Shown here piece after piece: positions 1-64,000 of a stretch of 64,000 bases of DNA. The notes under the pieces are model-generated. The model made no database searches. It was not told the origin of the DNA and saw nothing but the letters and a program-made list of their open reading frames with translations. Source of the stretch: Nocardioides speluncae. Its GTDB lineage: Bacteria > Actinomycetota > Actinomycetes > Propionibacteriales > Nocardioidaceae. The stretch's first letter is position 1. The number at the start of each line of letters is the position of its first letter. The stretch lies in the NCBI RefSeq assembly GCF_003121585.1, contig NZ_QEOO01000016.1:186001-250000 (forward strand). The letters run 5' to 3'. Made by a program: the position numbers and the translations under genes.

Positions 1-1
1 G

Positions 2-85
2 TCGGTCTTCCGTCGCTCCGACCGCCGGATCCTGATCGACGACAGCCACCACGCTGGCCTCAGCCGCTGGATCCGCCGCGGCTGA
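2..85 (+). CDS. C-terminal fragment of an unidentified protein
   Basis: An open frame enters from the left edge and ends at a TGA, giving 27 residues rich in Arg and ending SRWIRRG. It converges on the next gene with only 10 bases between stops, which is typical of a real gene end here. Nothing in so short a piece identifies the family. Confidence 0.3.
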   Translation, partial: SVFRRSDRRILIDDSHHAGLSRWIRRG

Positions 86-95
86 CGGGCCCTCC

Positions 96-1415
96 TCAGT
101 CGACTCGCTCGTAGCCCAGGAGCACGAACTGGGTCCGCAACCCGACGAGCTGACCCTCGGTGGTCAGCCCCACAACCGCGTCCTCGGTAACCAGGTCGTA
201 GCCACCGCTGCTCATGCTGTCGGCGATGGTCGACGCCCAGGCGTCGCCTCCGGACTCCAGCGGCTTGCCATCTGGGCCGAAGCGGGCCATCCGGATGATG
301 CCGGTGCCGGTGTTCCTGGCCACGAAGCTCACGACTCTCGGCGCCCGGCCGGCAACCCGGAGGCGTACCCGATCGGAGCCGACCGCGCCCACCTCCCGCT
401 CTGCGAGCCGCCACAGGTGGCCGTCGAACTCGACGAACTCATCCACCGAGAAGCCGGCCACGCTCACCTGAGGCAGCGAGTAGATGCCGACTCCCAGCCT
501 GACGCTGTCGTCTTCGGCGAGCTTCCTGCTGGGCGAGCGCCGGTCGCTCACCCAGACCCGAACCCGCACCTTCTCGCCGGCCCTGATCGTGCGGCCACTC
601 TTGTCGGCAACCTCGTCAGGCCCCCAGCGCGACGCGCTGCCCGCGTCGCGGCCCTCATGCACCTGACACGAGGTTGCCACCCCACCGCTTCCGTTGAAGC
701 TGACCGAGACCATACGCGGGCGGGAGGTCTCGCATAGCGTGCTGATCGTCAGCCCCCCGGTCGGCATCGTGAAGGTGAGGTCAAGCTCGCTGTCACCCGC
801 GTCGCCGATCTCCGCGGCCAGCAGCGTCCCGCCGTCGACCTGGTCGCGGTAGGTGAAGTCGTCCTTGGTCACCCCGGCCGGCGCCTGGTCGGCGGCAGGC
901 TGGTAGACCGCGACTCCGATAGGGCCGTCGCCGGTGAGCGTGTACTCCATCGCGCTGTCACTCGGGCCGGTCATCGTGAAGTCGGTGAAGTCGGCTCGCG
1001 AGGAGCGGTACGGATCTTCGCCGCCATCGCTACGGACGATCACTCGATCGTCGCCGCCCTGGGTGGCCCACGTGATCAGACTCGGCTCGTCGGACTTGGG
1101 AACGGTGATGACAACCTCGCCGTCTCCTTCGACACCACGCTCGAAGGAGTAGGTGTAGCCGAGCGACTCCAGCGTCGCGGGCGCGGTGTGGCCGGCGAGG
1201 TCGCGGGACGCGGGTGCGGCGTCGTTGGTGAGGTTCGGGAGGGCGAGGCCGACGGCGCCGATGGCGAGTACGGCGGCGACCGTGCCACCGACGGCGGCGC
1301 GGCGGCGGCGTACCACCCGGACGCGCTCGCGGACGCCGACGACGCGGGCGGTGAGGGCGTCGTCGTCGAAGGCGGCGTGGGAGGCGAGGGTGTCGCGCAG
1401 GTCGGTGGTGTTCAT
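96..1415 (-). CDS. Membrane-anchored protein paired with SigE-family sigma factor
   Basis: A 439-residue protein with a short N-terminal cytoplasmic part rich in Arg (residues about 25-40), one transmembrane helix (about 41-60, GGTVAAVLAIGAVGLAL) and a large extracytoplasmic part with no domain I recognise. The start ATG lies 4 bases inside the end of the sigma gene, so the two are translationally coupled. In actinobacteria SigE-family (TIGR02983) sigma genes are often followed by such single-pass proteins, which are presumed anti-sigma factors or signal sensors. No zinc-binding anti-sigma motif (HxxxCxxC) is visible, so a regulatory role is inferred from position only. Confidence 0.7.
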   Translation of the reverse strand: MNTTDLRDTLASHAAFDDDALTARVVGVRERVRVVRRRRAAVGGTVAAVLAIGAVGLALPNLTNDAAPASRDLAGHTAPATLESLGYTYSFERGVEGDGEVVITVPKSDEPSLITWATQGGDDRVIVRSDGGEDPYRSSRADFTDFTMTGPSDSAMEYTLTGDGPIGVAVYQPAADQAPAGVTKDDFTYRDQVDGGTLLAAEIGDAGDSELDLTFTMPTGGLTISTLCETSRPRMVSVSFNGSGGVATSCQVHEGRDAGSASRWGPDEVADKSGRTIRAGEKVRVRVWVSDRRSPSRKLAEDDSVRLGVGIYSLPQVSVAGFSVDEFVEFDGHLWRLAEREVGAVGSDRVRLRVAGRAPRVVSFVARNTGTGIIRMARFGPDGKPLESGGDAWASTIADSMSSGGYDLVTEDAVVGLTTEGQLVGLRTQFVLLGYERVD

Positions 1416-1879
1416 CGCGGGTCTCCCTTCTCGGTGACGGACTTCATGGTGGTCTCGGTGGCGAGCGCGGGGTCGATGCGCAGCTTGGCGAGCGCCTTGC
1501 TGGCCTGGCTCTTGACGGTGCCGACCGAGCATTCGAGCAGCCGGGCGGTCTCGGCCTCGGTGAGGTCTTCGAAGTAGCGCAGCACGATCACCGCGCGCTG
1601 CTTGCGGGGCAGCCGTTCCATCGCCTGCCACAGGTCGTGGGCGCCGGAGACGTGGTCGCTGCGGTCCGGCGTACCCGCATCAGGGAGTACGTCGTGGGCG
1701 TGCTCGCCGTTCCACTTGCGCCGCCACCAGGAGGCGTAGGTGTTGACCAGGATCTTGCGGACGTAGGGCTCCGGGTTGCCGTCGATCCGCTTCCACGAGA
1801 ACCATGCCTTGGCCAGCGTGGTCTGCAGCAGGTCCTCGGCGAGCGCGTGGTCGTGGGTGAGGAGGTACGCCGTACGCAA
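1412..1879 (-). CDS. SigE-family ECF sigma factor, apparent 5' frameshift
   Basis: ECF-type sigma-70 factor: region 2 (AYLLTHDHALAEDLLQ, with AKAW and YVRKILVNTYASWWRR) and region 4 (LPRKQRAVIVLRYFEDLTEAETA, then a GTVKSQASKAL helix-turn-helix) are intact. The only in-frame start is TTG at 1879, which removes the usual first 20 or so residues. The missing N-terminus, ending GFDE, is visible just upstream in another frame, starting at GTG 1929 or ATG 1965. The conserved ARSSGLLRTAYLL block then resumes in the gene frame. A 1- or 4-base change near 1902 would explain this. Either the gene is damaged, or TTG is used, or the base call is wrong. Confidence 0.7.
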   Translation of the reverse strand: MRTAYLLTHDHALAEDLLQTTLAKAWFSWKRIDGNPEPYVRKILVNTYASWWRRKWNGEHAHDVLPDAGTPDRSDHVSGAHDLWQAMERLPRKQRAVIVLRYFEDLTEAETARLLECSVGTVKSQASKALAKLRIDPALATETTMKSVTEKGDPR

Positions 1880-2027
1880 CAGGCCGCTGGACCGCGCCGC
1901 GACTCGTCGAACCCGACTTTCGTCGTCACGCGCCCTCCCGAATCAGCGACATGCGTCGTGGACATGATGGTCATGCCGGTTAGTACCGGCTGAGGGCGGG
2001 TCAGGGTTGCCCGGGCGGGCGCCGGAA

Positions 2028-2044
2028 AATTCTTTGAAGAAATT
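2028..2044. promoter_or_regulatory. AT-rich dyad upstream of DoxX-like gene
   Basis: AATTCTTTGAAGAAATT is a near-perfect dyad (TTCTT/AAGAA around TG) standing out in very GC-rich DNA, between the divergent sigma gene and the DoxX-like gene. It may be a binding site for a regulator of either; nothing identifies the protein. Confidence 0.25.
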
Positions 2045-2128
2045 CTGGCGGGGATGTCGTATCGCCCGGAACCCGATCGATGAGTGGTCAGAAGCAGGAC
2101 AACAAACCACTCACGCAAAGGCAGATCA

Positions 2129-2566
2129 ATGACCACCATCACCGCAGCGCCGACCACCTCGACCAGCACCACCTCGACCAAGACCAAGGCCACCAAGAGC
2201 CAGATCGCCGGCCGCGTCGTCACCGTGCTCGTCACGGCGTTCCTCGCCAACGACGCCGTCATGCACCTGATCAACGCCGAGGTGGTGCAGAACGCCCAAG
2301 AGAAGTACGGCTACCCCGCGTGGTTCGACTTCGTCACCGGCGCGGTCCTGGTCGCGTGCCTCGTGCTGTACGTCGTCCCCCGCACCGCCGTCGTCGGCGC
2401 GGTCTTCCTGACCGGATACCTGGGCGGCGCGACCGCGGTCAACCTGAGCTACAACGAGCCGGCGTTCATCACGATGTCGATCGGCACCGGCGTCGTCGTC
2501 TGGCTGGCCCTCTGGCTGCGCGGCGACGAGCGGGTCCGGGCCATCTACGCCCCCCGCAGCCGCTGA
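2129..2566 (+). CDS. DoxX-like small membrane protein
   Basis: A 145-residue protein with a Thr-rich N-terminus and four predicted membrane segments (about 30-50, 68-88, 93-112 and 117-137). The pattern and the motif FLANDAVMHLIN near the first helix fit the DoxX_2-like family of small bacterial membrane proteins, whose biochemical role is poorly known. The ATG at 2129 is preceded by AAAGGCAG, a plausible ribosome-binding site. It stands alone, followed directly by a strong terminator. Confidence 0.7.
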   Translation: MTTITAAPTTSTSTTSTKTKATKSQIAGRVVTVLVTAFLANDAVMHLINAEVVQNAQEKYGYPAWFDFVTGAVLVACLVLYVVPRTAVVGAVFLTGYLGGATAVNLSYNEPAFITMSIGTGVVVWLALWLRGDERVRAIYAPRSR

Positions 2567-2592
2567 CCCGTCGCGGCGGGTAACGCCGCCGC

Positions 2593-2634
2593 AACGACGC
2601 TTCCCACCCCGTCTGCGGGGTGGGAAGCGTCGTT
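2593..2634 (+). terminator. Strong hairpin terminator after DoxX-like gene
   Basis: A perfect 18-bp inverted repeat (AACGACGCTTCCCACCCC, loop GTCTGC, then its complement) ends in TTT. It lies 27 bases after the DoxX-like stop and insulates the downstream SigK-type promoter. Confidence 0.9.
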
Positions 2635-2655
2635 TATGCAGCGTTACCCGGCCCC

Positions 2656-2682
2656 CCATCCGCGAGCCGACCCGCGCCGAAC
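2656..2682 (+). promoter_or_regulatory. SigK-type promoter candidate for the molybdopterin oxidoreductase
   Basis: CCATCC, 15 bases, CCGAAC. These hexamers resemble those described for mycobacterial SigK promoters (CCATCC and CCGAAT type; the spacer there is a base or two longer as I recall). The -10 ends 7 bases before the chosen ATG at 2690, so the transcript would start at or next to the start codon and be leaderless. Confidence 0.55.
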
Positions 2683-2689
2683 CACCTGC

Positions 2690-4213
2690 ATGCCCTTCAC
2701 TCGCAGCAAAGGCTGGATCGGGTACGCCGGGTTCGGCGTACTCGCCGCCGTCGCCGGCATCGCCGCCGGCCACCTCGTCGCCAGCCTGCTGAACCCGGCC
2801 GCCTCACCGGTCCTCGCCATCGGCTCCACAGTCATCGACCTGACGCCGACGCCGATGAAGGAGTGGGCGGTCGCGACGTTCGGGACCAAGGACAAGCCGA
2901 TCCTGGTCGGCTCGGTGCTGCTCGGAGCGCTCGGGCTCGCCGCACTCGCCGGCGTGCTCACCCGGATCCGCTTCGTCTTCGGCGCGGCGCTGCTGCTGCT
3001 CCTGGTCGCAACCTGTGCGGTGGCGGCGGCGCTGCGCCCGGTGGCCGAACCGGCCGACGTCGTACCGTCACTGGCCGCCGGCCTGGTCGGCCTCGCCGCA
3101 CTCGGCGGGCTGACCCAGGCCGCCCGCGTCCCGGCCGAGGAGACCACGCTCGGTCCGAACCGTCGCAGTGTGCTGCTGATGGGGGTGGCGGGCCTGGCCT
3201 GGTTCGCCATCGGGTCGACGGAGGCCGCACGCCGGATCACGGCGTACCGCACCCGGCCCGGGCAGGTCACGCTGCCGCCGCCCACCAGCCCGGCGCCGCA
3301 GTTCCCGACCGGCCTGGAGAAGCGGTATGACGAGATCACCGCACTGCGCACCCCCAACGACGACTTCTACCGCGTCGACATCAACCTGACCGTCCCCGCG
3401 GTCGCCGTCGACGACTGGAAGCTGACCATCGACGGTGACGTCGAGCGCGAGCTGGAGCTGGACTTCGACGAGCTGGCCGCGATGTCGCTGATCGAGCGCG
3501 ACATCACCCTCACCTGCGTCAGCAACGAGGTCGGCGGCAAGTACGTCGGCGGCGCGCGCTGGCTCGGCGTACCCCTGAAGGACCTACTCGATCGGGTCGG
3601 TGTCGGCGACGGTGCCGACCAGATCCTGAGCACCGCCGTCGACGGCTTCACGATCAGTACGCCGCTCGCCGTGGCCCTCGACGGCAGGGACGCGATGGTC
3701 GCGATCGGCATGAACGGCGAACCGCTGCCGCGCGAACACGGGTTCCCGGCCCGGCTGGTGACGCCGGGGATCTACGGCTACGTCGGCGCCACCAAGTGGC
3801 TCACCAAGCTCACGCTCACGACGTACGAGGCGGAAGAGGCGTACTGGACCGAGCGGGACTGGGCGATCGACGCGCCGATCAAGGTCTCCTCGCGGATCGA
3901 CACCCCGAAGCCCCTTGCCACTCTCGACCCGGGGCAGACCGTGATCGGTGGTATCGCCTGGGCCCAGCACCGCGGCATCGCCAAGGTCGAGGTACGCATC
4001 GACGGCGGCGCCTGGCAGGCCGCAAAGCTCGGGCCGAGCGCCGGCATCGACTACTGGCAGCAGTGGTACCTGCCGTGGGAGGCCACCAGCGGCTCCCACA
4101 TGCTCGCCTGCCGCGCGACCACCAAGGACGGCGACGTTCAGACCGCGGTCCGGGCTACCCCCTTCCCGGCCGGGTCGAGCGGAATCCAGGAGGTCGTGGT
4201 CAGGGTCAACTGA
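2690..4213 (+). CDS. Membrane molybdopterin-dependent oxidoreductase (sulfite oxidase family)
   Basis: A 507-residue protein. The first 190 or so residues hold several membrane helices. A sulfite-oxidase-type molybdopterin domain follows (about 205-380), with the Moco-ligand Cys in TLTCVSNEVGGKYVGGARW (Cys276). The C-terminal part (about 400-505) is the immunoglobulin-like Mo-co dimerisation domain. The substrate cannot be told from the sequence. ATG 2690 is preferred to ATG 2636 because the latter overlaps the terminator and lies upstream of the candidate SigK promoter. First gene of a set with the fasciclin lipoprotein, sigK and rskA, which suggests a role in the extracytoplasmic redox or envelope response that SigK controls. 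Confidence 0.85.
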   Translation: MPFTRSKGWIGYAGFGVLAAVAGIAAGHLVASLLNPAASPVLAIGSTVIDLTPTPMKEWAVATFGTKDKPILVGSVLLGALGLAALAGVLTRIRFVFGAALLLLLVATCAVAAALRPVAEPADVVPSLAAGLVGLAALGGLTQAARVPAEETTLGPNRRSVLLMGVAGLAWFAIGSTEAARRITAYRTRPGQVTLPPPTSPAPQFPTGLEKRYDEITALRTPNDDFYRVDINLTVPAVAVDDWKLTIDGDVERELELDFDELAAMSLIERDITLTCVSNEVGGKYVGGARWLGVPLKDLLDRVGVGDGADQILSTAVDGFTISTPLAVALDGRDAMVAIGMNGEPLPREHGFPARLVTPGIYGYVGATKWLTKLTLTTYEAEEAYWTERDWAIDAPIKVSSRIDTPKPLATLDPGQTVIGGIAWAQHRGIAKVEVRIDGGAWQAAKLGPSAGIDYWQQWYLPWEATSGSHMLACRATTKDGDVQTAVRATPFPAGSSGIQEVVVRVN

Positions 4214-4227
4214 TCCGACATCTCGTC

Positions 4228-4254
4228 CAATCCGACCGCCACACGGCACCGAAC
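4228..4254 (+). promoter_or_regulatory. SigK-type promoter candidate for the fasciclin gene
   Basis: CAATCC, 15 bases, CCGAAC: the same -10 and the same spacer as the site before the oxidoreductase. It would start transcription near 4261, about 50 bases before the fasciclin ATG. Confidence 0.5.
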
Positions 4255-4313
4255 TCCTTCTGTCACTGGTCGATGTCACTCATCGACCGGAAACCCTCTC
4301 GAAAGGCACCCTG

Positions 4314-4970
4314 ATGAACAGGAACCACCTCCGCAGGACCAGCGCCGGCGCAGCCGCCGTGCTCGTCCTCGCTCTCGGCCTCGCCGCGTGTAGCGAAGAC
4401 GACGGTGGCGGCGACGACACCGCGAGCGAGGACACGCCGACCGCTACCGAGGACAGCCCGCCTCCGACCGAGGAGGAGCCGCCCGCAGACGACGCCGGCG
4501 CCCAGACGTTCGGGCCGGGCTGCAAGCTGATCCCGGCCTCCGGCGCCGGCTCGTTCAACGGGATGGCGACCGAGCCGGTGGCCACCGCCGCGAGCGCGAA
4601 CCCGCTGCTCACCACGCTGGTCACCGCGGTCAAGAAGGCCGGACTGGTCGACACCCTCAACTCAGCCGAGGCGCTTACCGTCTTCGCGCCGACCAACGAC
4701 GCGTTCGCGAAGATCCCGAAGAAGGACCTGGACGCCGTCCTCGCCGACAAGGAGACGCTGACCAAGATCCTGACCCACCACGTGATCGGCGAGCAGCTCG
4801 CTCCCGAGGCACTGGCCGGGACCCACGAGACGCTGAACGCCGACATGGTCACCGTGAAGGGCTCCGGCGAACAGTTCACCGTCGCCGACGAGAACTCTGC
4901 CGTCCTGTGCGGCAACATCCCGACCGCCAATGCGACGGTATACGTCGTCGACACGGTGCTGATGCCCTGA
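4314..4970 (+). CDS. Fasciclin-domain lipoprotein (MPT70/MPT83-like)
   Basis: A 218-residue secreted protein with a lipoprotein signal (LGLAAC, lipidated Cys26), an acidic Asp/Glu/Thr-rich linker (about 27-70) and one FAS1 domain (about 80-218: NPLLTTLVTAV, LTVFAPTNDAFAKIP, LTKILTHHVIGEQL). FAS1 domains are usually adhesive or matrix-binding. ATG 4314 follows GAAAGG and opens the signal peptide; the longer upstream frame is not coding. In mycobacteria the fasciclin proteins MPT70 and MPT83 are SigK targets, and here the gene lies directly before sigK, so the arrangement is conserved. Confidence 0.9.
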   Translation: MNRNHLRRTSAGAAAVLVLALGLAACSEDDGGGDDTASEDTPTATEDSPPPTEEEPPADDAGAQTFGPGCKLIPASGAGSFNGMATEPVATAASANPLLTTLVTAVKKAGLVDTLNSAEALTVFAPTNDAFAKIPKKDLDAVLADKETLTKILTHHVIGEQLAPEALAGTHETLNADMVTVKGSGEQFTVADENSAVLCGNIPTANATVYVVDTVLMP

Positions 4971-5011
4971 AACTCGGCCATCGTCGCCCCGGATCCGGAA
5001 GGATCGGAGCT

Positions 5012-5608
5012 GTGAACGCATCCCGACCCGCCGCCGGCGAACCATCGCCGGGCGGCGCGGCCGCAGCCGACCTGGGAGAGCTGCTGCGCCGTTCGGCCCG
5101 GGGCGACGAGGCCGCCTTCGGGCGGCTGTACGACGCGACAGCAAGCCGGGTCTTCGGCCTGGTGCTGCGCGTCGTACGCGATCCGGCGCAGGCCGAGGAG
5201 GTCACCCAGGAGGCCTACCTCGACGTGTGGCGGACGGCCTCCCGGTTCGACCCGGCCCACGGCAGCGCGGTCTCGTGGCTGCTCACGATCGGGCACCGCC
5301 GGGCCGTCGACCGGGTCCGGTCGGCGGAGGCCGCGGCGCGACGGGACGCGACGTACCATCGTGAGAGTGAGCCGGTCGCCCACGACGCGACCGCCGAGGC
5401 CGCCCAGATCGGGCTGGAGGCCAAACGGGTACGGCGGGCGCTGGCCGCGCTGACCGCCGTCCAGAGAGAGGCACTTGAGCTCGCCTACTTCGGCGGCTAC
5501 ACGCATACGGAGGTGGCCGCCATGCTCGACCTGCCAGTCGGCACGGCCAAGACCAGGATCCGCGACGGGCTGATCCGACTACGAGACGCAATGGGGGTGG
5601 ACCGGTGA
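5012..5608 (+). CDS. sigK: ECF sigma factor SigK
   Basis: A 198-residue ECF sigma factor: region 2 (DEAAFGRLYDATASRVFGLVLRVVRDPAQAEEVTQEAYLDVWRTA, about 30-75) and region 4 (ALTAVQREALELAYFGGYTHTEVAAMLDLPVGTAKTRIRDGL, about 145-190). GTG 5012 sits behind GGAAGGATCGGAG. Its stop overlaps the rskA start (GTGA). Similarity of the region 4 helix-turn-helix, the RskA-type partner and the fasciclin neighbour together support SigK rather than another ECF group. It probably transcribes its own operon from the two CCGAAC-type promoters upstream. Confidence 0.88.
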   Translation: MNASRPAAGEPSPGGAAAADLGELLRRSARGDEAAFGRLYDATASRVFGLVLRVVRDPAQAEEVTQEAYLDVWRTASRFDPAHGSAVSWLLTIGHRRAVDRVRSAEAAARRDATYHRESEPVAHDATAEAAQIGLEAKRVRRALAALTAVQREALELAYFGGYTHTEVAAMLDLPVGTAKTRIRDGLIRLRDAMGVDR

Positions 5609-6351
5609 CCGGCAACGTGCACGCGTTGGTCGGGGCCTATGTCGTCGATGCGCTCGACGACGCCGAACGCGTCGCGTTCGAGGCTCACCTCGCGACCTGC
5701 TCCGACTGCCAGGCCGAGATCGCCTCGCTCAGCGACACCGCGAGCCTGCTCACCAGCCTGTCAGCGACCGCGCCGCCGTCCGGACTGCGCGACAGGGTGC
5801 TCGCCGATGCGGCCCGCACTCGGCCGCTGCCGCCCGCCGTCCCGCGCACCCCAACCGCCGAGCGCGACCTAGCACCGAACGTACGCCGGCTGCCCAGGCC
5901 GACCCGCCGGCTGACGATTCTCGCGGCTGCCGCTGCGGTACTGGCCGCGGTCGGCATCGGGGCGGGGGTGACCCAGCCATGGGACAACGAGCCGGACCTG
6001 TCCGCGACCGAGCGGGTCTTGCAGGCACCGGATGCCAAGTCAGTGACCGTCGAACTCGACGGCGGGGCGAAGGCCACCGTGGTTCGGTCACTCAAGGAGG
6101 ACCGGGCGGTGATTGTCACCCACGACATGCCCCCGGCGCCGGTCGGCCGGGTCTACCAGCTGTGGCTGCAGGATCCGGACGGCCCGTACGTGTCGGCCGG
6201 GCTGATGCCGCCCGGGAGCGACCAGACCCGGCTCCTGGAAGGCAACGCCTCCACCGCCGTCGGAGCCGGTATCACGATCGAGCCCGAGGGCGGTTCCAAG
6301 GAGCCGACGACCAACCCGATCGCGCTCTTCGACCTGACCGCCGCGACCTAG
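5605..6351 (+). CDS. rskA: Anti-sigma-K factor RskA
   Basis: A 248-residue single-pass membrane protein. The cytoplasmic N-terminus binds the sigma factor and carries a ZAS-like zinc motif (HLATCSDC: His28, Cys32, Cys35). A transmembrane helix follows (about 105-125, RLTILAAAAAVLAAVGIGAG). The outer domain (about 130-248) has the RskA signature GRVYQLWLQDPDGPYVSAGLM. In the known system regulated proteolysis of RskA frees SigK. GTG 5605 overlaps the sigK stop by four bases. Confidence 0.9.
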   Translation: MTGNVHALVGAYVVDALDDAERVAFEAHLATCSDCQAEIASLSDTASLLTSLSATAPPSGLRDRVLADAARTRPLPPAVPRTPTAERDLAPNVRRLPRPTRRLTILAAAAAVLAAVGIGAGVTQPWDNEPDLSATERVLQAPDAKSVTVELDGGAKATVVRSLKEDRAVIVTHDMPPAPVGRVYQLWLQDPDGPYVSAGLMPPGSDQTRLLEGNASTAVGAGITIEPEGGSKEPTTNPIALFDLTAAT

Positions 6352-6354
6352 CCC

Positions 6355-6495
6355 CGACCCGGCCCTTGTTCACGTTGTACGTCGCCGACCCGGCCCGTAT
6401 TCACGTCCTTGACGTCAACACGGGCCGGGTCACGCGCCGTACATGTCAACACCGGCCGGGTCGGCGCGCTCACGCGTCAACACCGGCCGGGTCGG
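6355..6495. repeat. 31-bp-period inverted repeat array A
   Basis: Two forward copies of the core (C/T)GACCCGGCCCGTNTTCAC start at 6355 and 6386. Three reverse-complement copies end at 6431, 6462 and 6493. Copies on each arm are exactly 31 bp apart, and the last forward start to first reverse end is 45 bp. The array lies between the convergent rskA and enoyl-CoA hydratase genes and can fold into a large hairpin. A second shared piece (AGCCTGCGAA at 6506 and GCTCCGCTGGC near 6534) follows it and is also found after array B. Confidence 0.85.
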
Positions 6496-6549
6496 CGTCA
6501 GTCTTAGCCTGCGAAGGCTGACGTCAACCCGGAGCTCCGCTGGCACGGC

Positions 6550-7299
6550 TCACTTCTTCTTGCGGGAGAGGAAGGCGAGCATCGCCTCGCGGGCCTCGTC
6601 GGAGCCGAAGAGGCGGGCGGAGAGCGTCGCCATGTCGTCGGCCTGGCTGTCGATCCGGGCGACCAGGTCGCGGGCGAGCAGCGCCTTGGTCTCGCGCAGG
6701 CCCTGCGGGTGGCCGGTGCCCAGTGCGGCGCAGATCCTGGCCACCTCGTCGTCGAGGTCGGCGGCCGGTACCGCCTTGGTGACCAGCCCGTACGCCGCCG
6801 CCTCGGTCCCGCTGAACACCTCGCCGCCCAGCGCGGTGAGCGCCGCCGCCCGCGAGGTCAGCCGCGGGAACACTGTCAGAGAGATCACCGCCGGGGTGAG
6901 GCCGAGCTTGACCTCGGTGAGCGCGAAGGTGGCGTCCTCGGCCGCAATCGCGATGTCGGAGGCGGCAACGATGCCGATGCCGCCGGCCCGGCAGGCGCCG
7001 GCTACCCGGGTCACGACCGGCTTGGCAGAAGTAACCAGCCGGCGCTGCAGGTCGACCAGGACCTTCGCGCCCTCCCCCATCCCCTGCGACGACGCCTCGG
7101 ACAGGTCGGCACCGGAGCAGAAGACCTTCCCCTCGGCCGTGATCAGCACGACCTTCACGGCCGGGTCGTTCTCGGCGGCGTCGAGGTGTGCGTAGAGCTC
7201 GGTGAGCAGCTGCCGCGACAGCGCGTTGCGGTTGTGCGGCGAGTCGAAGGTGATCGTGGCGACGGCGTCGGCGACGGAGTAGTGGACGAGCTCGGTCAT
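6550..7299 (-). CDS. Enoyl-CoA hydratase/isomerase family protein
   Basis: A 249-residue crotonase-fold protein. The oxyanion-hole segments are present (VFCSGADLSEA about 59-69; GACRAGGIGIVAASDIAIAA about 102-121). Of the two catalytic glutamates of classic enoyl-CoA hydratases, the one in the LTEVKLG segment is kept, but the GGxxE position reads GGIGI, so the first Glu is missing. It may therefore be an isomerase, a different crotonase, or a hydratase acting with one Glu. It is read in the same direction as the acyl-CoA operon further right but is separated from it by the methyltransferase gene. Confidence 0.85.
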   Translation of the reverse strand: MTELVHYSVADAVATITFDSPHNRNALSRQLLTELYAHLDAAENDPAVKVVLITAEGKVFCSGADLSEASSQGMGEGAKVLVDLQRRLVTSAKPVVTRVAGACRAGGIGIVAASDIAIAAEDATFALTEVKLGLTPAVISLTVFPRLTSRAAALTALGGEVFSGTEAAAYGLVTKAVPAADLDDEVARICAALGTGHPQGLRETKALLARDLVARIDSQADDMATLSARLFGSDEAREAMLAFLSRKKK

Positions 7300-7327
7300 G
7301 TTGCCCTCTCAGGGTTGGTGGCGCGGA

Positions 7328-8674
7328 TCATGGCTGTACGCCGAACGGGAGCGGCTCGCGGGTGACCAGGTACGTCGCCCAGTTGAGCTTGAGCACGGCA
7401 CCGGACTCGTCGCGGGTGACCCGCAGCAGCTCGCCGCGCTCGCGGCCGGCGACGGTGCGGTAGAGGTCCTCGCCCACCTTCTCGAACACCGACGACGGCT
7501 TGTGGTCCGGGAGCTTGGGCGAGCGGGCCTCGAGCCGGCCGTCGCGCACGGAGAACACGTGGGGCGAGCCCTCGGTGTACCAGGTGCCGAGCAGCTCGGC
7601 GTACTCCTCCGGCACCGTGGTGCCCGGCCGCCAGACCTCCTGCTCCTCGGGGTCGTGGTCGATGACGTGCTCGGCGAGCTCGATCGCGAAGGCAGCCGGG
7701 TCGGGTGCGGAGGTCGAGTTCATCAGCACCGCGCCACCGGTGCCGGACTCCCGATCGGTGAACAGCCCGCTGATCTGGCCGGGCATGCCGCCGGTGTGGC
7801 CGGCGTACACCCGGTGGCCGGAGCGGATCAGGAAGAAGCCGAGCCCCATCGCGCCCTGCCAGCGCTCGACGTCCATCACGATCTGCGGCTGGCACATCTC
7901 CTCCAGCGTGTCCGGGCTGAGGATCTCCGGGTCCGGGTCGGCGACGAAACCGGACCACGTCGCAAGGTCGGTCAGGGTGCTGGCCAGCGCCCCGCACGGC
8001 GCCGACGCCTTCAGGTCGAAGACCGGCTCGGTCACGGGCACGTCGGAGTACGGCGGCACGTAGTAGCACTGCGAGCGAGGGCCGTCGTCGAAGCCGACGG
8101 AGGTACGCCGCAGCTCCAGCGGGTCGAGCAGCCGTCTCTGCAGCGCCGCACTCCACTCCGTGCCGTCGAGGCGGGCGATGACCTCACCGAGGAGGTTGTA
8201 CATCAGGTTGGAGTAGTGCCACAGGTGGTGCGGCAGGTGCACCCGCTCGGCCTCGACGAGCCCGGCGAACAGCTCGGCCCGGTCGGGCATCACGAGCTTG
8301 TCCCAGATGTCGCCGACCGGCTCGCGCTGCATCCCGGAGCTGTGCGACAGCATCTGCCGAATCGTGATCCCGGGGTGGGTCACCTCGGGCAGGTGCTGGT
8401 CGAGCGTGTCGTCGAGGGTGAGCCGGCCCTCGTCGCGCAGCTGCATGATCATCACGGCGGTGAAGGTCTTGGTGTTCGACGCGATCAGGAACTGGTCGTC
8501 CGGGCCGGGCGCTCGGTCCGGCTCGGTCAGGTCGGCGCTGCCGATGCCGTCGTTCCAGATCAGCTTGCCGTGCCGGGCGACTCCGGCCGCGACGCCGGGC
8601 AGCCGGCCCTTGACCTGCTGGCCGATCGCAATCCGGCGCAGCGCTCGGGTGGTGGTGTCGAGGAGTTCAGTCAC
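7328..8674 (-). CDS. Serine hydrolase (class C beta-lactamase/esterase fold)
   Basis: A 448-residue protein of the beta-lactamase-related family. The nucleophile motif SxxK is SNTK (Ser66, Lys69), the second motif YxN is YSN (in LWHYSNLMYNLLG), and the third is HTG (YAGHTGGMPGQ). The C-terminal 100 residues form the small beta domain common in these esterases/peptidases. No signal peptide is seen, so it is probably cytoplasmic, and it may hydrolyse small esters or D-amino acid peptides. It lies 28 bases upstream of the crotonase gene in the same direction and may share its transcript. Confidence 0.87.
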   Translation of the reverse strand: MTELLDTTTRALRRIAIGQQVKGRLPGVAAGVARHGKLIWNDGIGSADLTEPDRAPGPDDQFLIASNTKTFTAVMIMQLRDEGRLTLDDTLDQHLPEVTHPGITIRQMLSHSSGMQREPVGDIWDKLVMPDRAELFAGLVEAERVHLPHHLWHYSNLMYNLLGEVIARLDGTEWSAALQRRLLDPLELRRTSVGFDDGPRSQCYYVPPYSDVPVTEPVFDLKASAPCGALASTLTDLATWSGFVADPDPEILSPDTLEEMCQPQIVMDVERWQGAMGLGFFLIRSGHRVYAGHTGGMPGQISGLFTDRESGTGGAVLMNSTSAPDPAAFAIELAEHVIDHDPEEQEVWRPGTTVPEEYAELLGTWYTEGSPHVFSVRDGRLEARSPKLPDHKPSSVFEKVGEDLYRTVAGRERGELLRVTRDESGAVLKLNWATYLVTREPLPFGVQP

Positions 8675-8709
8675 GGGCCGACCCTAGCCAGGGGTGGGAG
8701 ACTCGGAGG

Positions 8710-9267
8710 ATGGACGCCGTCCAGGCGGCCTTTGCCGCGGTACCGCGATCCGGGTTCCTCCCGGTGTTCGAGCGGTGGCGCGCCGACTACGACGGTCCGA
8801 TCTCGATCGGGCACGACCAGACCAACTCCCAGCCGCGGACGGTCCGCGACATGCTGTGGCTGCTCGACGTCCAGCCCGGCCAGCGGGTGCTCGACGTCGG
8901 CGCCGGATCCGGCTGGACGACGGCACTGCTCGCCCACCTGACCGGCCCGACCGGGCTGGTGCTCGGTGTGGAGCTGGAGCCGGAACTGGCCAAGTGGGGC
9001 GCCGAGAACGTGCGCCGGGCCGGGATGCCGTGGGCCTCGCTGACCCTCGCCCACCCCGGCCTGCTCGGCGCGCCGGACCACGCGCCGTACGACCGGATCC
9101 TGGTGTCCGCCGAGGCGCTGACCCTGCCCGAGCCGCTCGTCGAGCAGCTCGGCGACCCAGGCCGGCTGGTGATCCCGGTCGCGGGCGTGATGAAGCTCGT
9201 GGTCCGCGACGGCACCGACCTCGAGGTCACTGAGCACGGGTATTACCGCTTCGTCCCATTGCGGTAA
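8710..9267 (+). CDS. PCMT-like SAM-dependent methyltransferase
   Basis: A 185-residue protein of the protein-L-isoaspartate O-methyltransferase family. The SAM-binding motif I VLDVGAGSGWTTALLAHL lies near residues 60-77, followed by the acidic residue of motif II (GVELEPELA). The N-terminal part (VPRSGFLP, SIGHDQTNSQPRTV) matches the family's active-site loop. It is somewhat shorter than usual (about 200-230). Transcribed divergently from the serine hydrolase, 35 bases away. Confidence 0.8.
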   Translation: MDAVQAAFAAVPRSGFLPVFERWRADYDGPISIGHDQTNSQPRTVRDMLWLLDVQPGQRVLDVGAGSGWTTALLAHLTGPTGLVLGVELEPELAKWGAENVRRAGMPWASLTLAHPGLLGAPDHAPYDRILVSAEALTLPEPLVEQLGDPGRLVIPVAGVMKLVVRDGTDLEVTEHGYYRFVPLR

Positions 9268-9276
9268 CGGCATTGC

Positions 9277-9379
9277 CGCTGGTTGAGGAGGTTGCTCTAG
9301 CAACCGTCTCGAAACCAAGGCAACGGTCGGCTGTCCCTTGGTTTCGAGACGGTCGCTGCGCGACCTCCTCAACCAGCGG
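9277..9379. repeat. Nested palindromic repeat between convergent genes
   Basis: A half-element (CCGCTGGTTGAGGAGGT, a small GC-rich hairpin, then ACCGTCTCGAAACCAAGG) at 9277-9320 is followed by its reverse complement at 9335-9379. The whole unit forms a long stem, and each half is itself partly palindromic. A single half-copy of the same element lies inside the biotin carboxylase gene at 11583. Position between convergent genes suggests it also stops transcription. Confidence 0.85.
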
Positions 9380-9384
9380 GACCA

Positions 9385-10560
9385 TCAGTAGGACTTGGGC
9401 AGGCCGAGGGAGAAGGTCGAGATGAAGTTCAGGACCATCTCCCTGCTGACCGGCGCGATCCGACCGACGCGGACGGCGACCAGGAGCGCGGCGACGCCGT
9501 ACTCCCGGGTGATGCCGTTGCCGCCGTGCACCTGGACGACGCGGTCCACGACGTTGCAGGCGGCCTCGGCGGCGGCGTACTTGGCCATGTTGGCGGCCTC
9601 GCCCGCGGCCATGTCGTCGCCTGCCTCGTAGAGCGCGGCGGCCTTCTGGGTCATCAGCCGGGCCAGCTCGATCTCGATCTTGGACTCGGCGAGCGGAAAG
9701 GACACGCCCTGGTGCGCGCCGATCGGTACGCCGAAGACCTCGCGCTCCTTGGAGTAGGCGACGCCCTTTTCCAGCGCGTACCGGGCGATGCCGGTGGAGA
9801 ACGATGCGGCCATGATCCGCTCCGGGTTGAGGCCGGCGAACAGCTGCAGCAGGCCTGCGTCTTCGTCGCCGACCAGCGCGTCCGCGGGCAGCCGGACGTC
9901 GTCGAGGAAGACCGCGAACTGCTTCTCCGGCGAGACGATCTCCATGTCGATCGGGTTGGCCTCGAGCCCGGGAGCGTCGGTCGGCACGACGAACAGGCAG
10001 GGCTTCAGCTTGCCTGGCCCTCCCGATTTGCGCCGTGCGTCCTCGGTGACGGCCACGATCAGCACGTTGGCCGCCTCGTCGATGCCGGAGATGAAGACCT
10101 TGCGGCCGGTCAGCAGCCACTCGTCACCGTCGCGGCGCGCGGTGGTGGTGATCTTGTGGGAGTTGGAGCCGGCGTCCGGCTCGGTGATTGCGAACGCCAT
10201 CGTCTCGGTGCCGTCGGCGATGCCGGGCAGCCAGCGCCGCTTCTGCTCCTCGGTCCCGAACCGGGCAATCACGCTGCCGCAGATCGCCGGTGAGACCACC
10301 ATCATCAGCAGCGGACAGCCCTGCGCGGCCAGCTCCTCACAGACAGCCGCCACGTCGCCGACGCCGCCCCCACCGCCGCCGTACTCCTCGGGGATGTTGA
10401 CGCCCATGTAGCCCTGCTTGCCGATGGCCAGCCACAGCTCGGTGGTCTTCTCGCCGCTGCGGGCCTGCTTCTCGAAGTACGACGGACCGTACGTCGCCGC
10501 CAGCTTGGCCACCTGCTTGCGGAGCTCCTGACGCTCCTCCGACTCGCTGAACCCGCTCAT
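9385..10560 (-). CDS. Acyl-CoA dehydrogenase
   Basis: A 391-residue FAD-dependent acyl-CoA dehydrogenase. The helical N-terminal domain (about 1-115), the central beta domain with the FAD/substrate signature AFAITEPDAGSNSHKI (about 122-137) and VFISGIDEA, and the C-terminal helical domain with QVHGGNGITREYG are all present. It catalyses alpha,beta-dehydrogenation of an acyl-CoA, passing electrons to ETF. Last gene of the operon; its start overlaps the biotin carboxylase stop by four bases. The substrate is unknown, but the operon suggests a branched or terpenoid acyl-CoA. Confidence 0.9.
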   Translation of the reverse strand: MSGFSESEERQELRKQVAKLAATYGPSYFEKQARSGEKTTELWLAIGKQGYMGVNIPEEYGGGGGGVGDVAAVCEELAAQGCPLLMMVVSPAICGSVIARFGTEEQKRRWLPGIADGTETMAFAITEPDAGSNSHKITTTARRDGDEWLLTGRKVFISGIDEAANVLIVAVTEDARRKSGGPGKLKPCLFVVPTDAPGLEANPIDMEIVSPEKQFAVFLDDVRLPADALVGDEDAGLLQLFAGLNPERIMAASFSTGIARYALEKGVAYSKEREVFGVPIGAHQGVSFPLAESKIEIELARLMTQKAAALYEAGDDMAAGEAANMAKYAAAEAACNVVDRVVQVHGGNGITREYGVAALLVAVRVGRIAPVSREMVLNFISTFSLGLPKSY

Positions 10561-12563
10561 CCTTGTTCCTCCACAGTTTCATCTTGGGAGACCACCGCGA
10601 GCACCGCTCCGGCAGACACCTGGTCTCCTGGCTTGACGTCGATCTCGGTCACCACGCCGTTGTGGGGAGCCGTCACTGAGTGCTGCATCTTCATGGCCTC
10701 GAGCACGAGCACCTGCTGTCCCGCCTCGACCCGGTCCCCGGGTGCCACCGCGACGGTGACGACGCTGCCCGGCATCGGCGCCAGCAGCGAGCCGCTCGCC
10801 ACCGCATCCGCCGGGTCGACGAACCGCGGCAGCTTGGTCAGCGCGACGTGGCCGAGCGGGGACTCCACGTCGATGGCCTCGTAGTCGACGTGGACGACGA
10901 ACCAGCGGCTCACACCGTCGCCGCCGAGCGTCACCGTGGTCGTCTCGTCGCCGTGCTCGACCCGCTCCACCACGACGCCGTCGAGGTCGGCGGAGCGGAA
11001 CTGGCGGCCGCCGTACCAGCGCACCTCAAGCTCCGTGTCGTCGTCGGTGACGAACGTCGTGAGCTGGGGCTGCGAGACGACGTTGCGCCAGCCGGCCGGG
11101 ATCCGGGAGTGGTGCAGCGAGGCGAGCCGCGCTCGTTCGGCGAGCGCGACCGCGGCTGCGAAGCCGCCAAGCGCCACCGTGTCGGCGTCGGGTCCGCCTC
11201 CGAGGGCTTCGAGACCGTCGAGATAGGTCGTGTGCATGTCGCCGGCCACCACGACCGGGTCGCGGAGCAGGCTGACGAGCAAGTCGCGGTTGGTGCGCAG
11301 GCCGTGGATCTCGGCCCGCTCCAGCGCACCGGCGAGCTGGCGCAGCGCCTGCTCGCGGGTCGGCGCCCAGGCGATCACCTTGGCGATCATCGCGTCGTAG
11401 AAGGTGCCGATCTCGTCGCCGGCGCGGACGCCGGAGTCGAGCCGGATGCCGTACGACGACGGGTTCTCGAACTCCGCCCGCACGCCCGGCACCTCGAACC
11501 GCCGCAGCCGCCCGCTCTGCGGCTGGTAGCCGGCAGCCGGATCCTCGGCGTACAACCGCACCTCAACCGCATGCCCGCGCCCCGCCGGTTGAGGAGGTCG
11601 TTCTGCGACCGTCTCGAAACCAAGGGGCGCGACCGGCGTTCCCTCGGCCGCGGCGAGCTGGAGTGCGACCAGGTCGGTACCGGTGACCAGCTCGGTGACG
11701 GGGTGCTCCACCTGGAGGCGGGTGTTCATCTCGAGGAAGAAGAAGCGGTCGCCGGACAGCAGGAACTCGACGGTGCCGGCGCCGACGTACGAGATCGCCT
11801 TGCCGGCCTGCCGGGCCGCTTCGTGCAGCGCCGCGCGGGTCTCCTCGCTGAGGCCGGGCGCGGGCGTCTCCTCGATCACCTTCTGGTGCCGCCGCTGCAC
11901 CGAGCAGTCCCGCTCGCCGAACACCTCGACGTTGCCGTCGCGGTCGCCGACCAGCTGCACCTCGACATGGCGGCCGTTCTCGACGTACGGCTCACAGAAC
12001 ACCGTCGGGTCGCCGAACGCGCTCGCGGCCTCCGCCGAGGCCAGCTCGACGGCACCGGCAACCTCGGCCAGCGTGCGTACGACGCGCATGCCGCGGCCGC
12101 CGCCACCCGACGACGCCTTCACCAGGATCGGCAGGTCGGCCTCGGTGACGTCGGCCGGCGCGAGCTCGGTCAGCACCGGCACACCAGCCGCCGCCATCAG
12201 TGCCTTGGCCTCGACCTTGGTGGCCATCTTCTCCATCGACTCCGGGTCGGGTCCGACCCAGGTCAGGCCGGCGTCGATGACCCCGCGCGCGAAGTCGGCG
12301 TTCTCGGATAGGAAGCCGTAACCCGGATGGATCGCGTCCGCGCCCGCCCGCTGCGCCGCCTCGATGACCAGCTCGCCGCGGAGATAAGTCTCGGCCGGCG
12401 TGTTGCCCGGGAGCCGGATCGCCAGGTCCGCCTCGCCGACGAACGGCATCCCCGCATCGGCGTCGGAGTGGATCGCGACCGTCGAAATGCCGAGGTCGCG
12501 GCAGGTCCGGAAGACCCGGCGCGCGATCTCGCCCCGGTTCGCGACAAGAAGTCTCGTAATCAC
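10557..12563 (-). CDS. Biotin-dependent acyl-CoA carboxylase alpha subunit
   Basis: A 668-residue subunit: biotin carboxylase domain (about 1-445, with ILVANRGEIA-type start, the SSGGGGRGMR ATP-grasp loop and EMNTRLQVEHPVTE), a linker, and a C-terminal biotin carboxyl carrier domain with EAMKMQHSV, whose Lys is biotinylated. It carboxylates biotin with ATP and bicarbonate for transfer by the beta subunit encoded just upstream, as in methylcrotonyl-, geranyl- or propionyl-CoA carboxylases. Residues about 313-327 (LGFETVAERPPQPAG) are encoded by a dispersed palindromic repeat inserted in frame and do not belong to the usual fold. Confidence 0.92.
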   Translation of the reverse strand: MITRLLVANRGEIARRVFRTCRDLGISTVAIHSDADAGMPFVGEADLAIRLPGNTPAETYLRGELVIEAAQRAGADAIHPGYGFLSENADFARGVIDAGLTWVGPDPESMEKMATKVEAKALMAAAGVPVLTELAPADVTEADLPILVKASSGGGGRGMRVVRTLAEVAGAVELASAEAASAFGDPTVFCEPYVENGRHVEVQLVGDRDGNVEVFGERDCSVQRRHQKVIEETPAPGLSEETRAALHEAARQAGKAISYVGAGTVEFLLSGDRFFFLEMNTRLQVEHPVTELVTGTDLVALQLAAAEGTPVAPLGFETVAERPPQPAGRGHAVEVRLYAEDPAAGYQPQSGRLRRFEVPGVRAEFENPSSYGIRLDSGVRAGDEIGTFYDAMIAKVIAWAPTREQALRQLAGALERAEIHGLRTNRDLLVSLLRDPVVVAGDMHTTYLDGLEALGGGPDADTVALGGFAAAVALAERARLASLHHSRIPAGWRNVVSQPQLTTFVTDDDTELEVRWYGGRQFRSADLDGVVVERVEHGDETTTVTLGGDGVSRWFVVHVDYEAIDVESPLGHVALTKLPRFVDPADAVASGSLLAPMPGSVVTVAVAPGDRVEAGQQVLVLEAMKMQHSVTAPHNGVVTEIDVKPGDQVSAGAVLAVVSQDETVEEQG
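11583..11626. repeat. Dispersed palindromic repeat inside the carboxylase gene
   Basis: One half-unit of the element at 9277-9379 (GGTTGAGGAGGTCG ... CGACCGTCTCGAAACCAAG) lies within the biotin carboxylase coding sequence. It keeps the frame and has no stop on the coding strand, adding about 15 residues in a surface-loop region before GHAVEVRLYAEDP. Confidence 0.88.
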
Positions 12564-12567
12564 GCGC

Positions 12568-14135
<1,568 letters not shown>

Positions 14136-14139
<4 letters not shown>

Positions 14140-15272
14140 CCGGCGTACCCCAACAGTCGTGCGGCCAGGTCGTTCAGCACCTCGGTCGCGCCTCCTCCGA
14201 TTCCCAGGATCCGGGCGTCGCGGTAGTGCCGCTCCACCTCGGACTCACGCATGTAGCCGGCGCCGCCGAACAGCTGCACCGCCTGGCTGACCACCCACTC
14301 GCACGCCTCGACCGCGGTGTTCTTGGCCAGGCAGGCCTCCGCGATCACGTTCTCTCCAGCGACGTGCCGGTCGACGACGTGGTGGGTGTAGATCCGGGCC
14401 GTCTCCACCTTCCGGTGCATCTCGACCAGCCGATGTCTGACCACCTGGCGCGAGGCCAGCGGCTTGCCGAAGGTGTCCCGCTCCTTGGTGTACGCCGCGG
14501 CGAGGGCCAGGCTGCGGGCGGCGATGCCGTAGGCGTGCACCGCGAGCGAGATCCGCTCGGCCACGAACTGCTCGGCGATCTGATAGAAGCCGCTGCCCTC
14601 CTCGCCGACCAGGTTGGCGACCGGCACCCGCACCTCGTCGAAAGCCAGCTCGGCGGTGTCGGAGCAGAGCCAGCCCATCTTCTTCAGGCCGCGAGTGACG
14701 GTGAAGCCCGGCGCGCCCTTCTCGACGACCAACAGCGATATCCCTGCGTGGCCGGGGCCGCCGGTGCGGACCGCGGTGGTCACGAAGTCGGCGCGGACGC
14801 CGCTGGTGATGAAGGTCTTGGCGCCGGTGACGATGTAGTGGTCGCCGTCGCGCACCGCGCGGGTGGTGATGCCGGCGACGTCCGAACCACCGCCCGGCTC
14901 GGTGACCGCGAGCGAGCCGATCTTTTCGCCAGCCAGGGTCGGCCGGACGAACCGCTCGATCAGGTCCGGGTTGCCGACCGTGGCCATATGCGGCAGCGCG
15001 ATGCCATGGGTAAACAGCCCTGCCAGCAGCCCGCTCGAGGCGCCCGCCTCCAGCATCGCCTCGGTTGCGGTGACGATGTCGGACAGGTCGCCGCCGGAGC
15101 CGCCGTACTCCTCCGGGAAGCCGATCCCGAGCAGGCCCTGCTTGGCCGCTGCGAGGTGGAGCTCCCGCGGGATCTCGCCGGCGTCCTCCCACTGGTCGAG
15201 GTTCGGCACGACCTCGCGGCGTACGAACTCCCGCGCCAGGTCGCCGATCGCCTGCCGGTCGGTCGCGGTCAT
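14136..15272 (-). CDS. Acyl-CoA dehydrogenase (citronellyl/isovaleryl-CoA type)
   Basis: A 378-residue acyl-CoA dehydrogenase with SLAVTEPGGGSDVAGITT, FITSG and the C-terminal VQLFGGAGYMRESEVERHYRDARIL block. The catalytic base is likely the Glu of GGGATEVLNDL. The 4-base overlaps on both sides place it in the operon between the AtuA-like protein and the carboxylase. By analogy with atu and liu operons it may form the alpha,beta-unsaturated acyl-CoA that the carboxylase then uses. Confidence 0.9.
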
Positions 15273-17002
15273 AGCAGCTCCTCACGGATGTGGACGAGAC
15301 GGGAACGGACCCACTCGCCGAGGCCCTTGGCCTGCGGGTCGAACCGGGTGGACGACGAGACGCCCTCCCCGAGCAGCCCACGGATCAGCACATTGACGCC
15401 GCCGAGGTTGGGCAGCGTGTAGACCTCGACCTCGAGGTCGGCCGCCTCCGGGATGAGCTCGCGGATCTTCTTCGGCGTGATCAGCTTGCTCAGCCAGGTG
15501 ACGCGGTCGGCGTACTTCTCCGAGCCGTCGTGCATGACCCACAGGCCGAGGTTGGCGTCGCCGCCCTTGTCGCCGGAGCGGGCGTGGACGAACCTGCCGA
15601 GCGGCACGTTGCGGGTGACCGAATCCTGCGGCGCCGGGTACGGCGAGACCCGGAGGCCCGTCCGGTCGGGGCCGTCCAGCCCCGGGCCGACCGATGGGTC
15701 GTCGATCGTGATCCGGGTGCCGTCGGCCAGCACCACCGTGTGGGTGACGGCGTCCCGGTCGACATAGGCCGGCCGGTAGACGCCGTACGGCGCGCCGCGG
15801 CCGGGCGGCGCGGTCATCGTGAAGCCCGGGTACGACGCGAGTGCAAGCTCGACCGCCGCCGACGAGAAGGCCTTGCCGACCGGCTCCGGCTTCAGGTCCC
15901 GCGCGATGCAGCGCAGGATCGTCGACGCCGCCTCCTCGGAGGCCGCGTCCGGGTGGGCGGTGTCGCTGCGGCTCCAGCTCAGCGAGGACGGCGCGTTGTC
16001 GCCGAGGCCCGCCTCGAACTGTGCCTGCACCCACTCGGCCTTCGCCTCGATGTCCAGCCCGGTCAGCACGAACTCGACCATGTTCCGGTGCCCGCCGAGC
16101 TCGTTGACGCAGACCTTGAGCTGCGGCGGCGGCGCCTCGCCGCGGATGCCGCTGACCCGAACCCGGTCCTCGCCGTCCTGCTCGAGCGAGATGGAGGTCA
16201 GGTCGGTGGTGACGTCGGGCCCGAGATAGCGGGCCGACTGGATCTCGTAGACCAGCTGCGCGGTGACCGTGTCGACGGTGACCGCGCCTCCGGTGCCGGC
16301 GTGCTTGGTGATCACGCAGCTGCCGTCAGCGGCGATCTCGGCGATCGGGAAGCCGAGCGGCTTAGCGCGACTCGCCGCCGGCAGGCTGCGGAAGCCGGAG
16401 AAGTTGCCGCCCGTCGCCTGCGCTCCGCACTCGATGATGTGGCCGGCGACGACGGCGCCGGCGACCTCGTCGTACTGCTCGGGCGTCCAGCCGAAGTGCG
16501 CGACGGCCGGGCCGACCACCACCGACGCGTCGGTGACCCGGCCGGTGACCACGATGTCGGCGCCCTCGGTGAGCGCCCGGGCGATGCCGAAGCCGCCGAG
16601 GTATGCGTTGACTGACAGCGCGTTGGGTGCCTCGAGCGCCGGGCTGCCGCGCAGGTCGTCGCCCTCGACGTGGGCGACGTTGGCGTCCAGACCGAGCGCC
16701 TTGGCGACCTCGCGCAGCTTGTCGGCGAGGCCGGCCGGGTTGAGGCCCCCGGCGTTGCTGACGATCTTCACGCCCCGCTCCATGGCCAGGCCGAGGCAGT
16801 CCTCCACCTGGGTGACGAAGGTCTTGGCGTAGCCGAGCGAGGCGTCCCGATAAGTGTCGCGGGCGAGGATCAGCATGGTCAGCTCGGCGAGATAGTCGCC
16901 GGTGACCACGTCCAGGTCGCCGCCCTCCAGCTGCTCGCGCATCGCCGACAGCCGGTCGCCGTAGAAGCCGGAGCAGTTCGCGATCTTGATCGGGTCAGGC
17001 AC
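15269..17002 (-). CDS. AtuA-like protein (DUF1446 plus ferredoxin-fold domain)
   Basis: A 577-residue two-domain protein. Residues about 1-450 are the DUF1446 domain named after AtuA of acyclic terpene utilisation (IANCSGFYGDRLSAM, GLNPAGLADKLREV, DIVVTGRVTDASVVVGP). Residues about 470-577 are the small AtuA-like ferredoxin-fold domain (VHARSGDKGGDANLGLWV). AtuA is needed for citronellol/geraniol breakdown in Pseudomonas, but its reaction is not settled. GTG 17002 gives the expected start VPDPIKIANCSG; a longer frame from 17023 is less likely. Overlaps both neighbours. Confidence 0.87.
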   Translation of the reverse strand: MPDPIKIANCSGFYGDRLSAMREQLEGGDLDVVTGDYLAELTMLILARDTYRDASLGYAKTFVTQVEDCLGLAMERGVKIVSNAGGLNPAGLADKLREVAKALGLDANVAHVEGDDLRGSPALEAPNALSVNAYLGGFGIARALTEGADIVVTGRVTDASVVVGPAVAHFGWTPEQYDEVAGAVVAGHIIECGAQATGGNFSGFRSLPAASRAKPLGFPIAEIAADGSCVITKHAGTGGAVTVDTVTAQLVYEIQSARYLGPDVTTDLTSISLEQDGEDRVRVSGIRGEAPPPQLKVCVNELGGHRNMVEFVLTGLDIEAKAEWVQAQFEAGLGDNAPSSLSWSRSDTAHPDAASEEAASTILRCIARDLKPEPVGKAFSSAAVELALASYPGFTMTAPPGRGAPYGVYRPAYVDRDAVTHTVVLADGTRITIDDPSVGPGLDGPDRTGLRVSPYPAPQDSVTRNVPLGRFVHARSGDKGGDANLGLWVMHDGSEKYADRVTWLSKLITPKKIRELIPEAADLEVEVYTLPNLGGVNVLIRGLLGEGVSSSTRFDPQAKGLGEWVRSRLVHIREELL

Positions 17003-17789
17003 GGGTCGCCTCCCGGCCCGCACCCGACGGTCCGGCGAACGCCTGCGCGATGTCGAGCCACTGGTCGGCGTCGGGTCCGGTCGCCTTCAGGTCGAGGTCG
17101 TCGCGGTGCCGGCGCTGGGTGACCCGGAGACAGAAGTCGTACGCCGAGCCGGTCACCCGCTGTACCGCGTCCTCCGGCCCGTAGGTCCAGACCTCGCCGG
17201 ACGGCGCTGTCAGCTCGACCCGGAACTCCTCGGCAGGCGGCTCCAGCCCGTTGTTCTGGAAGGCGAAGTTCCGGGTCCGGACGCCGATGTGGACGACGTG
17301 CCGGATCCGGTCGGTCGGCTCGACGGTGACCCCGAGGCCGTCGTACACGTCGAGGCCGTGCGCCCAGGTCTCCATGAACCGGGCCGTCGCCATCGACACC
17401 GGGCTCATCGGCGGCCCGAACCAGGGCAGCTTCTGGCCGTCGGGTACGCCGCGGAGCGTCGCCGCCAGGTCGGCGCGCGAGCCGCGCCAGCGGGTGAGGA
17501 TCGCGGACCCAGTCATCGTGGCCCCCTCGCCGGCGGTGCGGTCGACGGCGTCGCCGACGCCGAGCTCGAACATCTCGGTGAGGAAGGCATCCCAGTCGGC
17601 CTTCGGCCCGGCCGCCTTGACCGCCGCCTCGTCGGTCCAGGCCAGATGGATGACCTGGTGGGCGATGGTCCAGCCCTCCGCCGGCGTGGGCTGCCGCCAC
17701 TGCTCGTCGGTGAGCGAGGCGACCGCCTCATCGAGCGCACCGCTCTCCGCGGCGAGGTCGGCAAGGACGGACTCGAGCAGGTCGTTCAC
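16995..17789 (-). CDS. TIGR03084-type metal-binding protein (DinB/MDMPI-like)
   Basis: A 264-residue protein. The N-terminal four-helix bundle (about 1-150) resembles the DinB/mycothiol-dependent maleylpyruvate isomerase fold, with likely metal-binding His in AEGWTIAHQVIHLAWTD and ETWAHGLDVYDGL. The C-terminal part matches the TIGR03084 family, often found with acyl-CoA catabolic genes in actinobacteria. Its reaction is unknown; a thiol-dependent isomerase or transferase is possible. Sits between the regulator and the AtuA-like gene, overlapping both. Confidence 0.8.
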   Translation of the reverse strand: MNDLLESVLADLAAESGALDEAVASLTDEQWRQPTPAEGWTIAHQVIHLAWTDEAAVKAAGPKADWDAFLTEMFELGVGDAVDRTAGEGATMTGSAILTRWRGSRADLAATLRGVPDGQKLPWFGPPMSPVSMATARFMETWAHGLDVYDGLGVTVEPTDRIRHVVHIGVRTRNFAFQNNGLEPPAEEFRVELTAPSGEVWTYGPEDAVQRVTGSAYDFCLRVTQRRHRDDLDLKATGPDADQWLDIAQAFAGPSGAGREATRA

Positions 17790-18430
17790 GTGGTGGTCTC
17801 CTTCAGTGCCTGAGCTTCAGGGCGGCGGTCGAGGGTCTGGTCAAGCAGCACAGCCCACTGGTCGAGGATCCGGTCGCGGCGGGCGCGGTCGTCGGAGATG
17901 GTGTTGGCGAGGCCGAGCCCGCGGATCAGGTCGAGGGTCGCCTGGATCAGCTCGCGCACCCCCGGCTGTGACTCGTCGGCGCCCAGCACCGCCACCGTCC
18001 GGCGGTGGACGTCGCGGCCGATCCGCTGCTCCAGCGGCGCCACGCTGGCGCGGAGCGTGGGGTCGGTGCGCGCGGCCACCCAGAGCTCGAGCGCGGCGGC
18101 GAAGAGCGGGCCGGCGAACTGTTCGGCCAGCACGTCGAGGACGGCGCGGGTACGCCGGGCACCCGTCGGCAGCCCGGCCACCGCGTCCTTGAGCTCGGCG
18201 CCGCGCTGCTGCTGGAGGTGCTCGACGGCGGCGATGACCAGGGCGTTCTTGGTCGGGAAGTGGTGCAGCTGGGCGCCCCTGCTCACGCCCGCGCGCTGCG
18301 AGACCAGCGTGGTCGACGTACCGCTCCAGCCGCGTTCGACGAGCAGCTCGACCGTCGCGTCCAGCAGCCGCTGGCGCATCACGCGGGTGCGCTCCTCCTG
18401 CGGCACCCTCGGCAATCGGGCGGTCGTCAT
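17786..18430 (-). CDS. TetR-family regulator of the acyl-CoA operon
   Basis: A 214-residue repressor: helix-turn-helix at about 25-70 (ATVELLVERGWSGTSTTLVSQRAGVSRGAQLHHFPTKNALVIAA) and a helical ligand-binding C-terminus. ATG 18430 gives the usual short N-terminal arm; GTG 18457 is an alternative. First gene of a run of seven overlapping genes, so it probably represses its own operon and releases it when an acyl-CoA or terpenoid intermediate binds. Confidence 0.88.
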   Translation of the reverse strand: MTTARLPRVPQEERTRVMRQRLLDATVELLVERGWSGTSTTLVSQRAGVSRGAQLHHFPTKNALVIAAVEHLQQQRGAELKDAVAGLPTGARRTRAVLDVLAEQFAGPLFAAALELWVAARTDPTLRASVAPLEQRIGRDVHRRTVAVLGADESQPGVRELIQATLDLIRGLGLANTISDDRARRDRILDQWAVLLDQTLDRRPEAQALKETTT

Positions 18431-18461
18431 GCGCTCAATCTTGGTCTCCGTACACACAAAC

Positions 18462-18475
18462 AGTCAAGCCTGACT
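18462..18475. promoter_or_regulatory. Operator candidate upstream of tetR
   Basis: AGTCA-AGCC-TGACT is an inverted repeat with a four-base centre, 31 bases before the TetR start codon and next to a T-rich run. Its place fits self-regulation by the TetR protein. Confidence 0.4.
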
Positions 18476-18614
18476 TTTTCTTCCGAGTGTGATGCTGCCC
18501 CTTCGGGCCACCATTTCTCCCCCTGTGCGAGGTGAGGGACCGCGACGAGACCCCCTCTGACGTGCTTGGATTCTCATGACCACGCAATCGGAGAATGCAA
18601 CGGAGCACCTCGGT

Positions 18615-19451
18615 ATGAGCCAGGACCCGAACCAGCCCAACCCGTACGACCCGCCGAAGACGCAGATCCGGCCTGGTCGCGTGCCGCAGCCGCCGGCCGG
18701 TCAGGGCCCGCCGGGACAGCCCGGCCAGCCCGGTCAGCCGCCGCAGCAGCCCGGTCAGTGGAGCGGTCAGCCGGGACAGCCTCAGCAGCCGCCGTACCAA
18801 GGGGGCCAGCAGGGCTACCCCCAGCAGCCGCAGCAGCCCGGCGGTTACCCGCCGCAGGGTCAGCCTCCGCAGGGTCAGCCTCCGCAGGGCTACCCGCAGC
18901 AGGGCGGCGGCTACGGTCAGCCCCAGCCGCCGGCGCAGCAGTACGGCGGCGGCCAGTACGGCCAGCCCCAGCAGTACGGCGGCCAGCAGGGCGGCTACGC
19001 CTCGTGGGGCCAGCGCGCGACGGGCACCCTCTGGGACATCGTCTACGTCTGGCCGGCGATCGCCCTGATCTTCGGCGGCGTTCTGCTCGCCATCATCGGC
19101 GGCGCGATCGGTGACGCGATCGGCACGATCCTGCTGCTCGTCGGCGTGCTCTGCTACATCGGCGGCGCGCTGTGGGCGCTGTGGCGCAACATCCAGAACT
19201 ACGTCCTCGACCAGGGGCGCACCGGCTACACCTACGGCAAGCGCAAGGTCGGCATCCGGCTGATCAAGGAGGACAACCCGCAGCAGCCGATCGGCGCCGC
19301 GATGGCCCTGGTCCGCTGGCTGCTGCACGGCGTGATCAACCAGTTCTGCTACATCGACTACCTGTGGCCGCTCTGGGACCAGAAGCGCCAGACGCTGACC
19401 GACAAGATCCTCACCACCGTCGTCGTCGAGCAGCCCGCACCCCCGCAGTAA
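18615..19451 (+). CDS. RDD-family membrane protein with Pro/Gln-rich N-terminus
   Basis: About 278 residues. The first 120 or so are low-complexity Pro/Gln/Gly repeats (PQGQPPQG-type units) that are probably disordered. The rest is an RDD domain with three or four membrane helices (WPAIALIFGGVLLAIIGG; TILLLVGVLCYIGGALW) and the family features DQGRTGYTYGKRKVGIRLI and a final DKILTTVVV. RDD proteins are small envelope proteins, some linked to ion exchange; the function here is unknown. ATG 18615 has GGAG upstream; ATG 18576 is possible. Confidence 0.82.
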   Translation: MSQDPNQPNPYDPPKTQIRPGRVPQPPAGQGPPGQPGQPGQPPQQPGQWSGQPGQPQQPPYQGGQQGYPQQPQQPGGYPPQGQPPQGQPPQGYPQQGGGYGQPQPPAQQYGGGQYGQPQQYGGQQGGYASWGQRATGTLWDIVYVWPAIALIFGGVLLAIIGGAIGDAIGTILLLVGVLCYIGGALWALWRNIQNYVLDQGRTGYTYGKRKVGIRLIKEDNPQQPIGAAMALVRWLLHGVINQFCYIDYLWPLWDQKRQTLTDKILTTVVVEQPAPPQ

Positions 19452-19457
19452 GCCCGC

Positions 19458-19624
19458 TGACCCGGCCGGTATTCACGCCGTACGACGCTGACCCGGCCCG
19501 TATTCACGCCTCGCGTGTGAAGACGGGCCGGGTCAGCAACTTGTCTGAGCCTGCGAATACTGGTTGTTGACCCGGGGCTCCGCTGGCGGCGCGTTTCTGC
19601 GTCGACACGGGCCGGGCCGGGTCA
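19458..19624. repeat. 31-bp-period inverted repeat array B
   Basis: Forward cores start at 19458 and 19489 (31 bp apart) and a reverse core ends at 19534 (45 bp after the second forward start), the same geometry as array A. A further degenerate reverse core (ACGGGCCGGGCCGGGTC) overlaps the stop codon of the permease gene at 19622. Between them lie AGCCTGCGAA and GGCTCCGCTGGC, shared with the flank of array A. Convergent gene ends on both sides. Confidence 0.82.
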
Positions 19625-22240
19625 GTCGATGCGGGCGATCGTGGGTAGCCGGGATCGGGCCGACAGCCCGACCACCGTCGCCGTCAGCAGCGGGAGCCCG
19701 ACGACCAGGCCCAGGATCAGCAACCACGGCACGTCGAGGTAGTGGCTCGGCATCCCCTCCGGACCGGAACCGGTCCACGCGTTGCTGGTCAGCGGATAGG
19801 TGATCGCGATCCCCGGGATGAACCCGACCGCGGCGCCGAGAACGGCGCCCACCAACCCCACCACCAGTGCGTACGCCGCGCCCACCAGCCGCCGCGACCG
19901 CGGCGCCGCGCCGACCGCTGCCAGGGTGGCGAGGTCGGGCCGCGCATCCGAGAGCGCGAGGAAGGTGGCGGTGAGGGTGCCGCCCAGCATCAGTACGCCG
20001 CCGAGCACGGCCAGCACCAGCTGGACGATCACGGTCGCGTCCTCGGCCCGGTAGCCGCGCTCGACGTACAGCGATGCGTCCGGCGATACCGCGGCGAGCG
20101 CCTCCTGCAGGTCCGTCTCGGCCGACTCGGTCACCGGACCATCGATAAGCAGTGAGACCGTCGCGACCTCCAGCCCGATCCGCTCGGCAACTGCAGGCGG
20201 GAGCACCGCCTGCGCCATGGCGACCTGACCCTCAGGCTGCACGAAGACCGCGGGCAAGCGCTCGTGCTTCGATGACGTGCTGGCGCCGTCGTCGCTGAAC
20301 CGCTCGACCAGGACGGTGACCTGGTCGGCGGCCACAGACTGGTCGGCGAGCACAACTGCGTCACCGCGAGCCAGCGCCCGCCCAGCCCGTGTCCGATCGG
20401 CCTCCTGGATGCCAAGTCCCGCGGGCAGCTCGTCGTCGACGAGGACCGAGCTGCCGAGCGCCGATGCGTGGATCGTGAGGAGCGTCGGTGCACCGGGGAC
20501 CTTGAATCCGATCACCGTCTCGTCCTCAGGGACGCCGGAGACCCGAACGACGCGATGCTCCGGCAGCTCGCCCGCCACCACTGCCGCGTACCGATCCCAC
20601 TGCCCCGGCTTGATGCGCCCGGAGTTGGAGTAGAAGCCGGTCACCTGGGCCATCCCCGTCGGCAGCTGCTCGGTGTACGTCGCCTCGGCCTCGGCCGCAT
20701 CGCTCGTGACCGCGATGCCCAGAGCAACGACGCCGGCAACGGTCGCGGCCACGGCGGCCACGGCGGGGACGGTCCGAGTGCGGTGCCGAGCCGCGTCGCG
20801 GACGGCGAACCGCAGCGGCAGCGGCAGCCGGCGCGAGATCCGCGCCAGCCCCACGATCGCAACGGGAACGAGCAGGAGCATGCCCAGGACCGCTACGACC
20901 GCTGACCCTGCGATGAAGACCTCACCCATCGACGTCTGGTTGGCGCCGTACACCGAGGCCGCGATGCCGGCGCCGAGCAGCGCCAGGCCGAGTATCGGCG
21001 AGCGCAGGGACGGCCTACGGTCGCCACGACGGCCGGCGAGGACGGCGACGACGTCCTGCCGCGACGCGATCGAGGCGGGTACGACGGCCGCTAGGACCGC
21101 GCTCGCCAGCCCGAACGCCGCGATGCCCAGCAGATGGAGCCAGGGCACGTCGAACGGCCCGAACCTGCTGTCGGAGAGACCTTGCACCAACGGCGCCGCC
21201 AGCCAGCCGACAACAATGCCGATGGCCACCCCGGCGACCGCCGCGATCCCGCCGAGCACGATCCCGCCGGCGAGCACCAGCCTCCGGGCCTGCTCGGGCG
21301 TGGCGCCGGTCGCCGCCATCAGCGCGATCGTCCGCGACTGTCGGCGCGCGCTCACCGCGAACGCCGGTCCCGCGAGCAGCACTACCTCCAGCAGTGCCAT
21401 CGACACCACCAGGACGACGATCGCGAGCCAGGCATCGTCGGTCGTGGCGGTGGTGATCTCGGGTGGGAGCTCGGACTTCGGGGGCGGGTTCTCGATCACG
21501 GACCGGGAGAGCACGGTCGCGCCAAGTTTGTTCAGCTCGCGGACCTCGTCCCACGACACCGGGCCCGTCTCGACCAGCCAGCGCGGCCGACCGGTCTCAT
21601 CGGTCAGACCGAGGGCTCCAGGGCGAGCCAGCACATAGGCCGGGTTGCGGAACGATCCGGACTCCGCGATGCCCACCACGGTGAGCGTGTGCCCGTCGAC
21701 CACCTCGAGCCGGTCGCCGACGCTGAAGCCGCGGTCGGCGAGGGCCTGGTTGACCACCGCCTCGTCGTCGGACTTCGGGTAGTGGCCGGCCGACAGCCGG
21801 AACATCCCGGTGGTCATCGGATCGGTCGCGTCGACCTCGGTCGCCATCGCGCTGGCGACCCCCATGTCCGTAGTCACCCTGATCTCGCCGTCGCGCAGTT
21901 CCAGGCTGCGGGTATCGAACCCGAGTACCCGGCGTACGTCGGCGAAGGTGTGGCCGTTGCCCTCCTGGGCGCCGGCACTCGAGCCCATCCCGTCATCAGG
22001 ATCGAAGGACTGGATGACGTTGGACGAGTACGGGTCCACGGAGACGAGTGCATCCGCCGATCCCAGCCGGCGGTCGAGGCTCTCCGCGCTCGTGACGTCC
22101 TGGGTCGCGATCACCACGTCGGCGGCAGTGACCGCCATGACCGGCAGCGCGATCATCACCAGGACCAGGATGCTGCGCCCCCGCGCCCGCCGGGCGTCGC
22201 GCCAGGCCAGCCGCAGCAGCGGCCGCCAGCCCCGCATCAC
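19622..22240 (-). CDS. FtsX-type ABC transporter permease
   Basis: An 872-residue permease with an N-terminal membrane anchor (about 20-42), a large outer domain, and two FtsX/MacB-like blocks of three helices (about 270-400 and 760-860), plus an extra membrane pair near 425-475. It pairs with the ATPase encoded immediately upstream (4-base overlap). Such systems move hydrophobic compounds or act on the envelope mechanically rather than importing nutrients. It ends inside the repeat array B. Confidence 0.87.
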   Translation of the reverse strand: MMRGWRPLLRLAWRDARRARGRSILVLVMIALPVMAVTAADVVIATQDVTSAESLDRRLGSADALVSVDPYSSNVIQSFDPDDGMGSSAGAQEGNGHTFADVRRVLGFDTRSLELRDGEIRVTTDMGVASAMATEVDATDPMTTGMFRLSAGHYPKSDDEAVVNQALADRGFSVGDRLEVVDGHTLTVVGIAESGSFRNPAYVLARPGALGLTDETGRPRWLVETGPVSWDEVRELNKLGATVLSRSVIENPPPKSELPPEITTATTDDAWLAIVVLVVSMALLEVVLLAGPAFAVSARRQSRTIALMAATGATPEQARRLVLAGGIVLGGIAAVAGVAIGIVVGWLAAPLVQGLSDSRFGPFDVPWLHLLGIAAFGLASAVLAAVVPASIASRQDVVAVLAGRRGDRRPSLRSPILGLALLGAGIAASVYGANQTSMGEVFIAGSAVVAVLGMLLLVPVAIVGLARISRRLPLPLRFAVRDAARHRTRTVPAVAAVAATVAGVVALGIAVTSDAAEAEATYTEQLPTGMAQVTGFYSNSGRIKPGQWDRYAAVVAGELPEHRVVRVSGVPEDETVIGFKVPGAPTLLTIHASALGSSVLVDDELPAGLGIQEADRTRAGRALARGDAVVLADQSVAADQVTVLVERFSDDGASTSSKHERLPAVFVQPEGQVAMAQAVLPPAVAERIGLEVATVSLLIDGPVTESAETDLQEALAAVSPDASLYVERGYRAEDATVIVQLVLAVLGGVLMLGGTLTATFLALSDARPDLATLAAVGAAPRSRRLVGAAYALVVGLVGAVLGAAVGFIPGIAITYPLTSNAWTGSGPEGMPSHYLDVPWLLILGLVVGLPLLTATVVGLSARSRLPTIARID

Positions 22241-22959
22241 CGGGCCGCGTCCGACTCGAGCAGCGACTCGGCCGGGTCGGTCCCGCTCTCGTCGACGACC
22301 ACGCCGTCGCGCAGGAACACCACCCGGTCGGCCCAGGCCGCGTGCCGCGCCTCGTGCGTGACGAGTACGCCGGCCGCTCCCGCGTCACACCGCGCGCGCA
22401 GCAGCCGCAGGATCTCCTCGCCGGTGTCGGTGTCGAGGGCGCCGGTCGGCTCGTCGGCGAGAATCAGCCGGCGCTCGCCCACGACCGCCCGCGCGATCGC
22501 GACCCGCTGCTGCTGGCCGCCCGACATCTCGTCCGGGAAGCGGTCGGCGAGTTCACCGATCCCGACCTCCTCCAGCGCCTGCAGCGCGGCCCGGCGGGCC
22601 ACGCCCGCGCGCGCACCGTCGAGCTCGCGCGGCAGCGCTACGTTCTCGGCGGCCGTGAGGGCGGGGATCAGGTTGAAGTCCTGGAACACGTAGCCGATCG
22701 AGGTACGCCGCATCCGGGCCCGGCCCTTGTAGCCCAGCGACGCGAGGTCGACGCCTTCCACCCGGACCGCGCCATGGGTCGGCTGGTCCAGCCCGCCGGC
22801 CAGGGTCAGCAGGGTCGACTTCCCGGAGCCCGACGGTCCCATGACCGCGACCAGCTCGCCGGCGTGGGCATGGAAGTGGACGGCGCGCAGCGCCCGCACC
22901 TCGGTTGCACCCGAACCGTGGATCCGGGTGACATCGGCGAGCTCGAGTATGGCGCTCAT
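22237..22959 (-). CDS. ABC transporter ATP-binding protein (LolD/MacB type)
   Basis: A 240-residue ATPase: Walker A GPSGSGKST (about 41-49), signature MSGGQQQRVAIARA (about 143-156), Walker B RLILADEP and the switch His in VLVTHEARHA. Works with the FtsX-type permease. Its start overlaps the padR stop, so regulator, ATPase and permease form one unit. Confidence 0.92.
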   Translation of the reverse strand: MSAILELADVTRIHGSGATEVRALRAVHFHAHAGELVAVMGPSGSGKSTLLTLAGGLDQPTHGAVRVEGVDLASLGYKGRARMRRTSIGYVFQDFNLIPALTAAENVALPRELDGARAGVARRAALQALEEVGIGELADRFPDEMSGGQQQRVAIARAVVGERRLILADEPTGALDTDTGEEILRLLRARCDAGAAGVLVTHEARHAAWADRVVFLRDGVVVDESGTDPAESLLESDAAR

Positions 22960-23570
22960 CGCCGGGCCGCCTTGTCCGTCGCGTTCTCGGCCGCCGGCGC
23001 CTCGCCGGGTCGCCGTACGTCGTCCCGGGTCGCGGCCACCCGACGCAGCCGCGCCTCACAGTGGTCGAGCCACCGGATCTCCGCCTCCGCGGCGAACACC
23101 AGCGAGTCCAGCACCAGACTCCACGCCAGGTCCGCGGGGTCGGTGGCGGCGCCGGGCAGGGCCGCGCGACCGGTGCGCTTGAGCCGGGTGTAGTCCTGCA
23201 GCGCGGCCATGGTCGCCGTCCGCTGACCCTGGATGACCGCGCCCACGTCGACACCAGGCACGGTCACGGCCAGGGCCAGCTTGATCGCCAGCTCGTCCCG
23301 CGGCGGGTGGGAGCGGGAGACCGGAGTGGTGAACCACGCGGCCACCTCGTCCTCGCCCGCTTCGGTCACGCGGTAGATGACGTGGCCCTCGTCGTCGGTA
23401 CCCGTGCCCTCGACCAGGCCGTCCCGCTCCAGCCTCGCGAGCGTGGTGTAGACCTGGCCGACGTTGAGCGGCCAGGTCGACCCGGTCCGCCTCTCGAACT
23501 CCGCCCGCAGCTGGTAGCCGTACATCGGCCCCTGCTCCAGCAGCGCCAACAGCGCCTGTCGCACCGACAT
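22956..23570 (-). CDS. PadR-family transcriptional regulator
   Basis: A 204-residue PadR regulator. The winged helix (about 1-75: LALLEQGPMYGYQLRAEFE, VGQVYTTLARLERDGLV) is followed by the C-terminal Vir-like helical dimerisation domain (about 90-180). ATG 23570 opens the canonical MSVRQALLALL start; the very long frame upstream of it is antisense to the neighbouring ABC gene and not coding. PadR proteins usually repress exporters and are released by the exported compound, which fits the two exporters on either side. Confidence 0.9.
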   Translation of the reverse strand: MSVRQALLALLEQGPMYGYQLRAEFERRTGSTWPLNVGQVYTTLARLERDGLVEGTGTDDEGHVIYRVTEAGEDEVAAWFTTPVSRSHPPRDELAIKLALAVTVPGVDVGAVIQGQRTATMAALQDYTRLKRTGRAALPGAATDPADLAWSLVLDSLVFAAEAEIRWLDHCEARLRRVAATRDDVRRPGEAPAAENATDKAARR

Positions 23571-23613
23571 CGGCGCCTCCTCAGGTGTGGCTACCGGCCC
23601 CCGTGGCCGATAG

Positions 23614-23642
23614 ATACTGAGTATGTATACCACGTATGCATA
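23614..23642. promoter_or_regulatory. Putative PadR operator
   Basis: Two overlapping AT-rich dyads, ATAC-TGA-GTAT (23614-23624) and TATGTATAC-CAC-GTATGCATA (23622-23642, one mismatch), lie 44-72 bases before the padR start in otherwise GC-rich DNA. ATGT/ACAT-type dyads are usual for PadR sites. Confidence 0.55.
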
Positions 23643-23657
23643 GCCGTCGACAGCCCT

Positions 23658-23707
23658 GTGAAACCGCGGTGGGGTGGGTGAAACCAGGGCGAGGGTGCGG
23701 TGAAACC
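23658..23707 (+). repeat. Three GTGAAACC direct repeats before the DrrA-type gene
   Basis: GTGAAACC occurs at 23658, 23678 and 23700, about two helical turns apart, all on one face and just before the ATG at 23730. Probably a tandem binding site for a regulator or part of the promoter; no matching protein can be named. Confidence 0.45.
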
Positions 23708-23729
23708 CGGCGGGCCCAGAGTCTGCGGC

Positions 23730-24758
23730 ATGACGACAGACACCATCTCCCCGCAGCACGCGGCGGCTCGCCGCGTCACTGACATCGCCGTCCGCACCGA
23801 AGGACTGGTGAAGGCGTTCGGCGACAACCGTGCGGTCGACGGGATCGACCTCGTGGTGCCGACCGGCCAGATCTTCGGCGTACTCGGACCCAACGGCGCC
23901 GGCAAGACGACCATGCTCCGGATGCTCGCGACGCTGCTCAGGATCGACAGTGGGTACGCCGAGATCTTCGGCGTCGACGTGGCCCGCAGCCCGCACGTGG
24001 TCCGGCAGCTGGTCGGCGTCACCGGCCAGTACGCCTCGGTCGACGAGAACCTGACCGCGATCGAGAACCTCTGGATGTTCGGCCGCCTGCAGGGTCTCTC
24101 CTCGACCCGGGCGCGCAAGACCGCCGACGTACTGCTCGGCCAGTTCGGGCTCGAGGAGGCCGCCAACCGGCCGATCTCGCAGTTCTCCGGCGGCATGCGG
24201 CGCCGGCTCGACCTGGCCGCCAGCCTGATCACCCGGCCGCCGCTGATCTTCCTCGACGAGCCGACCACCGGCCTTGACCCGCGCACCCGCGGCCAGATGT
24301 GGGACACCATCCGCGACCTGGTCTCCGACGGCTGCACGGTGCTGCTGACCACGCAGTACCTCGACGAGGCCGACCAGCTCGCCGACCGGATCGCGGTGAT
24401 CGACCGCGGACAGAAGGTGGCGGAGGGGACCTCGGACGAGCTGAAGAGCTCGGTCGGCAACTCCACGCTCCAGCTGGACCTGCTCGACCCGGCCAACCTG
24501 TCGGTCGCGAGTGACGTCGTACGGCGGCTGCTCCAGGAGGAGCCGGTGCTGACCCCCGAGTCCGGCCGGATCAACGTCCCGCTCAACCAGGCCGACCAGG
24601 CCGCCGACGTACTCATCGCGCTGCGTACCGCCGAGGTCTCCGTGGCCTCGGTGAGCGTCCGCAAGCCCAGCCTGGACGAGGTCTTCATGGCCCTCACCGG
24701 GCACGGCACCGACAGCACCGACGACCAGACCGAGCAGAACGACGAGGTTGCCCGATGA
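23730..24758 (+). CDS. Daunorubicin-resistance-type ABC ATPase (DrrA-like)
   Basis: A 342-residue ATPase with Walker A GPNGAGKTT (about 56-64), signature FSGGMRRRLDLAASL, Walker B LIFLDEPTTGLD and the Q-loop VTGQYASVDENLT typical of DrrA. The C-terminal 80 residues are the DUF4162-like extension. Powers the DrrB-like permease encoded next (ATGA overlap). ATG 23730 gives the usual short leader; GTG 23700 would overlap the GTGAAACC repeats. Divergent from padR. Confidence 0.92.
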   Translation: MTTDTISPQHAAARRVTDIAVRTEGLVKAFGDNRAVDGIDLVVPTGQIFGVLGPNGAGKTTMLRMLATLLRIDSGYAEIFGVDVARSPHVVRQLVGVTGQYASVDENLTAIENLWMFGRLQGLSSTRARKTADVLLGQFGLEEAANRPISQFSGGMRRRLDLAASLITRPPLIFLDEPTTGLDPRTRGQMWDTIRDLVSDGCTVLLTTQYLDEADQLADRIAVIDRGQKVAEGTSDELKSSVGNSTLQLDLLDPANLSVASDVVRRLLQEEPVLTPESGRINVPLNQADQAADVLIALRTAEVSVASVSVRKPSLDEVFMALTGHGTDSTDDQTEQNDEVAR

Positions 24759-25588
24759 CCACCCTGAGTATCGAGAAGGCCGCGGCCACCCGGCCCGACG
24801 TGGTGGCCGAGACCAAGCCGCACGTCTCCGTGCGGGAGACCCTCAGCCAGACCATGACGCTCGCCTGGCGGGCCACCAAGAAGATGCGCCGCAACCCGGA
24901 GCAGCTGTTCGACGTCGTGATCCAGCCGCTGCTGTTCACCGCGATGTTCGCCTACATCTTCGGTGGCGCGATCTCCGGCGACGTCGAGAGCTACCTGCCG
25001 CTGATGATCCCCGGCATCCTCGCCCAGACCGTCCTGACCGCGTGCGTCGCGACCGGCGTACAGCTGCGGGAGGACATGGACAAGGGCGTCTTCGACCGGT
25101 TCAAGTCTCTGCCGATCGCGCGGATCGCACCGCTGGCCGGACCGATGATGGCCGACCTGATCCGCTACACGATCGCGACCGTGCTGACCTTCGCGGTCGG
25201 CGTCGCGATCGGGTACCGGCCGGGCGGCGGGTTCCTCGGTGTGGTCGCCGCCGGCCTGCTGCTGATCCTGTGCGGCTGGTCGATGGCCTGGATCTTCACC
25301 TGGGTCGGCACCATCGGTCGCAGCGCCACCGGCGTCCAGGGCATCTCGCTGATGATCATGTTCCCGCTTACCTTCCTGTCCAACGCGTTCGTCCCGTCCG
25401 ACACCATGCCCGGCTGGCTGGAGGCGTTCGTCAAGGTCAACCCGGTCTCGCAGGTGGTCTCAGCCGCCCGCGACCTGGCCAACAACGGCGACGTCACCAT
25501 GCACGTGGTCTACGCACTGATCGGCTGCGCGGTCGTGATCGGAATCTTCGCCCCCCTCGCCGTCCGCAGCTTCCGCAAGCGGATGTGA
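24755..25588 (+). CDS. ABC-2 type exporter permease (DrrB-like)
   Basis: A 277-residue permease with six predicted helices and the ABC-2 signature near the fifth (LSNAFVPSDTMPGWLEAFVKVNPVSQVV). With the DrrA-like ATPase it should export hydrophobic drugs or lipids. Overlaps the ATPase gene by four bases. Confidence 0.9.
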   Translation: MTTLSIEKAAATRPDVVAETKPHVSVRETLSQTMTLAWRATKKMRRNPEQLFDVVIQPLLFTAMFAYIFGGAISGDVESYLPLMIPGILAQTVLTACVATGVQLREDMDKGVFDRFKSLPIARIAPLAGPMMADLIRYTIATVLTFAVGVAIGYRPGGGFLGVVAAGLLLILCGWSMAWIFTWVGTIGRSATGVQGISLMIMFPLTFLSNAFVPSDTMPGWLEAFVKVNPVSQVVSAARDLANNGDVTMHVVYALIGCAVVIGIFAPLAVRSFRKRM

Positions 25589-25612
25589 GGCGCGAGGCCG
25601 GGATAGTCCGTC

Positions 25613-25653
25613 ACGGAAACGTTGGTCTGCCGCGTGCGGGCCGACGTTTTCGT
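25613..25653. terminator. Hairpin between convergent genes
   Basis: An 18-base arm (ACGGAAACGTTGGTCTGC) pairs, with a few G-U or mismatched positions, with GCGGGCCGACGTTTTCGT across a five-base loop. It lies between the convergent DrrB-like permease and the BTAD regulator and could terminate both. Confidence 0.6.
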
Positions 25654-25661
25654 CGTCACAC

Positions 25662-28600
25662 CTAGCCGGACAGCCGGTCGCTCAGCGCCCGGACGTCCTC
25701 CAGTACGTCGGAACCGCGCCGCTCGCCGTACTCCTTCTCCACGTCGGCGAGCAGGCCGGGCGCCACCTCCTCGGCGGCAGCCACGGCGTGCTTCCAGGCG
25801 ACGGTCGGCGCGTAGCGGTTGTAGGCGAAGCGGTTGGCGAGGACCAGCATCCGGCAGGCGTCGTGCGGGTCGAGGGTGCCGTGCCGCAGCGCCCACCGGC
25901 CGAGGGAGTAGAGCACCACGCCGGACACGGGGTAGTCGAAGAAGCGGAAGTCGTCGCTGAAGATGCCGGACAGCTTGCCCATCAGGGCGTCGTACAGATC
26001 GCGGCCGTCCTGGCCGGTGCCGTACTGGGTGTACGCCGCCAGCGTGTTGGCCTCGCCGAACAGGGTCCATGGCGCGATCCCGGACTCGATGGACACCCCG
26101 GGGTAGACCAGCGTGCGCATCGTCTCGACCGCCTCGCGGTAGATCCGCAGCCCGCCGTCCACGTCGCCGCCGGCCAGCGCCACCTCGGCCTCGCTGCACT
26201 GGACGACGACCGATGCGTTCAGCGACGCGTGCCGGGTCTGGACGCGGCACTCGTCGAGGATCCGGTTGGCCTCGTCGAGGCGGCCACGCGCCACCTCGGC
26301 CATGGCCAGTGCGGCCCGGGTCTGAACGGCGTCGTCGACCGCCCCCAGCCGGTCCAGCAGCGGGATCGCCTCTCGAGAGTGCCGGCCGGCGACCTCGAGG
26401 TCACCGAACTGCGCGTACAGGCTGGACAGCTGGGTGTGGATGACCGCTCGACCCCACGGCCCGTCCTCGTCGCTCGCCAGCTCCAGCGCTCGCCGAGCCG
26501 ACTCGATCGCGGCAGCCGGGTCGCCGGAGTTCTCCAGGTGATGGCTCAACCACTGGTGGGCGCTGCTCGCGATCTGGCGGTCGGGGTGCCTACTCAGCTC
26601 CTCCAGCTTGGCGATGGAATTCTCCGGGTGGTCGCCGTGCAGGGCGAGGATGATCGAGGCGATCCCGGCCACGGCCGAGCCCGGGTCACCGGGGCCGAGC
26701 GCCGCCAAGGTGGTGCGCGCGGCGGGTGCGTCCATCGCCGACGCGATCATCACGTTGACCAGCATGATCGACAGCGCCAGTCGGGTGTCGTCGACCGCGT
26801 CCGCCGGCGGCTCCCAGTCCCGCAGCGCGTCCTCGACCGCGTCGATCACCGCGATCAGCCGCTCGTGCTGACCGCTGATCGACCAGAAGGAGCCGAGGCA
26901 ACCGAGCAGCGCGACCGCCGACTCCGGCTCGGGGATCGCCAGCACCCGGCGGAGTACGTCGGCGAGGTTGGTCTCCTCGACCCGGACCTCGTCCATCAGG
27001 TCGACCTGATCCGCACCGTACATCCGGTGCGCGCGGTGCCGGGCGTACGCCACCGCCCACGCGGTCTGGGCGCCGAGCGCGGCGGCGTCCTCGCCGGCGT
27101 CGACCAGCTGCATCCGGCCGAACTCGCGGACCGTCTCCAGCATCCGGTAGCGCACCCCGCTGCGCCCCTCGGTCACCGTCAGCAGCGACTGGTCGACCAG
27201 CGCCTGCACCTGGCCGAGCGGGTCGGCGTCGAGCCCGAGCACGGTCTCGGCGGTGTCCAGCGTGAACCCGTCGTGGAAGATGCTCAGCCAGCGCAGCGCA
27301 CGCCGCTGCGGCTCCTCGAGCAGGTTCCAGGACCAGTCGATGACCGCGAGCAGAGTCTGGTGCCGGTCGGGGGCGGTCCGGTCACCGCCGCGCAGCAGCG
27401 CGAACCGGTTCTCCAGGCGGCGGCCGATGTCCTCGACCGACATCACCCGCACCTTGGCGGCCGCCAGCTCGATCGCCAGCGGCAGCCCGTCCAGCCGGGT
27501 CACGATGTCGCCGACCGCGGCGTCGTCGAGGGTGACGCCCGGGCGGGCCGCCACCGCACGCTGCCGGAACAGCTGTACGGCGTCGGTCGTCTGCAGCTGG
27601 CCGAGCAGGTAGACCCGCTCGGCGGCGAGGTTGAGCGGGGCCCGGCTGGTGGTCACCACCCGCAGGTCCCGGGTGGTCGCGACCAGGAACGCGACCAGGT
27701 CAGCCGCCGCGTCGATGACGTGCTCGCAGTTGTCGAGGATCAGCATCGCCGGGGACTGGTCGAGATGCTGCGCGATCCGAGCGCGTACGTCGGAGCGCTG
27801 CGCCGGGGTCAGCACCCGGTGGCCGGCGACCGAGTCTCGTACGCCGAGCACCGAGCCGACCTCGCCGACCACGTCGTCGGGCGAGGTGACGCCGACCAGC
27901 TCGACGAAGTGCACGACGGGCTGCTCGGCCTCGCGGCCGACCACATGGGCCAGCCGGGTCTTGCCGAGCCCGCCGGCACCCACGATCGAGGTGACCCGGT
28001 TGGTGTGCACGAGTGCCCGCAGCGCGCGGACGTCGTCGTCGCGGCCGAGCAGGCTCGAGGCCTCGAAGTGCAGGCCCTCGCGTACCGGGCGGTCGGCGGC
28101 CAACAGCTCCTGGTGAAGGCGCCGGAGCGGTGGGCCGGGGTCGGCGCCGAGGCGGTCGGCGAGCCCGACCCGGTACTGCTCGTAGCGCTCCAGGGCCGCG
28201 GCAGCGCCGCGCACCGCCGCCTCGCTGCGCAGCAGCGCGACCAGCAGCTCCTCGTCGGTCGGCCGCTCTGTGGTCGCCGCCTCGAGCAGTGGGAGCGCGG
28301 CCTCATGTTCGCCAGCCTTGCTCAGTGCGGCGCCCAGGAGCTGGCGTGCCGCGCCGGCCTGCCGCGCGGCCCGGGCTCGGAGCTCGCCGAGCGGTCCGTC
28401 CTCGGGGTCGCCCGTCGTCCCCCACGTGAGGTCAATGGCCTCCTGGGCGCTGACCCTGGCAGAAGTGGGATCGCCGTGGGCAAGCGCGTCCTGGGCGCGC
28501 CGTACCAGCTGGTCGAGGAGGAGTACGTCGACCTCGGCGGCGTCGGTGCCGAGCCGGTAGCCGTGCGGCGTCCGCGCGACCAGCTCGGCCGAGGTCGCGG

Positions 28601-28805
28601 ACCGAGTCCGTGACACCACGACCTGGAGGGCCTTGGTCGGGTTCGCCGGCGGCGCCTCGCCCCACAGCTCGTCGACCAGCCGGTCGTCGCTGACGCCGTC
28701 TCGTGGGTGGCGGGCGAGCACCGCGAGCAGGGTCTGGGAGCGCTCACCGACCACCGGTCTGGCGTGCCACCGCACGCCGTCGAGCAAGGTCAGGGCAGGC
28801 GGCAC
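25662..28805 (-). CDS. Large BTAD/NB-ARC-like/TPR transcriptional regulator
   Basis: A 1047-residue regulator of the AfsR/SARP-like class. Domains in order: OmpR-type winged helix (about 10-85, SDDRLVDELWGEAPPANPTKALQVVVSRTR), bacterial transcriptional activator domain (about 95-235), an AAA/NB-ARC-like ATPase with P-loop GAGGLGKTR (about 272-280) and Walker B MLILDNCEH, then TPR-like helices to the end. Such proteins integrate nucleotide binding and protein contacts to activate nearby or secondary-metabolism genes. Starts at GTG 28805, ten bases after the VOC gene, so may be co-transcribed with it. Confidence 0.87.
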   Translation of the reverse strand: MPPALTLLDGVRWHARPVVGERSQTLLAVLARHPRDGVSDDRLVDELWGEAPPANPTKALQVVVSRTRSATSAELVARTPHGYRLGTDAAEVDVLLLDQLVRRAQDALAHGDPTSARVSAQEAIDLTWGTTGDPEDGPLGELRARAARQAGAARQLLGAALSKAGEHEAALPLLEAATTERPTDEELLVALLRSEAAVRGAAAALERYEQYRVGLADRLGADPGPPLRRLHQELLAADRPVREGLHFEASSLLGRDDDVRALRALVHTNRVTSIVGAGGLGKTRLAHVVGREAEQPVVHFVELVGVTSPDDVVGEVGSVLGVRDSVAGHRVLTPAQRSDVRARIAQHLDQSPAMLILDNCEHVIDAAADLVAFLVATTRDLRVVTTSRAPLNLAAERVYLLGQLQTTDAVQLFRQRAVAARPGVTLDDAAVGDIVTRLDGLPLAIELAAAKVRVMSVEDIGRRLENRFALLRGGDRTAPDRHQTLLAVIDWSWNLLEEPQRRALRWLSIFHDGFTLDTAETVLGLDADPLGQVQALVDQSLLTVTEGRSGVRYRMLETVREFGRMQLVDAGEDAAALGAQTAWAVAYARHRAHRMYGADQVDLMDEVRVEETNLADVLRRVLAIPEPESAVALLGCLGSFWSISGQHERLIAVIDAVEDALRDWEPPADAVDDTRLALSIMLVNVMIASAMDAPAARTTLAALGPGDPGSAVAGIASIILALHGDHPENSIAKLEELSRHPDRQIASSAHQWLSHHLENSGDPAAAIESARRALELASDEDGPWGRAVIHTQLSSLYAQFGDLEVAGRHSREAIPLLDRLGAVDDAVQTRAALAMAEVARGRLDEANRILDECRVQTRHASLNASVVVQCSEAEVALAGGDVDGGLRIYREAVETMRTLVYPGVSIESGIAPWTLFGEANTLAAYTQYGTGQDGRDLYDALMGKLSGIFSDDFRFFDYPVSGVVLYSLGRWALRHGTLDPHDACRMLVLANRFAYNRYAPTVAWKHAVAAAEEVAPGLLADVEKEYGERRGSDVLEDVRALSDRLSG

Positions 28806-28815
28806 GTAGTTCAGA

Positions 28816-29190
28816 CTAGGCGCTCTGCCACAGACCCATGATGTTGCCGTCCACGTCCTTGAAGTACGCCGCGTGCCCGATCTCGCCGACCGCCTGCTTG
28901 GCCAGCACCGTGGTCCCGCCGAGCTCCTCGATCCGTGCGAGCGAGGTGTCGATGTCGTCGACCTCGATCACCACGATCGGACTGTCGTTGGGACTCTCCC
29001 GCCGCAGTAGTCCGCCGTTGATGAAACCCGGCTCGGTCGGCGCGCCGTTGTCGGTAGGCCCGGTCGCGGCCAGCGCGTAGGACATGCCGGGCGGCTCCGT
29101 CACCACCCAGCCGAACGCCTCACGGTAGAACTCCCGAGCCTTCTCACCGTCGGCGAACGGAATCTCGAAGTGCACCACTCGTCCGCTCAT
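28816..29190 (-). CDS. VOC-family (glyoxalase-like) protein
   Basis: A 124-residue single-domain vicinal-oxygen-chelate protein: beta-alpha-beta-beta-beta modules with HFEIPFADGEKAREFYREAFGW at the start and GHAAYFKDVDGNIMGLWQ at the end, the usual form of small glyoxalase/bleomycin-resistance-like proteins. Potential metal ligands are His and Glu residues in these two segments. Substrate unknown. Read into the regulator gene downstream. Confidence 0.87.
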   Translation of the reverse strand: MSGRVVHFEIPFADGEKAREFYREAFGWVVTEPPGMSYALAATGPTDNGAPTEPGFINGGLLRRESPNDSPIVVIEVDDIDTSLARIEELGGTTVLAKQAVGEIGHAAYFKDVDGNIMGLWQSA

Positions 29191-29281
29191 GCAGGCGAGC
29201 CTACGAGGTGGCCGAACGAGTTATCCACAGAGCCTCGGCGCGCCCTGGTGAGAGGCTCGGGTGCGACCTACGGTCGGCGCC

Positions 29282-30019
29282 ATGCGTCGCGACGTCGTAC
29301 CGCCCCACACCGCCGAGCTGGCCGGCTACGCCGAGCTGCTGGTCGAGATCAAGGACCGGGTGCGGCATGCCCAAGTCAGCGCCGTACGCCGAGTCAACAC
29401 CGAACTGGTCGAGATGTACCTCGCGATCGGCCGCCTCATCCTAGATCGCCAGGTCGACGAAGGCTGGGGCACGAAGGTGATCGCGAGGCTCGCCGAGGAC
29501 CTGCGTGCGGAGTTTCCAGGCGTCCGGGGCTTCTCCGGCAGGAACCTGCGGTACTGCCGAACGGCGGCGCGGATCTACGCCGATCCAATTGGGCAACAGC
29601 TTGTTGCCCAATTGCCTTGGGGCCACGTCACCGTTCTGCTGGACAAGGTCAGTGACCCGGAAGTCAGACGCTGGTACACGGCCAAAGCAGTGGAGCACGG
29701 CTGGTCCAGGAACGTGCTGATCACCCACATCTCCACGAGCCTGCACACGCGCAGCAACGACTCCCCGACGCCCGCACTCACCCCGACCAGCCCGCTCGAG
29801 TCCGACCCGGTTCGCGGTTTGGTGAAGGATCCGTACCGTCTCGACTTCCTCTCGCTGGACGCCGGCCATACCGAGCGGCAACTGGAGGATGCCATCGTCA
29901 CGAAGCTGACCGGCTTCCTCGCCGAGCTGGGCCCCGGGTTCGCGTTCGTCGGCCGACAGGTCCCGCTCCGCGTCGGCACCACCGACTTTCACCTGGACCT
30001 GCTCTTCTACCACTTCCGG
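29282..30019 (+). pseudogene. Truncated DUF1016/YhcG-type nuclease
   Basis: The first 246 residues match the PDDEXK nuclease family DUF1016 (N-terminal helical part with VNTELVEMYLAIGRLIL, VRGFSGRNLRYCRTAARIY, LPWGHVTVLLDKV; then the start of the nuclease fold AFVGRQVPL, TTDFHLDLLFYHFR). Directly after FHLDLLFYHFR the sequence turns into Arg/Pro-rich text unlike the family. The catalytic E-x-K strand and the C-terminal 90 or so residues are gone. The frame runs on to 30370, through the rhodanese gene on the other strand, so that tail is not a real gene part. The 30020-30237 stretch has no gene I can support. Probably an inactivated defence-type nuclease. Confidence 0.75.
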
Positions 30020-30237
30020 CCCGCTGTTCCACACGACCGAAGGCAACGAATCAACCGCGCCCGGCGGCGCCGGCTCGGGCGTACGCGAGGAAGCGTCAAG
30101 GGGCTTGGCCGCGGCGGCCGCAGCGGCGAGGTACCACCGCGATCGCCGTCCGGCCGACGCGCCGCCCCAGCGACCGGCGTACGCACGAGCCGGGGTCGGC
30201 GGGCGCCACCCGCGACCGGTCGCCCACATTCGCCGCC

Positions 30238-30594
30238 TCAGCGGACCAACTCGAACCCCTCGTCGATCCAGCCGGTGACACCGCCGATCATCTTCTTCAC
30301 GGGGCGGCCGAGGCGAGCGAGGCGGAGAGCGGCTTTGTCGGCGCCGTTGCAGTGTGGGCCGGCGCAGTAGACGACGAAGGCGGTGTCGGCCGGATAGTCG
30401 GCGAGGTTGCGCTCGACGATCCGCCCGTGCGGGAGGCTCACGGCCTCGGGCAGGTGGCCGGCGGCGTACAGCTCGGGCGAGCGGACGTCGAGCAGCACGA
30501 AGTCGCGGCTGCCGTCGCTGATCGCGGCGTGGGTGTCCCAGCAGTCGGTCTCGTGTTCAAGGAGGGCGGCGAAGTGCGCTTCGGCGGTAGTCAT
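30238..30594 (-). CDS. Rhodanese-like domain protein
   Basis: A 118-residue single rhodanese domain: substrate/fold motif FVLLDVRSPELYAAGHLPEAVSLP (about 31-54) and active-site loop FVVYCAGPHCNGADKAALRL (about 76-95), where the Cys of HCNGADK is the likely sulfur carrier, followed by MIGGVTGWIDEGF. Transfers or binds sulfane sulfur, in the cytoplasm. ATG 30594 gives the natural N-terminus; the much longer open frame is antisense to the aminotransferase. Confidence 0.88.
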   Translation of the reverse strand: MTTAEAHFAALLEHETDCWDTHAAISDGSRDFVLLDVRSPELYAAGHLPEAVSLPHGRIVERNLADYPADTAFVVYCAGPHCNGADKAALRLARLGRPVKKMIGGVTGWIDEGFELVR

Positions 30595-30617
30595 GGCTGA
30601 AAATGTACGATCGTCGT

Positions 30618-30666
30618 GATCCCGCCACGAGTCGAGATCCGGTCGTCGTACCTCGAGATCCCGCCA
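30618..30666 (+). promoter_or_regulatory. Repeated GATCCCGCCA before aminotransferase
   Basis: GATCCCGCCA occurs at 30618 and 30657 with a partial GAGATCCGG copy between them, in the 90-base gap between the divergent rhodanese and aminotransferase genes. Possibly a regulator site; weak evidence. Confidence 0.3.
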
Positions 30667-30684
30667 AGATGCCAGACTCCATAC

Positions 30685-31860
30685 ATGACCAGCCGGACCG
30701 GCGCACCCAGGTTTGGCGTGGCGGCGCGGGCCAACGTGCCGCCGTTCCATGTCATGGACCTGCTCGCCGCGGCGCAGGAACGGCAGCGCAGCCACGGTGA
30801 CGTGGTGAACCTGGTCGCCGGCCAGCCCAGCTCCGGCGCACCGGAACCGGTACGCCGAGAGGCGCTGCGGCTGCTCGACGGCACCGACCCGCTGGGCTAC
30901 ACGGTCGCGACCGGCGTACCCGAGCTGCGCGGGGCGATCGCCGCTCACTACCGGCGCAGCTACGGGCTCGACGTCGGCCGCGACGACGTCGTGGTCACCA
31001 CGGGCAGCAGCGGCGGCTTCCTGCTCGCCTTCCTGGCGGCGTTCGAGAGCGGCGACCGGGTGGCGATGGCCAGGCCCGGCTACCCCTGCTACCGCAACGT
31101 GCTGCAGGCCCTCGGCTGCGAGGTGGTCGAGGTCGACACCGGCCCGGAGACCCGGTTCCAGCCGACCGTCGAGCAGCTGGCCGCGATCCCCGACCTGCGC
31201 GGGGTGGTGGTCGCCAGCCCGGCCAACCCCACCGGCACCATGCTGCTGCCCGACGAGCTGGCCGCGATCGCTCGCTGGTGTGAGGGCAGCGGCGTCCGGC
31301 TGATCTCCGACGAGATCTACCACGGCATCACGTACGGCGAGGGGACCGCGCGGTCCGCGTGGGAGACCAGCCGCGAGGCGGTCGTGTTCGGCAGCTTCTC
31401 GAAGTACTTCTCGATGACCGGCTGGCGGATCGGCTGGATGCTGGTGCCGGAGCTGCTGCGGCGACCGGTCGACGTACTCACCGGCAACTTCACGATCTGC
31501 CCGCCGGCTCTCGCCCAGTGGGCGGCGGTTGCCGCCTTCGACGACGCGTCGTATGCCGAGCTCGACGGGCACGTCCGCCGCTACGCGACCAACCGGTCGC
31601 TGCTGCTCGAGGGCCTGGCCGGCCTCGGGATCACCCGGCTTGCACCGGCCGACGGTGCGTTCTACGTGTACGCCGACGTCGGCCACCTCACCGACGACTC
31701 GATGGCATTCGCGCACCGCCTGCTGGCCGACACGGGTGTCGCGATCGCTCCGGGGATCGACTTCGACACCAGAGACGGATCCCGGTGGGTGCGGATGAGC
31801 TTCGCCGGCCCGTCGAGCGCCATCGTCGACGGTCTGGCCCGGCTCGCGGCCCACTTCTAG
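30685..31860 (+). CDS. Class I/II PLP-dependent aminotransferase
   Basis: A 391-residue fold-type I aminotransferase. Typical blocks are NLVAGQPSSGAPEPV (about 43-57), GVPELRGAIAAHY, VVTTGSSGGFLLAF, SPANPTGTMLLP, RLISDEIYHGITY and GSFSKYFSMTGWRIGW with the PLP Lys240. Resembles aspartate/alanine-type transaminases of subgroup I; the substrate is not evident. ATG 30685 is chosen because it is the last start before the conserved region; longer forms add an unconserved leader over the intergenic repeats. Confidence 0.9.
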   Translation: MTSRTGAPRFGVAARANVPPFHVMDLLAAAQERQRSHGDVVNLVAGQPSSGAPEPVRREALRLLDGTDPLGYTVATGVPELRGAIAAHYRRSYGLDVGRDDVVVTTGSSGGFLLAFLAAFESGDRVAMARPGYPCYRNVLQALGCEVVEVDTGPETRFQPTVEQLAAIPDLRGVVVASPANPTGTMLLPDELAAIARWCEGSGVRLISDEIYHGITYGEGTARSAWETSREAVVFGSFSKYFSMTGWRIGWMLVPELLRRPVDVLTGNFTICPPALAQWAAVAAFDDASYAELDGHVRRYATNRSLLLEGLAGLGITRLAPADGAFYVYADVGHLTDDSMAFAHRLLADTGVAIAPGIDFDTRDGSRWVRMSFAGPSSAIVDGLARLAAHF

Positions 31861-31964
31861 GCGATTTCCCTCCACAGGCCGAGCCGTCCACAGATCCGTA
31901 GCCGCCGGTTGGGCGGTGGGCCGATCGGGCGGAGGCTGGTCGCGAATCCGTCGAAGGGGGATCG

Positions 31965-32420
31965 ATGTACGGCGACACCAGGGTCATCCGGCGGCTCGCG
32001 CGAGAGCTGCGCGACCAGGCCGACGAGATCAAGGACGAAGCGACCAGGCTGGTCGCGCGGACCGAGCAGGTCGAGTGGACCGGTCGCGCGGCCGGCGCCC
32101 TGCGCGAGCGGGTGGCGGCGCAATCGCGAGGGCTGCGCGTGTGTGCCGCCGAGCATGAGGAGGCGGCCGAGGCGCTCGACCGGCATGCCGCGCAGGTCGA
32201 GCGCACCAAGGAGCTGATCGCCGCGATCGAGCGCCGAGCGGCCCGCCTGGTCGACGCGGCACGGGACCGTTTGGGTGACGCCGTCGACGGGCTGGTGGGC
32301 GCGGCCGCGTCGGTGATGCCCGGCGAGGCCGGGGACGCCGCCGACCGGCTGTTGGCCCGCTTCGAGCCGCCACCACGCGGCCACCGCGACTGGCTCGCCG
32401 TCGAGCTGCCGGGACTCTGA
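31965..32420 (+). CDS. WxG-motif helical protein, module 1
   Basis: A 151-residue, almost wholly helical protein with W-T-G at residues 38-40 between two long helices, as in WXG100-superfamily type VII substrates, but with an added C-terminal helical stretch. It opens MYGDT and ends PPPRGHRDWLAVELPGL. The copy at 34881 has both features in the same places (W-Q-G at 38-40). Strong AGGGGG ribosome-binding site. One base separates it from the EspG-like gene. Likely a secreted or partner protein of the hydrolase two genes downstream; this is inference. Confidence 0.7.
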   Translation: MYGDTRVIRRLARELRDQADEIKDEATRLVARTEQVEWTGRAAGALRERVAAQSRGLRVCAAEHEEAAEALDRHAAQVERTKELIAAIERRAARLVDAARDRLGDAVDGLVGAAASVMPGEAGDAADRLLARFEPPPRGHRDWLAVELPGL

Positions 32421-32421
32421 G

Positions 32422-33207
32422 ATGACGACAGTCGAGCTGGCGCCGGCCCGGCCGCTCGATCAGGTGCCCCGCCAACTGGTGCTCGACCGACCCTCGCTGC
32501 TGGGGATCGCCGACGCGTGCCGAGTTCAGCTGGACTGGCTGCCCGGGTCCGGGGGCGCCATCAGCTGTGCCGCGGAGCCCGCGCCGGAGGTTTGTGCGGC
32601 GCTCACCCGCTTCGCGTCGGCCGCCGACGGTGTCGACCTCGACGTCGTCGTTCGCGGCCGCGACGGGACCCGTCGGGCGCGCTCCTGGCAGCGGCGCCGC
32701 GGCGGCTGGGTGACCTCGCTGGCGACGGTGGACGGCGGCGACTTCGAGCTCACGTGGTGCGCCGACAGCGGCTGGCCGGCAGTGCTGGCCCGCGCTGCTC
32801 GGGTCAGGACGTCCGGCCGGCCGCGCCTGCCGGCCGTCGTCGACCTGCCGCTCGAACTGCTGGTCGGAGTCGGAGAAGCCAGGGCGTCCGGGCGCACTCA
32901 CGTGATCGACGAGCTCGTCCGGCGGTACGCCGGGCGCCTCGGCCCCGGCGCGGATCCACGACGGCTGGTGGCCGACCTCCATACCGGCGTGCAGGGGCGG
33001 CTGCGCGCGGTCGTCGTCTCCTATGCCCCTCGCCCGGCGGCCGGTGTCATCGAGTGGCTGCTGTTCCCGGACGGCTGGCGGTCGCTAGCGACCTACCCCG
33101 GCGACGACCTCACCATGGTCCGCCTGGCAGCACGGACCGCCGACCATCTGGCGGTGGATGTCGCCGCGACGCTGACGTCGGTCGCCGCTCGCGCGAGGAG
33201 CGCGTGA
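32422..33207 (+). CDS. EspG-like protein, module 1
   Basis: A 261-residue protein. The beta-rich middle and a late motif GRLRAVVVSYAPRP...GVIEWLLFPDGWRSL (about 194-230) recall EspG chaperones that bind PE/PPE proteins in mycobacterial ESX systems. The fit is by overall pattern, not by a decisive motif, so the family call is moderate. The paralogue at 35326 has the same W-L/V-L-DGWRSL motif. Its stop overlaps the hydrolase ATG (TGATG). A chaperone role for the neighbouring WxG protein or hydrolase is inferred. Confidence 0.5.
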   Translation: MTTVELAPARPLDQVPRQLVLDRPSLLGIADACRVQLDWLPGSGGAISCAAEPAPEVCAALTRFASAADGVDLDVVVRGRDGTRRARSWQRRRGGWVTSLATVDGGDFELTWCADSGWPAVLARAARVRTSGRPRLPAVVDLPLELLVGVGEARASGRTHVIDELVRRYAGRLGPGADPRRLVADLHTGVQGRLRAVVVSYAPRPAAGVIEWLLFPDGWRSLATYPGDDLTMVRLAARTADHLAVDVAATLTSVAARARSA

Positions 33208-34697
33208 TGAGCGACCGGACGCTGCCTCCGATCACCAGCGTCACCGGCGGCAGCGGTGGGCTGGCGGCGACCTACGACCGGGTCCGCGACCTCGCCGACG
33301 ACTTCGACGGTGCCGGCAACCGAATGCGTGCCTGGGCCGGTGCCGGCGCTCGGACCCTCGGCAACGGCGATCTGATCGAGTCCGCACCGCTGTCCCCGCT
33401 GACGTTCGCCGACGCGGAGCTGTCGGTGCTCGCGGCGACGACCGGCCCACGCGGGATCCTGCCGCACTCGGCCGGCTGGGAGGCCGACGCGGTTGTGGTC
33501 CGGGCGACGGTCGCGGCTTTCGACGTGACCGACCAGATCGTGCGGGCGTCGTTCGAGGCGATCGACTACGCGATCGGCCTGCAGGCCGGGTTCCTGATCG
33601 GCCGCGGTGCCGCGCTGAGCCCGGCGTTGCTGCCTGTGCTGGCCCGGCCCCTGCTCGCTGGGGTGACGGCCTACGGTCTCTACCGCGCGCTGCCCCCGCA
33701 CCTTCGGCGCGAGCTGTCCGACGCAGCCGGCGACCTGTCCGCCCCAGCGCGACGGCGGCTGTGCAACTGGCTGGCGGCCAACCCCGAGGTGCTGCAACAC
33801 GCGATGAACGGCGGAGGCGGCCTGCTCGACGGGCTCGCCCTCGGCGCCGGTGCACCGCTTGCGGTGCCGGGGCTGGCGCCGTTCCACCCGAGCGCCAACG
33901 ACGCCGCGGGCAGCCTGGCCGGGCTGCTCGACGACGGCCGACCGGTCGTCAGCCGACGGCCGGACCTCGACCCCGAGTCGTCGCCACCACCCCGGAACCT
34001 CCAGGAGCTGCTCGCCAACCTCGACCGCCTCAACGAGCTGTCCGACCAGGACCACCCGGAGAACAACGGCACCATCCAGATCCAGCAGCTCGGCAGCGGA
34101 GAAGAGCGCCGTTACATCGTCTATCTGCCGGGCACCGACGTGATGAATCCACTCGCGGCCGGCGGCGAACATACCCGAGACATGCTCGCCAACGGGCGGC
34201 TCGTAGATGGCGAGCAGACCACCCACGGTCGCGGCGTACTCGAGGCGCTGCGGCAGGCCGGCGTACCTCCTGACGCGCCGCTGCTGCTCGCCGGGCACTC
34301 GCAGGGCGGGATGCAGGCGGCGCACCTTGCCGCGACCGACAGCGGGTACCACGTGACCGACGTGGTCGTGGCGGGCGCACCCACCGCGCAGGTCCCAAGC
34401 CTGCCCGGCCATGTCTCGTTGCTGGCCCTGGAGAACGCCGGCGACATCGTGCCGCTGACCGACGGCGAGGACAGCCCGGACCAGCCCAACCGGACCACGG
34501 TCCGCTTCGACCAGCACGAGCCGGAGGTTCTCGACAACCACGACCTGCACCACTACGTGGCGGGGGCGGCCGCCGTCGACGCCTCCGGTCACCCGTCGAT
34601 CACGAGCGCGCTCGACCATCTGCGAACCAACGGGTTCCTCACCGGCCACGACTCCGCGGCGGTCACGACGACATTCCAGGTCACCCGTGCTCACTGA
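33207..34697 (+). CDS. Alpha/beta hydrolase with helical N-terminus, module 1
   Basis: A 496-residue protein. The N-terminal 250 residues are helical and start with a WXG-like pair of helices (TYDRVRDLADDFDGAGNRMRAW). The C-terminal 220 are an alpha/beta hydrolase with nucleophile elbow LLAGHSQGGMQAA (Ser365), a likely Asp in ENAGDIVPL and His in NHDLHHYVAG, so the triad looks complete. No signal peptide, so secretion, if any, would be by a non-Sec route such as type VII. Mycobacterial PE-PPE esterases are a loose parallel. Confidence 0.75.
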   Translation: MSDRTLPPITSVTGGSGGLAATYDRVRDLADDFDGAGNRMRAWAGAGARTLGNGDLIESAPLSPLTFADAELSVLAATTGPRGILPHSAGWEADAVVVRATVAAFDVTDQIVRASFEAIDYAIGLQAGFLIGRGAALSPALLPVLARPLLAGVTAYGLYRALPPHLRRELSDAAGDLSAPARRRLCNWLAANPEVLQHAMNGGGGLLDGLALGAGAPLAVPGLAPFHPSANDAAGSLAGLLDDGRPVVSRRPDLDPESSPPPRNLQELLANLDRLNELSDQDHPENNGTIQIQQLGSGEERRYIVYLPGTDVMNPLAAGGEHTRDMLANGRLVDGEQTTHGRGVLEALRQAGVPPDAPLLLAGHSQGGMQAAHLAATDSGYHVTDVVVAGAPTAQVPSLPGHVSLLALENAGDIVPLTDGEDSPDQPNRTTVRFDQHEPEVLDNHDLHHYVAGAAAVDASGHPSITSALDHLRTNGFLTGHDSAAVTTTFQVTRAH

Positions 34698-34880
34698 CGC
34701 CCCCCCGCCGCGGCAACTCGAAACCTAGCGGCTCATCGCGCCACGCCGAGCCCGGTGTCGATGGGAATGGCGGGCAGGTGCGACCCTGTGCCGGGCAAAG
34801 CCCGCAGTGTTTCACCGGAATTCCTTGGTTTGGGCCGGTTGAATCGGGGAAGGGGGCTCCAGAACTCCGAGGGGTGATTC

Positions 34881-35324
34881 ATGTACGGCGACACCGCCGC
34901 GATTCGTAAGCGCGCGGCTGCCCTGCGCGAGCAGGGCACCGACGTGCGGGCCATGGCCGACCGTCTGGTGGCCCAGGCCGACGCCATCGACTGGCAGGGG
35001 CGCGCCGCCGACGCCATGCGAGCCCGGATGCGCGAGCGCGCGACCCGGCTCCGGGAGTGCGCCGGTTCTCATGAGACCGCCGCCGAGTCGCTCGAACGAC
35101 ACGTCGTCGAGCTCGACCGGCTGAAGGACGCGATCGCCGACATCGAGCGCAAGGCAACCTCGCTGGTGGCCGACGCGAAGACCCGAGTCGCCGAGGTCGA
35201 CAGCCACAACGACCCCGACGGCGTACGCCGCGAACCGACGCCGGAAGACACCACGCTCACCCAGTTCACGCCACCGCCGTCCGGACACAAGGACTGGCTC
35301 ACCGTCTCACTTCCAGGGTTGTGA
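34881..35324 (+). CDS. WxG-motif helical protein, module 2
   Basis: A 147-residue paralogue of the 31965 protein: same MYGDT start, W-Q-G at 38-40, and same tail PPPSGHKDWLTVSLPGL, with a different acidic linker (HNDPDGVRREPTPEDTT). Preceded by GAGGGG. Opens the second copy of the three-gene module after a 183-base gap in which I see no gene. Confidence 0.7.
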   Translation: MYGDTAAIRKRAAALREQGTDVRAMADRLVAQADAIDWQGRAADAMRARMRERATRLRECAGSHETAAESLERHVVELDRLKDAIADIERKATSLVADAKTRVAEVDSHNDPDGVRREPTPEDTTLTQFTPPPSGHKDWLTVSLPGL

Positions 35325-35325
35325 C

Positions 35326-36255
35326 ATGGCCACCATCGACCTGACCGCTCCCGCTCCCCAGCAGGAGGGCACCCTCGAGGCGCTGCCGCGCCGGATCTCG
35401 CTCACGCTTCCCGAGCTGCAGCTGCTCGCCGACCGTGCCGGTGGTGGGGCACCGCTGCCGTTCGAGCTCAGCCAGCCCGGCCCGTCCGACGCGCTGAGCG
35501 ACCGGCTCGGGCAGAGTCCGGCCGGAGGCGAGGACGAAGCGTACGTCGCCGCGGTCGGCTCGCTGCACGACCCGGCCGAGTCGCTGGCCAGGCGCGGACT
35601 GCTCGGCGACGACGGTCCCGACGCCGGCGTGGTCGGTGCACTCGGCCTGCTCGCGACCCCCCGCGTGGCAGTCGACATCGAAGTGGTCGTCAACGGGCTG
35701 CACGCAAAGGCCTGGCACCGTCAGTCCGACGAGGCGGTCGCCACGCTGGCCACCTCCGACGGCATCGTCTTCGAGCTCGCCTGGTTCGAGGCGCCCGCCT
35801 GGCCCACCGAGCTGGCGCGGGTGGCGGTGGTGCCGGAGGACGTCGAGCTCGCCAAGTCCGCCGTACCAACCTCGGTCGATCTGCCGTTCGGACTGCTGGA
35901 GGCCAGCGGGGAGGCCGTCCGCAGTCACCGCACCGACCTGGTCCCGGTGGTGGTGTCCAGCCACGGCGGCCAGTCGTACGACGAGGCCGGTGAAGCGCTC
36001 GACGCCGGCACGGTCGGCACCGTCGTCACCGCACTTGGCAACGAGACCCACGGCCGGCTGCGGGCGCTGGTGGCAGACGTGAGCCGGTCGGGTGCTCCCG
36101 TGGTCGGCGTCGTCTCCTGGGTGCTGGTCAACGACGGCTGGCGCTCGCTCACCGGCCACCGCGTCGGCGATGAGCGCCGCGTCGCGGTCCGCAGCGTCGA
36201 ACCCGCCGATCTCGCGCCCACCCTGGCGCCCGTCCTCGCCGAGGTGACCCGATGA
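35326..36255 (+). CDS. EspG-like protein, module 2
   Basis: A 309-residue paralogue of the 32422 protein, longer because of an N-terminal insertion (about 45-90). Shared features are the start-region strand pattern, AWHRQSDEAVATLATSDG matching SWQRRRGGWVTSLATVDG of copy 1, SVDLPFGLLEASGEA versus VVDLPLELLVGVGEA, and GVVSWVLVNDGWRSL. Ends by overlapping the next gene (ATGA). Function inferred only from the EspG resemblance. Confidence 0.5.
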   Translation: MATIDLTAPAPQQEGTLEALPRRISLTLPELQLLADRAGGGAPLPFELSQPGPSDALSDRLGQSPAGGEDEAYVAAVGSLHDPAESLARRGLLGDDGPDAGVVGALGLLATPRVAVDIEVVVNGLHAKAWHRQSDEAVATLATSDGIVFELAWFEAPAWPTELARVAVVPEDVELAKSAVPTSVDLPFGLLEASGEAVRSHRTDLVPVVVSSHGGQSYDEAGEALDAGTVGTVVTALGNETHGRLRALVADVSRSGAPVVGVVSWVLVNDGWRSLTGHRVGDERRVAVRSVEPADLAPTLAPVLAEVTR

Positions 36256-37709
36256 CCGAGCAGCATCCCGAGCAGATCGTCCCCGACGAGGTCGCGGACG
36301 CTGCCAACGACCCCAACGCGGCCACCGAAGACACCACCGACGAAGCTGCCGACGAGGCCGAGGCCAAGGCAGCGGCCGAGGATGCCGCCGAGGCGGCGGC
36401 CGCGGCAAAGCGCGCCGAGGAGCAGGCGGCGGCCGACAAGTACGACCAGATGATGCGGCTCGCCGACCTCTTCGACTCGACCGGCGAGGAGATGCGGGTG
36501 CGCGCCCAGCTCGGCGCGCAGGTCCTCGGCGACGAGGACGTGGCGGAGTCGGCGGAGCTGGCGCGGGCCACCTTCACCACGGCCGAGGAGGACATCCTCG
36601 CCGCGACGTCCGGCAAGCACGGCCTGCTCTCCCGCTCGATCGAGCTCGACGCAGACGCGCTGATCGTGCGGGCCACGGTGCTGACCTATCGCTGGATCGA
36701 CGAGCTTCAGTACGCCGCCTACCGCACCCTCGGCTCGATCGCCGGACGGGCGATCGGCTACCTCGCACCCGAGGTCGAGCTCGGTGGCGCGGTCGTCTCG
36801 GCCGGCCTGATCGAGACCGACGCGCTGGACCGCGAGGGGCTCGCGGCGTACCTCAACGAGCTCGCCGACAACAACCCGGAGCTGATGGAGCACGTCACCA
36901 GCGGTGGTGGCGGACTGCTCGACAGCCTGCAGATGCGCTCGCTGCTCACCGCCGGCGTCATGGGCGGACCCGACGGCGCCGCGGCGGCACGTGGCGGGCT
37001 GCGCGCGGCCGGGGTCGAGCCGTTCCCGCACGACGCGATGTCGGCACTGCGCGACATCGCCGGCGCCTTCGAGGAGAGCGGCGAGGCCGAGTCGGCGGCA
37101 GACGCGGCGGCCGCGGAGGCAGACGTCCCCCGCAACATCGAGGAGCTGATGGCGACGCTCGAGTCGCTCGGCGCCGGCGTCGCCGTGCAGAAGCTGGCAC
37201 CAAGCCGCTACATCGCCTACCTCGCGGGCCAGGAGGCCCGCCGGGCCAGCGACGGCCCGCTGCGGCTGGTCGGCGGTGACCACTCGGCGTACGCCTCGGA
37301 GGTGGTCGGCCACATCGAGGCGGCGGTCAACGGCGACGGCGGGGCCCGGGTAATGCTGGTCGGCTCCGCGCAGGGCGGAGTCACCGCTGCGGAGATCGCG
37401 GCGGAGGCGTCGTCGGACAAGTTCGTGATCGACCAGGTGATCACCGCCGGGGCGCCGTCCGCCCAGGTGCCGGTGATCCCGGCCGAGACCAACGTGCTCT
37501 CGCTGGAGGACCGCTCCGACCCGGTCGCGTTGCTCGGTTCGCTGATCAACGCCGGCGTCACCAACCGGCTGACCGTCGTGTTCGACGGCGGCCAGGCAGA
37601 CGGTGACAGCATCTACGTCGTCGGCGGCCGCGCTGCCGACACCGCTACCCACCCGGACCTGCGCGCGGCGATCACGCGTATCCAGGAACTCGGCTTCCTA
37701 GCTGGCTGA
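36252..37709 (+). CDS. Alpha/beta hydrolase-like protein with lost catalytic residues, module 2
   Basis: A 485-residue paralogue of the 33207 hydrolase, with an extra acidic/Ala-rich N-terminal stretch (about 1-55) before the matching helical pair (KYDQMMRLADLFDSTGEEMRVR). The hydrolase fold is kept (VITAGAPSAQVPVIPAETNVLSLEDRSDPV), but the nucleophile elbow GxSxG reads GSAQG, with Ala373 in place of Ser. The segment matching the catalytic DLHHYV reads GDSIYV, so His is lost too. Likely a pseudoenzyme that keeps a binding or scaffold role. Confidence 0.72.
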   Translation: MTEQHPEQIVPDEVADAANDPNAATEDTTDEAADEAEAKAAAEDAAEAAAAAKRAEEQAAADKYDQMMRLADLFDSTGEEMRVRAQLGAQVLGDEDVAESAELARATFTTAEEDILAATSGKHGLLSRSIELDADALIVRATVLTYRWIDELQYAAYRTLGSIAGRAIGYLAPEVELGGAVVSAGLIETDALDREGLAAYLNELADNNPELMEHVTSGGGGLLDSLQMRSLLTAGVMGGPDGAAAARGGLRAAGVEPFPHDAMSALRDIAGAFEESGEAESAADAAAAEADVPRNIEELMATLESLGAGVAVQKLAPSRYIAYLAGQEARRASDGPLRLVGGDHSAYASEVVGHIEAAVNGDGGARVMLVGSAQGGVTAAEIAAEASSDKFVIDQVITAGAPSAQVPVIPAETNVLSLEDRSDPVALLGSLINAGVTNRLTVVFDGGQADGDSIYVVGGRAADTATHPDLRAAITRIQELGFLAG

Positions 37710-37728
37710 GCTGACCGGCACCCGTGAG

Positions 37729-37816
37729 GGCGCGGCGCGCCCGCAGCTGGACTGAGGAGCAAAGCGAGCGCAGCGAGCAAGCGACGAGGGAAGCTGCGGG
37801 TCACGAGCGCCGCGCC
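37729..37816. terminator. Large hairpin with GCGAGC repeats between convergent genes
   Basis: GGCGCGGCGC and CCGCAGCT on the left pair with AGCTGCGG and GCGCCGCGCC on the right; the loop carries GCGAGCGCAGCGAGC-type short repeats seen often in high-GC actinobacteria. Lies between convergent genes and may terminate both. Confidence 0.55.
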
Positions 37817-37839
37817 ACGCGCGAGCGGAGCGAGCGCAA

Positions 37840-39225
37840 TTAGAGAATGTCGTGGACAAACTCGGCGAGCTGGGTGAGGTTGCGACACTCGACCATCGGC
37901 ACCAGCTCGGCGTACTCGCGGGCGGCGGAGTCGCCGGTGCCCCACTGCCGCGATGATTCCGGGTTGAGCCACCAGGCGTGCCGCGCGGAGTCGGCCATCT
38001 CGCGGAGCGCTGGCAGCGCGAGGTCGGAGTAGTTGGAGCGGGCGTCACCGAGGATCAGCAGCGACGACTTGGGGCCGAGCGCGGCGGCGTACTCGTCCTG
38101 GAACTTCGTGAACGCGCGCCCGTAGTTGGTCCGCCCCCACAGCGCGGCCTGTGAGGCGCTGGCGCCGAGGTCCGCGAGTACGTCGACGGGGTCGGCGCCG
38201 GGCCGGAAGTACGACGTCACCTCGTGCACGGTGTCGACGAAGGTGAACGCGCGCATCCCCGCGAACTGCTCGCGGAGCGCGAAGACCAGCAGCAGCGTGA
38301 ACTGCGCGAAGTTGGCGACCGACCCGCTGACGTCGCAGAGCACGACCAGCTCGGTGCGGTGCGGCCGCTTCGGCTTGTGGTGGGTGGTCAGCGGGACGCC
38401 ACCGGTGGAGATCGAGGCCCGGACGGTACGCCGGAAGTCGAGCGGGCCGCGGCGGCGAGCGTGGTGCTCCTGGGTGAGCCGGGTCGCCAGCCGCCTGGCG
38501 AGCGGGTAGATCTCGCGGCGCATGTCGGCCAGCTCGCCGCGTCGGGCGTTGATGAAGTCGATCCGGTCGATGGTCGGCCGGACCGCGATCCGCGCGACGT
38601 GCTCGGGGCCCTTCTGCTCCGCGATCCGGCGGCGGGCGTCGCCCTCGGCGAGCCGGGTGAACGCTTCCGCGCGCCCGTTCGCGGTCGCCCGTGCCGACTC
38701 CTCGTCACCCTCGCCAGAAGCAAGCAGCGCCTGCATGAGCGCGAACACCAGGCCGTCCGGATCGACCCGCTTCATCGCGGCGTACGACGACCAGGACGAC
38801 TCGCCCTCCGCCCGTCCCGGCATCGCCCCGAACCGGCCGACCGCCTCGCCGGCCAGCTGCCGGAGCCGGTCCTCCTCGTTGGTGATCAGCGCCTCCAGCA
38901 GCTCGTCGCGGAACTCCTGCAGCGCCTCCCCCGAGTCGCGGACCGTCCCCGCGTCAGAGTCCTCATCGGCCTCGGCGGCGTCGGTCGCGGCGCCGTCGCC
39001 CACCAGCCTCGGGAACCACAGGTCGAAGAGCGAGTCGAACGTCGGCCGCTGCGCCTGCCGCTTGACCAGCGTGGCGGCGTACGCCGTGCGGACCACCTCG
39101 CGCGAGTCCCAGGTCACCGACTGCAGGGCGGTCAGTGCGTCGAGATCCTCTGCGAGCGAGACCGCCAGCCCGGCCTCGCGGAGTGCCTCCACGAAGCCGA
39201 TGTGCCGGTCGAGCAGCCCGCTCAT
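37840..39225 (-). CDS. VWA-domain protein (CoxE-like)
   Basis: A 461-residue VWA CoxE-like protein. The N-terminal helical half (about 1-240) is followed by a von Willebrand A domain (about 250-440) with the MIDAS motif DVSGSVANF and a later Thr/Asp contact in AALWGRTNYG. VWA proteins of this group act with MoxR ATPases as metal-dependent chaperones or maturation factors. The MoxR gene is 7 bases upstream in the same direction, and no CO dehydrogenase genes are nearby, so the client is unknown. Confidence 0.87.
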   Translation of the reverse strand: MSGLLDRHIGFVEALREAGLAVSLAEDLDALTALQSVTWDSREVVRTAYAATLVKRQAQRPTFDSLFDLWFPRLVGDGAATDAAEADEDSDAGTVRDSGEALQEFRDELLEALITNEEDRLRQLAGEAVGRFGAMPGRAEGESSWSSYAAMKRVDPDGLVFALMQALLASGEGDEESARATANGRAEAFTRLAEGDARRRIAEQKGPEHVARIAVRPTIDRIDFINARRGELADMRREIYPLARRLATRLTQEHHARRRGPLDFRRTVRASISTGGVPLTTHHKPKRPHRTELVVLCDVSGSVANFAQFTLLLVFALREQFAGMRAFTFVDTVHEVTSYFRPGADPVDVLADLGASASQAALWGRTNYGRAFTKFQDEYAAALGPKSSLLILGDARSNYSDLALPALREMADSARHAWWLNPESSRQWGTGDSAAREYAELVPMVECRNLTQLAEFVHDIL

Positions 39226-39232
39226 GACGACC

Positions 39233-40108
39233 TCATGACCGGGAAGCTGCCAGCTTGAGCTCGCGGACGGCGCGGTCGTGGTCCGACGCGTGCTTGAGTA
39301 CGACGCCGAGGGTGCGCGCGACGGCGGCTTCGTCGAGCGAGCCGATCTGCAGCGCGACCAGGGTGCGGGCCCAGTCGACGGACTCCGCGATCGACGGCGA
39401 CTTCTTGAGCTCGAGCGCTCGCATCCGGCCGACGAACTCGACCAGCTGCGCGGCGAGCGTGTCCTCGACGCCCGGCACCTGGGAGAGCACGATCTCCCGC
39501 TCCCGCTCGGCGTCCGGGTAGTCCAGGTGCAGGTAGAGGCAGCGCCGCTTGACGGCCTCGGACAGCTCGCGGGTGGCGTTGGAGGTGAGCACGACGAACG
39601 GACGCCGTACCGCCGCGACGGTGCCGAGCTCCGGGATCGTGACCTGGAAGTCCGACAGCACCTCCAGTAGCAGCCCTTCGACCTCGACGTCGGTCTTGTC
39701 CACCTCGTCGACGAGCAGCACCGTCGGCTCGGAGCGCCGGATCGCGGTCAACAAGGGCCGGGTCAGCAGGAACTCGTCGGTGAAGATGTCGTCGTGGGTC
39801 TCCTCCCATGCCTGGTCGCCGGCGGCCTGGATCCGGAGCAGCTGCTTCTTGTAGTTCCACTCGTAGAGCGCCCGGGCCTCGTCCAGCCCCTCGTAACACT
39901 GCAGCCGCACCAGCTCAGCACCCGTCGCCCGGGCCACTGCCTTCGCCAGCTCGGTCTTGCCGACCCCGGCCGGCCCTTCGACCAGCAGCGGCTTCTCCAG
40001 CGCCCCCGCGAGGTACGCCGTCGTCGCGGTGGCCTCGTCGGCGAGATAGCCCGCCTCCCCGAGGCTCTTGGCGGCGGTGTCGGGCGAGGAGAACCAGGCA
40101 GAGGTCAC
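39233..40108 (-). CDS. MoxR-family AAA+ ATPase
   Basis: A 291-residue AAA+ ATPase: Walker A GPAGVGKT (45-52), Walker B VLLVDEVDKTD and sensor-1 region VVLTSNATRELSEAVKRRCLYLHLDYP. Works with the VWA protein encoded immediately downstream as a chaperone pair that remodels or loads cofactor into a target. Confidence 0.92.
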   Translation of the reverse strand: MTSAWFSSPDTAAKSLGEAGYLADEATATTAYLAGALEKPLLVEGPAGVGKTELAKAVARATGAELVRLQCYEGLDEARALYEWNYKKQLLRIQAAGDQAWEETHDDIFTDEFLLTRPLLTAIRRSEPTVLLVDEVDKTDVEVEGLLLEVLSDFQVTIPELGTVAAVRRPFVVLTSNATRELSEAVKRRCLYLHLDYPDAEREREIVLSQVPGVEDTLAAQLVEFVGRMRALELKKSPSIAESVDWARTLVALQIGSLDEAAVARTLGVVLKHASDHDRAVRELKLAASRS

Positions 40109-40245
40109 TCCGTGAGCATAGGCGGGCCCACCACTGGGCCGGCTCTGCGAAGGTGTTGTCGAGATTCGCCGGGCGGCTCCGTCGTACCAGATGACAGCCA
40201 GTAACCAGGCCGTGAAGGCCGAACCCGCACCCAGAGGAGACCCTC

Positions 40246-40644
40246 GTGAAGTACGTCATCCTGATCCACTCCAACCCGCAGCCCTGGGGTCACCCGACGC
40301 CGAACTTCCTGCCGGAGTACGAAGCGCTGTCTCCGGCGGAGCGCGAGCAGCTGGACAAGGAGTTCGAAGCCTTCCTCGGCGAACTGCACGCCGCCGGGGA
40401 GCTCGTGAGCGGCGAGGCGCTGGGCGACCCGACGACCTCGAAGCTCTATCGGGCGAGCAGCCACGACGACCCGCCGGTCGCCACCGACGGGCCCTACTCG
40501 GAGAGCAAGGAGCACCTCGCCGGGTTCTTCCTGATCGACGTGGCCAGCCAGGAGCGCGCGGAGGAGATCGCCGTGCGCTTCTCGGGGCCGGGCGAGACCG
40601 TCGAGCTGCGTCCGGCGATGTGGTCGGGCGGCGACGAGGCGTGA
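40246..40644 (+). CDS. YCII/DGPF-domain protein linked to ECF42 sigma factor
   Basis: A 132-residue YCII-related protein with the DGPF-type motif as VATDGPYSESKEHLAGFFLIDV (about 84-105). DGPF proteins are the standard neighbours and probable targets of ECF42 sigma factors; their reaction is unknown. GTG/TGA overlap with the sigma gene. Confidence 0.88.
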   Translation: MKYVILIHSNPQPWGHPTPNFLPEYEALSPAEREQLDKEFEAFLGELHAAGELVSGEALGDPTTSKLYRASSHDDPPVATDGPYSESKEHLAGFFLIDVASQERAEEIAVRFSGPGETVELRPAMWSGGDEA

Positions 40645-41861
40645 GCGGCGAGCGGTTCGAGGACGTGTGGCGCCGCGAGGTGCCGCACGTCCTCGCCGCC
40701 CTGACCCGCAGGTACGGCGACTTCGACGGCGCCGAGGACGCCGTTCAGGAGGCGCTCGCGACGGCCGCCCGCGAGTGGCCGCGCACGGGCCCGCCCGACA
40801 GCCCGCGGTCGTGGTTGGTGCGGGTGGCATCGCGTCGGCTCGTGGATGCCTGGCGGAGCGACCTGGCCCGGTCCGCGAGAGAGCAGGCCTACACCGCCCG
40901 CGAGGACGGACCGCCGCCCGAGGCGCAGGCGGCCGACGACAGCCTGCAGCTGCTTCTCCTCTGCTGCCACCCGGCGCTTCCACGCGCGTCGCAGGTCGCG
41001 CTCACCCTGCGTGCGGTGGGCGGCCTGACCACCCAGCAGATCGCCGCGGCGTTCCTGGTGCCTACCGCCACGATGGCGCAGCGGGTGAGCCGGGCGAAGG
41101 CGGCCCTGCGGTCGAACGGAGCGCACTTCGACCAGCTGCCGGCCGCCGAGCTGCCCGCGCGGCTGGCCGCCGTACAGCAGGTGCTGTACCTGGTGTTCAA
41201 CGAGGGGTACACGTCCAGCGGCGGCGACCACCTGCTCGACGTCTCGCTGACCCGGGAGGCGATCCGGCTAACCCGGGAGCTGCGGGCCCGGCTTCCGGAC
41301 GATCCCGAGGTGGCAGGCCTGCTCGCACTGATGCTGCTCACCGATGCGCGGTCCGCGGCCCGGACCGACGCCCGCGGTGACCTGATCCCGCTGGAGCGTC
41401 AGGACCGCAGCCGGTGGGACCGCGACGCCGTTGCCGAGGGCGTCGCGCTGGTGCAGGCGGCGCTCCCCGACGGCACGGTCGGGCCGTTCCAGCTGCAGGC
41501 CGCGATCGCCGCCGTCCATGCGGAGGCGACGACCTCGGCCGAGACCGACTGGCTGCAGATCACCATGCTCTACCGGATGCTGGCGCGGGTCGCGCCCGGT
41601 CCGATGGTGACCCTCAACCTGGCCGTGGCGACCGGCATGGCGCACGGTGCGGCAGCCGGGCTCGCCGTGGTCGAGCCGCTGCGCACCGACCCGGCGCTCG
41701 CCCGCAACCACCGGCTGCCCGCCGTCCGCGCCCACCTGCTGGAGCTGGCCGGTCAGCCGGACGAGGCCCGCGCCGAGTACGCCGCCGCGGCGCGGCTGAC
41801 GACCAGCGTTCCGGAGCAGCGCTACCTCAACGCCCGCGCCAGTTCACTTGCCGAGCGTTAG
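40641..41861 (+). CDS. ECF42-type sigma factor with TPR-like extension
   Basis: A 406-residue sigma factor. Region 2 (about 10-75, FDGAEDAVQEALATAAREWP) and region 4 (about 110-165, LTTQQIAAAFLVPTATMAQRVSRAK) are followed by a 230-residue helical C-terminal extension (VLYLVFNEGYTSS; FQLQAAIAAVHAEA; YRMLARVAPGPMVTLNLAVA) characteristic of ECF42. There is no anti-sigma gene; in this group the extension itself is thought to control activity. GTG start overlaps the DGPF gene stop. Confidence 0.9.
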   Translation: MSGERFEDVWRREVPHVLAALTRRYGDFDGAEDAVQEALATAAREWPRTGPPDSPRSWLVRVASRRLVDAWRSDLARSAREQAYTAREDGPPPEAQAADDSLQLLLLCCHPALPRASQVALTLRAVGGLTTQQIAAAFLVPTATMAQRVSRAKAALRSNGAHFDQLPAAELPARLAAVQQVLYLVFNEGYTSSGGDHLLDVSLTREAIRLTRELRARLPDDPEVAGLLALMLLTDARSAARTDARGDLIPLERQDRSRWDRDAVAEGVALVQAALPDGTVGPFQLQAAIAAVHAEATTSAETDWLQITMLYRMLARVAPGPMVTLNLAVATGMAHGAAAGLAVVEPLRTDPALARNHRLPAVRAHLLELAGQPDEARAEYAAAARLTTSVPEQRYLNARASSLAER

Positions 41862-41904
41862 GCAGCCGTTAGGGCCGGCTCGAGCGGCGTTAGGGGCGCG
41901 TTAG
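41856..41904 (+). promoter_or_regulatory. Four phased CGTTAG repeats, candidate KdpE operator
   Basis: CGTTAG at 41856, 41867, 41888 and 41899: two pairs with an 11-bp step, the pairs 21 bp apart. An 11-bp direct-repeat step is the usual spacing for OmpR/PhoB-class dimers such as KdpE. They lie just upstream of the first gene of the kdp run; the first copy overlaps the sigma-factor stop. Confidence 0.5.
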
Positions 41905-41945
41905 CAACCTGGGTGGAGCCCGCGAGCGGGTGTCCACTCGGAGTT

Positions 41946-42326
41946 GTGACCATCAAAGTGGCACTGCAGCCTGCGCAGACGAAGCCCAGGCGCAGCATGC
42001 TCCACGAGCCGGGAGTCCGGTTCGCGGTCAGCAACGCCGTATTCGTCGGCTGCCTGTTCGGCTGCCGCGGCGCCGGGCTCCGGCCCGCCTTCACCGAGGC
42101 CATCGTGTACGTCGCGGTCGCGGCGTGCGCGCTGGCACTCCCGCCGGCGTACGCCGCCGGCATCGGCGGGTCGGCCTGGGCGCTGTTCACCGGGTTCGTC
42201 GAGAACGAGTACGGCGTCCTCACGTTCGCGCAGGCCGACCTCGTCCGGTTCGCGCTGCTGGTGGCGACCGGCGTCGCCGTCGCGATGCTCACCAACCGTC
42301 CCCCTGCCTATCGGAGCCATGAATGA
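41946..42326 (+). CDS. Small membrane protein at the head of the kdp locus
   Basis: A 126-residue protein with three predicted helices (about 30-48, 52-85 and 100-118). I do not recognise the family; the spacing of helices recalls the DUF4118 membrane part of KdpD, but this is weak. GTG 41946 follows GGAGTT. Its stop overlaps the start of the next gene, and the run continues to kdpF, so it is probably transcribed with the potassium pump. Confidence 0.6.
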   Translation: MTIKVALQPAQTKPRRSMLHEPGVRFAVSNAVFVGCLFGCRGAGLRPAFTEAIVYVAVAACALALPPAYAAGIGGSAWALFTGFVENEYGVLTFAQADLVRFALLVATGVAVAMLTNRPPAYRSHE

Positions 42327-42568
42327 GCGACGTGCTCTACCCAGTCCTGACCATCGTCTTCTTCGCGGTCACCGTGCTGATCGTGAAGCCCGGATCCAGC
42401 GATGGGCGCCGTCGCGAGCGCCGTCAGGCGGGTGTGATGGCAAGGCGGCGGAGCGAAGGCGGGCCGGAGGCCCGTCGAGTCTTCGCCAACGCAGCCAGCG
42501 CGCCCGCATGGCGGCGCGCAGCAGGCGGCCATCGCTGGATCCGGGCTGAGGGGGTCGAGCGCCTGTGA
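42323..42568 (+). CDS. Small kdp-associated membrane protein interrupted in frame by a repeat element
   Basis: 81 residues as written. The first 22 (MSDVLYPVLTIVFFAVTVLIVK) form one membrane helix and the last five are GVERL. Together they look like the roughly 27-residue single-helix protein often found just before kdpF in actinobacteria. The 54 residues between them are Arg-rich and encoded by an inserted 157-bp element plus five bases, which keeps the frame. The protein may still insert in the membrane with a basic loop. Stop overlaps the kdpF start. Confidence 0.65.
   Translation: MSDVLYPVLTIVFFAVTVLIVKPGSSDGRRRERRQAGVMARRRSEGGPEARRVFANAASAPAWRRAAGGHRWIRAEGVERL
42389..42545. mobile_element. 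157-bp MITE-like element with 17-bp inverted ends
   Basis: CCCGGATCCAGCGATGG at 42389-42405 is a perfect inverted repeat of CCATCGCTGGATCCGGG at 42529-42545. The inside is GC-rich and has no gene of its own. It splits the small kdp protein between its helix and GVERL tail. No clear target-site duplication is visible. It looks like a non-autonomous miniature element; no transposase is present. Confidence 0.75.
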
Positions 42569-42654
42569 ACGCCGAGAGCGTCATCGGCCTGGTCCTGGCA
42601 GTTCTTCTCGTGGGCTACCTCGTGGCGGCCCTCCTCTTCCCGGAGCGTTTCTGA
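42565..42654 (+). CDS. kdpF: KdpF, small stabilising subunit of the K+ pump
   Basis: 29 residues from GTG 42565, too short for routine gene calling: MNAESVIGLVLAVLLVGYLV, then AALLFPERF. One membrane helix ending in the LxPERF motif typical of KdpF, which stabilises the KdpABC complex. It overlaps the preceding stop and is directly followed by the kdpA ATG. Confidence 0.9.
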   Translation: MNAESVIGLVLAVLLVGYLVAALLFPERF

Positions 42655-44330
42655 ATGTCTGACACCACTGCCGGTCTGCTTCAGACCGGCCTGCTGATCG
42701 CTGCCCTGGCGGCGGCGTACCGCCCGCTCGGCACGTGGATGGCGAAGACCTACACCGACGAGAAGCACTGGTCCGCAGAGCGCGTCCTCTACAGATGTAT
42801 CGGCGTCGACCCCGACGCCGACCAGCGCTGGCCCGTCTACGCGCGCAGCCTGCTGGCGTTCTCGGCCGTCAGCCTGCTCGCGCTCTACGTGCTCCAGCGC
42901 GTGCAGCAGCACCTGCCGCTGAGCCTCGACTTCCCCGGCGTGGTCCCGGACCAGGCGTTCAACACCGCGGCGTCGTTCGTGACCAACACCAACTGGCAGT
43001 CGTACTCGGGCGAGGTGACGATGAGCCACCTCACGCAGATGGCCGGGCTCGCCGTACAGAACTTCGTGTCGGCCGCGGTCGGCATGGCCGTCGCTGTGGC
43101 GCTGGTGCGCGGGTTCATGCGGAGCAAGACCGACCGGATCGGCAACTTCTGGGTCGACCTGGTCCGCGGCTGCGTCCGGATCCTGCTGCCGATGTCGGTG
43201 GTCGCCGCGATCGTCCTGGTCGCGCTCGGCGCCATCCAGAACCTCAGTGCCGGCACCGACGCGACGACCCTCACCGAGGGTTTCCAGCGGATCACCGGCG
43301 GCCCGATCGCCTCGCAGGAGGCGATCAAGGAAATCGGCACCAACGGTGGCGGCCCCTACAACGCCAACTCCGCGCACCCGTTCGAGAACCCGAATGCGCT
43401 CAGCAACATGTTCGAGATCTTCCTGCTGCTGGTGATCCCCGTGGCGTTCACGCGGACCTTCGGCCTGATGGTCGGCGACAAGCGCCAGGGCTACGCGATC
43501 CTCGGCGCGATGACCGCGCTGTGGGCGCTGATGGTCACCATCGTGACCTGGGCCGAGGTCTCCGCTCGCGGTACGGCGTACGAAGCTGCCGGCGCCGCCA
43601 TGGAAGGCAAGGAGACCCGCTTCGGTGAGTGGGCGTCGGCGCTGTTCGCGGTGTCCACGACGGGTACGTCGACCGGCTCGGTGAACTCCTTCCACGACTC
43701 CTACACCTCGCTCGGCGGCGGTGCGCTGATCCTCAACATGGGCTTCGGCGAAGTCGCACCCGGCGGCGTCGGCGCCGGCCTCTACGGGATGCTGGTGCTG
43801 GCGATCCTGACCGTGTTCATCGCCGGCCTCATGGTGGGCCGCACGCCGGAGTACCTCGGCCGCAAGATCCAGGCCCGCGAGATCAAGCTGGTCGCGCTCA
43901 ACATCCTGACCATGCCGGCACTCGTGCTCACGGGTACGGCGGTCGCGCTGGGCCTGAACAAGGCGGTGGCCGGTGAGGTCCCGAAGGACTCGATCCTCAA
44001 CCCCGGCCCGCACGGCCTGTCCGAGGTGCTCTACGCCTTCATGTCGGCCGCCAACAACAACGGCTCGGCCTTCGCCGGCATCTCGGTGAACACCGAGTTC
44101 TACAACATCGGGCTCGGGTTCGCGATGCTGCTCGGCCGCTTCATTCCGATCATCCTGGTGCTCGCGCTGGCCGGCTCCCTGGCCCGCCAGACCCCGGTCC
44201 CCGCAACCGCGGGCACGCTGCCGACACACAAGCCGCTGTTCGTCGGGATGCTCGTCGGCGTGGTGCTGATCGTGGCCGGCCTGACCTTCTTCCCCGTTCT
44301 CGCCCTCGGCCCCCTCGCAGAAGGACTCTG

Positions 44331-44331
<1 letters not shown>
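42655..44331 (+). CDS. kdpA: KdpA, K+-translocating subunit
   Basis: A 558-residue membrane subunit with ten or so helices. The four selectivity-filter loops of the K+ channel-like fold are visible: [42 protein letters not shown] and [11 protein letters not shown]. Binds K+ from the outside with high affinity and passes it to KdpB. Length matches the family. One-base overlap (TGATG) with kdpB. Confidence 0.98.
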
Positions 44332-46385
<2,054 letters not shown>

Positions 46386-46401
46386 GAAAGGTTTACCTGA
46401 C

Positions 46402-46950
46402 ATGGCTTCACAGATTCTGGCCGCGGTCCGCGCCCTCGCGGTGCTGACCGTCCTGCTCGGGCTGGCCTACCCACTCGCGATCACCGGCGTCGCCCAGGTG
46501 GCGTTCAACGGGAACGCCGACGGCTCGCTGGTCGAGCGCGACGGCAAGGTGGTCGGCTCCGACCTGATCGGGCAGTCGTACGGCGACGACGCGACGTACT
46601 TCCACGGCCGGCCGTCGGCTGCCGACTACGACCCGACGGCGTCCGGCGCCACCAACCTCGGACCCGAGAACGACGAACTCATCGCCGCGATCGAGGAACG
46701 CCGGGCCGCGGTCGGCGACCACGCGCCTCCGGACGCGCTGCTGGCCAGCGGGTCCGGCCTGGACCCGCACATCTCGCCCACGTACGCCGAACTGCAGGTC
46801 GCCCGAGTCGCCCGTGAGCGCGGCCTGGACGAGGGCGTCGTACGGGATCTGGTCGAGGAGAACACGCAGGGCCGGACGCTTGGCTTCCTCGGCGAACCGC
46901 GTGTCAACGTGCTTAAGCTCAACCTGGCCCTCGACGAGTTGTCAGACTGA
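46402..46950 (+). CDS. kdpC: KdpC, chaperone subunit of the K+ pump
   Basis: A 182-residue protein with one N-terminal membrane helix (about 5-27, AAVRALAVLTVLLGLAYPLAI) and the conserved soluble domain (SLVERDGKVVGSDLIGQ, YFHGRPSAADYDPTASGATNLGP, SGSGLDPHISP, VNVLKLNLAL). Increases nucleotide affinity of KdpB. Ribosome-binding site GAAAGG. Confidence 0.97.
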   Translation: MASQILAAVRALAVLTVLLGLAYPLAITGVAQVAFNGNADGSLVERDGKVVGSDLIGQSYGDDATYFHGRPSAADYDPTASGATNLGPENDELIAAIEERRAAVGDHAPPDALLASGSGLDPHISPTYAELQVARVARERGLDEGVVRDLVEENTQGRTLGFLGEPRVNVLKLNLALDELSD

Positions 46951-46954
46951 GGGT

Positions 46955-49507
46955 ATGCCGCGCGGGAAGCTCCGGGTCTACCTTGGCGCCGCGCCGGGCG
47001 TCGGCAAGACCTACGCGATGCTCGGCGAGGGGCACCGGCGCGCCGCGCGCGGGACGGACGTGGTGGTCGGCTTCATCGAAACCCACGGCCGGCCGCTCAC
47101 CGCGGGCATGGTGGACGGGCTGGAGCTGCTAGCGCGGCGCACCCTCGAGTACCGCGGATCCACCTTCACCGAGATGGACCTGGACGCGATCCTGGAACGG
47201 CGGCCGGCGGTGGCGCTGGTCGACGAGCTCGCCCATACCAACATCCCCGGCACCCGCAACGCCAAGCGCTGGCAGGACATCGAGGACCTGCTCGTGGCCG
47301 GGATCGACGTGATCTCCACCGTCAACATCCAGCACCTCGAGTCGCTCAACGACGTGGTCGAGAAGATCACCGGCGTTCCACAGCGGGAGACGGTCCCGGA
47401 CCGCGTCGTCCGCGCCGCCGACCAGATCGAGCTGGTCGACATGAGCCCCGAGGCGCTGCGCCGCCGGATGGCGCACGGCAACATCTACGCGCCGGAGAAG
47501 GTCGACGCGGCGCTGAGCAACTACTTCCGGGTCGGCAACCTGACCGCGCTCCGTGAGCTGGCGCTGCTCTGGGTCGCCGACCGGGTGGACGCTGCGCTGC
47601 AGACCTACAAGACCGAGCACTCGATCGCGACGACGTGGGAGGCGCGCGAGCGGGTGGTGGTGGCGCTGACCGGCGGCCCCGAGGGCGAAACGCTGGTACG
47701 GCGCGCGGCCCGGATCGCGGCCCGGTCCAGTGGCGGTGACCTGCTCGCCGTACACGTGGCGCGGTCCGATGGCCTGACCGGCGCCAGCCCCGAGGCGCTG
47801 GCCAACCAGCGGCGGCTGGTCGAGTCGCTCGGTGGCAGCTACCACCAGATCCTGGGCGACGACGTACCCGATGCGCTGTTGACCTTCGCCCGCGCCGAGA
47901 ACGCCACCCAGCTGGTGATGGGTACGTCGAGCCGCTCGCGGTTCGCACACCTGCTCAGCCCCGGCGTCAACGCGACCACGATCCGCGAGTCCGGCGACAT
48001 CGACGTCCACGTCGTCACTCACGAACACGCCCGGAAGGGCCTGCGGCTGCCTTCTCTCCGCGGCGGTCTGAGCACCCGGCGCCAGCTGCGCGGGCTGCTG
48101 CTGGCGCTGCTCGGCCCGCCGCTGCTGACCCTGCTGCTGACCCAGGCCCGCGGCGACCTGAACCTGGTCAGCGACGCGCTGATCTTCCTGCTGCTGGTCG
48201 TGGTGGTGGCTGTGATGGGTGGCCTGCTGCCGGCGCTGGTGGCCGCGGTGATCGGCTCGATGTTCCTCAACTACTACTTCACGCCCCCGCTCTACAAGTT
48301 CACGATCAATGAGGTCAACAATGCGCTGGCGCTGGTGGTGTTCCTGGTCGTCGCCCTGGTGGTGAGCTCGCTGGTGGACGCTGCCGCCCGGCGATCCCGG
48401 CAGGCGGCGCGGGCCGCAGCCGAGAGCCGCACCCTGGCCGATCTGGCCGGCAGCGCGCTCGGCAGCGAGGACGCGCTGCCGGCGATGCTGGAGCGGCTCC
48501 GCGAGACGTTCGCGCTGACGTCGGTGTCACTGCTGGAGCGGGCAGCGGGAGACGGCGGGGCGGCGTGGGAGGTGGTGGCGAGTGCCGGTACGCCGCCGTG
48601 CCAGCAGCCGCAGGACGCCGACACCGAGGTGCCGGTGGGCGACAAGCTGGTGCTGGCACTGCGAGGCGCACCGCTGGCGGCCGAGGACCGTCGGCTGCTT
48701 GGCGCGTTCGCGGCCCAGGCCGCCGTCGTACTCGACCACACCCGGCTCAGCGCGGCCGCCGCCACGGCGGGCCCGCTCGCCGAGATGAACAACATGCGGA
48801 CGGCGCTGCTCGCCGCCGTCGGCCACGACCTGCGCACGCCGCTGGCCTCGGCGAAGGCGGTCGTGACCGGCCTGCTGAGCCGGGACTTCGCGCTGTCGGA
48901 GGAGGACCGTACCGAGCTGCTGCACACCGCGGACGAGTCGCTGGACCGGCTGAGCGCGCTGGTCGACAACCTGCTCGACATGAGCCGGCTGCAGGCCGGC
49001 GCGCTCGCCGTGGAGACCCGGCGGACCGCGGTCGAGGAGGTGGTCGGCCAGACGCTCGGCGACCTCGGACCGGCGGGCCGCGACGTACTCCTGGACCTGC
49101 CGGCCGACCTGCCGGAGGTACTCGCCGACCCGGGCCTGTTGGAGCGGGTTATCGCCAACCTGGTCGCGAACGCGCTGCGCTACGCGCCTGCCGACCGGCC
49201 GCCGCGGCTGGCCGCGAGCCACCTCGGCGAGCGGGTGGAGGTGCGGGTGATCGATCGTGGGCCGGGCATCCCGAGCGACGACCGCGAGCGGGTGTTCGCG
49301 CCGTTCCAGCGGCTCGGTGACACCGACAACACCACCGGCGTCGGCCTCGGACTGGCCCTGTCGCGCGGGCTCACCGAGGCGATGGGCGGGGAGCTGGCGA
49401 TGGAGGAGACGCCGGGCGGCGGGCTGACGATGGTGGTCGCGCTGCCGGTGGCGCCGCCGTACGACGAGACGCCCGCGCCCGGGCGCCGGGAACGGCAGGC
49501 CACATGA
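46955..49507 (+). CDS. kdpD: KdpD, K+-sensing histidine kinase
   Basis: An 850-residue sensor kinase. N-terminal KdpD domain with Walker A GAAPGVGKT (about 10-18) and DELAHTNIPGTRN, a universal-stress-protein-like domain (about 230-350), four clustered helices (about 385-480), a GAF-like region, a HisKA segment with phospho-acceptor His624 in AAVGHDLRTPLASAKA, and an ATPase domain with NALRYAP, DRGPGIP and GVGLGLAL. Senses low K+ or turgor and phosphorylates KdpE. ATG 46955 is the natural start, 4 bases after the kdpC stop. Confidence 0.97.
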   Translation: MPRGKLRVYLGAAPGVGKTYAMLGEGHRRAARGTDVVVGFIETHGRPLTAGMVDGLELLARRTLEYRGSTFTEMDLDAILERRPAVALVDELAHTNIPGTRNAKRWQDIEDLLVAGIDVISTVNIQHLESLNDVVEKITGVPQRETVPDRVVRAADQIELVDMSPEALRRRMAHGNIYAPEKVDAALSNYFRVGNLTALRELALLWVADRVDAALQTYKTEHSIATTWEARERVVVALTGGPEGETLVRRAARIAARSSGGDLLAVHVARSDGLTGASPEALANQRRLVESLGGSYHQILGDDVPDALLTFARAENATQLVMGTSSRSRFAHLLSPGVNATTIRESGDIDVHVVTHEHARKGLRLPSLRGGLSTRRQLRGLLLALLGPPLLTLLLTQARGDLNLVSDALIFLLLVVVVAVMGGLLPALVAAVIGSMFLNYYFTPPLYKFTINEVNNALALVVFLVVALVVSSLVDAAARRSRQAARAAAESRTLADLAGSALGSEDALPAMLERLRETFALTSVSLLERAAGDGGAAWEVVASAGTPPCQQPQDADTEVPVGDKLVLALRGAPLAAEDRRLLGAFAAQAAVVLDHTRLSAAAATAGPLAEMNNMRTALLAAVGHDLRTPLASAKAVVTGLLSRDFALSEEDRTELLHTADESLDRLSALVDNLLDMSRLQAGALAVETRRTAVEEVVGQTLGDLGPAGRDVLLDLPADLPEVLADPGLLERVIANLVANALRYAPADRPPRLAASHLGERVEVRVIDRGPGIPSDDRERVFAPFQRLGDTDNTTGVGLGLALSRGLTEAMGGELAMEETPGGGLTMVVALPVAPPYDETPAPGRRERQAT

Positions 49508-50184
49508 ACCACGTCCTGGTCGTCGATGACGACCCGCAGATCCTCCGCGCCATGCGGATCACGCTGCGGGCTCGCGGCTACTCGGTCGCGGTGGCCGCCT
49601 CCGGGGCGGACGCGCTGGCTGGGGCTGCCGCACAGCCGCCGGACCTGGTGATCCTCGACCTCGGCCTGCCGGACCTGGACGGCGTGGAGGTGATCGCCGG
49701 GCTGCGCGGCTGGTGCCAGGCACCGATCCTGGTGCTGTCGGGCCGCAGCGACAGCTCGGACAAGGTGGAGGCGCTCGACGCCGGCGCCGACGACTACCTG
49801 ACCAAGCCGTTCGGCATGGACGAGCTGCTGGCCCGGATGCGCGCGCTGTCGCGGCGAGTGGGTGCTCCTGACGACCAGCCGGTGGTGACGATCGGGGCGG
49901 CGTCGGTGGACCTGGCCGCGCGGCGGGTGACCGTCGAGGGCGAGGAAGAGCCGCTCCGGCTGACCCCGACCGAGTGGCACCTGCTGGAGGTGCTGGTCCG
50001 GCACCCCGGCAAGCTGCTCAGCCACCGGCAGCTGCTGCTGGAGGTGTGGGGCCCCGGCTACGAGACCGCCCACGGCAACCTGCGCCTCTACATGGCCCAG
50101 CTGCGCCGCAAGCTCGAACCCGACCCCGCCCGCCCCCGCTACCTCCTCAACGAACCCGGCATGGGCTACCGCTTCGAACCCTGA
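49504..50184 (+). CDS. kdpE: KdpE, OmpR-family response regulator
   Basis: A 226-residue response regulator: receiver domain with phospho-acceptor Asp52 (VILDLGLPDLDG) and switch Lys in DDYLTKPFG, then an OmpR-type winged helix (about 130-226, LTPTEWHLLEVLVRHPGKLLSHRQLL; MGYRFEP). Activates the kdp genes; the phased CGTTAG repeats at 41856 are its likely site. ATGA overlap with kdpD; followed at once by repeat array C. Confidence 0.97.
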   Translation: MNHVLVVDDDPQILRAMRITLRARGYSVAVAASGADALAGAAAQPPDLVILDLGLPDLDGVEVIAGLRGWCQAPILVLSGRSDSSDKVEALDAGADDYLTKPFGMDELLARMRALSRRVGAPDDQPVVTIGAASVDLAARRVTVEGEEEPLRLTPTEWHLLEVLVRHPGKLLSHRQLLLEVWGPGYETAHGNLRLYMAQLRRKLEPDPARPRYLLNEPGMGYRFEP

Positions 50185-50321
50185 CCCGGCCCGTCTTCAC
50201 GCGTGCGCGCGCTGACCCGGCCCGTGTTAACGCGTGCGCGCGCCGACCCGGCCCGTGTTCACACGAACGGTGTCAAGACGGGCCGGGTCGACGCTTCTGG
50301 GCGTCAAGACGGGGCGGGTCG
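50182..50321. repeat. 31-bp-period inverted repeat array C
   Basis: Forward cores TGACCCGGCCCGTNTTNACGC start at 50182, 50213 and 50244 (31 bp steps). Reverse cores end at 50289 and 50320 (31 bp step); the switch from last forward start to first reverse end is 45 bp, as in arrays A and B. The centre folds as a long hairpin around GAAC. Starts in the kdpE stop codon, so it may terminate the kdp transcript. Confidence 0.88.
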
Positions 50322-50336
50322 GCGAGGATGGGGAGC

Positions 50337-50555
50337 GTGAGGCCGAAGAAGGGCGACAAGGTGACGGCGGTGAAGGCCATCGGGGGCGGGTTCCGGCTCG
50401 ACGTACCGAAGGGGTCGCACGGCACGGTCACGAAGGCGATCGGCGGCGGACCGCTGGTGGTGAAGTTCGTGGTGACCACCGGGTTGATCGGCAAGCCCCG
50501 CGAGGTGGAGCTGCACGTTCACGAGGACGAGATCACCAGAGCGCCGCGGCGCTGA
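50337..50555 (+). CDS. Small SH3-like hypothetical protein
   Basis: 72 residues starting at GTG 50337 behind GATGGGGA (ATG 50328 is also possible). Beta-rich and basic, with the phrase KAIGGG twice (VKAIGGGFRLDVPKGSHG, VTKAIGGGPLVVKF), suggesting a small SH3- or KOW-like barrel. Real by composition and RBS, but the function is unknown. It begins only 15 bases after repeat array C. Confidence 0.6.
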   Translation: MRPKKGDKVTAVKAIGGGFRLDVPKGSHGTVTKAIGGGPLVVKFVVTTGLIGKPREVELHVHEDEITRAPRR

Positions 50556-50712
50556 CTCCGCGGCGACCTGGCTTCCCCGGATGTTGACAAATCAGCATCG
50601 TCTGTAAACAGCATGTGTGACCACTGCCACAGCAATTCGCAGGTCGAGCGGCGCAGGAAGGGGGCGTCGGATTGGCCCACTGCGACGGGTACGGCGTCCC
50701 TACGATCGGACC

Positions 50713-51210
50713 ATGACGACGACCGAGAACCCCGTGACGACTGCCGCACCTGCCCGGCTCGACATCGACGCGGCCGCGCCCGCGTTCAGCAAGGCCATGT
50801 CCCACCTCGACAACGCGACCAACCGCGAGCTGGACCGGGTCGGCATCGACCCGCTGCTGCGTGAGCTGGTCAAGGCGCGCGTCTCGCAGATCAACGGCTG
50901 CTCGTACTGCATCGACATGCACACCAAGGACGCCCGGGCCAAGGGCGAGACCGAGCAGCGGCTGTACGGGCTGGCCGCATGGCGGGAGACGCCGTTCTTC
51001 ACCGAGCGGGAGCGGGCCGCGCTGGCCTTCGCCGAGAAGGTCACGCTGCTCGCGGTCGACCACGTCCCGGGCGCCGACTGGGACGCGGCCGCTGCCCACT
51101 TCAGCCCAGACGAGCTCGGCGCACTGGTCGCGATGATCACGACCATCAACGCCTGGAACGCGATCGGTGTCACCACCCACACGTGGGAGGTCGGCTCCTA
51201 CCAGCCGTAG
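50713..51210 (+). CDS. AhpD-like carboxymuconolactone decarboxylase family protein
   Basis: A 165-residue all-helical protein with the peroxidase-type motif NGCSYCIDMHTKDA: Cys63, Cys66 and His70 match the CxxCxxxH active site of AhpD-like alkylhydroperoxidases. It probably reduces peroxides or serves as a thiol redox partner. ATG 50713 is chosen since homology begins just after it. In the 157-base gap before it, TGTTGACAAATC and GTCTGTAAACAGC at 50583-50613 form an imperfect dyad that could be a promoter or operator. Confidence 0.88.
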   Translation: MTTTENPVTTAAPARLDIDAAAPAFSKAMSHLDNATNRELDRVGIDPLLRELVKARVSQINGCSYCIDMHTKDARAKGETEQRLYGLAAWRETPFFTERERAALAFAEKVTLLAVDHVPGADWDAAAAHFSPDELGALVAMITTINAWNAIGVTTHTWEVGSYQP

Positions 51211-51225
51211 CGGCCTGGGCTGCTC

Positions 51226-51993
51226 TCAGGGAGTGGCGTACAGCTGGGCGTGCGCCTTGACCATCAGCGTGTTCAGGGTCGAGAGCTTCAGGCTAATGAC
51301 GCTCAGCGTCGGGCCCATCAGCGTCATCACGTTGGGGTCGGGCGCGAGCAGGCCCTCGACACTGGCGTAGTGGTGGTGGCCGCCCATCAGGTGGCCGATC
51401 TCGTGCGCCATGGTCTTGCCGGTGGCCTGCCGGACCGGCAGCGGAATCGTGCCGCCGGTGGTCGGGTCGTCGAACCGCTCGCCGACGGCGAACGCGCGGT
51501 CGGCGTACCGGACGCCGCCGATGCAGTCCGCCAGGCCCGCGACGTTGTTGCCGAGCGGGCTGCCCTCCGACGTGATGTTCTTGCTGGTCATTGTGTAGAC
51601 AACGTCGACGCCGGCCGGTCGCCGGCCGCCGTACAGATCCTTGGCCTGCTGGGTGAGTCCGCCGGCGTCCAGGCCGGTGAAGGACACCGTCTGGTAGGTC
51701 GCGACCACGTCGATGTTGAGCGGCGAGTACGCCGTGCGCATCGCGGTCACGGCGCTCGCGGCCTCGGCCTGCGGGACGCCGTCGAGCAGGATCCGAACGT
51801 CGAGGCGCACCGGCGTGTTGTCGACCGACACCGCGTGCGGCACCAGCTGGGTGCAGCCGAGAGTCGGCTCCACGTCGAGGATCGGCGGCAGCACGATCGG
51901 GTCGGCCCCGGCCGGCCCGGGCGTCGTGGCGAGAAGTACGCCGGCAGCTAGGGCCACGGCGGAAGCAAGGGATCGTTTAGGCAGACGGACCAT
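51226..51993 (-). CDS. Secreted zinc metalloprotease (metzincin motif)
   Basis: A 255-residue protein with a Sec signal peptide (about 1-30, KRSLASAVALAAGVLLATTPGPAGA) and the zinc motif HEIGHLMGGHH (His197, Glu198, His201, His207), the HExxHxxGxxH pattern of metzincins. Resembles reprolysin-like bacterial secreted proteases. Convergent with the AhpD-like gene. A perfect 24-bp palindrome lies about 145 bases upstream of its start. Confidence 0.85.
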   Translation of the reverse strand: MVRLPKRSLASAVALAAGVLLATTPGPAGADPIVLPPILDVEPTLGCTQLVPHAVSVDNTPVRLDVRILLDGVPQAEAASAVTAMRTAYSPLNIDVVATYQTVSFTGLDAGGLTQQAKDLYGGRRPAGVDVVYTMTSKNITSEGSPLGNNVAGLADCIGGVRYADRAFAVGERFDDPTTGGTIPLPVRQATGKTMAHEIGHLMGGHHHYASVEGLLAPDPNVMTLMGPTLSVISLKLSTLNTLMVKAHAQLYATP

Positions 51994-52138
51994 GGCAGGC
52001 CTCCCCAGGCAGGTACCGGGAGTGGCGGGTCTCCCGGTTACTGGAGAACGACCGCACGACCCAGCCGGTTACGCGACCCGCCGGACTGCCCGTCCAGAAC
52101 TGTCCCAGCCCACGCGAAGTTTCCGACGGGGAGGGACG

Positions 52139-52162
52139 GTTTCACTAGGTACCTAGTGAAAC
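52139..52162. promoter_or_regulatory. Perfect 24-bp palindrome
   Basis: GTTTCACTAGGT followed directly by its exact reverse complement. It lies between the DoxX-like gene (ends 52173) and the metalloprotease (starts 51993), both on the minus strand, so it may be an operator for the protease or, less likely without a T-run, a terminator of the DoxX-like gene. Confidence 0.6.
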
Positions 52163-52172
52163 TGCCCGCCAA

Positions 52173-52433
52173 TCAGCCGCGACGGGCGAGGGCGGTCTTG
52201 CCGCCGAGGAAGGCGCCGTAGGCCGCGAGGCCGGCGACGCCGAGCTTGCGGGTCTTGCGCGGGATCAGGGCGAGTCCGAGGGCGACCTCGGTGGCGCCGT
52301 TGCTGTAGACCCACTTACGCGTGTTGTTGGGGAAGGGCAGCTTCGAGATGGGCTCGAAGACCTGGGGCGCGGCGAAGTGGGCGGCGCCGGTCGCGGCGAT
52401 CAGGCCGCCGACGACGAGGGACGTACGGGACAT
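52173..52433 (-). CDS. DoxX-like small membrane protein
   Basis: 86 residues with two or three short membrane segments (about 3-20, 42-55, 60-80) and GAAHFAAPQVFEPISKLPFP, typical of a small DoxX-related family. Start ATG 52433 follows AAGGATCACCG; a longer form to 52478 adds an unlikely leader. Function unknown. Confidence 0.72.
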   Translation of the reverse strand: MSRTSLVVGGLIAATGAAHFAAPQVFEPISKLPFPNNTRKWVYSNGATEVALGLALIPRKTRKLGVAGLAAYGAFLGGKTALARRG

Positions 52434-52577
52434 CGGTGATCCTTCGGTTGAGTGTCGTGCCGCGGCCAGTCTGCCCAATCAATGCAAAATCCGCCCGCCA
52501 CCACGCGGTAGCGGCCGTGACCGTCGCCACAGGTATCCGCCGGATGGCGGCACGGCTACGGCGGCTCCGCGTCGAAC

Positions 52578-53120
52578 GTGAACGCGATGAAGCCCGGCCT
52601 GGTCGCCCGCGGGTATGCCGAGTCCGAGATCTACTCGCTCGACTTCCCCAACGACATCGGCAACGCCGCGGTGGCCCGGCGGCTGTCGACGCTGGTCGAC
52701 CAGGTGCTCGCCGACACCGGCGCCACCGAGGTCGACCTGATCGGCTTCTCGATGGGCAGCCTGAGCGCGCGCTACGTCAAGAACCTCGGTGGCGGCCCCA
52801 AGGTCGAGCACTACGCCAGCATCGCCGGCCCGAACCACGGCACCTCGCAGGCCTACTGGGCGTGGCTGTTCGGCATCTACCCGGCGTACGAGATGTACAG
52901 CGGCTCGGCGTTCATGCGGAACCTCAACGCGACCGACGAGACCCCCGGCTCGGTCTCCTACGCCACCTGGGTCTCGAGCTGCGACGGCACCATCGACCCG
53001 CCGCGCTCGACCTTCCTCTCGGGCGCGGAGAACCACTGGACCGAGGCCTGCATCAAGCACAACGACATGCCCGGCACCGCCGAGGTGATCGACGGCATCG
53101 TCGACCACTTCGCGTCCTAG
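52578..53120 (+). pseudogene. 5'-truncated secreted lipase
   Basis: About 180 residues of a lipase class 2 (EstA/LipB-like) protein with complete core motifs: nucleophile LIGFSMGSLSARY, SIAGPNHGTSQ, then Asp in SSCDGTIDPP and His near IKHNDMP. Read upstream without a start codon, the frame continues HGYGGSASNVNAMK, the oxyanion loop, and meets a TGA at about 52515. The usual signal peptide and first strand are absent. Either a dead fragment or an internal-start product from GTG 52578 that could not be secreted. Confidence 0.7.
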
Positions 53121-53125
53121 AGCCT

Positions 53126-53668
53126 CTAAAGCGGGGTGATGCCGTTCTTGTGGCGGCTGGCGAGCTCTGAGTAGTAGGGACCGTTGTGCTCGACCCAGAA
53201 CTCGGCGGGCGTGCCGGTGATCGGCTTCTTGACCGTGGCCGGTGAGCCGACCGCGAGTACGCCGTCGGGGATCTCGGCCTTGGCGGTGACCATGGAGCCG
53301 GCCGCGACCAGCGAGCCGGCCCCGATCACCGAGTCGTCGAGCATGGTGCTGCCGTTGCCGAGCAGCGCCTTGGCCCCGAGGGCCTTGCCATGCATCACAC
53401 ACAGGTGGGCGACGGTGGCGCCGGGGCCGATCTCGATCTCGGCGCCGGGCGCGCCGTGGATGACCGAGTTGTCCTGCACGTTGGCACCCTCGCGAACCAC
53501 GATCGTGCAGATGTCGGCGCGCAGCACCGCGCCGTACCAGATGCTGGCGCCCTGTTCCACCGTCACGTCGCCGATCAAGGTCGCGGTCGGCGCCACGAAT
53601 GCCTCGGGGTGAACCGTGGGCCGCTTGCCCTCGAATTCGTAAAGTTTCAACTTAACTCCTGGCGTCAC
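53126..53668 (-). CDS. Gamma-carbonic-anhydrase-like protein
   Basis: A 180-residue left-handed beta-helix protein of the gamma-CA/YrdA family, with hexapeptide repeats and metal-ligand His in NSVIHGAP and ATVAHLCVMHG. Binds Zn or Fe as a trimer; carbonic anhydrase activity is possible but not certain. Two starts compete: GTG 53668, and TTG 53650 with an AGGAG at good spacing, which gives the common KLYEFEGKRPTV N-terminus. Confidence 0.9.
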   Translation of the reverse strand: MTPGVKLKLYEFEGKRPTVHPEAFVAPTATLIGDVTVEQGASIWYGAVLRADICTIVVREGANVQDNSVIHGAPGAEIEIGPGATVAHLCVMHGKALGAKALLGNGSTMLDDSVIGAGSLVAAGSMVTAKAEIPDGVLAVGSPATVKKPITGTPAEFWVEHNGPYYSELASRHKNGITPL

Positions 53669-53736
53669 TTGACCTGGGCTTACTCGTTGTGAGTGCAGGA
53701 ACGCATCCCCGCGCCCGCCACCGCCTGGAGTGTGTC

Positions 53737-54075
53737 ATGACGCCGCTTCCCCGACGTTCGGCACCGAGTTCGCTCGGCGCCGCGCTGCGGTACGGCGGCA
53801 TTCGCGGGGTCGCCCTCACCTCCTTCCTCGCCGGCAGCGTGCTGATCTCGCTCGGCGTCGCGACCCTCACCGACCGCGAGGACGACGACCTCGCCGAGCT
53901 GATCTCCCGCCACCAGTGCTCCCGGCACGCCAAGCCAGGCGCGCCGTCGAGCGCGCTGATCCGCAACGAGGCCGGTGCCGTGGTGCAGGTGCCGCTGCAG
54001 CAGGGCTGGGCGGTCCGCGACGGCCGCCAGCCGGGTGAGCTGCTCGCGCTCTGCCGCGGGCCGGCGACGCGCTAG
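53737..54075 (+). CDS. Small single-helix membrane protein
   Basis: 112 residues with one membrane helix (about 25-45, VALTSFLAGSVLISLGVATL) and a soluble tail with two Cys (HQCSRH; LALCRG). Unrecognised family. ATG 53737 is preferred over GTG 53689. The gene is divergent from the gamma-CA gene and convergent with the PLD gene. Confidence 0.55.
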   Translation: MTPLPRRSAPSSLGAALRYGGIRGVALTSFLAGSVLISLGVATLTDREDDDLAELISRHQCSRHAKPGAPSSALIRNEAGAVVQVPLQQGWAVRDGRQPGELLALCRGPATR

Positions 54076-54111
54076 TCCTGTTGGGCATCAGCCAACCGCC
54101 ACGCGTTCGTT

Positions 54112-55566
54112 TCAGAACCGCGTGGTCCCCCGCAGGCGTCGCGGTCGGCCGTCAGGATCGTAGAAGGCGCGGTACGCCGCCCGGGCCCAGAGCCGAGTGC
54201 GTGCCGGCAAGGCTCGGGGCACGTGTTCGTGGATGCGGCTCCCTCGGGCGCCCACTCGCTCGGCCCACAGGGCCAGCGCGCCACTCAGGTCGGACAACCG
54301 CGGGTCGTCCTGCGATAGGCCGAGATGCTCGGCCCACAGCGATGTCCGGAGGCTCTGGGGCAACACCCCGCCGGGGTCGACGGCCGCGCACGTTATCTCG
54401 GAGTCGTGGGTCCAGGAGCGCAAGTTGAGGTTGTCGGAACCGACGGTCATCCAGCGATCGTCGACCACGCACACCTTGGCGTGCACATAGATCGGCGTCC
54501 CCGCGGCGTTCTCGAGGTCGAACATCGCGAACCGGTCGCCCCCGGCTTCGAGCAGCTGGTCCCAGGCCAGCCGTTGCCCGAAGAACATGGGTGGCCCGCC
54601 GAGGCGGTTGTCCTCCTCGGGGTAGCGCGGGACGACGGCGATCACCTGCAGCTCCGGTTCGCGTCGGAGCGCCTCGGCGAGCGTGGTGGACACGACGTCC
54701 GACCAGAAGTACTGGTCCTCGATGTAGATCATCCGGCGCGCCCGCGCGAACGCACGTGAGTAGGCCCGCGCGATCGAGCGTTCCCCCTGGGGCGCGAAGG
54801 GGTACGCCGGCCGCTTGGCCGGGTAAGTGCGCAGGATCTGCACCTGGTGCGGACCGGCATCGGGAGGCGGTTCCCAGCGCTCCGGCAACCGCTCGGGGTG
54901 CCGCGGCATCCTGGCCAGCCGATGGACGACCGCTCGATACGGGTTGCGATGGTCGAGCGGCGTCGGGTCATCCCAGCGCTCCGCGAACGTGTCGAGGACA
55001 TGAGCCACCGCAGGTCCGCGAATCTCCGCCATCGCGTCGTGCCAGGGCGGCGTCGCGCCGTACCGCTTGTCCAGCGGCGGGGCCTGGGGGTCGCCCGCGT
55101 GGGCTGCGTCGTCACGACGACCGTGACACAGGTCGATGCCGCCGATGAACGCGACGTCCTCCTCCGGCCTGCCCTTCCGTCGTACGACGAAGAGCTTCTG
55201 GTGGTGGGACCCGCCGCGGCGCACTCTCTCGTCGAGGAGTGCTTCTCCGCCGCTCTCGTTGATGACAGTGCCGAGGTGTGTGTTCTCCTCGCTGTTGAGC
55301 TTGCCCGGGTGCGAGCGCCACAACAGCGCACGGACCTCGACGCCGCGGCGCCCTGCTGACGACAGGAGCTCCGCGACGGTCGGGCCGTCCTCCGCCATCC
55401 GCTCGTCGGCGTCGCGCCAGTCGGTCAGGAAGATCCGGTCCCCGGACTGGGTCGAACCGATGACCTCCAGGAGGCGATCGAAGTAGTCGGCTCCGTGCAC
55501 GTGCGGAGTCAGAAGGTTCCCGGAGGTCCAGGGGCGCTCAGCGGCAGGAAGGAACCACTCGCTCAC
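54112..55566 (-). CDS. Phospholipase D-family protein
   Basis: A 484-residue protein with two HKD motifs: GGSHHQKLFVVRR...VAFIGGIDL (about 118-145) and YVHAKVCVVDDRWMTVGSDN (about 355-375), which make up one active site. No signal peptide, so it may act on cytoplasmic-face phospholipids or another phosphodiester. Resembles cardiolipin synthase/PLD-like proteins of actinobacteria, of usual length. Confidence 0.9.
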   Translation of the reverse strand: MSEWFLPAAERPWTSGNLLTPHVHGADYFDRLLEVIGSTQSGDRIFLTDWRDADERMAEDGPTVAELLSSAGRRGVEVRALLWRSHPGKLNSEENTHLGTVINESGGEALLDERVRRGGSHHQKLFVVRRKGRPEEDVAFIGGIDLCHGRRDDAAHAGDPQAPPLDKRYGATPPWHDAMAEIRGPAVAHVLDTFAERWDDPTPLDHRNPYRAVVHRLARMPRHPERLPERWEPPPDAGPHQVQILRTYPAKRPAYPFAPQGERSIARAYSRAFARARRMIYIEDQYFWSDVVSTTLAEALRREPELQVIAVVPRYPEEDNRLGGPPMFFGQRLAWDQLLEAGGDRFAMFDLENAAGTPIYVHAKVCVVDDRWMTVGSDNLNLRSWTHDSEITCAAVDPGGVLPQSLRTSLWAEHLGLSQDDPRLSDLSGALALWAERVGARGSRIHEHVPRALPARTRLWARAAYRAFYDPDGRPRRLRGTTRF

Positions 55567-55698
55567 CGTCTCAGGGTCTCAGCAGCGGTGGAGATCGTCC
55601 ACGCCGTGAACAGTGCTCGCTCGCCGAGTCAACCCTGAGAGCAGGTCGAGGTGAGAGACTGCTGGCGGGGTTCGCGGCAGCGGACGGAGGGATGCGTT

Positions 55699-56109
55699 GT
55701 GGCGCTGGTTACCGAGGTACTTCTCGTCAGCGGCGTGGCACTGGACCTAGTGGGTGCTGGTGTTCTCTCCCATGCCCACAACGCCGAGTCGATCGTCGTA
55801 CTGCGCGAGAAGATCGACGAAGAGGGCACCGCATTAGGGGAGCCCGACGAGGTCTCCACTCACGCCAAGCTCCTGGCGGAAAAGCGGATCGGCTTCCTGC
55901 TCCTGACCGTCGGGCTGGTTCTCTACTTGAGCGGAGTCGTCCTGAAGAGCCCCGAGGGCCTGGCAACGATGGCGCCCATCGCGGTGGGCGTGGTGCTGGC
56001 CGGGCTCGTCACCAGCGTCGTCTTCATTCGAGTGGCCGGCAACCGGCTTCGCGCGCAGACACACCGAGCCGACGAGCAGCAAGACCCCGGCGCGCTGCCC
56101 GAGCAGTAG
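55699..56109 (+). CDS. Hypothetical membrane protein with three helices
   Basis: 136 residues with helices at about 5-22, 62-80 and 86-106, and a charged loop between the first two (LREKIDEEGTALGEPDEVSTHAK). GTG 55699 follows GGAGGG and opens directly into the first helix. I do not recognise the family. Confidence 0.65.
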   Translation: MALVTEVLLVSGVALDLVGAGVLSHAHNAESIVVLREKIDEEGTALGEPDEVSTHAKLLAEKRIGFLLLTVGLVLYLSGVVLKSPEGLATMAPIAVGVVLAGLVTSVVFIRVAGNRLRAQTHRADEQQDPGALPEQ

Positions 56110-56132
56110 CCCTCTGTTGCCATGGTGAACGC

Positions 56133-57089
56133 GTGAGAGCAGTCGTCTACGACCGGTACGGGTCGCCCGACGTGTTGCGGGTCGAGGACGTGCCGATGCC
56201 GGTGCCCGGGCCTGGGCAGGTGCGGGTCAAAGTCGCTGCTACCTCGATCAACCTCAGCGACTGGGAGGGCCTGCGCGGATCGCCTGCCTACGCTCGCATC
56301 GGCGGGCTACGCCGCCCGGCTCGGCGGATACTCGGATCGGATATCGCCGGCGTGGTCGAGGAGGTCGGCGAAGGTGTCACCGAGTTTCGACTCGGGGACG
56401 AGGTGTACGGCGACAACCTGGCGCTGATGGGAGGCTTCGCGGAGCAGGCGCTGGCACCGGAGTCCGCGCTGGCTCACAAGCCGGCCGAGCTGACGTTCGC
56501 CGAGGCGTCGACCATCCCGCAGGCGGGAGCGATCGCTCTGCAAGGCACGCGGAAGGCTGGCGCCGGTAGCCGGGTCCTGATCAACGGGGCGGGCGGAGGC
56601 TCAGGTGCCTTCGCCATCCAGCTGGCCAAACGGCTCGGTGCTCATGTCACCGGTGTCGACAACGCCGCCAAGCAGGACTTCATGCGATCCGTGGGCGCGG
56701 ACGACGTCATCGACTACCGCCGCGACGACTTCACCCGAACCGCCCAGCCTTACGACCTGATCCTTGACCTGGTCGCGCACCGTTCGGTCTTCACCTATCG
56801 CCGCGCGCTGGCACCCAGCGGCACCTACCGATGCGTCGGCGGCTCGGTCCGTTCCCTGCTGCGCGTGCTCACCATAGGCTGGGCAGCCGGCCGACTCACC
56901 GGTCGCTCGATGGGGGTCCTTGTCGTCAAGCAGGGCCCCGCCCACTTCACCCCGCTCGCCGAGCTATGCGCCACCGGCGACGTGAAGATCCACATCGACC
57001 GCACCTTCAACCTCGACGAAGTCCCCGCCGCGCTTGCCCATGTCGGAGAGGGTCGGTCCCTCGGCAAGGTGGTTGTCGTCTCCTCATAG
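56133..57089 (+). CDS. MDR-family NAD(P)-dependent alcohol dehydrogenase/quinone reductase
   Basis: A 318-residue medium-chain dehydrogenase/reductase. N-terminal GroES-like domain (DRYGSPDVLRVEDVPMPVPG; GSDIAGVVEEVGEGVTEFRLGDEVYG) and Rossmann domain with VLINGAGGGSGAFAIQLAKRLGA. It lacks the Cys cluster of the structural zinc, so it is closer to zinc-independent quinone oxidoreductases. GTG 56133 is the only sensible start. Confidence 0.88.
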   Translation: MRAVVYDRYGSPDVLRVEDVPMPVPGPGQVRVKVAATSINLSDWEGLRGSPAYARIGGLRRPARRILGSDIAGVVEEVGEGVTEFRLGDEVYGDNLALMGGFAEQALAPESALAHKPAELTFAEASTIPQAGAIALQGTRKAGAGSRVLINGAGGGSGAFAIQLAKRLGAHVTGVDNAAKQDFMRSVGADDVIDYRRDDFTRTAQPYDLILDLVAHRSVFTYRRALAPSGTYRCVGGSVRSLLRVLTIGWAAGRLTGRSMGVLVVKQGPAHFTPLAELCATGDVKIHIDRTFNLDEVPAALAHVGEGRSLGKVVVVSS

Positions 57090-57198
57090 CGCCGACCGCG
57101 TGCTCGCTTGGCGGCCGTATGACGCACACCTGCGGTTGCCGGTACCTACAACCTCACAGTGCTGTTGGGAGTGCTCGGGATAGACCTATGGTTCCTGC

Positions 57199-57660
57199 AT
57201 GGTCAATGTGCGTGACCCGCAGGACGAGCACTTCCTACAGGTAATGGCCCTGCACAAGTACTTTCTCAACGCGGACTTCCTGCGCGACGTCTTCATGCGT
57301 CGGATCAATCGCGACAAGTCGCCATCTGAGATCGACCCCGTCACGTCGATGGAGGACATGATCGCAATGAGCCTGTGGTACGCGACGGTCTACGTCGTGA
57401 TCGAAGGGTGGCGCGAAGCCAGGCTCGTCGATCCTGAACTCGACGACCTCTTGGCCGATGAGAACGTCGACAGGCTGCGCCGTTTTCGCAATCAGATTTT
57501 TCACTACCAACGCGAGTACGACAATCCCAAGCTACTCGAGTTCATGGGAACCACTGATGCCGATGCTCGAGCGGCGACAGATTGGATCAAGCGCACTCAC
57601 CAAGCACTGGGTAGAGCGATCCAGGAGGCGGCGCAGGATCTCTTGGACCGCAAGGGCTGA
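57199..57660 (+). CDS. HEPN-like protein with RNxxxH motif
   Basis: A 153-residue helical protein. RFRNQIFHYQ carries Arg97-Asn98 and His102, the R-x4-H catalytic motif of HEPN ribonucleases, including toxins and defence effectors. The HEPN call rests on this motif and the helical pattern. No partner antitoxin (such as a MNT nucleotidyltransferase) is adjacent. Opens the accessory right end, ahead of two nuclease genes on the other strand. Confidence 0.6.
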   Translation: MVNVRDPQDEHFLQVMALHKYFLNADFLRDVFMRRINRDKSPSEIDPVTSMEDMIAMSLWYATVYVVIEGWREARLVDPELDDLLADENVDRLRRFRNQIFHYQREYDNPKLLEFMGTTDADARAATDWIKRTHQALGRAIQEAAQDLLDRKG

Positions 57661-57834
57661 TGCGAGCGACCCGGCCACGCTGATGCTGAGGGGTCTGTGG
57701 GATGCTCGCGACGAAAGAAGGCCTCAGCAGACGAGTCTCAGTGCCATCAGGACTCCCAGGACCGGGCTCGAACTTCTGGGCGTCTCAACGCGGCGGAATG
57801 TGGGTGACGCTGATCCGTGCACTGGCCCGATCCG

Positions 57835-58722
57835 TCAGTTCTTGTTGAGCCCGTGGGTGCGGGTACCGAGAGCGGTCTTGTAGTGGCTCTCGACGGCGTT
57901 TACGTCGGTGCTGGCGGTGCTGGGGTCGAGGACACGCAGGACGGAGAACTGGAAGTTCGTCCGCTCGCGTTTTTTCAACTCGACGTTGCCGCCGTGACCG
58001 CTGGTTGCATAGGCCGTCCACCGCTGGAGGAGTGTGTCGTTGCCATCGGCTTTGCCGACGTATTGCCGCCCGTCGCTGAGGTCGGTGATGAGGTAGATCC
58101 CGATGACAGACGAGAGGGCAGTGCGCCATGCGGCGTACCGTGGGTCGCTGATGACGGCTTGCAGACGGTCGAAGTCGACGACGAGGTGGTCGAAGCCGGG
58201 GAATGGTTCGGGTTCTGCGTCGGCGACTTCCATGACGGGGTACCTCTGACCGGTCGTACCGTTCACCCACCACGCCCGCGGGGATGCCCACTGGATAACG
58301 AGACGGCCGGCAAGGTCAGAGAGCGCCCCGGGTAGGACCCGGAGTTCGAACTCACGTACGGGGCCGCTGTTCGGGATCTCGCCGAGGTTTTCTACGACAG
58401 CCCACAGGCGCGCTCTGGTTCCGAGGTCGGGGAGAAATACCACCCAATAGCGGCCCGGTTCCTTCTTGAAGATCTTCGTGTCCCGACTCTGCGTGCTTGT
58501 GTAGGTGAGGATCTGGTGAAAGGTTGAGTCTGCGTTGATGCCAGGAAAGCCGTCCTTGTGGACCTTCACGTACGCATGACGTATCACCATGGTCTCTGCC
58601 AGGGGGAGTCCAGCTTTCGTGAGCGCGTCGCCCAGCGTGAAGGTCGACGGGATGAGCAGTGCCGGCTCGGGCGCCTGCTTCGCCTCGACGGCAGCGGGGC
58701 CGGAGGAGGTTGCTTCGGTCAT
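57835..58722 (-). CDS. GIY-YIG nuclease-domain protein
   Basis: A 295-residue protein. Residues about 1-200 form a domain I do not recognise (YVKVHKDGFPGINADSTFHQ; RYWVVFLPDLGTRARLW). The last 90 are a GIY-YIG nuclease with GIY (208-210), YVGKA (from 221), Arg234 in LLQRWTAY, Glu278 in AVESHYK and Asn in GLNKN, all catalytic positions kept. ATG 58722 follows AAGGATGG. Read in the same direction as the Mrr-like gene 172 bases upstream; the pair looks like a defence or DNA-processing unit. Confidence 0.82.
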   Translation of the reverse strand: MTEATSSGPAAVEAKQAPEPALLIPSTFTLGDALTKAGLPLAETMVIRHAYVKVHKDGFPGINADSTFHQILTYTSTQSRDTKIFKKEPGRYWVVFLPDLGTRARLWAVVENLGEIPNSGPVREFELRVLPGALSDLAGRLVIQWASPRAWWVNGTTGQRYPVMEVADAEPEPFPGFDHLVVDFDRLQAVISDPRYAAWRTALSSVIGIYLITDLSDGRQYVGKADGNDTLLQRWTAYATSGHGGNVELKKRERTNFQFSVLRVLDPSTASTDVNAVESHYKTALGTRTHGLNKN

Positions 58723-58894
58723 GTCGCCATCCTTCACCTTGCTCACACGCGTTGGAGGGCGAATGGAACTGCAGACCAACAGGCGGCGGATTGACGGACT
58801 CCGCGCAGCGCGCGACCAGCGGCACGCCAGACAATCGGCGGGGTGAGACCCAAATTCTCTGGGCCACGAGGGCCCTCCCGAGTTTCTCGTCGGG

Positions 58895-60685
58895 CTAATC
58901 CGTTTCTGCTTCTTGTCCAGGCACCGTCGTGCGCCGGCTCGTGCCGAGGCTCGCCGAGGCTTCGAGCCCTGATGTGCCCAAGTACAGACCGACATCGAAT
59001 GAGTGATCAACTGCTACTAGCAGCGAGCGATTGTCGCCGGCCGGCGAGAGCACGACCATCTCATCCTCGTCCCCTCGGTCCAATCGACAGCTAAGCATTC
59101 GCGACGCCAGCGCGTTCGAAAGCGAGACGCTCACCCCAGCGACTGGCATCTCAATCTCGAACACTTGAAGAGCCTCAAACGGTTCGGACGCATCCACGAA
59201 GGGCAGGAACTCGTTGATGCGGCCCTTCGGGACAATCACAGGTCGCGGCTGCCAACGAAGCTCTAACTCTATACCTTCCAATGCACTCACGACGTTCTGC
59301 AATCTCACAAACTCGGACGTGGTGACCTGGCCGAAGTCTGGGAGCAATACTCGGTCAGGCGTGTGCCGCTGAAGTCGGGTATAGATCGCCACCGCCTCCC
59401 AGATCGACGGCTCGGTCTTAAGAGGGTCACTAAGTTGGAATGGTGCGAGTAGGTCCATTCCTCCCACTTGTGCCAGTGATAGCGCATGGCTTGAGTCGAG
59501 GGCACGATAAAAGTCACCGACCTTGGATGCTTCGACGGCAGGCTGACCAGCCAGCGCACCGTGTCGGAGGTGCAGTTCCCACTTCCTGTCCATCCCGCCG
59601 ATCCGCATCTCAAGCGTCACCAGGCCACTGGGATCTGTTGTTGTGAGCCAGTGATGCGCACCATCGAATCCAGACGACGTTTGTGGAGCCAAAAGAGGCA
59701 GGCTCGCTACAGCGGCTCCGGTCTCATCGAGAGCTCGAAGCTCCAATGGCGGGAACTCGGCATTGCTGATCGGCGTCACCGAGAAGACACTGCGCCCAGT
59801 CGTCGTTGTCCCAGGAGGTCCGCTGGCGTCGATGACGTCGCCGACAACGTCCTGAAACGGCGTGCCGTACGTAGCGAAGTCCTCCAACATCTGATGCTCT
59901 ACGGACCCAGGGGTGGCTTCAAAGCGAACCGTCTGACGGATAGGTCGAAGCTGGCTAGCCAACGGATGCGTCGGTATCACTCTCATGATCACGTAGCGGT
60001 CGGTGTCAATCGTGGCGAACTGCACCATTGCCGCGCCATCTGCTGCCGCCTCGTAGGCCTCCGCCTCGGTTGGGAGCTTTCCCGCTCTCACGGAAATTTC
60101 GTAGGAGTAGAACGGATCAATCTCATCGAGAATCTCGGCGAGCGCCTCGTGGCGTGTAAGAACGCTTTGAAGCAGGTCAGATTCCACGAGGCCGGCCGTC
60201 GGTCTTCCGGCTTCGATCCCAAGCGTTATCAACTCTTTGACTCGAGAAGCGCCGTCACCGAAGTAGTAGTCGACGAGTTGAGGGTTGTCCGCAGCCAGAA
60301 CATCTAAGCGAGTCCTGCCCATCCATTCCCTCGCGAAGGGAGTCTCGGGTGGCAAGCCTTGTAGCCACTCAAGCGCTTCTCGCGACGGATCCCAGGGCAT
60401 GGCGAGTGTCCAAACTGAGATTGTGCGATGAATCAGTTCCTGTTCGATGAAGCGATCCCAACTCTCTCGCACGCGAGCCTTCTGCTTGGAATCGAGGGGG
60501 CCGGTGTACCGCTTGACCTGCACGACCTCCCACGTGCCATCTCTCTTGGGCAGCAAGACGTCGATGCCGCCATCGCCGGAGGACGGCGTGATCCGACATC
60601 CACCGCCGCGATCCTTCGTCAGAGCCGCGGCGACAAACCGCTCGACCTCATCTCCACCGAGTCGCTCCCAATTGACCGTTGTCAT
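58895..60685 (-). CDS. Mrr-like restriction endonuclease-domain protein
   Basis: A 596-residue protein. Residues about 1-110 are a PD-(D/E)xK nuclease of the Mrr type: Glu15 in DEVERFVAAAL, SSGDGGIDV with Asp42, and VVQVKRY with Gln56/Lys58. The other 480 residues have no domain I can name and may be for recognition or assembly. Its base composition is less GC-rich than most of the window, suggesting transfer. Probably acts on foreign or modified DNA; the GIY-YIG gene downstream may work with it. Confidence 0.72.
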   Translation of the reverse strand: MTTVNWERLGGDEVERFVAAALTKDRGGGCRITPSSGDGGIDVLLPKRDGTWEVVQVKRYTGPLDSKQKARVRESWDRFIEQELIHRTISVWTLAMPWDPSREALEWLQGLPPETPFAREWMGRTRLDVLAADNPQLVDYYFGDGASRVKELITLGIEAGRPTAGLVESDLLQSVLTRHEALAEILDEIDPFYSYEISVRAGKLPTEAEAYEAAADGAAMVQFATIDTDRYVIMRVIPTHPLASQLRPIRQTVRFEATPGSVEHQMLEDFATYGTPFQDVVGDVIDASGPPGTTTTGRSVFSVTPISNAEFPPLELRALDETGAAVASLPLLAPQTSSGFDGAHHWLTTTDPSGLVTLEMRIGGMDRKWELHLRHGALAGQPAVEASKVGDFYRALDSSHALSLAQVGGMDLLAPFQLSDPLKTEPSIWEAVAIYTRLQRHTPDRVLLPDFGQVTTSEFVRLQNVVSALEGIELELRWQPRPVIVPKGRINEFLPFVDASEPFEALQVFEIEMPVAGVSVSLSNALASRMLSCRLDRGDEDEMVVLSPAGDNRSLLVAVDHSFDVGLYLGTSGLEASASLGTSRRTTVPGQEAETD

Positions 60686-60689
60686 GACG

Positions 60690-60723
60690 TCACCATGCTA
60701 GGTCTCGCACTAACATATGGTGA
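60690..60723. promoter_or_regulatory. Inverted repeat upstream of the Mrr-like gene
   Basis: TCACCAT at 60690 and ATGGTGA at 60717 form a perfect 7-bp inverted repeat just before the Mrr-like start codon; possibly an operator. Confidence 0.3.
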
Positions 60724-61036
60724 TCTCTCGGCGGCGCGTGTCGACTGAGATGGACCGGCCCGCCTCGGCAGGACGTGGTGCTCTCGGTTCTTTCCTTGGG
60801 CTTTGCGGACACTGCCGGCTGGATCCAAGCATGGCGGGAACGGCCCGATCATGACTTTCGTTCGCTTGCTGCGTCATTCTGGGCGGAGTGACGCAGGAAG
60901 CACGGATCCGCAGACGCGACTGGTGGAACGGCAGAGCGGACGCGGACTTTGGCCTGCGTCCTCGGTGGCAGACGTTTCAGCACGCCCGCTCCGCCGGTCT
61001 AAGCCGGTGCGATCGAGGTGCACCGGAGTCAGTTGG
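60724..61036. other. Intergenic stretch without a supported gene
   Basis: About 310 bases between the Mrr-like gene and the resolvase-like gene. Open frames exist on the plus strand but are Arg/Ser-rich, have no ribosome-binding site and match nothing I know. No tRNA, repeat or clear hairpin seen. Confidence 0.5.
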
Positions 61037-61306
61037 TCAGGGCTGCTTTGTCCAGGCGCATGGCACCAAGGTCGGCGCCTCGCCCGGCATCACCACAGCT
61101 CGCGCACCAACCCGAGTCGCCTCGGCCATCAGGGCCTCGAAGGCGGCTGGCACCTTGTCAGTGCGCTCCACGAACACCGTGCTCAGCGCGTAGCCCTCAC
61201 GGTCAGCGAAGCCAGCTAGATCTGCAGTGGACTGGGCGACCTCTTGGTCAGTGGTCAGCGCGTCAGCACGGATGTAGCCCAGGACGAGCGGCCGGATGTT
61301 GGTCAT
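61037..61306 (-). CDS. Resolvase-like N-terminal-domain small protein
   Basis: 89 residues resembling the start of a serine recombinase catalytic domain (RPLVLGYIRADALTTDQEVAQSTADLAGFADREGYALSTVFVE; AFEALMAEATRVGARAVVMPG). The catalytic Ser of real resolvases (GYxRvS) is replaced by Ala or Asp, and there is no DNA-binding domain. Similar stand-alone proteins occur beside XRE/DUF6879 sets in actinomycetes, so it may be a regulator or relic. ATG 61306 chosen at the family start. Confidence 0.6.
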   Translation of the reverse strand: MTNIRPLVLGYIRADALTTDQEVAQSTADLAGFADREGYALSTVFVERTDKVPAAFEALMAEATRVGARAVVMPGEAPTLVPCAWTKQP

Positions 61307-61345
61307 GGCCGGTGACGCTAGGTATGTCCGGTGCCGGGGCGAAAG

Positions 61346-61386
61346 GATGTTGCGACATGTTGACGGTCGCAACCTTTCGCAACATC
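61346..61386. promoter_or_regulatory. TCGCAAC operator cluster
   Basis: GATGTTGCGA (61346) and TCGCAACATC (61377) are a perfect 10-bp inverted repeat, and GTCGCAAC at 61366 is a third half-site that pairs with GTTGCGAC at 61349. It lies between the divergent resolvase-like gene and the 64-aa/DUF6879/XRE operon and is probably bound by the XRE protein. Confidence 0.55.
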
Positions 61387-61459
61387 TCTTGACCGCAACT
61401 AGTGGCTACAGCAGCCTTGTCAGCGTCAATCAACCGCTAGTCGCAGATGGGGGAAGCTC

Positions 61460-61654
61460 ATGCACCTAACGCTCGTTGCCGGTGATCCTGAGTCCGTGCC
61501 CGACAACTCACCGACGCTCTACAAGACCGACCGTGGCAGTTGGGTCGTGCAGGGCTGGGTGGTGACTGACCCTGAGGCGTTGAGGCAGCTCAACGTTCCT
61601 GACGGCGAGACTGTGGTCGAGATCCCCGACCGCATGATCCCGTTCTTCAAGTAG
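61460..61654 (+). CDS. 64-residue DUF6879-associated protein
   Basis: A 64-residue protein (SPTLYKTDRGSWVVQGWVV, VPDGETVVEIPDRMIPFFK). I recall similar small proteins beside DUF6879 and XRE genes in streptomycetes, usually as part of a regulator/partner set like the DUF397 pairs. Preceded by GGGGGAAG. Five bases before the DUF6879 start. Function unknown. Confidence 0.72.
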   Translation: MHLTLVAGDPESVPDNSPTLYKTDRGSWVVQGWVVTDPEALRQLNVPDGETVVEIPDRMIPFFK

Positions 61655-61659
61655 CCGGC

Positions 61660-62178
61660 GTGGAGACGATCAGCTACCCGGAGTTTCAGGAACTCACCGC
61701 CTCCATCAAACACGGCCTTGTTCACCTCGAAACCCGTGATGCCTATGGCACCGAGACAGAGTTGCCGCACATGGCCAAGTGGGCCGCTGGTGAACCCGAC
61801 GACCTCGGCTGGCTGCAGGACTGGTGCACCACGGTCAAGGGGCACGTTGCTCAGGAACGCACAGTGCGGCGGGCCAAGATCGTCTCGGAGCCACTAAGCA
61901 ACTACCAGCGCTGGGCGGCCACCGTGATCGGGCCGATGGTTGACGCCGGCGAGGACATCCGGTGGGTTCCACGCCGGCTGCTTTCCTCAGTTCTCATTCC
62001 CGGCAACGACTTCTATGTGCTCGACGACGAGCTCGTTGTCTTCCTTCACTACGCAGGGTCTGGCTTGAACGTCGCCCTGACCACATCCACTGACCCTGCC
62101 GACGTGACGCGGTGTGCGGACGCGTTTGAGCAGGTCTGGAAGCTGGCCGTCCCACACAGTGAGTACGAGCCCGAATAG
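61660..62178 (+). CDS. DUF6879-family protein, copy 1
   Basis: A 172-residue protein with the DUF6879 features: aromatic-rich start SYPEFQELTASIKHGLVHLETRDAYGTETE and W-rich end (RVVPRRLLS-type WVPRR, DFYVLDDELVVFLHYAG). The family accompanies XRE regulators in actinomycetes and is of unknown activity. GTG start; 20-base overlap with the XRE gene. Confidence 0.82.
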   Translation: METISYPEFQELTASIKHGLVHLETRDAYGTETELPHMAKWAAGEPDDLGWLQDWCTTVKGHVAQERTVRRAKIVSEPLSNYQRWAATVIGPMVDAGEDIRWVPRRLLSSVLIPGNDFYVLDDELVVFLHYAGSGLNVALTTSTDPADVTRCADAFEQVWKLAVPHSEYEPE

Positions 62179-63010
62179 CGCTGCACGGAAGGCGCAGCAG
62201 GCACTCGGTCTGCGCCTTCGAGAACTGCGCAAGGACGCCGGGCTGTCCGGTCGCGCATTGGCCGACGCGACCGGCTGGCACTTCACGCGCGTCAGCAAGC
62301 TTGAGAACGGCGTACAGGCTGCGAGTGATCGGGACATCCGCGCGTGGTGTGCGGCGTGCGAGTGCGACAACCAAGTGCCCGACCTGATCGCTCAAGCGCG
62401 CTCGATCGAGTCGATGTACGTAGAGTTCCGCCGCCGCACTCGCGCAGGAATGAAGCAGCTCATGCTGTCACCGCTGCCCCTGTACGAGCGCACAACCACC
62501 TTCCGGATCTACGAGCACAACGCCATCCCCGGCATCTTCCAGACCGCCGAGTACATCCGCGCCATGCTGCCGTTCTGGTTCGACTTCCTCGACACACACA
62601 ACGACCTCGAGGAGTCCGTTGCTGCTCGGTTAGAACGACAGGCTGCCCTTTACCAAGCGGGCAAGACTTTTTCCGTCATCCTCGAGGAGCCCTGTCTACA
62701 CGTGCGGCTGGGCAACGCCGGCGTACTGACTGGCCAGCTCGACCGCTTGCTGTCCGTGATGGCTCTACCCAATATCTCGCTCGGCATCGTGCCGTCCGAT
62801 GTCGATCGCGACGTGATTGGCACCGCGGGCTTCTGGATCTTCGACAACAAGATCGTCAAGCTCGAAACCCCAACCGCCAGCATCCAGGTCGACCAGCCAC
62901 AAGAGATCGCCCTCTATGAGCGCATGTTCGACCAGTTGCGGAAGCCTGCCGTCTACGGCCGCGAGGCACGCCGTCTCATCCTGAGCGCCCTTGAACGGTT
63001 GGCCAGGTGA
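62159..63010 (+). CDS. XRE-family regulator with DUF5753-like domain
   Basis: A 283-residue regulator. The helix-turn-helix is at about 14-66 (LGLRLRELRKDAGLSGRALADATGWHFTRVSKLENG). The larger C-terminal domain is of the DUF5753/Scr1 type (YEHNAIPGIFQTAEYIRAML; RQAALYQAGKTFSVILEE; ISLGIVPSD; PQEIALYERMFDQL). Such proteins act in development and antibiotic control with DUF397/DUF6879 partners. GTG 62159; probable binder of the TCGCAAC cluster upstream. Confidence 0.9.
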   Translation: MSTSPNSAARKAQQALGLRLRELRKDAGLSGRALADATGWHFTRVSKLENGVQAASDRDIRAWCAACECDNQVPDLIAQARSIESMYVEFRRRTRAGMKQLMLSPLPLYERTTTFRIYEHNAIPGIFQTAEYIRAMLPFWFDFLDTHNDLEESVAARLERQAALYQAGKTFSVILEEPCLHVRLGNAGVLTGQLDRLLSVMALPNISLGIVPSDVDRDVIGTAGFWIFDNKIVKLETPTASIQVDQPQEIALYERMFDQLRKPAVYGREARRLILSALERLAR

Positions 63011-63723
63011 AGCGCCCCTTCCCTCCCGACCTGCCGCGCTCTCTCGGCGATCGGGACGCGATCGTCGCCAACGACTGGGATGCCTTCTTGGCGCTGGACA
63101 CGGTCGAGAATCACTGGGATCGCAAGCCGTGGCCCGCGGGTGCCCGACACCTCTACTGGTACCTCACCTTCGAGGGAAACTCCGACCTGACTCATCTCGC
63201 CCGGGCATGCCAGCAGGGCATCGCCGATCTTCGGTACGACGCCGTCCCTGATGACGCGTTGCACCTCACGATGCTCCGAGTTGGATCAGCCGAGGACCTG
63301 GCCGGTCCCCCGCTGGAGCGGGTGCTGAAGCGAGCCGAGGCGTCGTGCGCTCACATCGAGCCCTTCGAGATTGAGCTAGGTCCGCTGTCAGGTTCGGCAG
63401 GCGCGGCACGGCTGAGCGTCTCGCCGTGGAGCGACCTCGACCGCCTGCACCAGGCGCTGTTCGAGGCGACAACGGCCGACCTTGAGCCTACCGAACGGCC
63501 ACCATTCCGCCCACACGTCGGCGTCGCCTACGGAAATCGCCACCGTCCCGCCCGTGAGGTTCACACCTTAATTGCAGAGCAGCGGACAAGGGCGACGGTG
63601 CACGTCGCGGTCAGCGACGTACACCTGGTCGAACTGCGTCGCGAGGGTCGGGCATACAAGTGGGAGCCGGTCGCGTCGGTTCAACTGCGAGGACCGGCCG
63701 CGCCGGTCCCGTTCTCCAGGTAG
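63007..63723 (+). CDS. 2H phosphoesterase (2'-5' RNA ligase-like)
   Basis: A 238-residue protein with the two halves of a 2H phosphoesterase: LHLTML (His86, Thr88) and RPHVGVAYG (His170). In the second motif the usual Ser/Thr after H-x is Gly172, so activity may be weakened or altered. The 2H family opens or forms 2',3'-cyclic or 2'-5' phosphodiesters in RNA or nucleotides. Its GTGA overlap with the XRE gene makes it part of the same operon. Confidence 0.78.
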   Translation: MKRPFPPDLPRSLGDRDAIVANDWDAFLALDTVENHWDRKPWPAGARHLYWYLTFEGNSDLTHLARACQQGIADLRYDAVPDDALHLTMLRVGSAEDLAGPPLERVLKRAEASCAHIEPFEIELGPLSGSAGAARLSVSPWSDLDRLHQALFEATTADLEPTERPPFRPHVGVAYGNRHRPAREVHTLIAEQRTRATVHVAVSDVHLVELRREGRAYKWEPVASVQLRGPAAPVPFSR

Positions 63724-63728
63724 GCCTC

Positions 63729-64000
63729 ATGGAGATCAGCTACCCGGAGTTTCAGGAACTCATCGCCTCCATCAAGCGCGGCTTTGTCCACCTCGAAACT
63801 CGAGACGCCTATGGCACCGAGACCGAGCTCCCGCACCTGGCCAGATGGGCTGCCGGTGAGCCTGACGATCTGGACTGGCTGCAGGACTGGTGCTCAACGC
63901 TGCGAAGCCACGTCAGCGCGGGCCGGTCGATGCGCCGCGCCCGAATCATCTCGGAGCCACTGAGCGACTACCAGCGTTGGTCGCACACCATCGCTCAACC
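63729..64000 (+). CDS. DUF6879-family protein, copy 2 (cut by window end)
   Basis: The first 90 residues of a close paralogue of the 61660 protein (EISYPEFQELIASIKRGFVH; RWAAGEPDDLDWLQDWC), identical at roughly three quarters of positions. ATG 63729 lies five bases after the 2H gene. Indicates a duplicated DUF6879 on either side of the XRE and 2H genes. Truncated by the end of the window. Confidence 0.85.
   Translation, partial: MEISYPEFQELIASIKRGFVHLETRDAYGTETELPHLARWAAGEPDDLDWLQDWCSTLRSHVSAGRSMRRARIISEPLSDYQRWSHTIAQ

What the first reader, a model, noticed from the sequence alone, without database searches (positions are those of the whole stretch)
31965..37709. Tandemly duplicated type-VII-like triad pairing an active hydrolase with a pseudoenzyme
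Two copies of WxG helical protein, EspG-like protein and alpha/beta hydrolase stand head to tail. The small proteins share MYGDT, a WxG at exactly residues 38-40, and a GHxDWLxVxLPGL tail. Hydrolase 1 has GHSQG (Ser365) and a His-rich NHDLHHYV. Hydrolase 2 reads GSAQG (Ala373), and the His segment reads GDSIYV. A retained, full-length, catalytically dead paralogue next to the active one suggests division of labour (scaffold, immunity or substrate decoy). No ESX core genes are in the window.
Basis: partly seen in the sequence, partly recalled or inferred. Interest (0 to 1): 0.82.

Follow-up and report, generated by a model that had tools for sequence, protein, structure and literature searches.

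The report
Inactive-hydrolase type VII secretion module
Two neighbouring copies of a small-helical-protein, chaperone and hydrolase set occur in this Nocardioides genome; the copy whose enzyme has lost its active site is the one found in most of the genus, usually close to a type VII secretion locus, which suggests a protein now kept for a non-catalytic, secretion-linked job.

Summary
Two head-to-tail triads (31965-37709) encode homologous WxG small proteins, EspG-like proteins and hydrolase-like proteins. Hydrolase 1 has a Ser-Asp-His triad; hydrolase 2 has Ala for Ser and no aligned His. The model of EspG-like protein 2 matches EspG chaperones (Z 18.8; next fold 3.9); the C-terminal half of hydrolase 2 models as an alpha/beta hydrolase. 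The interpretation has to be turned round. Of 196 genomes of the genus (taken as Nocardioides), 139 carry the dead type and 84 the active type: 54 both, 85 dead only, 30 active only. The dead copy is the common, more conserved form; the active copy is optional. The dead type is one clade, under purifying selection, with an EspG-like gene upstream wherever enough DNA was read, and within 25 kb of eccC in 87 of 104 genomes with both on one contig. In the window's genome eccB, eccC and eccD are on another contig. A Y-x-W-x-D, like the YxxxD/E export motif, is in 108 of 109 dead-type proteins; most active copies lack the Tyr. Best reading: an EspG-chaperoned, PE/PPE-like type VII substrate whose hydrolase domain became non-catalytic. 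Export, complex and ligand are inferred.

The parts
31965..32420 (+). SP1: small helical WxG protein of the active triad, 151 aa; WTG at 32076-32084
   Evidence: PF21725 T7SS_signal 27.5 bits, cut-off 27; groups with other active-linked SPs, support 97/94
32422..33207 (+). EG1: EspG-like protein of the active triad, 261 aa
   Evidence: 37% identity over 214 columns to EG2, E 9e-20; no Pfam EspG hit of its own; not modelled
33204..34697 (+). H1: active-type hydrolase with N-terminal region homologous to that of H2; nucleophile Ser codon 34299-34301, His codon 34539-34541
   Evidence: Abhydrolase_8 20.3 bits, cut-off 20.5; Ser, Asp and His all present
34881..35324 (+). SP2: small helical WxG protein of the dead triad, 147 aa; WQG at 34992-35000
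   Evidence: PF21725 28.8 bits, cut-off 27; groups with other dead-linked SPs, 97/94
35326..36255 (+). EG2: EspG-fold protein of the dead triad, 309 aa
   Evidence: model pLDDT 88; EspG structures Z 15.4-18.8, best other 3.9; PF14011 E 1.9e-4, below cut-off
36252..37709 (+). H2: dead-type hydrolase, 485 aa; Ala373 codon 37368-37370 in place of Ser, catalytic His lost, Asp423 codon 37518-37520 kept
   Evidence: model residues 279-484 match alpha/beta hydrolases, Z up to 10.8
36687..36701 (+). Y-R-W-I-D (Tyr146 to Asp150 of H2): candidate YxxxD/E type VII export motif
   Evidence: Y and D in 108 of 109 and W in 108 of 109 distinct profile-found dead-type proteins; in active type 2 of 27 with letters there have Tyr
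30616..31860 (+). Aminotransferase class I/II, conserved left flank of the locus
   Evidence: scanned from 30682; found beside the triads in many relatives
37840..39225 (-). VWA/CoxE protein, conserved right flank
   Evidence: PF05762 E 2.9e-46; conserved flank
39233..40108 (-). MoxR-type AAA ATPase next to the VWA gene
   Evidence: AAA_5 E 6.4e-14; conserved flank

Best explanation
Each triad is a PE/PPE-EspG-like type VII substrate module. The small WxG protein (SP) is thought to pair with the N-terminal helical domain of the hydrolase-like protein (H). The EspG-like protein (EG) would shield the hydrophobic part of H that follows this domain until the pair reaches EccC, and the pair would then be exported, SP giving the WxG and dead-type H giving a Y-x-W-x-D motif. 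The triad was duplicated early in Nocardioides. One copy kept a catalytic Ser-Asp-His hydrolase and became optional. The other lost Ser and His, kept the elbow fold and a strongly conserved acid loop, and became the common copy. Its hydrolase domain most likely works as a non-catalytic binding or structural module, at the cell envelope or for the secretion system itself. Shown: homology, EspG fold of EG2, hydrolase fold of H2, loss of the catalytic residues across the clade, one clade, purifying selection, linkage to the EspG-like gene and usually to eccC. Inferred: the SP-H pairing, chaperoning, export, ligand binding and lack of activity.
For: Catalytic survey of 142 distinct H proteins: dead type 109, nucleophile Ala 66, Gly 36, Ser 5, Cys 1, Pro 1, Asp in 106, His at the aligned place in 0; active type 33, Ser 33, Asp 33, His 32. 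Dead type is one side of a branch, SH-aLRT 100, stem 1.33, in a quick tree of 112 rows (67 dead). SP trees split the same way (97/94) and EG trees nearly so: five of six active-linked EGs form a clade 100/99, dead-linked EGs 76/88. EG upstream of the dead H in 87 of 87 loci, SP in 84 of 87; in 196 of 197 dead-type rows of all loci, duplicates included, the exception starting 182 bases from a contig end. The EG2 model matches only EspG well. Y and D of the motif in 108 of 109. Purifying selection: median dN/dS 0.25, range 0.07-0.60, 923 pairs. Between genomes with both copies in tandem, the dead copy is the more conserved in 216 of 231 genome pairs. EccC within 25 kb of the dead H in 87 of 104 genomes with both on one contig. 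Fifteen relatives outside the genus have Ser in 15, Asp in 15 and an aligned His in 13, so activity looks ancestral. Actives without EG have a shorter segment between motif and hydrolase domain (7 with EG: 167-196 residues; 10 without: 85-199; Mann-Whitney p 0.025), as expected if EG binds there.
Against: No complex was modelled and no export shown. The N-terminal domain of H2 gave no PPE or WXG match: the Foldseek rows shown are mostly hydrolases and none has E up to 0.001, VIA-align rows for the helices are ESCRT-III, and no member of A1 (27) or A2 (14) hit a WXG or PPE Pfam model at E up to 0.01. The Y-x-W-x-D lies inside a long predicted helix (125-171), not directly after a second helix, where the known motif lies (PMC5311947, passages). 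H2 model confidence is moderate (pLDDT 76.8, pTM 0.52). In the window's genome the ESX genes are on another contig; in 26 of 130 genomes with a listed EccC it is on another contig, and in 8 more over 200 kb away. Eight of 138 dead-type proteins have Ser at the nucleophile place, and by a crude window 47 of 138 have some His near the lost one, though not aligned with it; L110 has both. The linker test uses related sequences and leaves out five active rows not aligned at the motif.
Confidence: 0.5

Rival explanations
1. H2 is not an exported effector but a secretion-system accessory: an EspG-bound, PPE68-like helper that stays in or near the ESX machine and supports export of other substrates. 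Loss of catalysis is then irrelevant, since the N-terminal domain does the work.
For: Strongly conserved stretches of the dead type lie outside the elbow: residues 121-171 (mean commonest-residue frequency 0.88), 172-240 (0.82) and 413-433 (0.89), against 0.75 at the elbow 366-385. The gene is the common form in the genus and usually near eccC. PPE68 is reported to have a key function in ESX-1 secretion (PMC9765416, title and abstract start in a listing only).
Against: The hydrolase fold and its acid loop (413-433) are kept as strictly as the N-terminal domain, which a purely N-terminal function would not need. 57 of 196 genomes lack the dead type, and at least 16 of these have a high-scoring EccC in the printed part of the list, so ESX does not generally need it.
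Confidence: 0.25
2. One reading: enzyme and pseudoenzyme act together (scaffold, immunity, decoy or regulatory heteromer).
For: Tandem arrangement with the active triad upstream in 22 of 87 dead loci and 17 of 80 partly overlapping named loci, downstream in none; 32 of the 54 genomes with both hold them within 6.5 kb.
Against: No positive association: 85 genomes dead only, 30 active only, 54 both. The genes of each triad largely follow their own lineage, which fits separate cognate sets.
Confidence: 0.1
3. The dead type still catalyses something with an unusual active site.
For: Ser is at the nucleophile place in 8 of 138 dead-type proteins and the acid is kept in 134 of 138; a His occurs near the lost one in up to 47 of 138. 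Ser417 is nearly invariant.
Against: No Ser, Cys or His in the hydrolase half is invariant in the 27-row alignment; the Ser of the LSLE stretch (Ser417) is also common in active copies (consensus), where another Ser is the nucleophile. Nucleophile is Ala or Gly in 128 of 138 and the aligned His is absent in 138 of 138.
Confidence: 0.07
4. H2 is a decaying pseudogene or assembly artefact.
For: None beyond the lost residues; one relative (L130) looks frameshifted.
Against: 139 of 196 genomes carry the type, dN/dS median 0.25, more conserved than the active copy in the same genomes.
Confidence: 0.01

Closest known systems
PE25-PPE41-EspG5 and related PE/PPE/EspG complexes of mycobacterial ESX systems
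   Same: Three-part logic: two helical partners sharing WxG and YxxxD/E between them, and a cytosolic EspG chaperone; EG2 has the EspG fold.
   Different: No PE or PPE family signature; WxG is on the small partner and the YxxxD-like motif on the large one, the reverse of PE/PPE as described in PMC7028111 (passages); the organism lies outside the mycolic-acid group.
LipY and other PE/PPE-linked hydrolases (PF08237)
   Same: A type VII targeting region joined to a hydrolase; changing the EspG-binding patch of M. [quoted passage not shown]
   Different: No PF08237 hit among 27 dead-type and 14 active-type members at E up to 0.01; the dead type lacks Ser and His.
LXG effectors with Lap partners and EsaE chaperone (T7SSb)
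   Same: Long effector with N-terminal helical domain, small partner genes, EspG fold predicted for EsaE (PMC11217815, passages).
   Different: Bacillota system with toxin domains; here the C-terminal half is hydrolase-like and, in H2, without its catalytic residues.
ESX-4 loci of Propionibacteriales
   Same: EccB, EccC and EccD near the triad in G021 and in the window genome on another contig.
   Different: The published account lists espG, pe and ppe in ESX-4EVOL and later clusters of mycolic-acid producers (PMC4791881, passages); here an EspG-fold gene accompanies an ESX locus in Nocardioides.
Pseudoenzymes in general
   Same: Fold kept, catalytic residues lost across a whole clade.
   Different: Linked to a type VII chaperone module; no such case in the listings.

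Membership tests
WXG100 / T7SS WXG partner (SP1, SP2) | WxG motif in a short helical protein | tested here: met
   W38 invariant and G40 in at least 90% of 37 SPs; PF21725 just over cut-off for both window SPs; helices not modelled
WXG100 / T7SS WXG partner (SP1, SP2) | Match to the WXG100 model over its cut-off, about 100 residues | tested here: not met
   PF06013 20.9 and 17.9 bits, cut-off 27.3; lengths 151 and 147
WXG100 / T7SS WXG partner (SP1, SP2) | YxxxD/E after the second helix in the same protein | tested here: not met
   The only Tyr of SP1 and SP2 is residue 2
EspG chaperone (EG2) | EspG fold | tested here: met
   All 18 Foldseek hits with E up to 0.001 are EspG; Z 15.4-18.8 for 14 entries, best other 3.9
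EspG chaperone (EG2, EG1) | Match to Pfam EspG model over cut-off | tested here: inconclusive
   EG2 21.5 bits against 27, EG1 no hit; 14 of 32 EGs hit at E up to 0.01, best 1.3e-10
EspG chaperone (EG2) | Binds the client pair and targets it to its ESX system | not testable with these tools
   No complex prediction or binding assay available
PE/PPE pair | PE or PPE family signature | tested here: not met
   No PPE hit for 27 + 14 H members at E up to 0.01; 18 of 37 SPs hit PPE weakly, best E 4.3e-4; window SPs 16.0 and 13.9 bits, cut-off 26
PE/PPE pair | Composite signal, WxG on one partner and YxxxD/E on the other | tested here: inconclusive
   Both motifs are present, on SP and on dead-type H, but placement is mid-helix and pairing is untested
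PF08237 PE-PPE hydrolase domain | Match to the Pfam model | tested here: not met
   Not among the families hit by 27 + 14 H members at E up to 0.01
Alpha/beta hydrolase, catalytic (H1) | Ser-Asp-His triad with nucleophile elbow | tested here: met
   33 of 33 Ser, 33 of 33 Asp, 32 of 33 His in active type; no activity shown
Alpha/beta hydrolase, catalytic (H2) | Ser-Asp-His triad with nucleophile elbow | tested here: not met
   Fold matched (Z up to 10.8); Ser replaced and aligned His lost
Pseudoenzyme (dead-type H) | Catalytic residues lost across a retained, constrained clade | tested here: met
   absence of activity itself not tested
ESX (T7SSa) locus | Core genes near the module | tested here: inconclusive
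   87 of 104 same-contig genomes within 25 kb, window genome on a different contig

The most novel reading that the evidence does not exclude
A genus-wide exported pseudohydrolase: Nocardioides turned a type VII-secreted hydrolase into a non-catalytic, EspG-chaperoned substrate that is now more conserved and more widespread than its active sister, and whose Y-x-W-x-D export motif is near-invariant in the lineage that lost catalysis. EspG-type chaperoning of paired substrates would then be at home in ESX systems of bacteria without mycolic acids.
Probability: 0.4. Interest if true: 0.75.

Novelty: new variant of a known kind. Interest (0 to 1): 0.6.

Why it matters
It offers a natural experiment: sister modules in the same genomes, one catalytic and one not, each with its own partner and, often, chaperone. 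This can separate what type VII targeting needs from what the cargo does. It also puts an EspG-fold protein with paired substrates near ESX genes in Propionibacteriales, whereas the account in PMC4791881 (passages) places espG, pe and ppe in a later plasmid-borne lineage of mycolic-acid producers. And it makes testable why a probably secreted enzyme would be kept, and kept more strictly, after losing catalysis.

Tried and rejected
Rejected: dead copy as obligate partner of the active one; decaying pseudogene; a substitute Ser in a valid elbow (the Ser before Ala373 is replaced by Ala, Arg, His, Thr, Cys or Gly in relatives, and the aligned His is gone). Led nowhere: P0001 against PDB sequences (two weak hits); EG profile against PDB sequences (no hit, though the fold search was clear); SP profile (best E 0.032, an ESAT-6-like protein); first scan of genome contigs with P0001 (no relative). 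Absence of PPE or WXG folds among VIA rows for H2 is no test of its N-terminal domain. Only two structure jobs were allowed, so EG1, H1, SP1 and SP2 were not modelled.

Limits on counts. Dead type was taken as 303 bits or more with profile A1 and active type as 261 bits or more with profile A2, partial matches included; the 'active' class so defined holds at least one row (G025, L065) that groups with relatives outside the genus. Some genomes are fragmented or incomplete, so absences there are uncertain. For EccC only the printed rows were used; 9 of 139 dead-type genomes had no EccC row to measure. Tandem counts are lower bounds where little upstream DNA was held. The 80 named loci were found by patterns that include the Tyr and Trp of the motif, so motif conservation is quoted from the profile-found set. 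Loci and overlap in species, and some genomes are in the first set twice. The tree was the quick kind and used 67 of the dead-type rows.
Full report
Observation. The window is G000:C1:186001-250000 of a 5.7 Mb assembly. Named loci found with the dead-type alignment (80 kept of 106) are Nocardioides, apart from three Pimelobacter and two MAGs named Actinomycetota and Propionibacteriales bacterium, so I take the genus to be Nocardioides.

Folds. EG2 modelled with pLDDT 88 from 32 sequences. Its 18 Foldseek matches with E up to 0.001 are all EspG; VIA-align gives Z 15.4-18.8 for 14 EspG entries and 3.9 for the next. By sequence alone EspG is weak: EG2 is below the Pfam cut-off and EG1 has no hit, but 14 of 32 EGs hit the model at E up to 0.01. 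H2 modelled with pLDDT 76.8 and pTM 0.52. Residues 279-484 match alpha/beta hydrolases, Z up to 10.8; Foldseek gives probabilities up to 0.97 but no E below 0.049. The N-terminal helices (29-171) are predicted with good confidence over much of their length, but no related fold was identified.

Survey of catalysis. I collected 150 H stretches from 37 long loci, 90 shorter loci and the window, 142 of them distinct. They fall into two classes. Dead type, 109: nucleophile Ala 66, Gly 36, Ser 5, Cys 1, Pro 1 (the Pro from a row that looks frameshifted); Asp 106; aligned His 0. Active type, 33: Ser 33, Asp 33, His 32. Adding 80 named loci gives 138 dead (Ala 79, Gly 49, Ser 8, Cys 1, Pro 1; Asp 134; His 0) and 42 active (Ser 42, Asp 42, His 41). 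The loop that held the His is shortened in the dead type and its alignment is loose; by a crude window up to 47 of 138 have some His nearby, and L110 has both Ser at the nucleophile place and a His in the loop. The dead class is one side of a single branch with SH-aLRT 100 and a stem of 1.33; three 'active' rows (L049, L055, L065) fall with relatives from outside the genus. Fifteen such relatives have Ser in 15, Asp in 15 and an aligned His in 13; 13 of the 15 have an SP-like and 3 an EG-like gene nearby at E up to 0.01. Activity therefore looks ancestral and its loss a single event.

Which copy is kept. In 196 genomes of the genus, 139 have the dead type and 84 the active type: both 54, dead only 85, active only 30, neither 27; Fisher odds ratio 0.57, p 0.08. 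Of the 54, 32 hold them within 6.5 kb. Where loci were read, the active copy lies upstream in 22 of 87 dead loci and in 17 of 80 named loci, partly the same species, downstream in none. Active copies of G032, G016, G004, G006 and G027, which lack the dead type, sit at the same aminotransferase-VWA-MoxR site and fall in the clade of tandem active copies (support 92). An old tandem duplication with differential loss explains this best. SP trees split into active- and dead-linked sides (97/94); in the EG tree five of six active-linked rows form a clade (100/99), with L038 outside on a long branch, and dead-linked rows group with support 76/88.

Constraint. Dead-type pairs have median dN/dS 0.25 (0.07-0.60, 923 non-independent pairs); the active type gave one usable pair, 0.30. 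In genomes with both copies in tandem, dead copies are more alike than active copies in 216 of 231 genome pairs (median 56% against 50%); over the hydrolase half in 162 of 231 (57% against 54%). The most constrained stretches of those measured are residues 121-171, 172-240 and the acid loop 413-433.

Link to type VII secretion. EccC scores over its cut-off in 180 of 196 genomes. Of 139 dead-type genomes, 104 have a listed EccC on the same contig, 87 of them within 25 kb, 94 within 50 kb and 8 over 200 kb; 26 have it on another contig, 9 had no listed row. In G021, EccC, EccD (over cut-off) and EccB (below cut-off) lie about 4 to 14 kb from the triad. In the window's genome EccC and matches to EccB and EccD are on contig C24, and no triad gene was found on C24, so here the module is not beside the core genes. 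Dead-type H has Tyr and Asp of a Y-x-W-x-D in 108 of 109 profile-found proteins; in 27 active-type proteins with letters there, Asp is in 27 and Tyr in 2. PMC5311947 (passages) gives YxxxD/E as the general secretion motif and the EspG-binding domain as the specificity element; PMC7028111 (passages) describes WxG on PPE and YxxxD/E on PE as a composite signal. Here the motifs are spread the other way round. An EG gene lies upstream in 87 of 87 dead loci and in 196 of 197 dead-type rows of all loci, the exception (L236) starting 182 bases from a contig end. Of nine active-only genomes tested for EG, six have none (G006, G016, G025, G027, G032, G087), G004 and G094 have one and G059 only a 22.6-bit match. 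Active copies without EG have a shorter middle segment (p 0.025, 7 against 10, related sequences).

Literature. PMC4791881 (passages) lists ESX-4 in Propionibacteriales and espG, pe and ppe from ESX-4EVOL on. PMC11217815 (passages) reports EspG in most T7SSa except some ESX-4 subtypes, and EspG-like folds in several Bacillota systems, so an EspG fold outside mycobacteria is not new in itself. Searches listed no report of this module or of a pseudohydrolase in a type VII system; I saw listings and, for four papers, passages, and the library lacks most subscription papers.

Verdict. The pair is real, but the survey does not support an enzyme with its inactive helper. It looks like an old duplication of an EspG-linked type VII module in which the non-catalytic copy became the widespread one. 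Export and chaperoning remain inferred.

Noticed in passing
window 37840-40108: A VWA/CoxE gene and a MoxR-type AAA ATPase gene converge on the triads and stay beside them in many relatives. PMC11217815 (passage) reports a vWA protein as a T7SSc component, so a functional link is possible.
   Followed up: partly
window 56001-64000: GC falls to 0.61-0.65 from about 0.70; the region holds an Mrr-type restriction endonuclease, a GIY-YIG match below cut-off, DUF6879 and DUF5753/HTH genes: possible defence or mobile island.
   Followed up: partly
L191-L205: Active relatives of the hydrolase with an SP-like gene (13 of 15) and sometimes an EspG-like gene (3 of 15) occur in other actinobacterial genera and families.
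   Followed up: partly
L056, L057, L106, L110, L112 (dead-type H): A few dead-type proteins carry Ser at the nucleophile place (such as GSSYG) without an aligned His; L110 also has a His in the shortened loop, possibly a partial reversal.
   Followed up: no
L130 1366-3021 (-): One dead-type gene (G086) looks frameshifted or degenerate in its hydrolase half.
   Followed up: no
G126, G129, G134: These genomes hold two high-scoring EccC genes; the dead triad is on the contig of only one of them.
   Followed up: no
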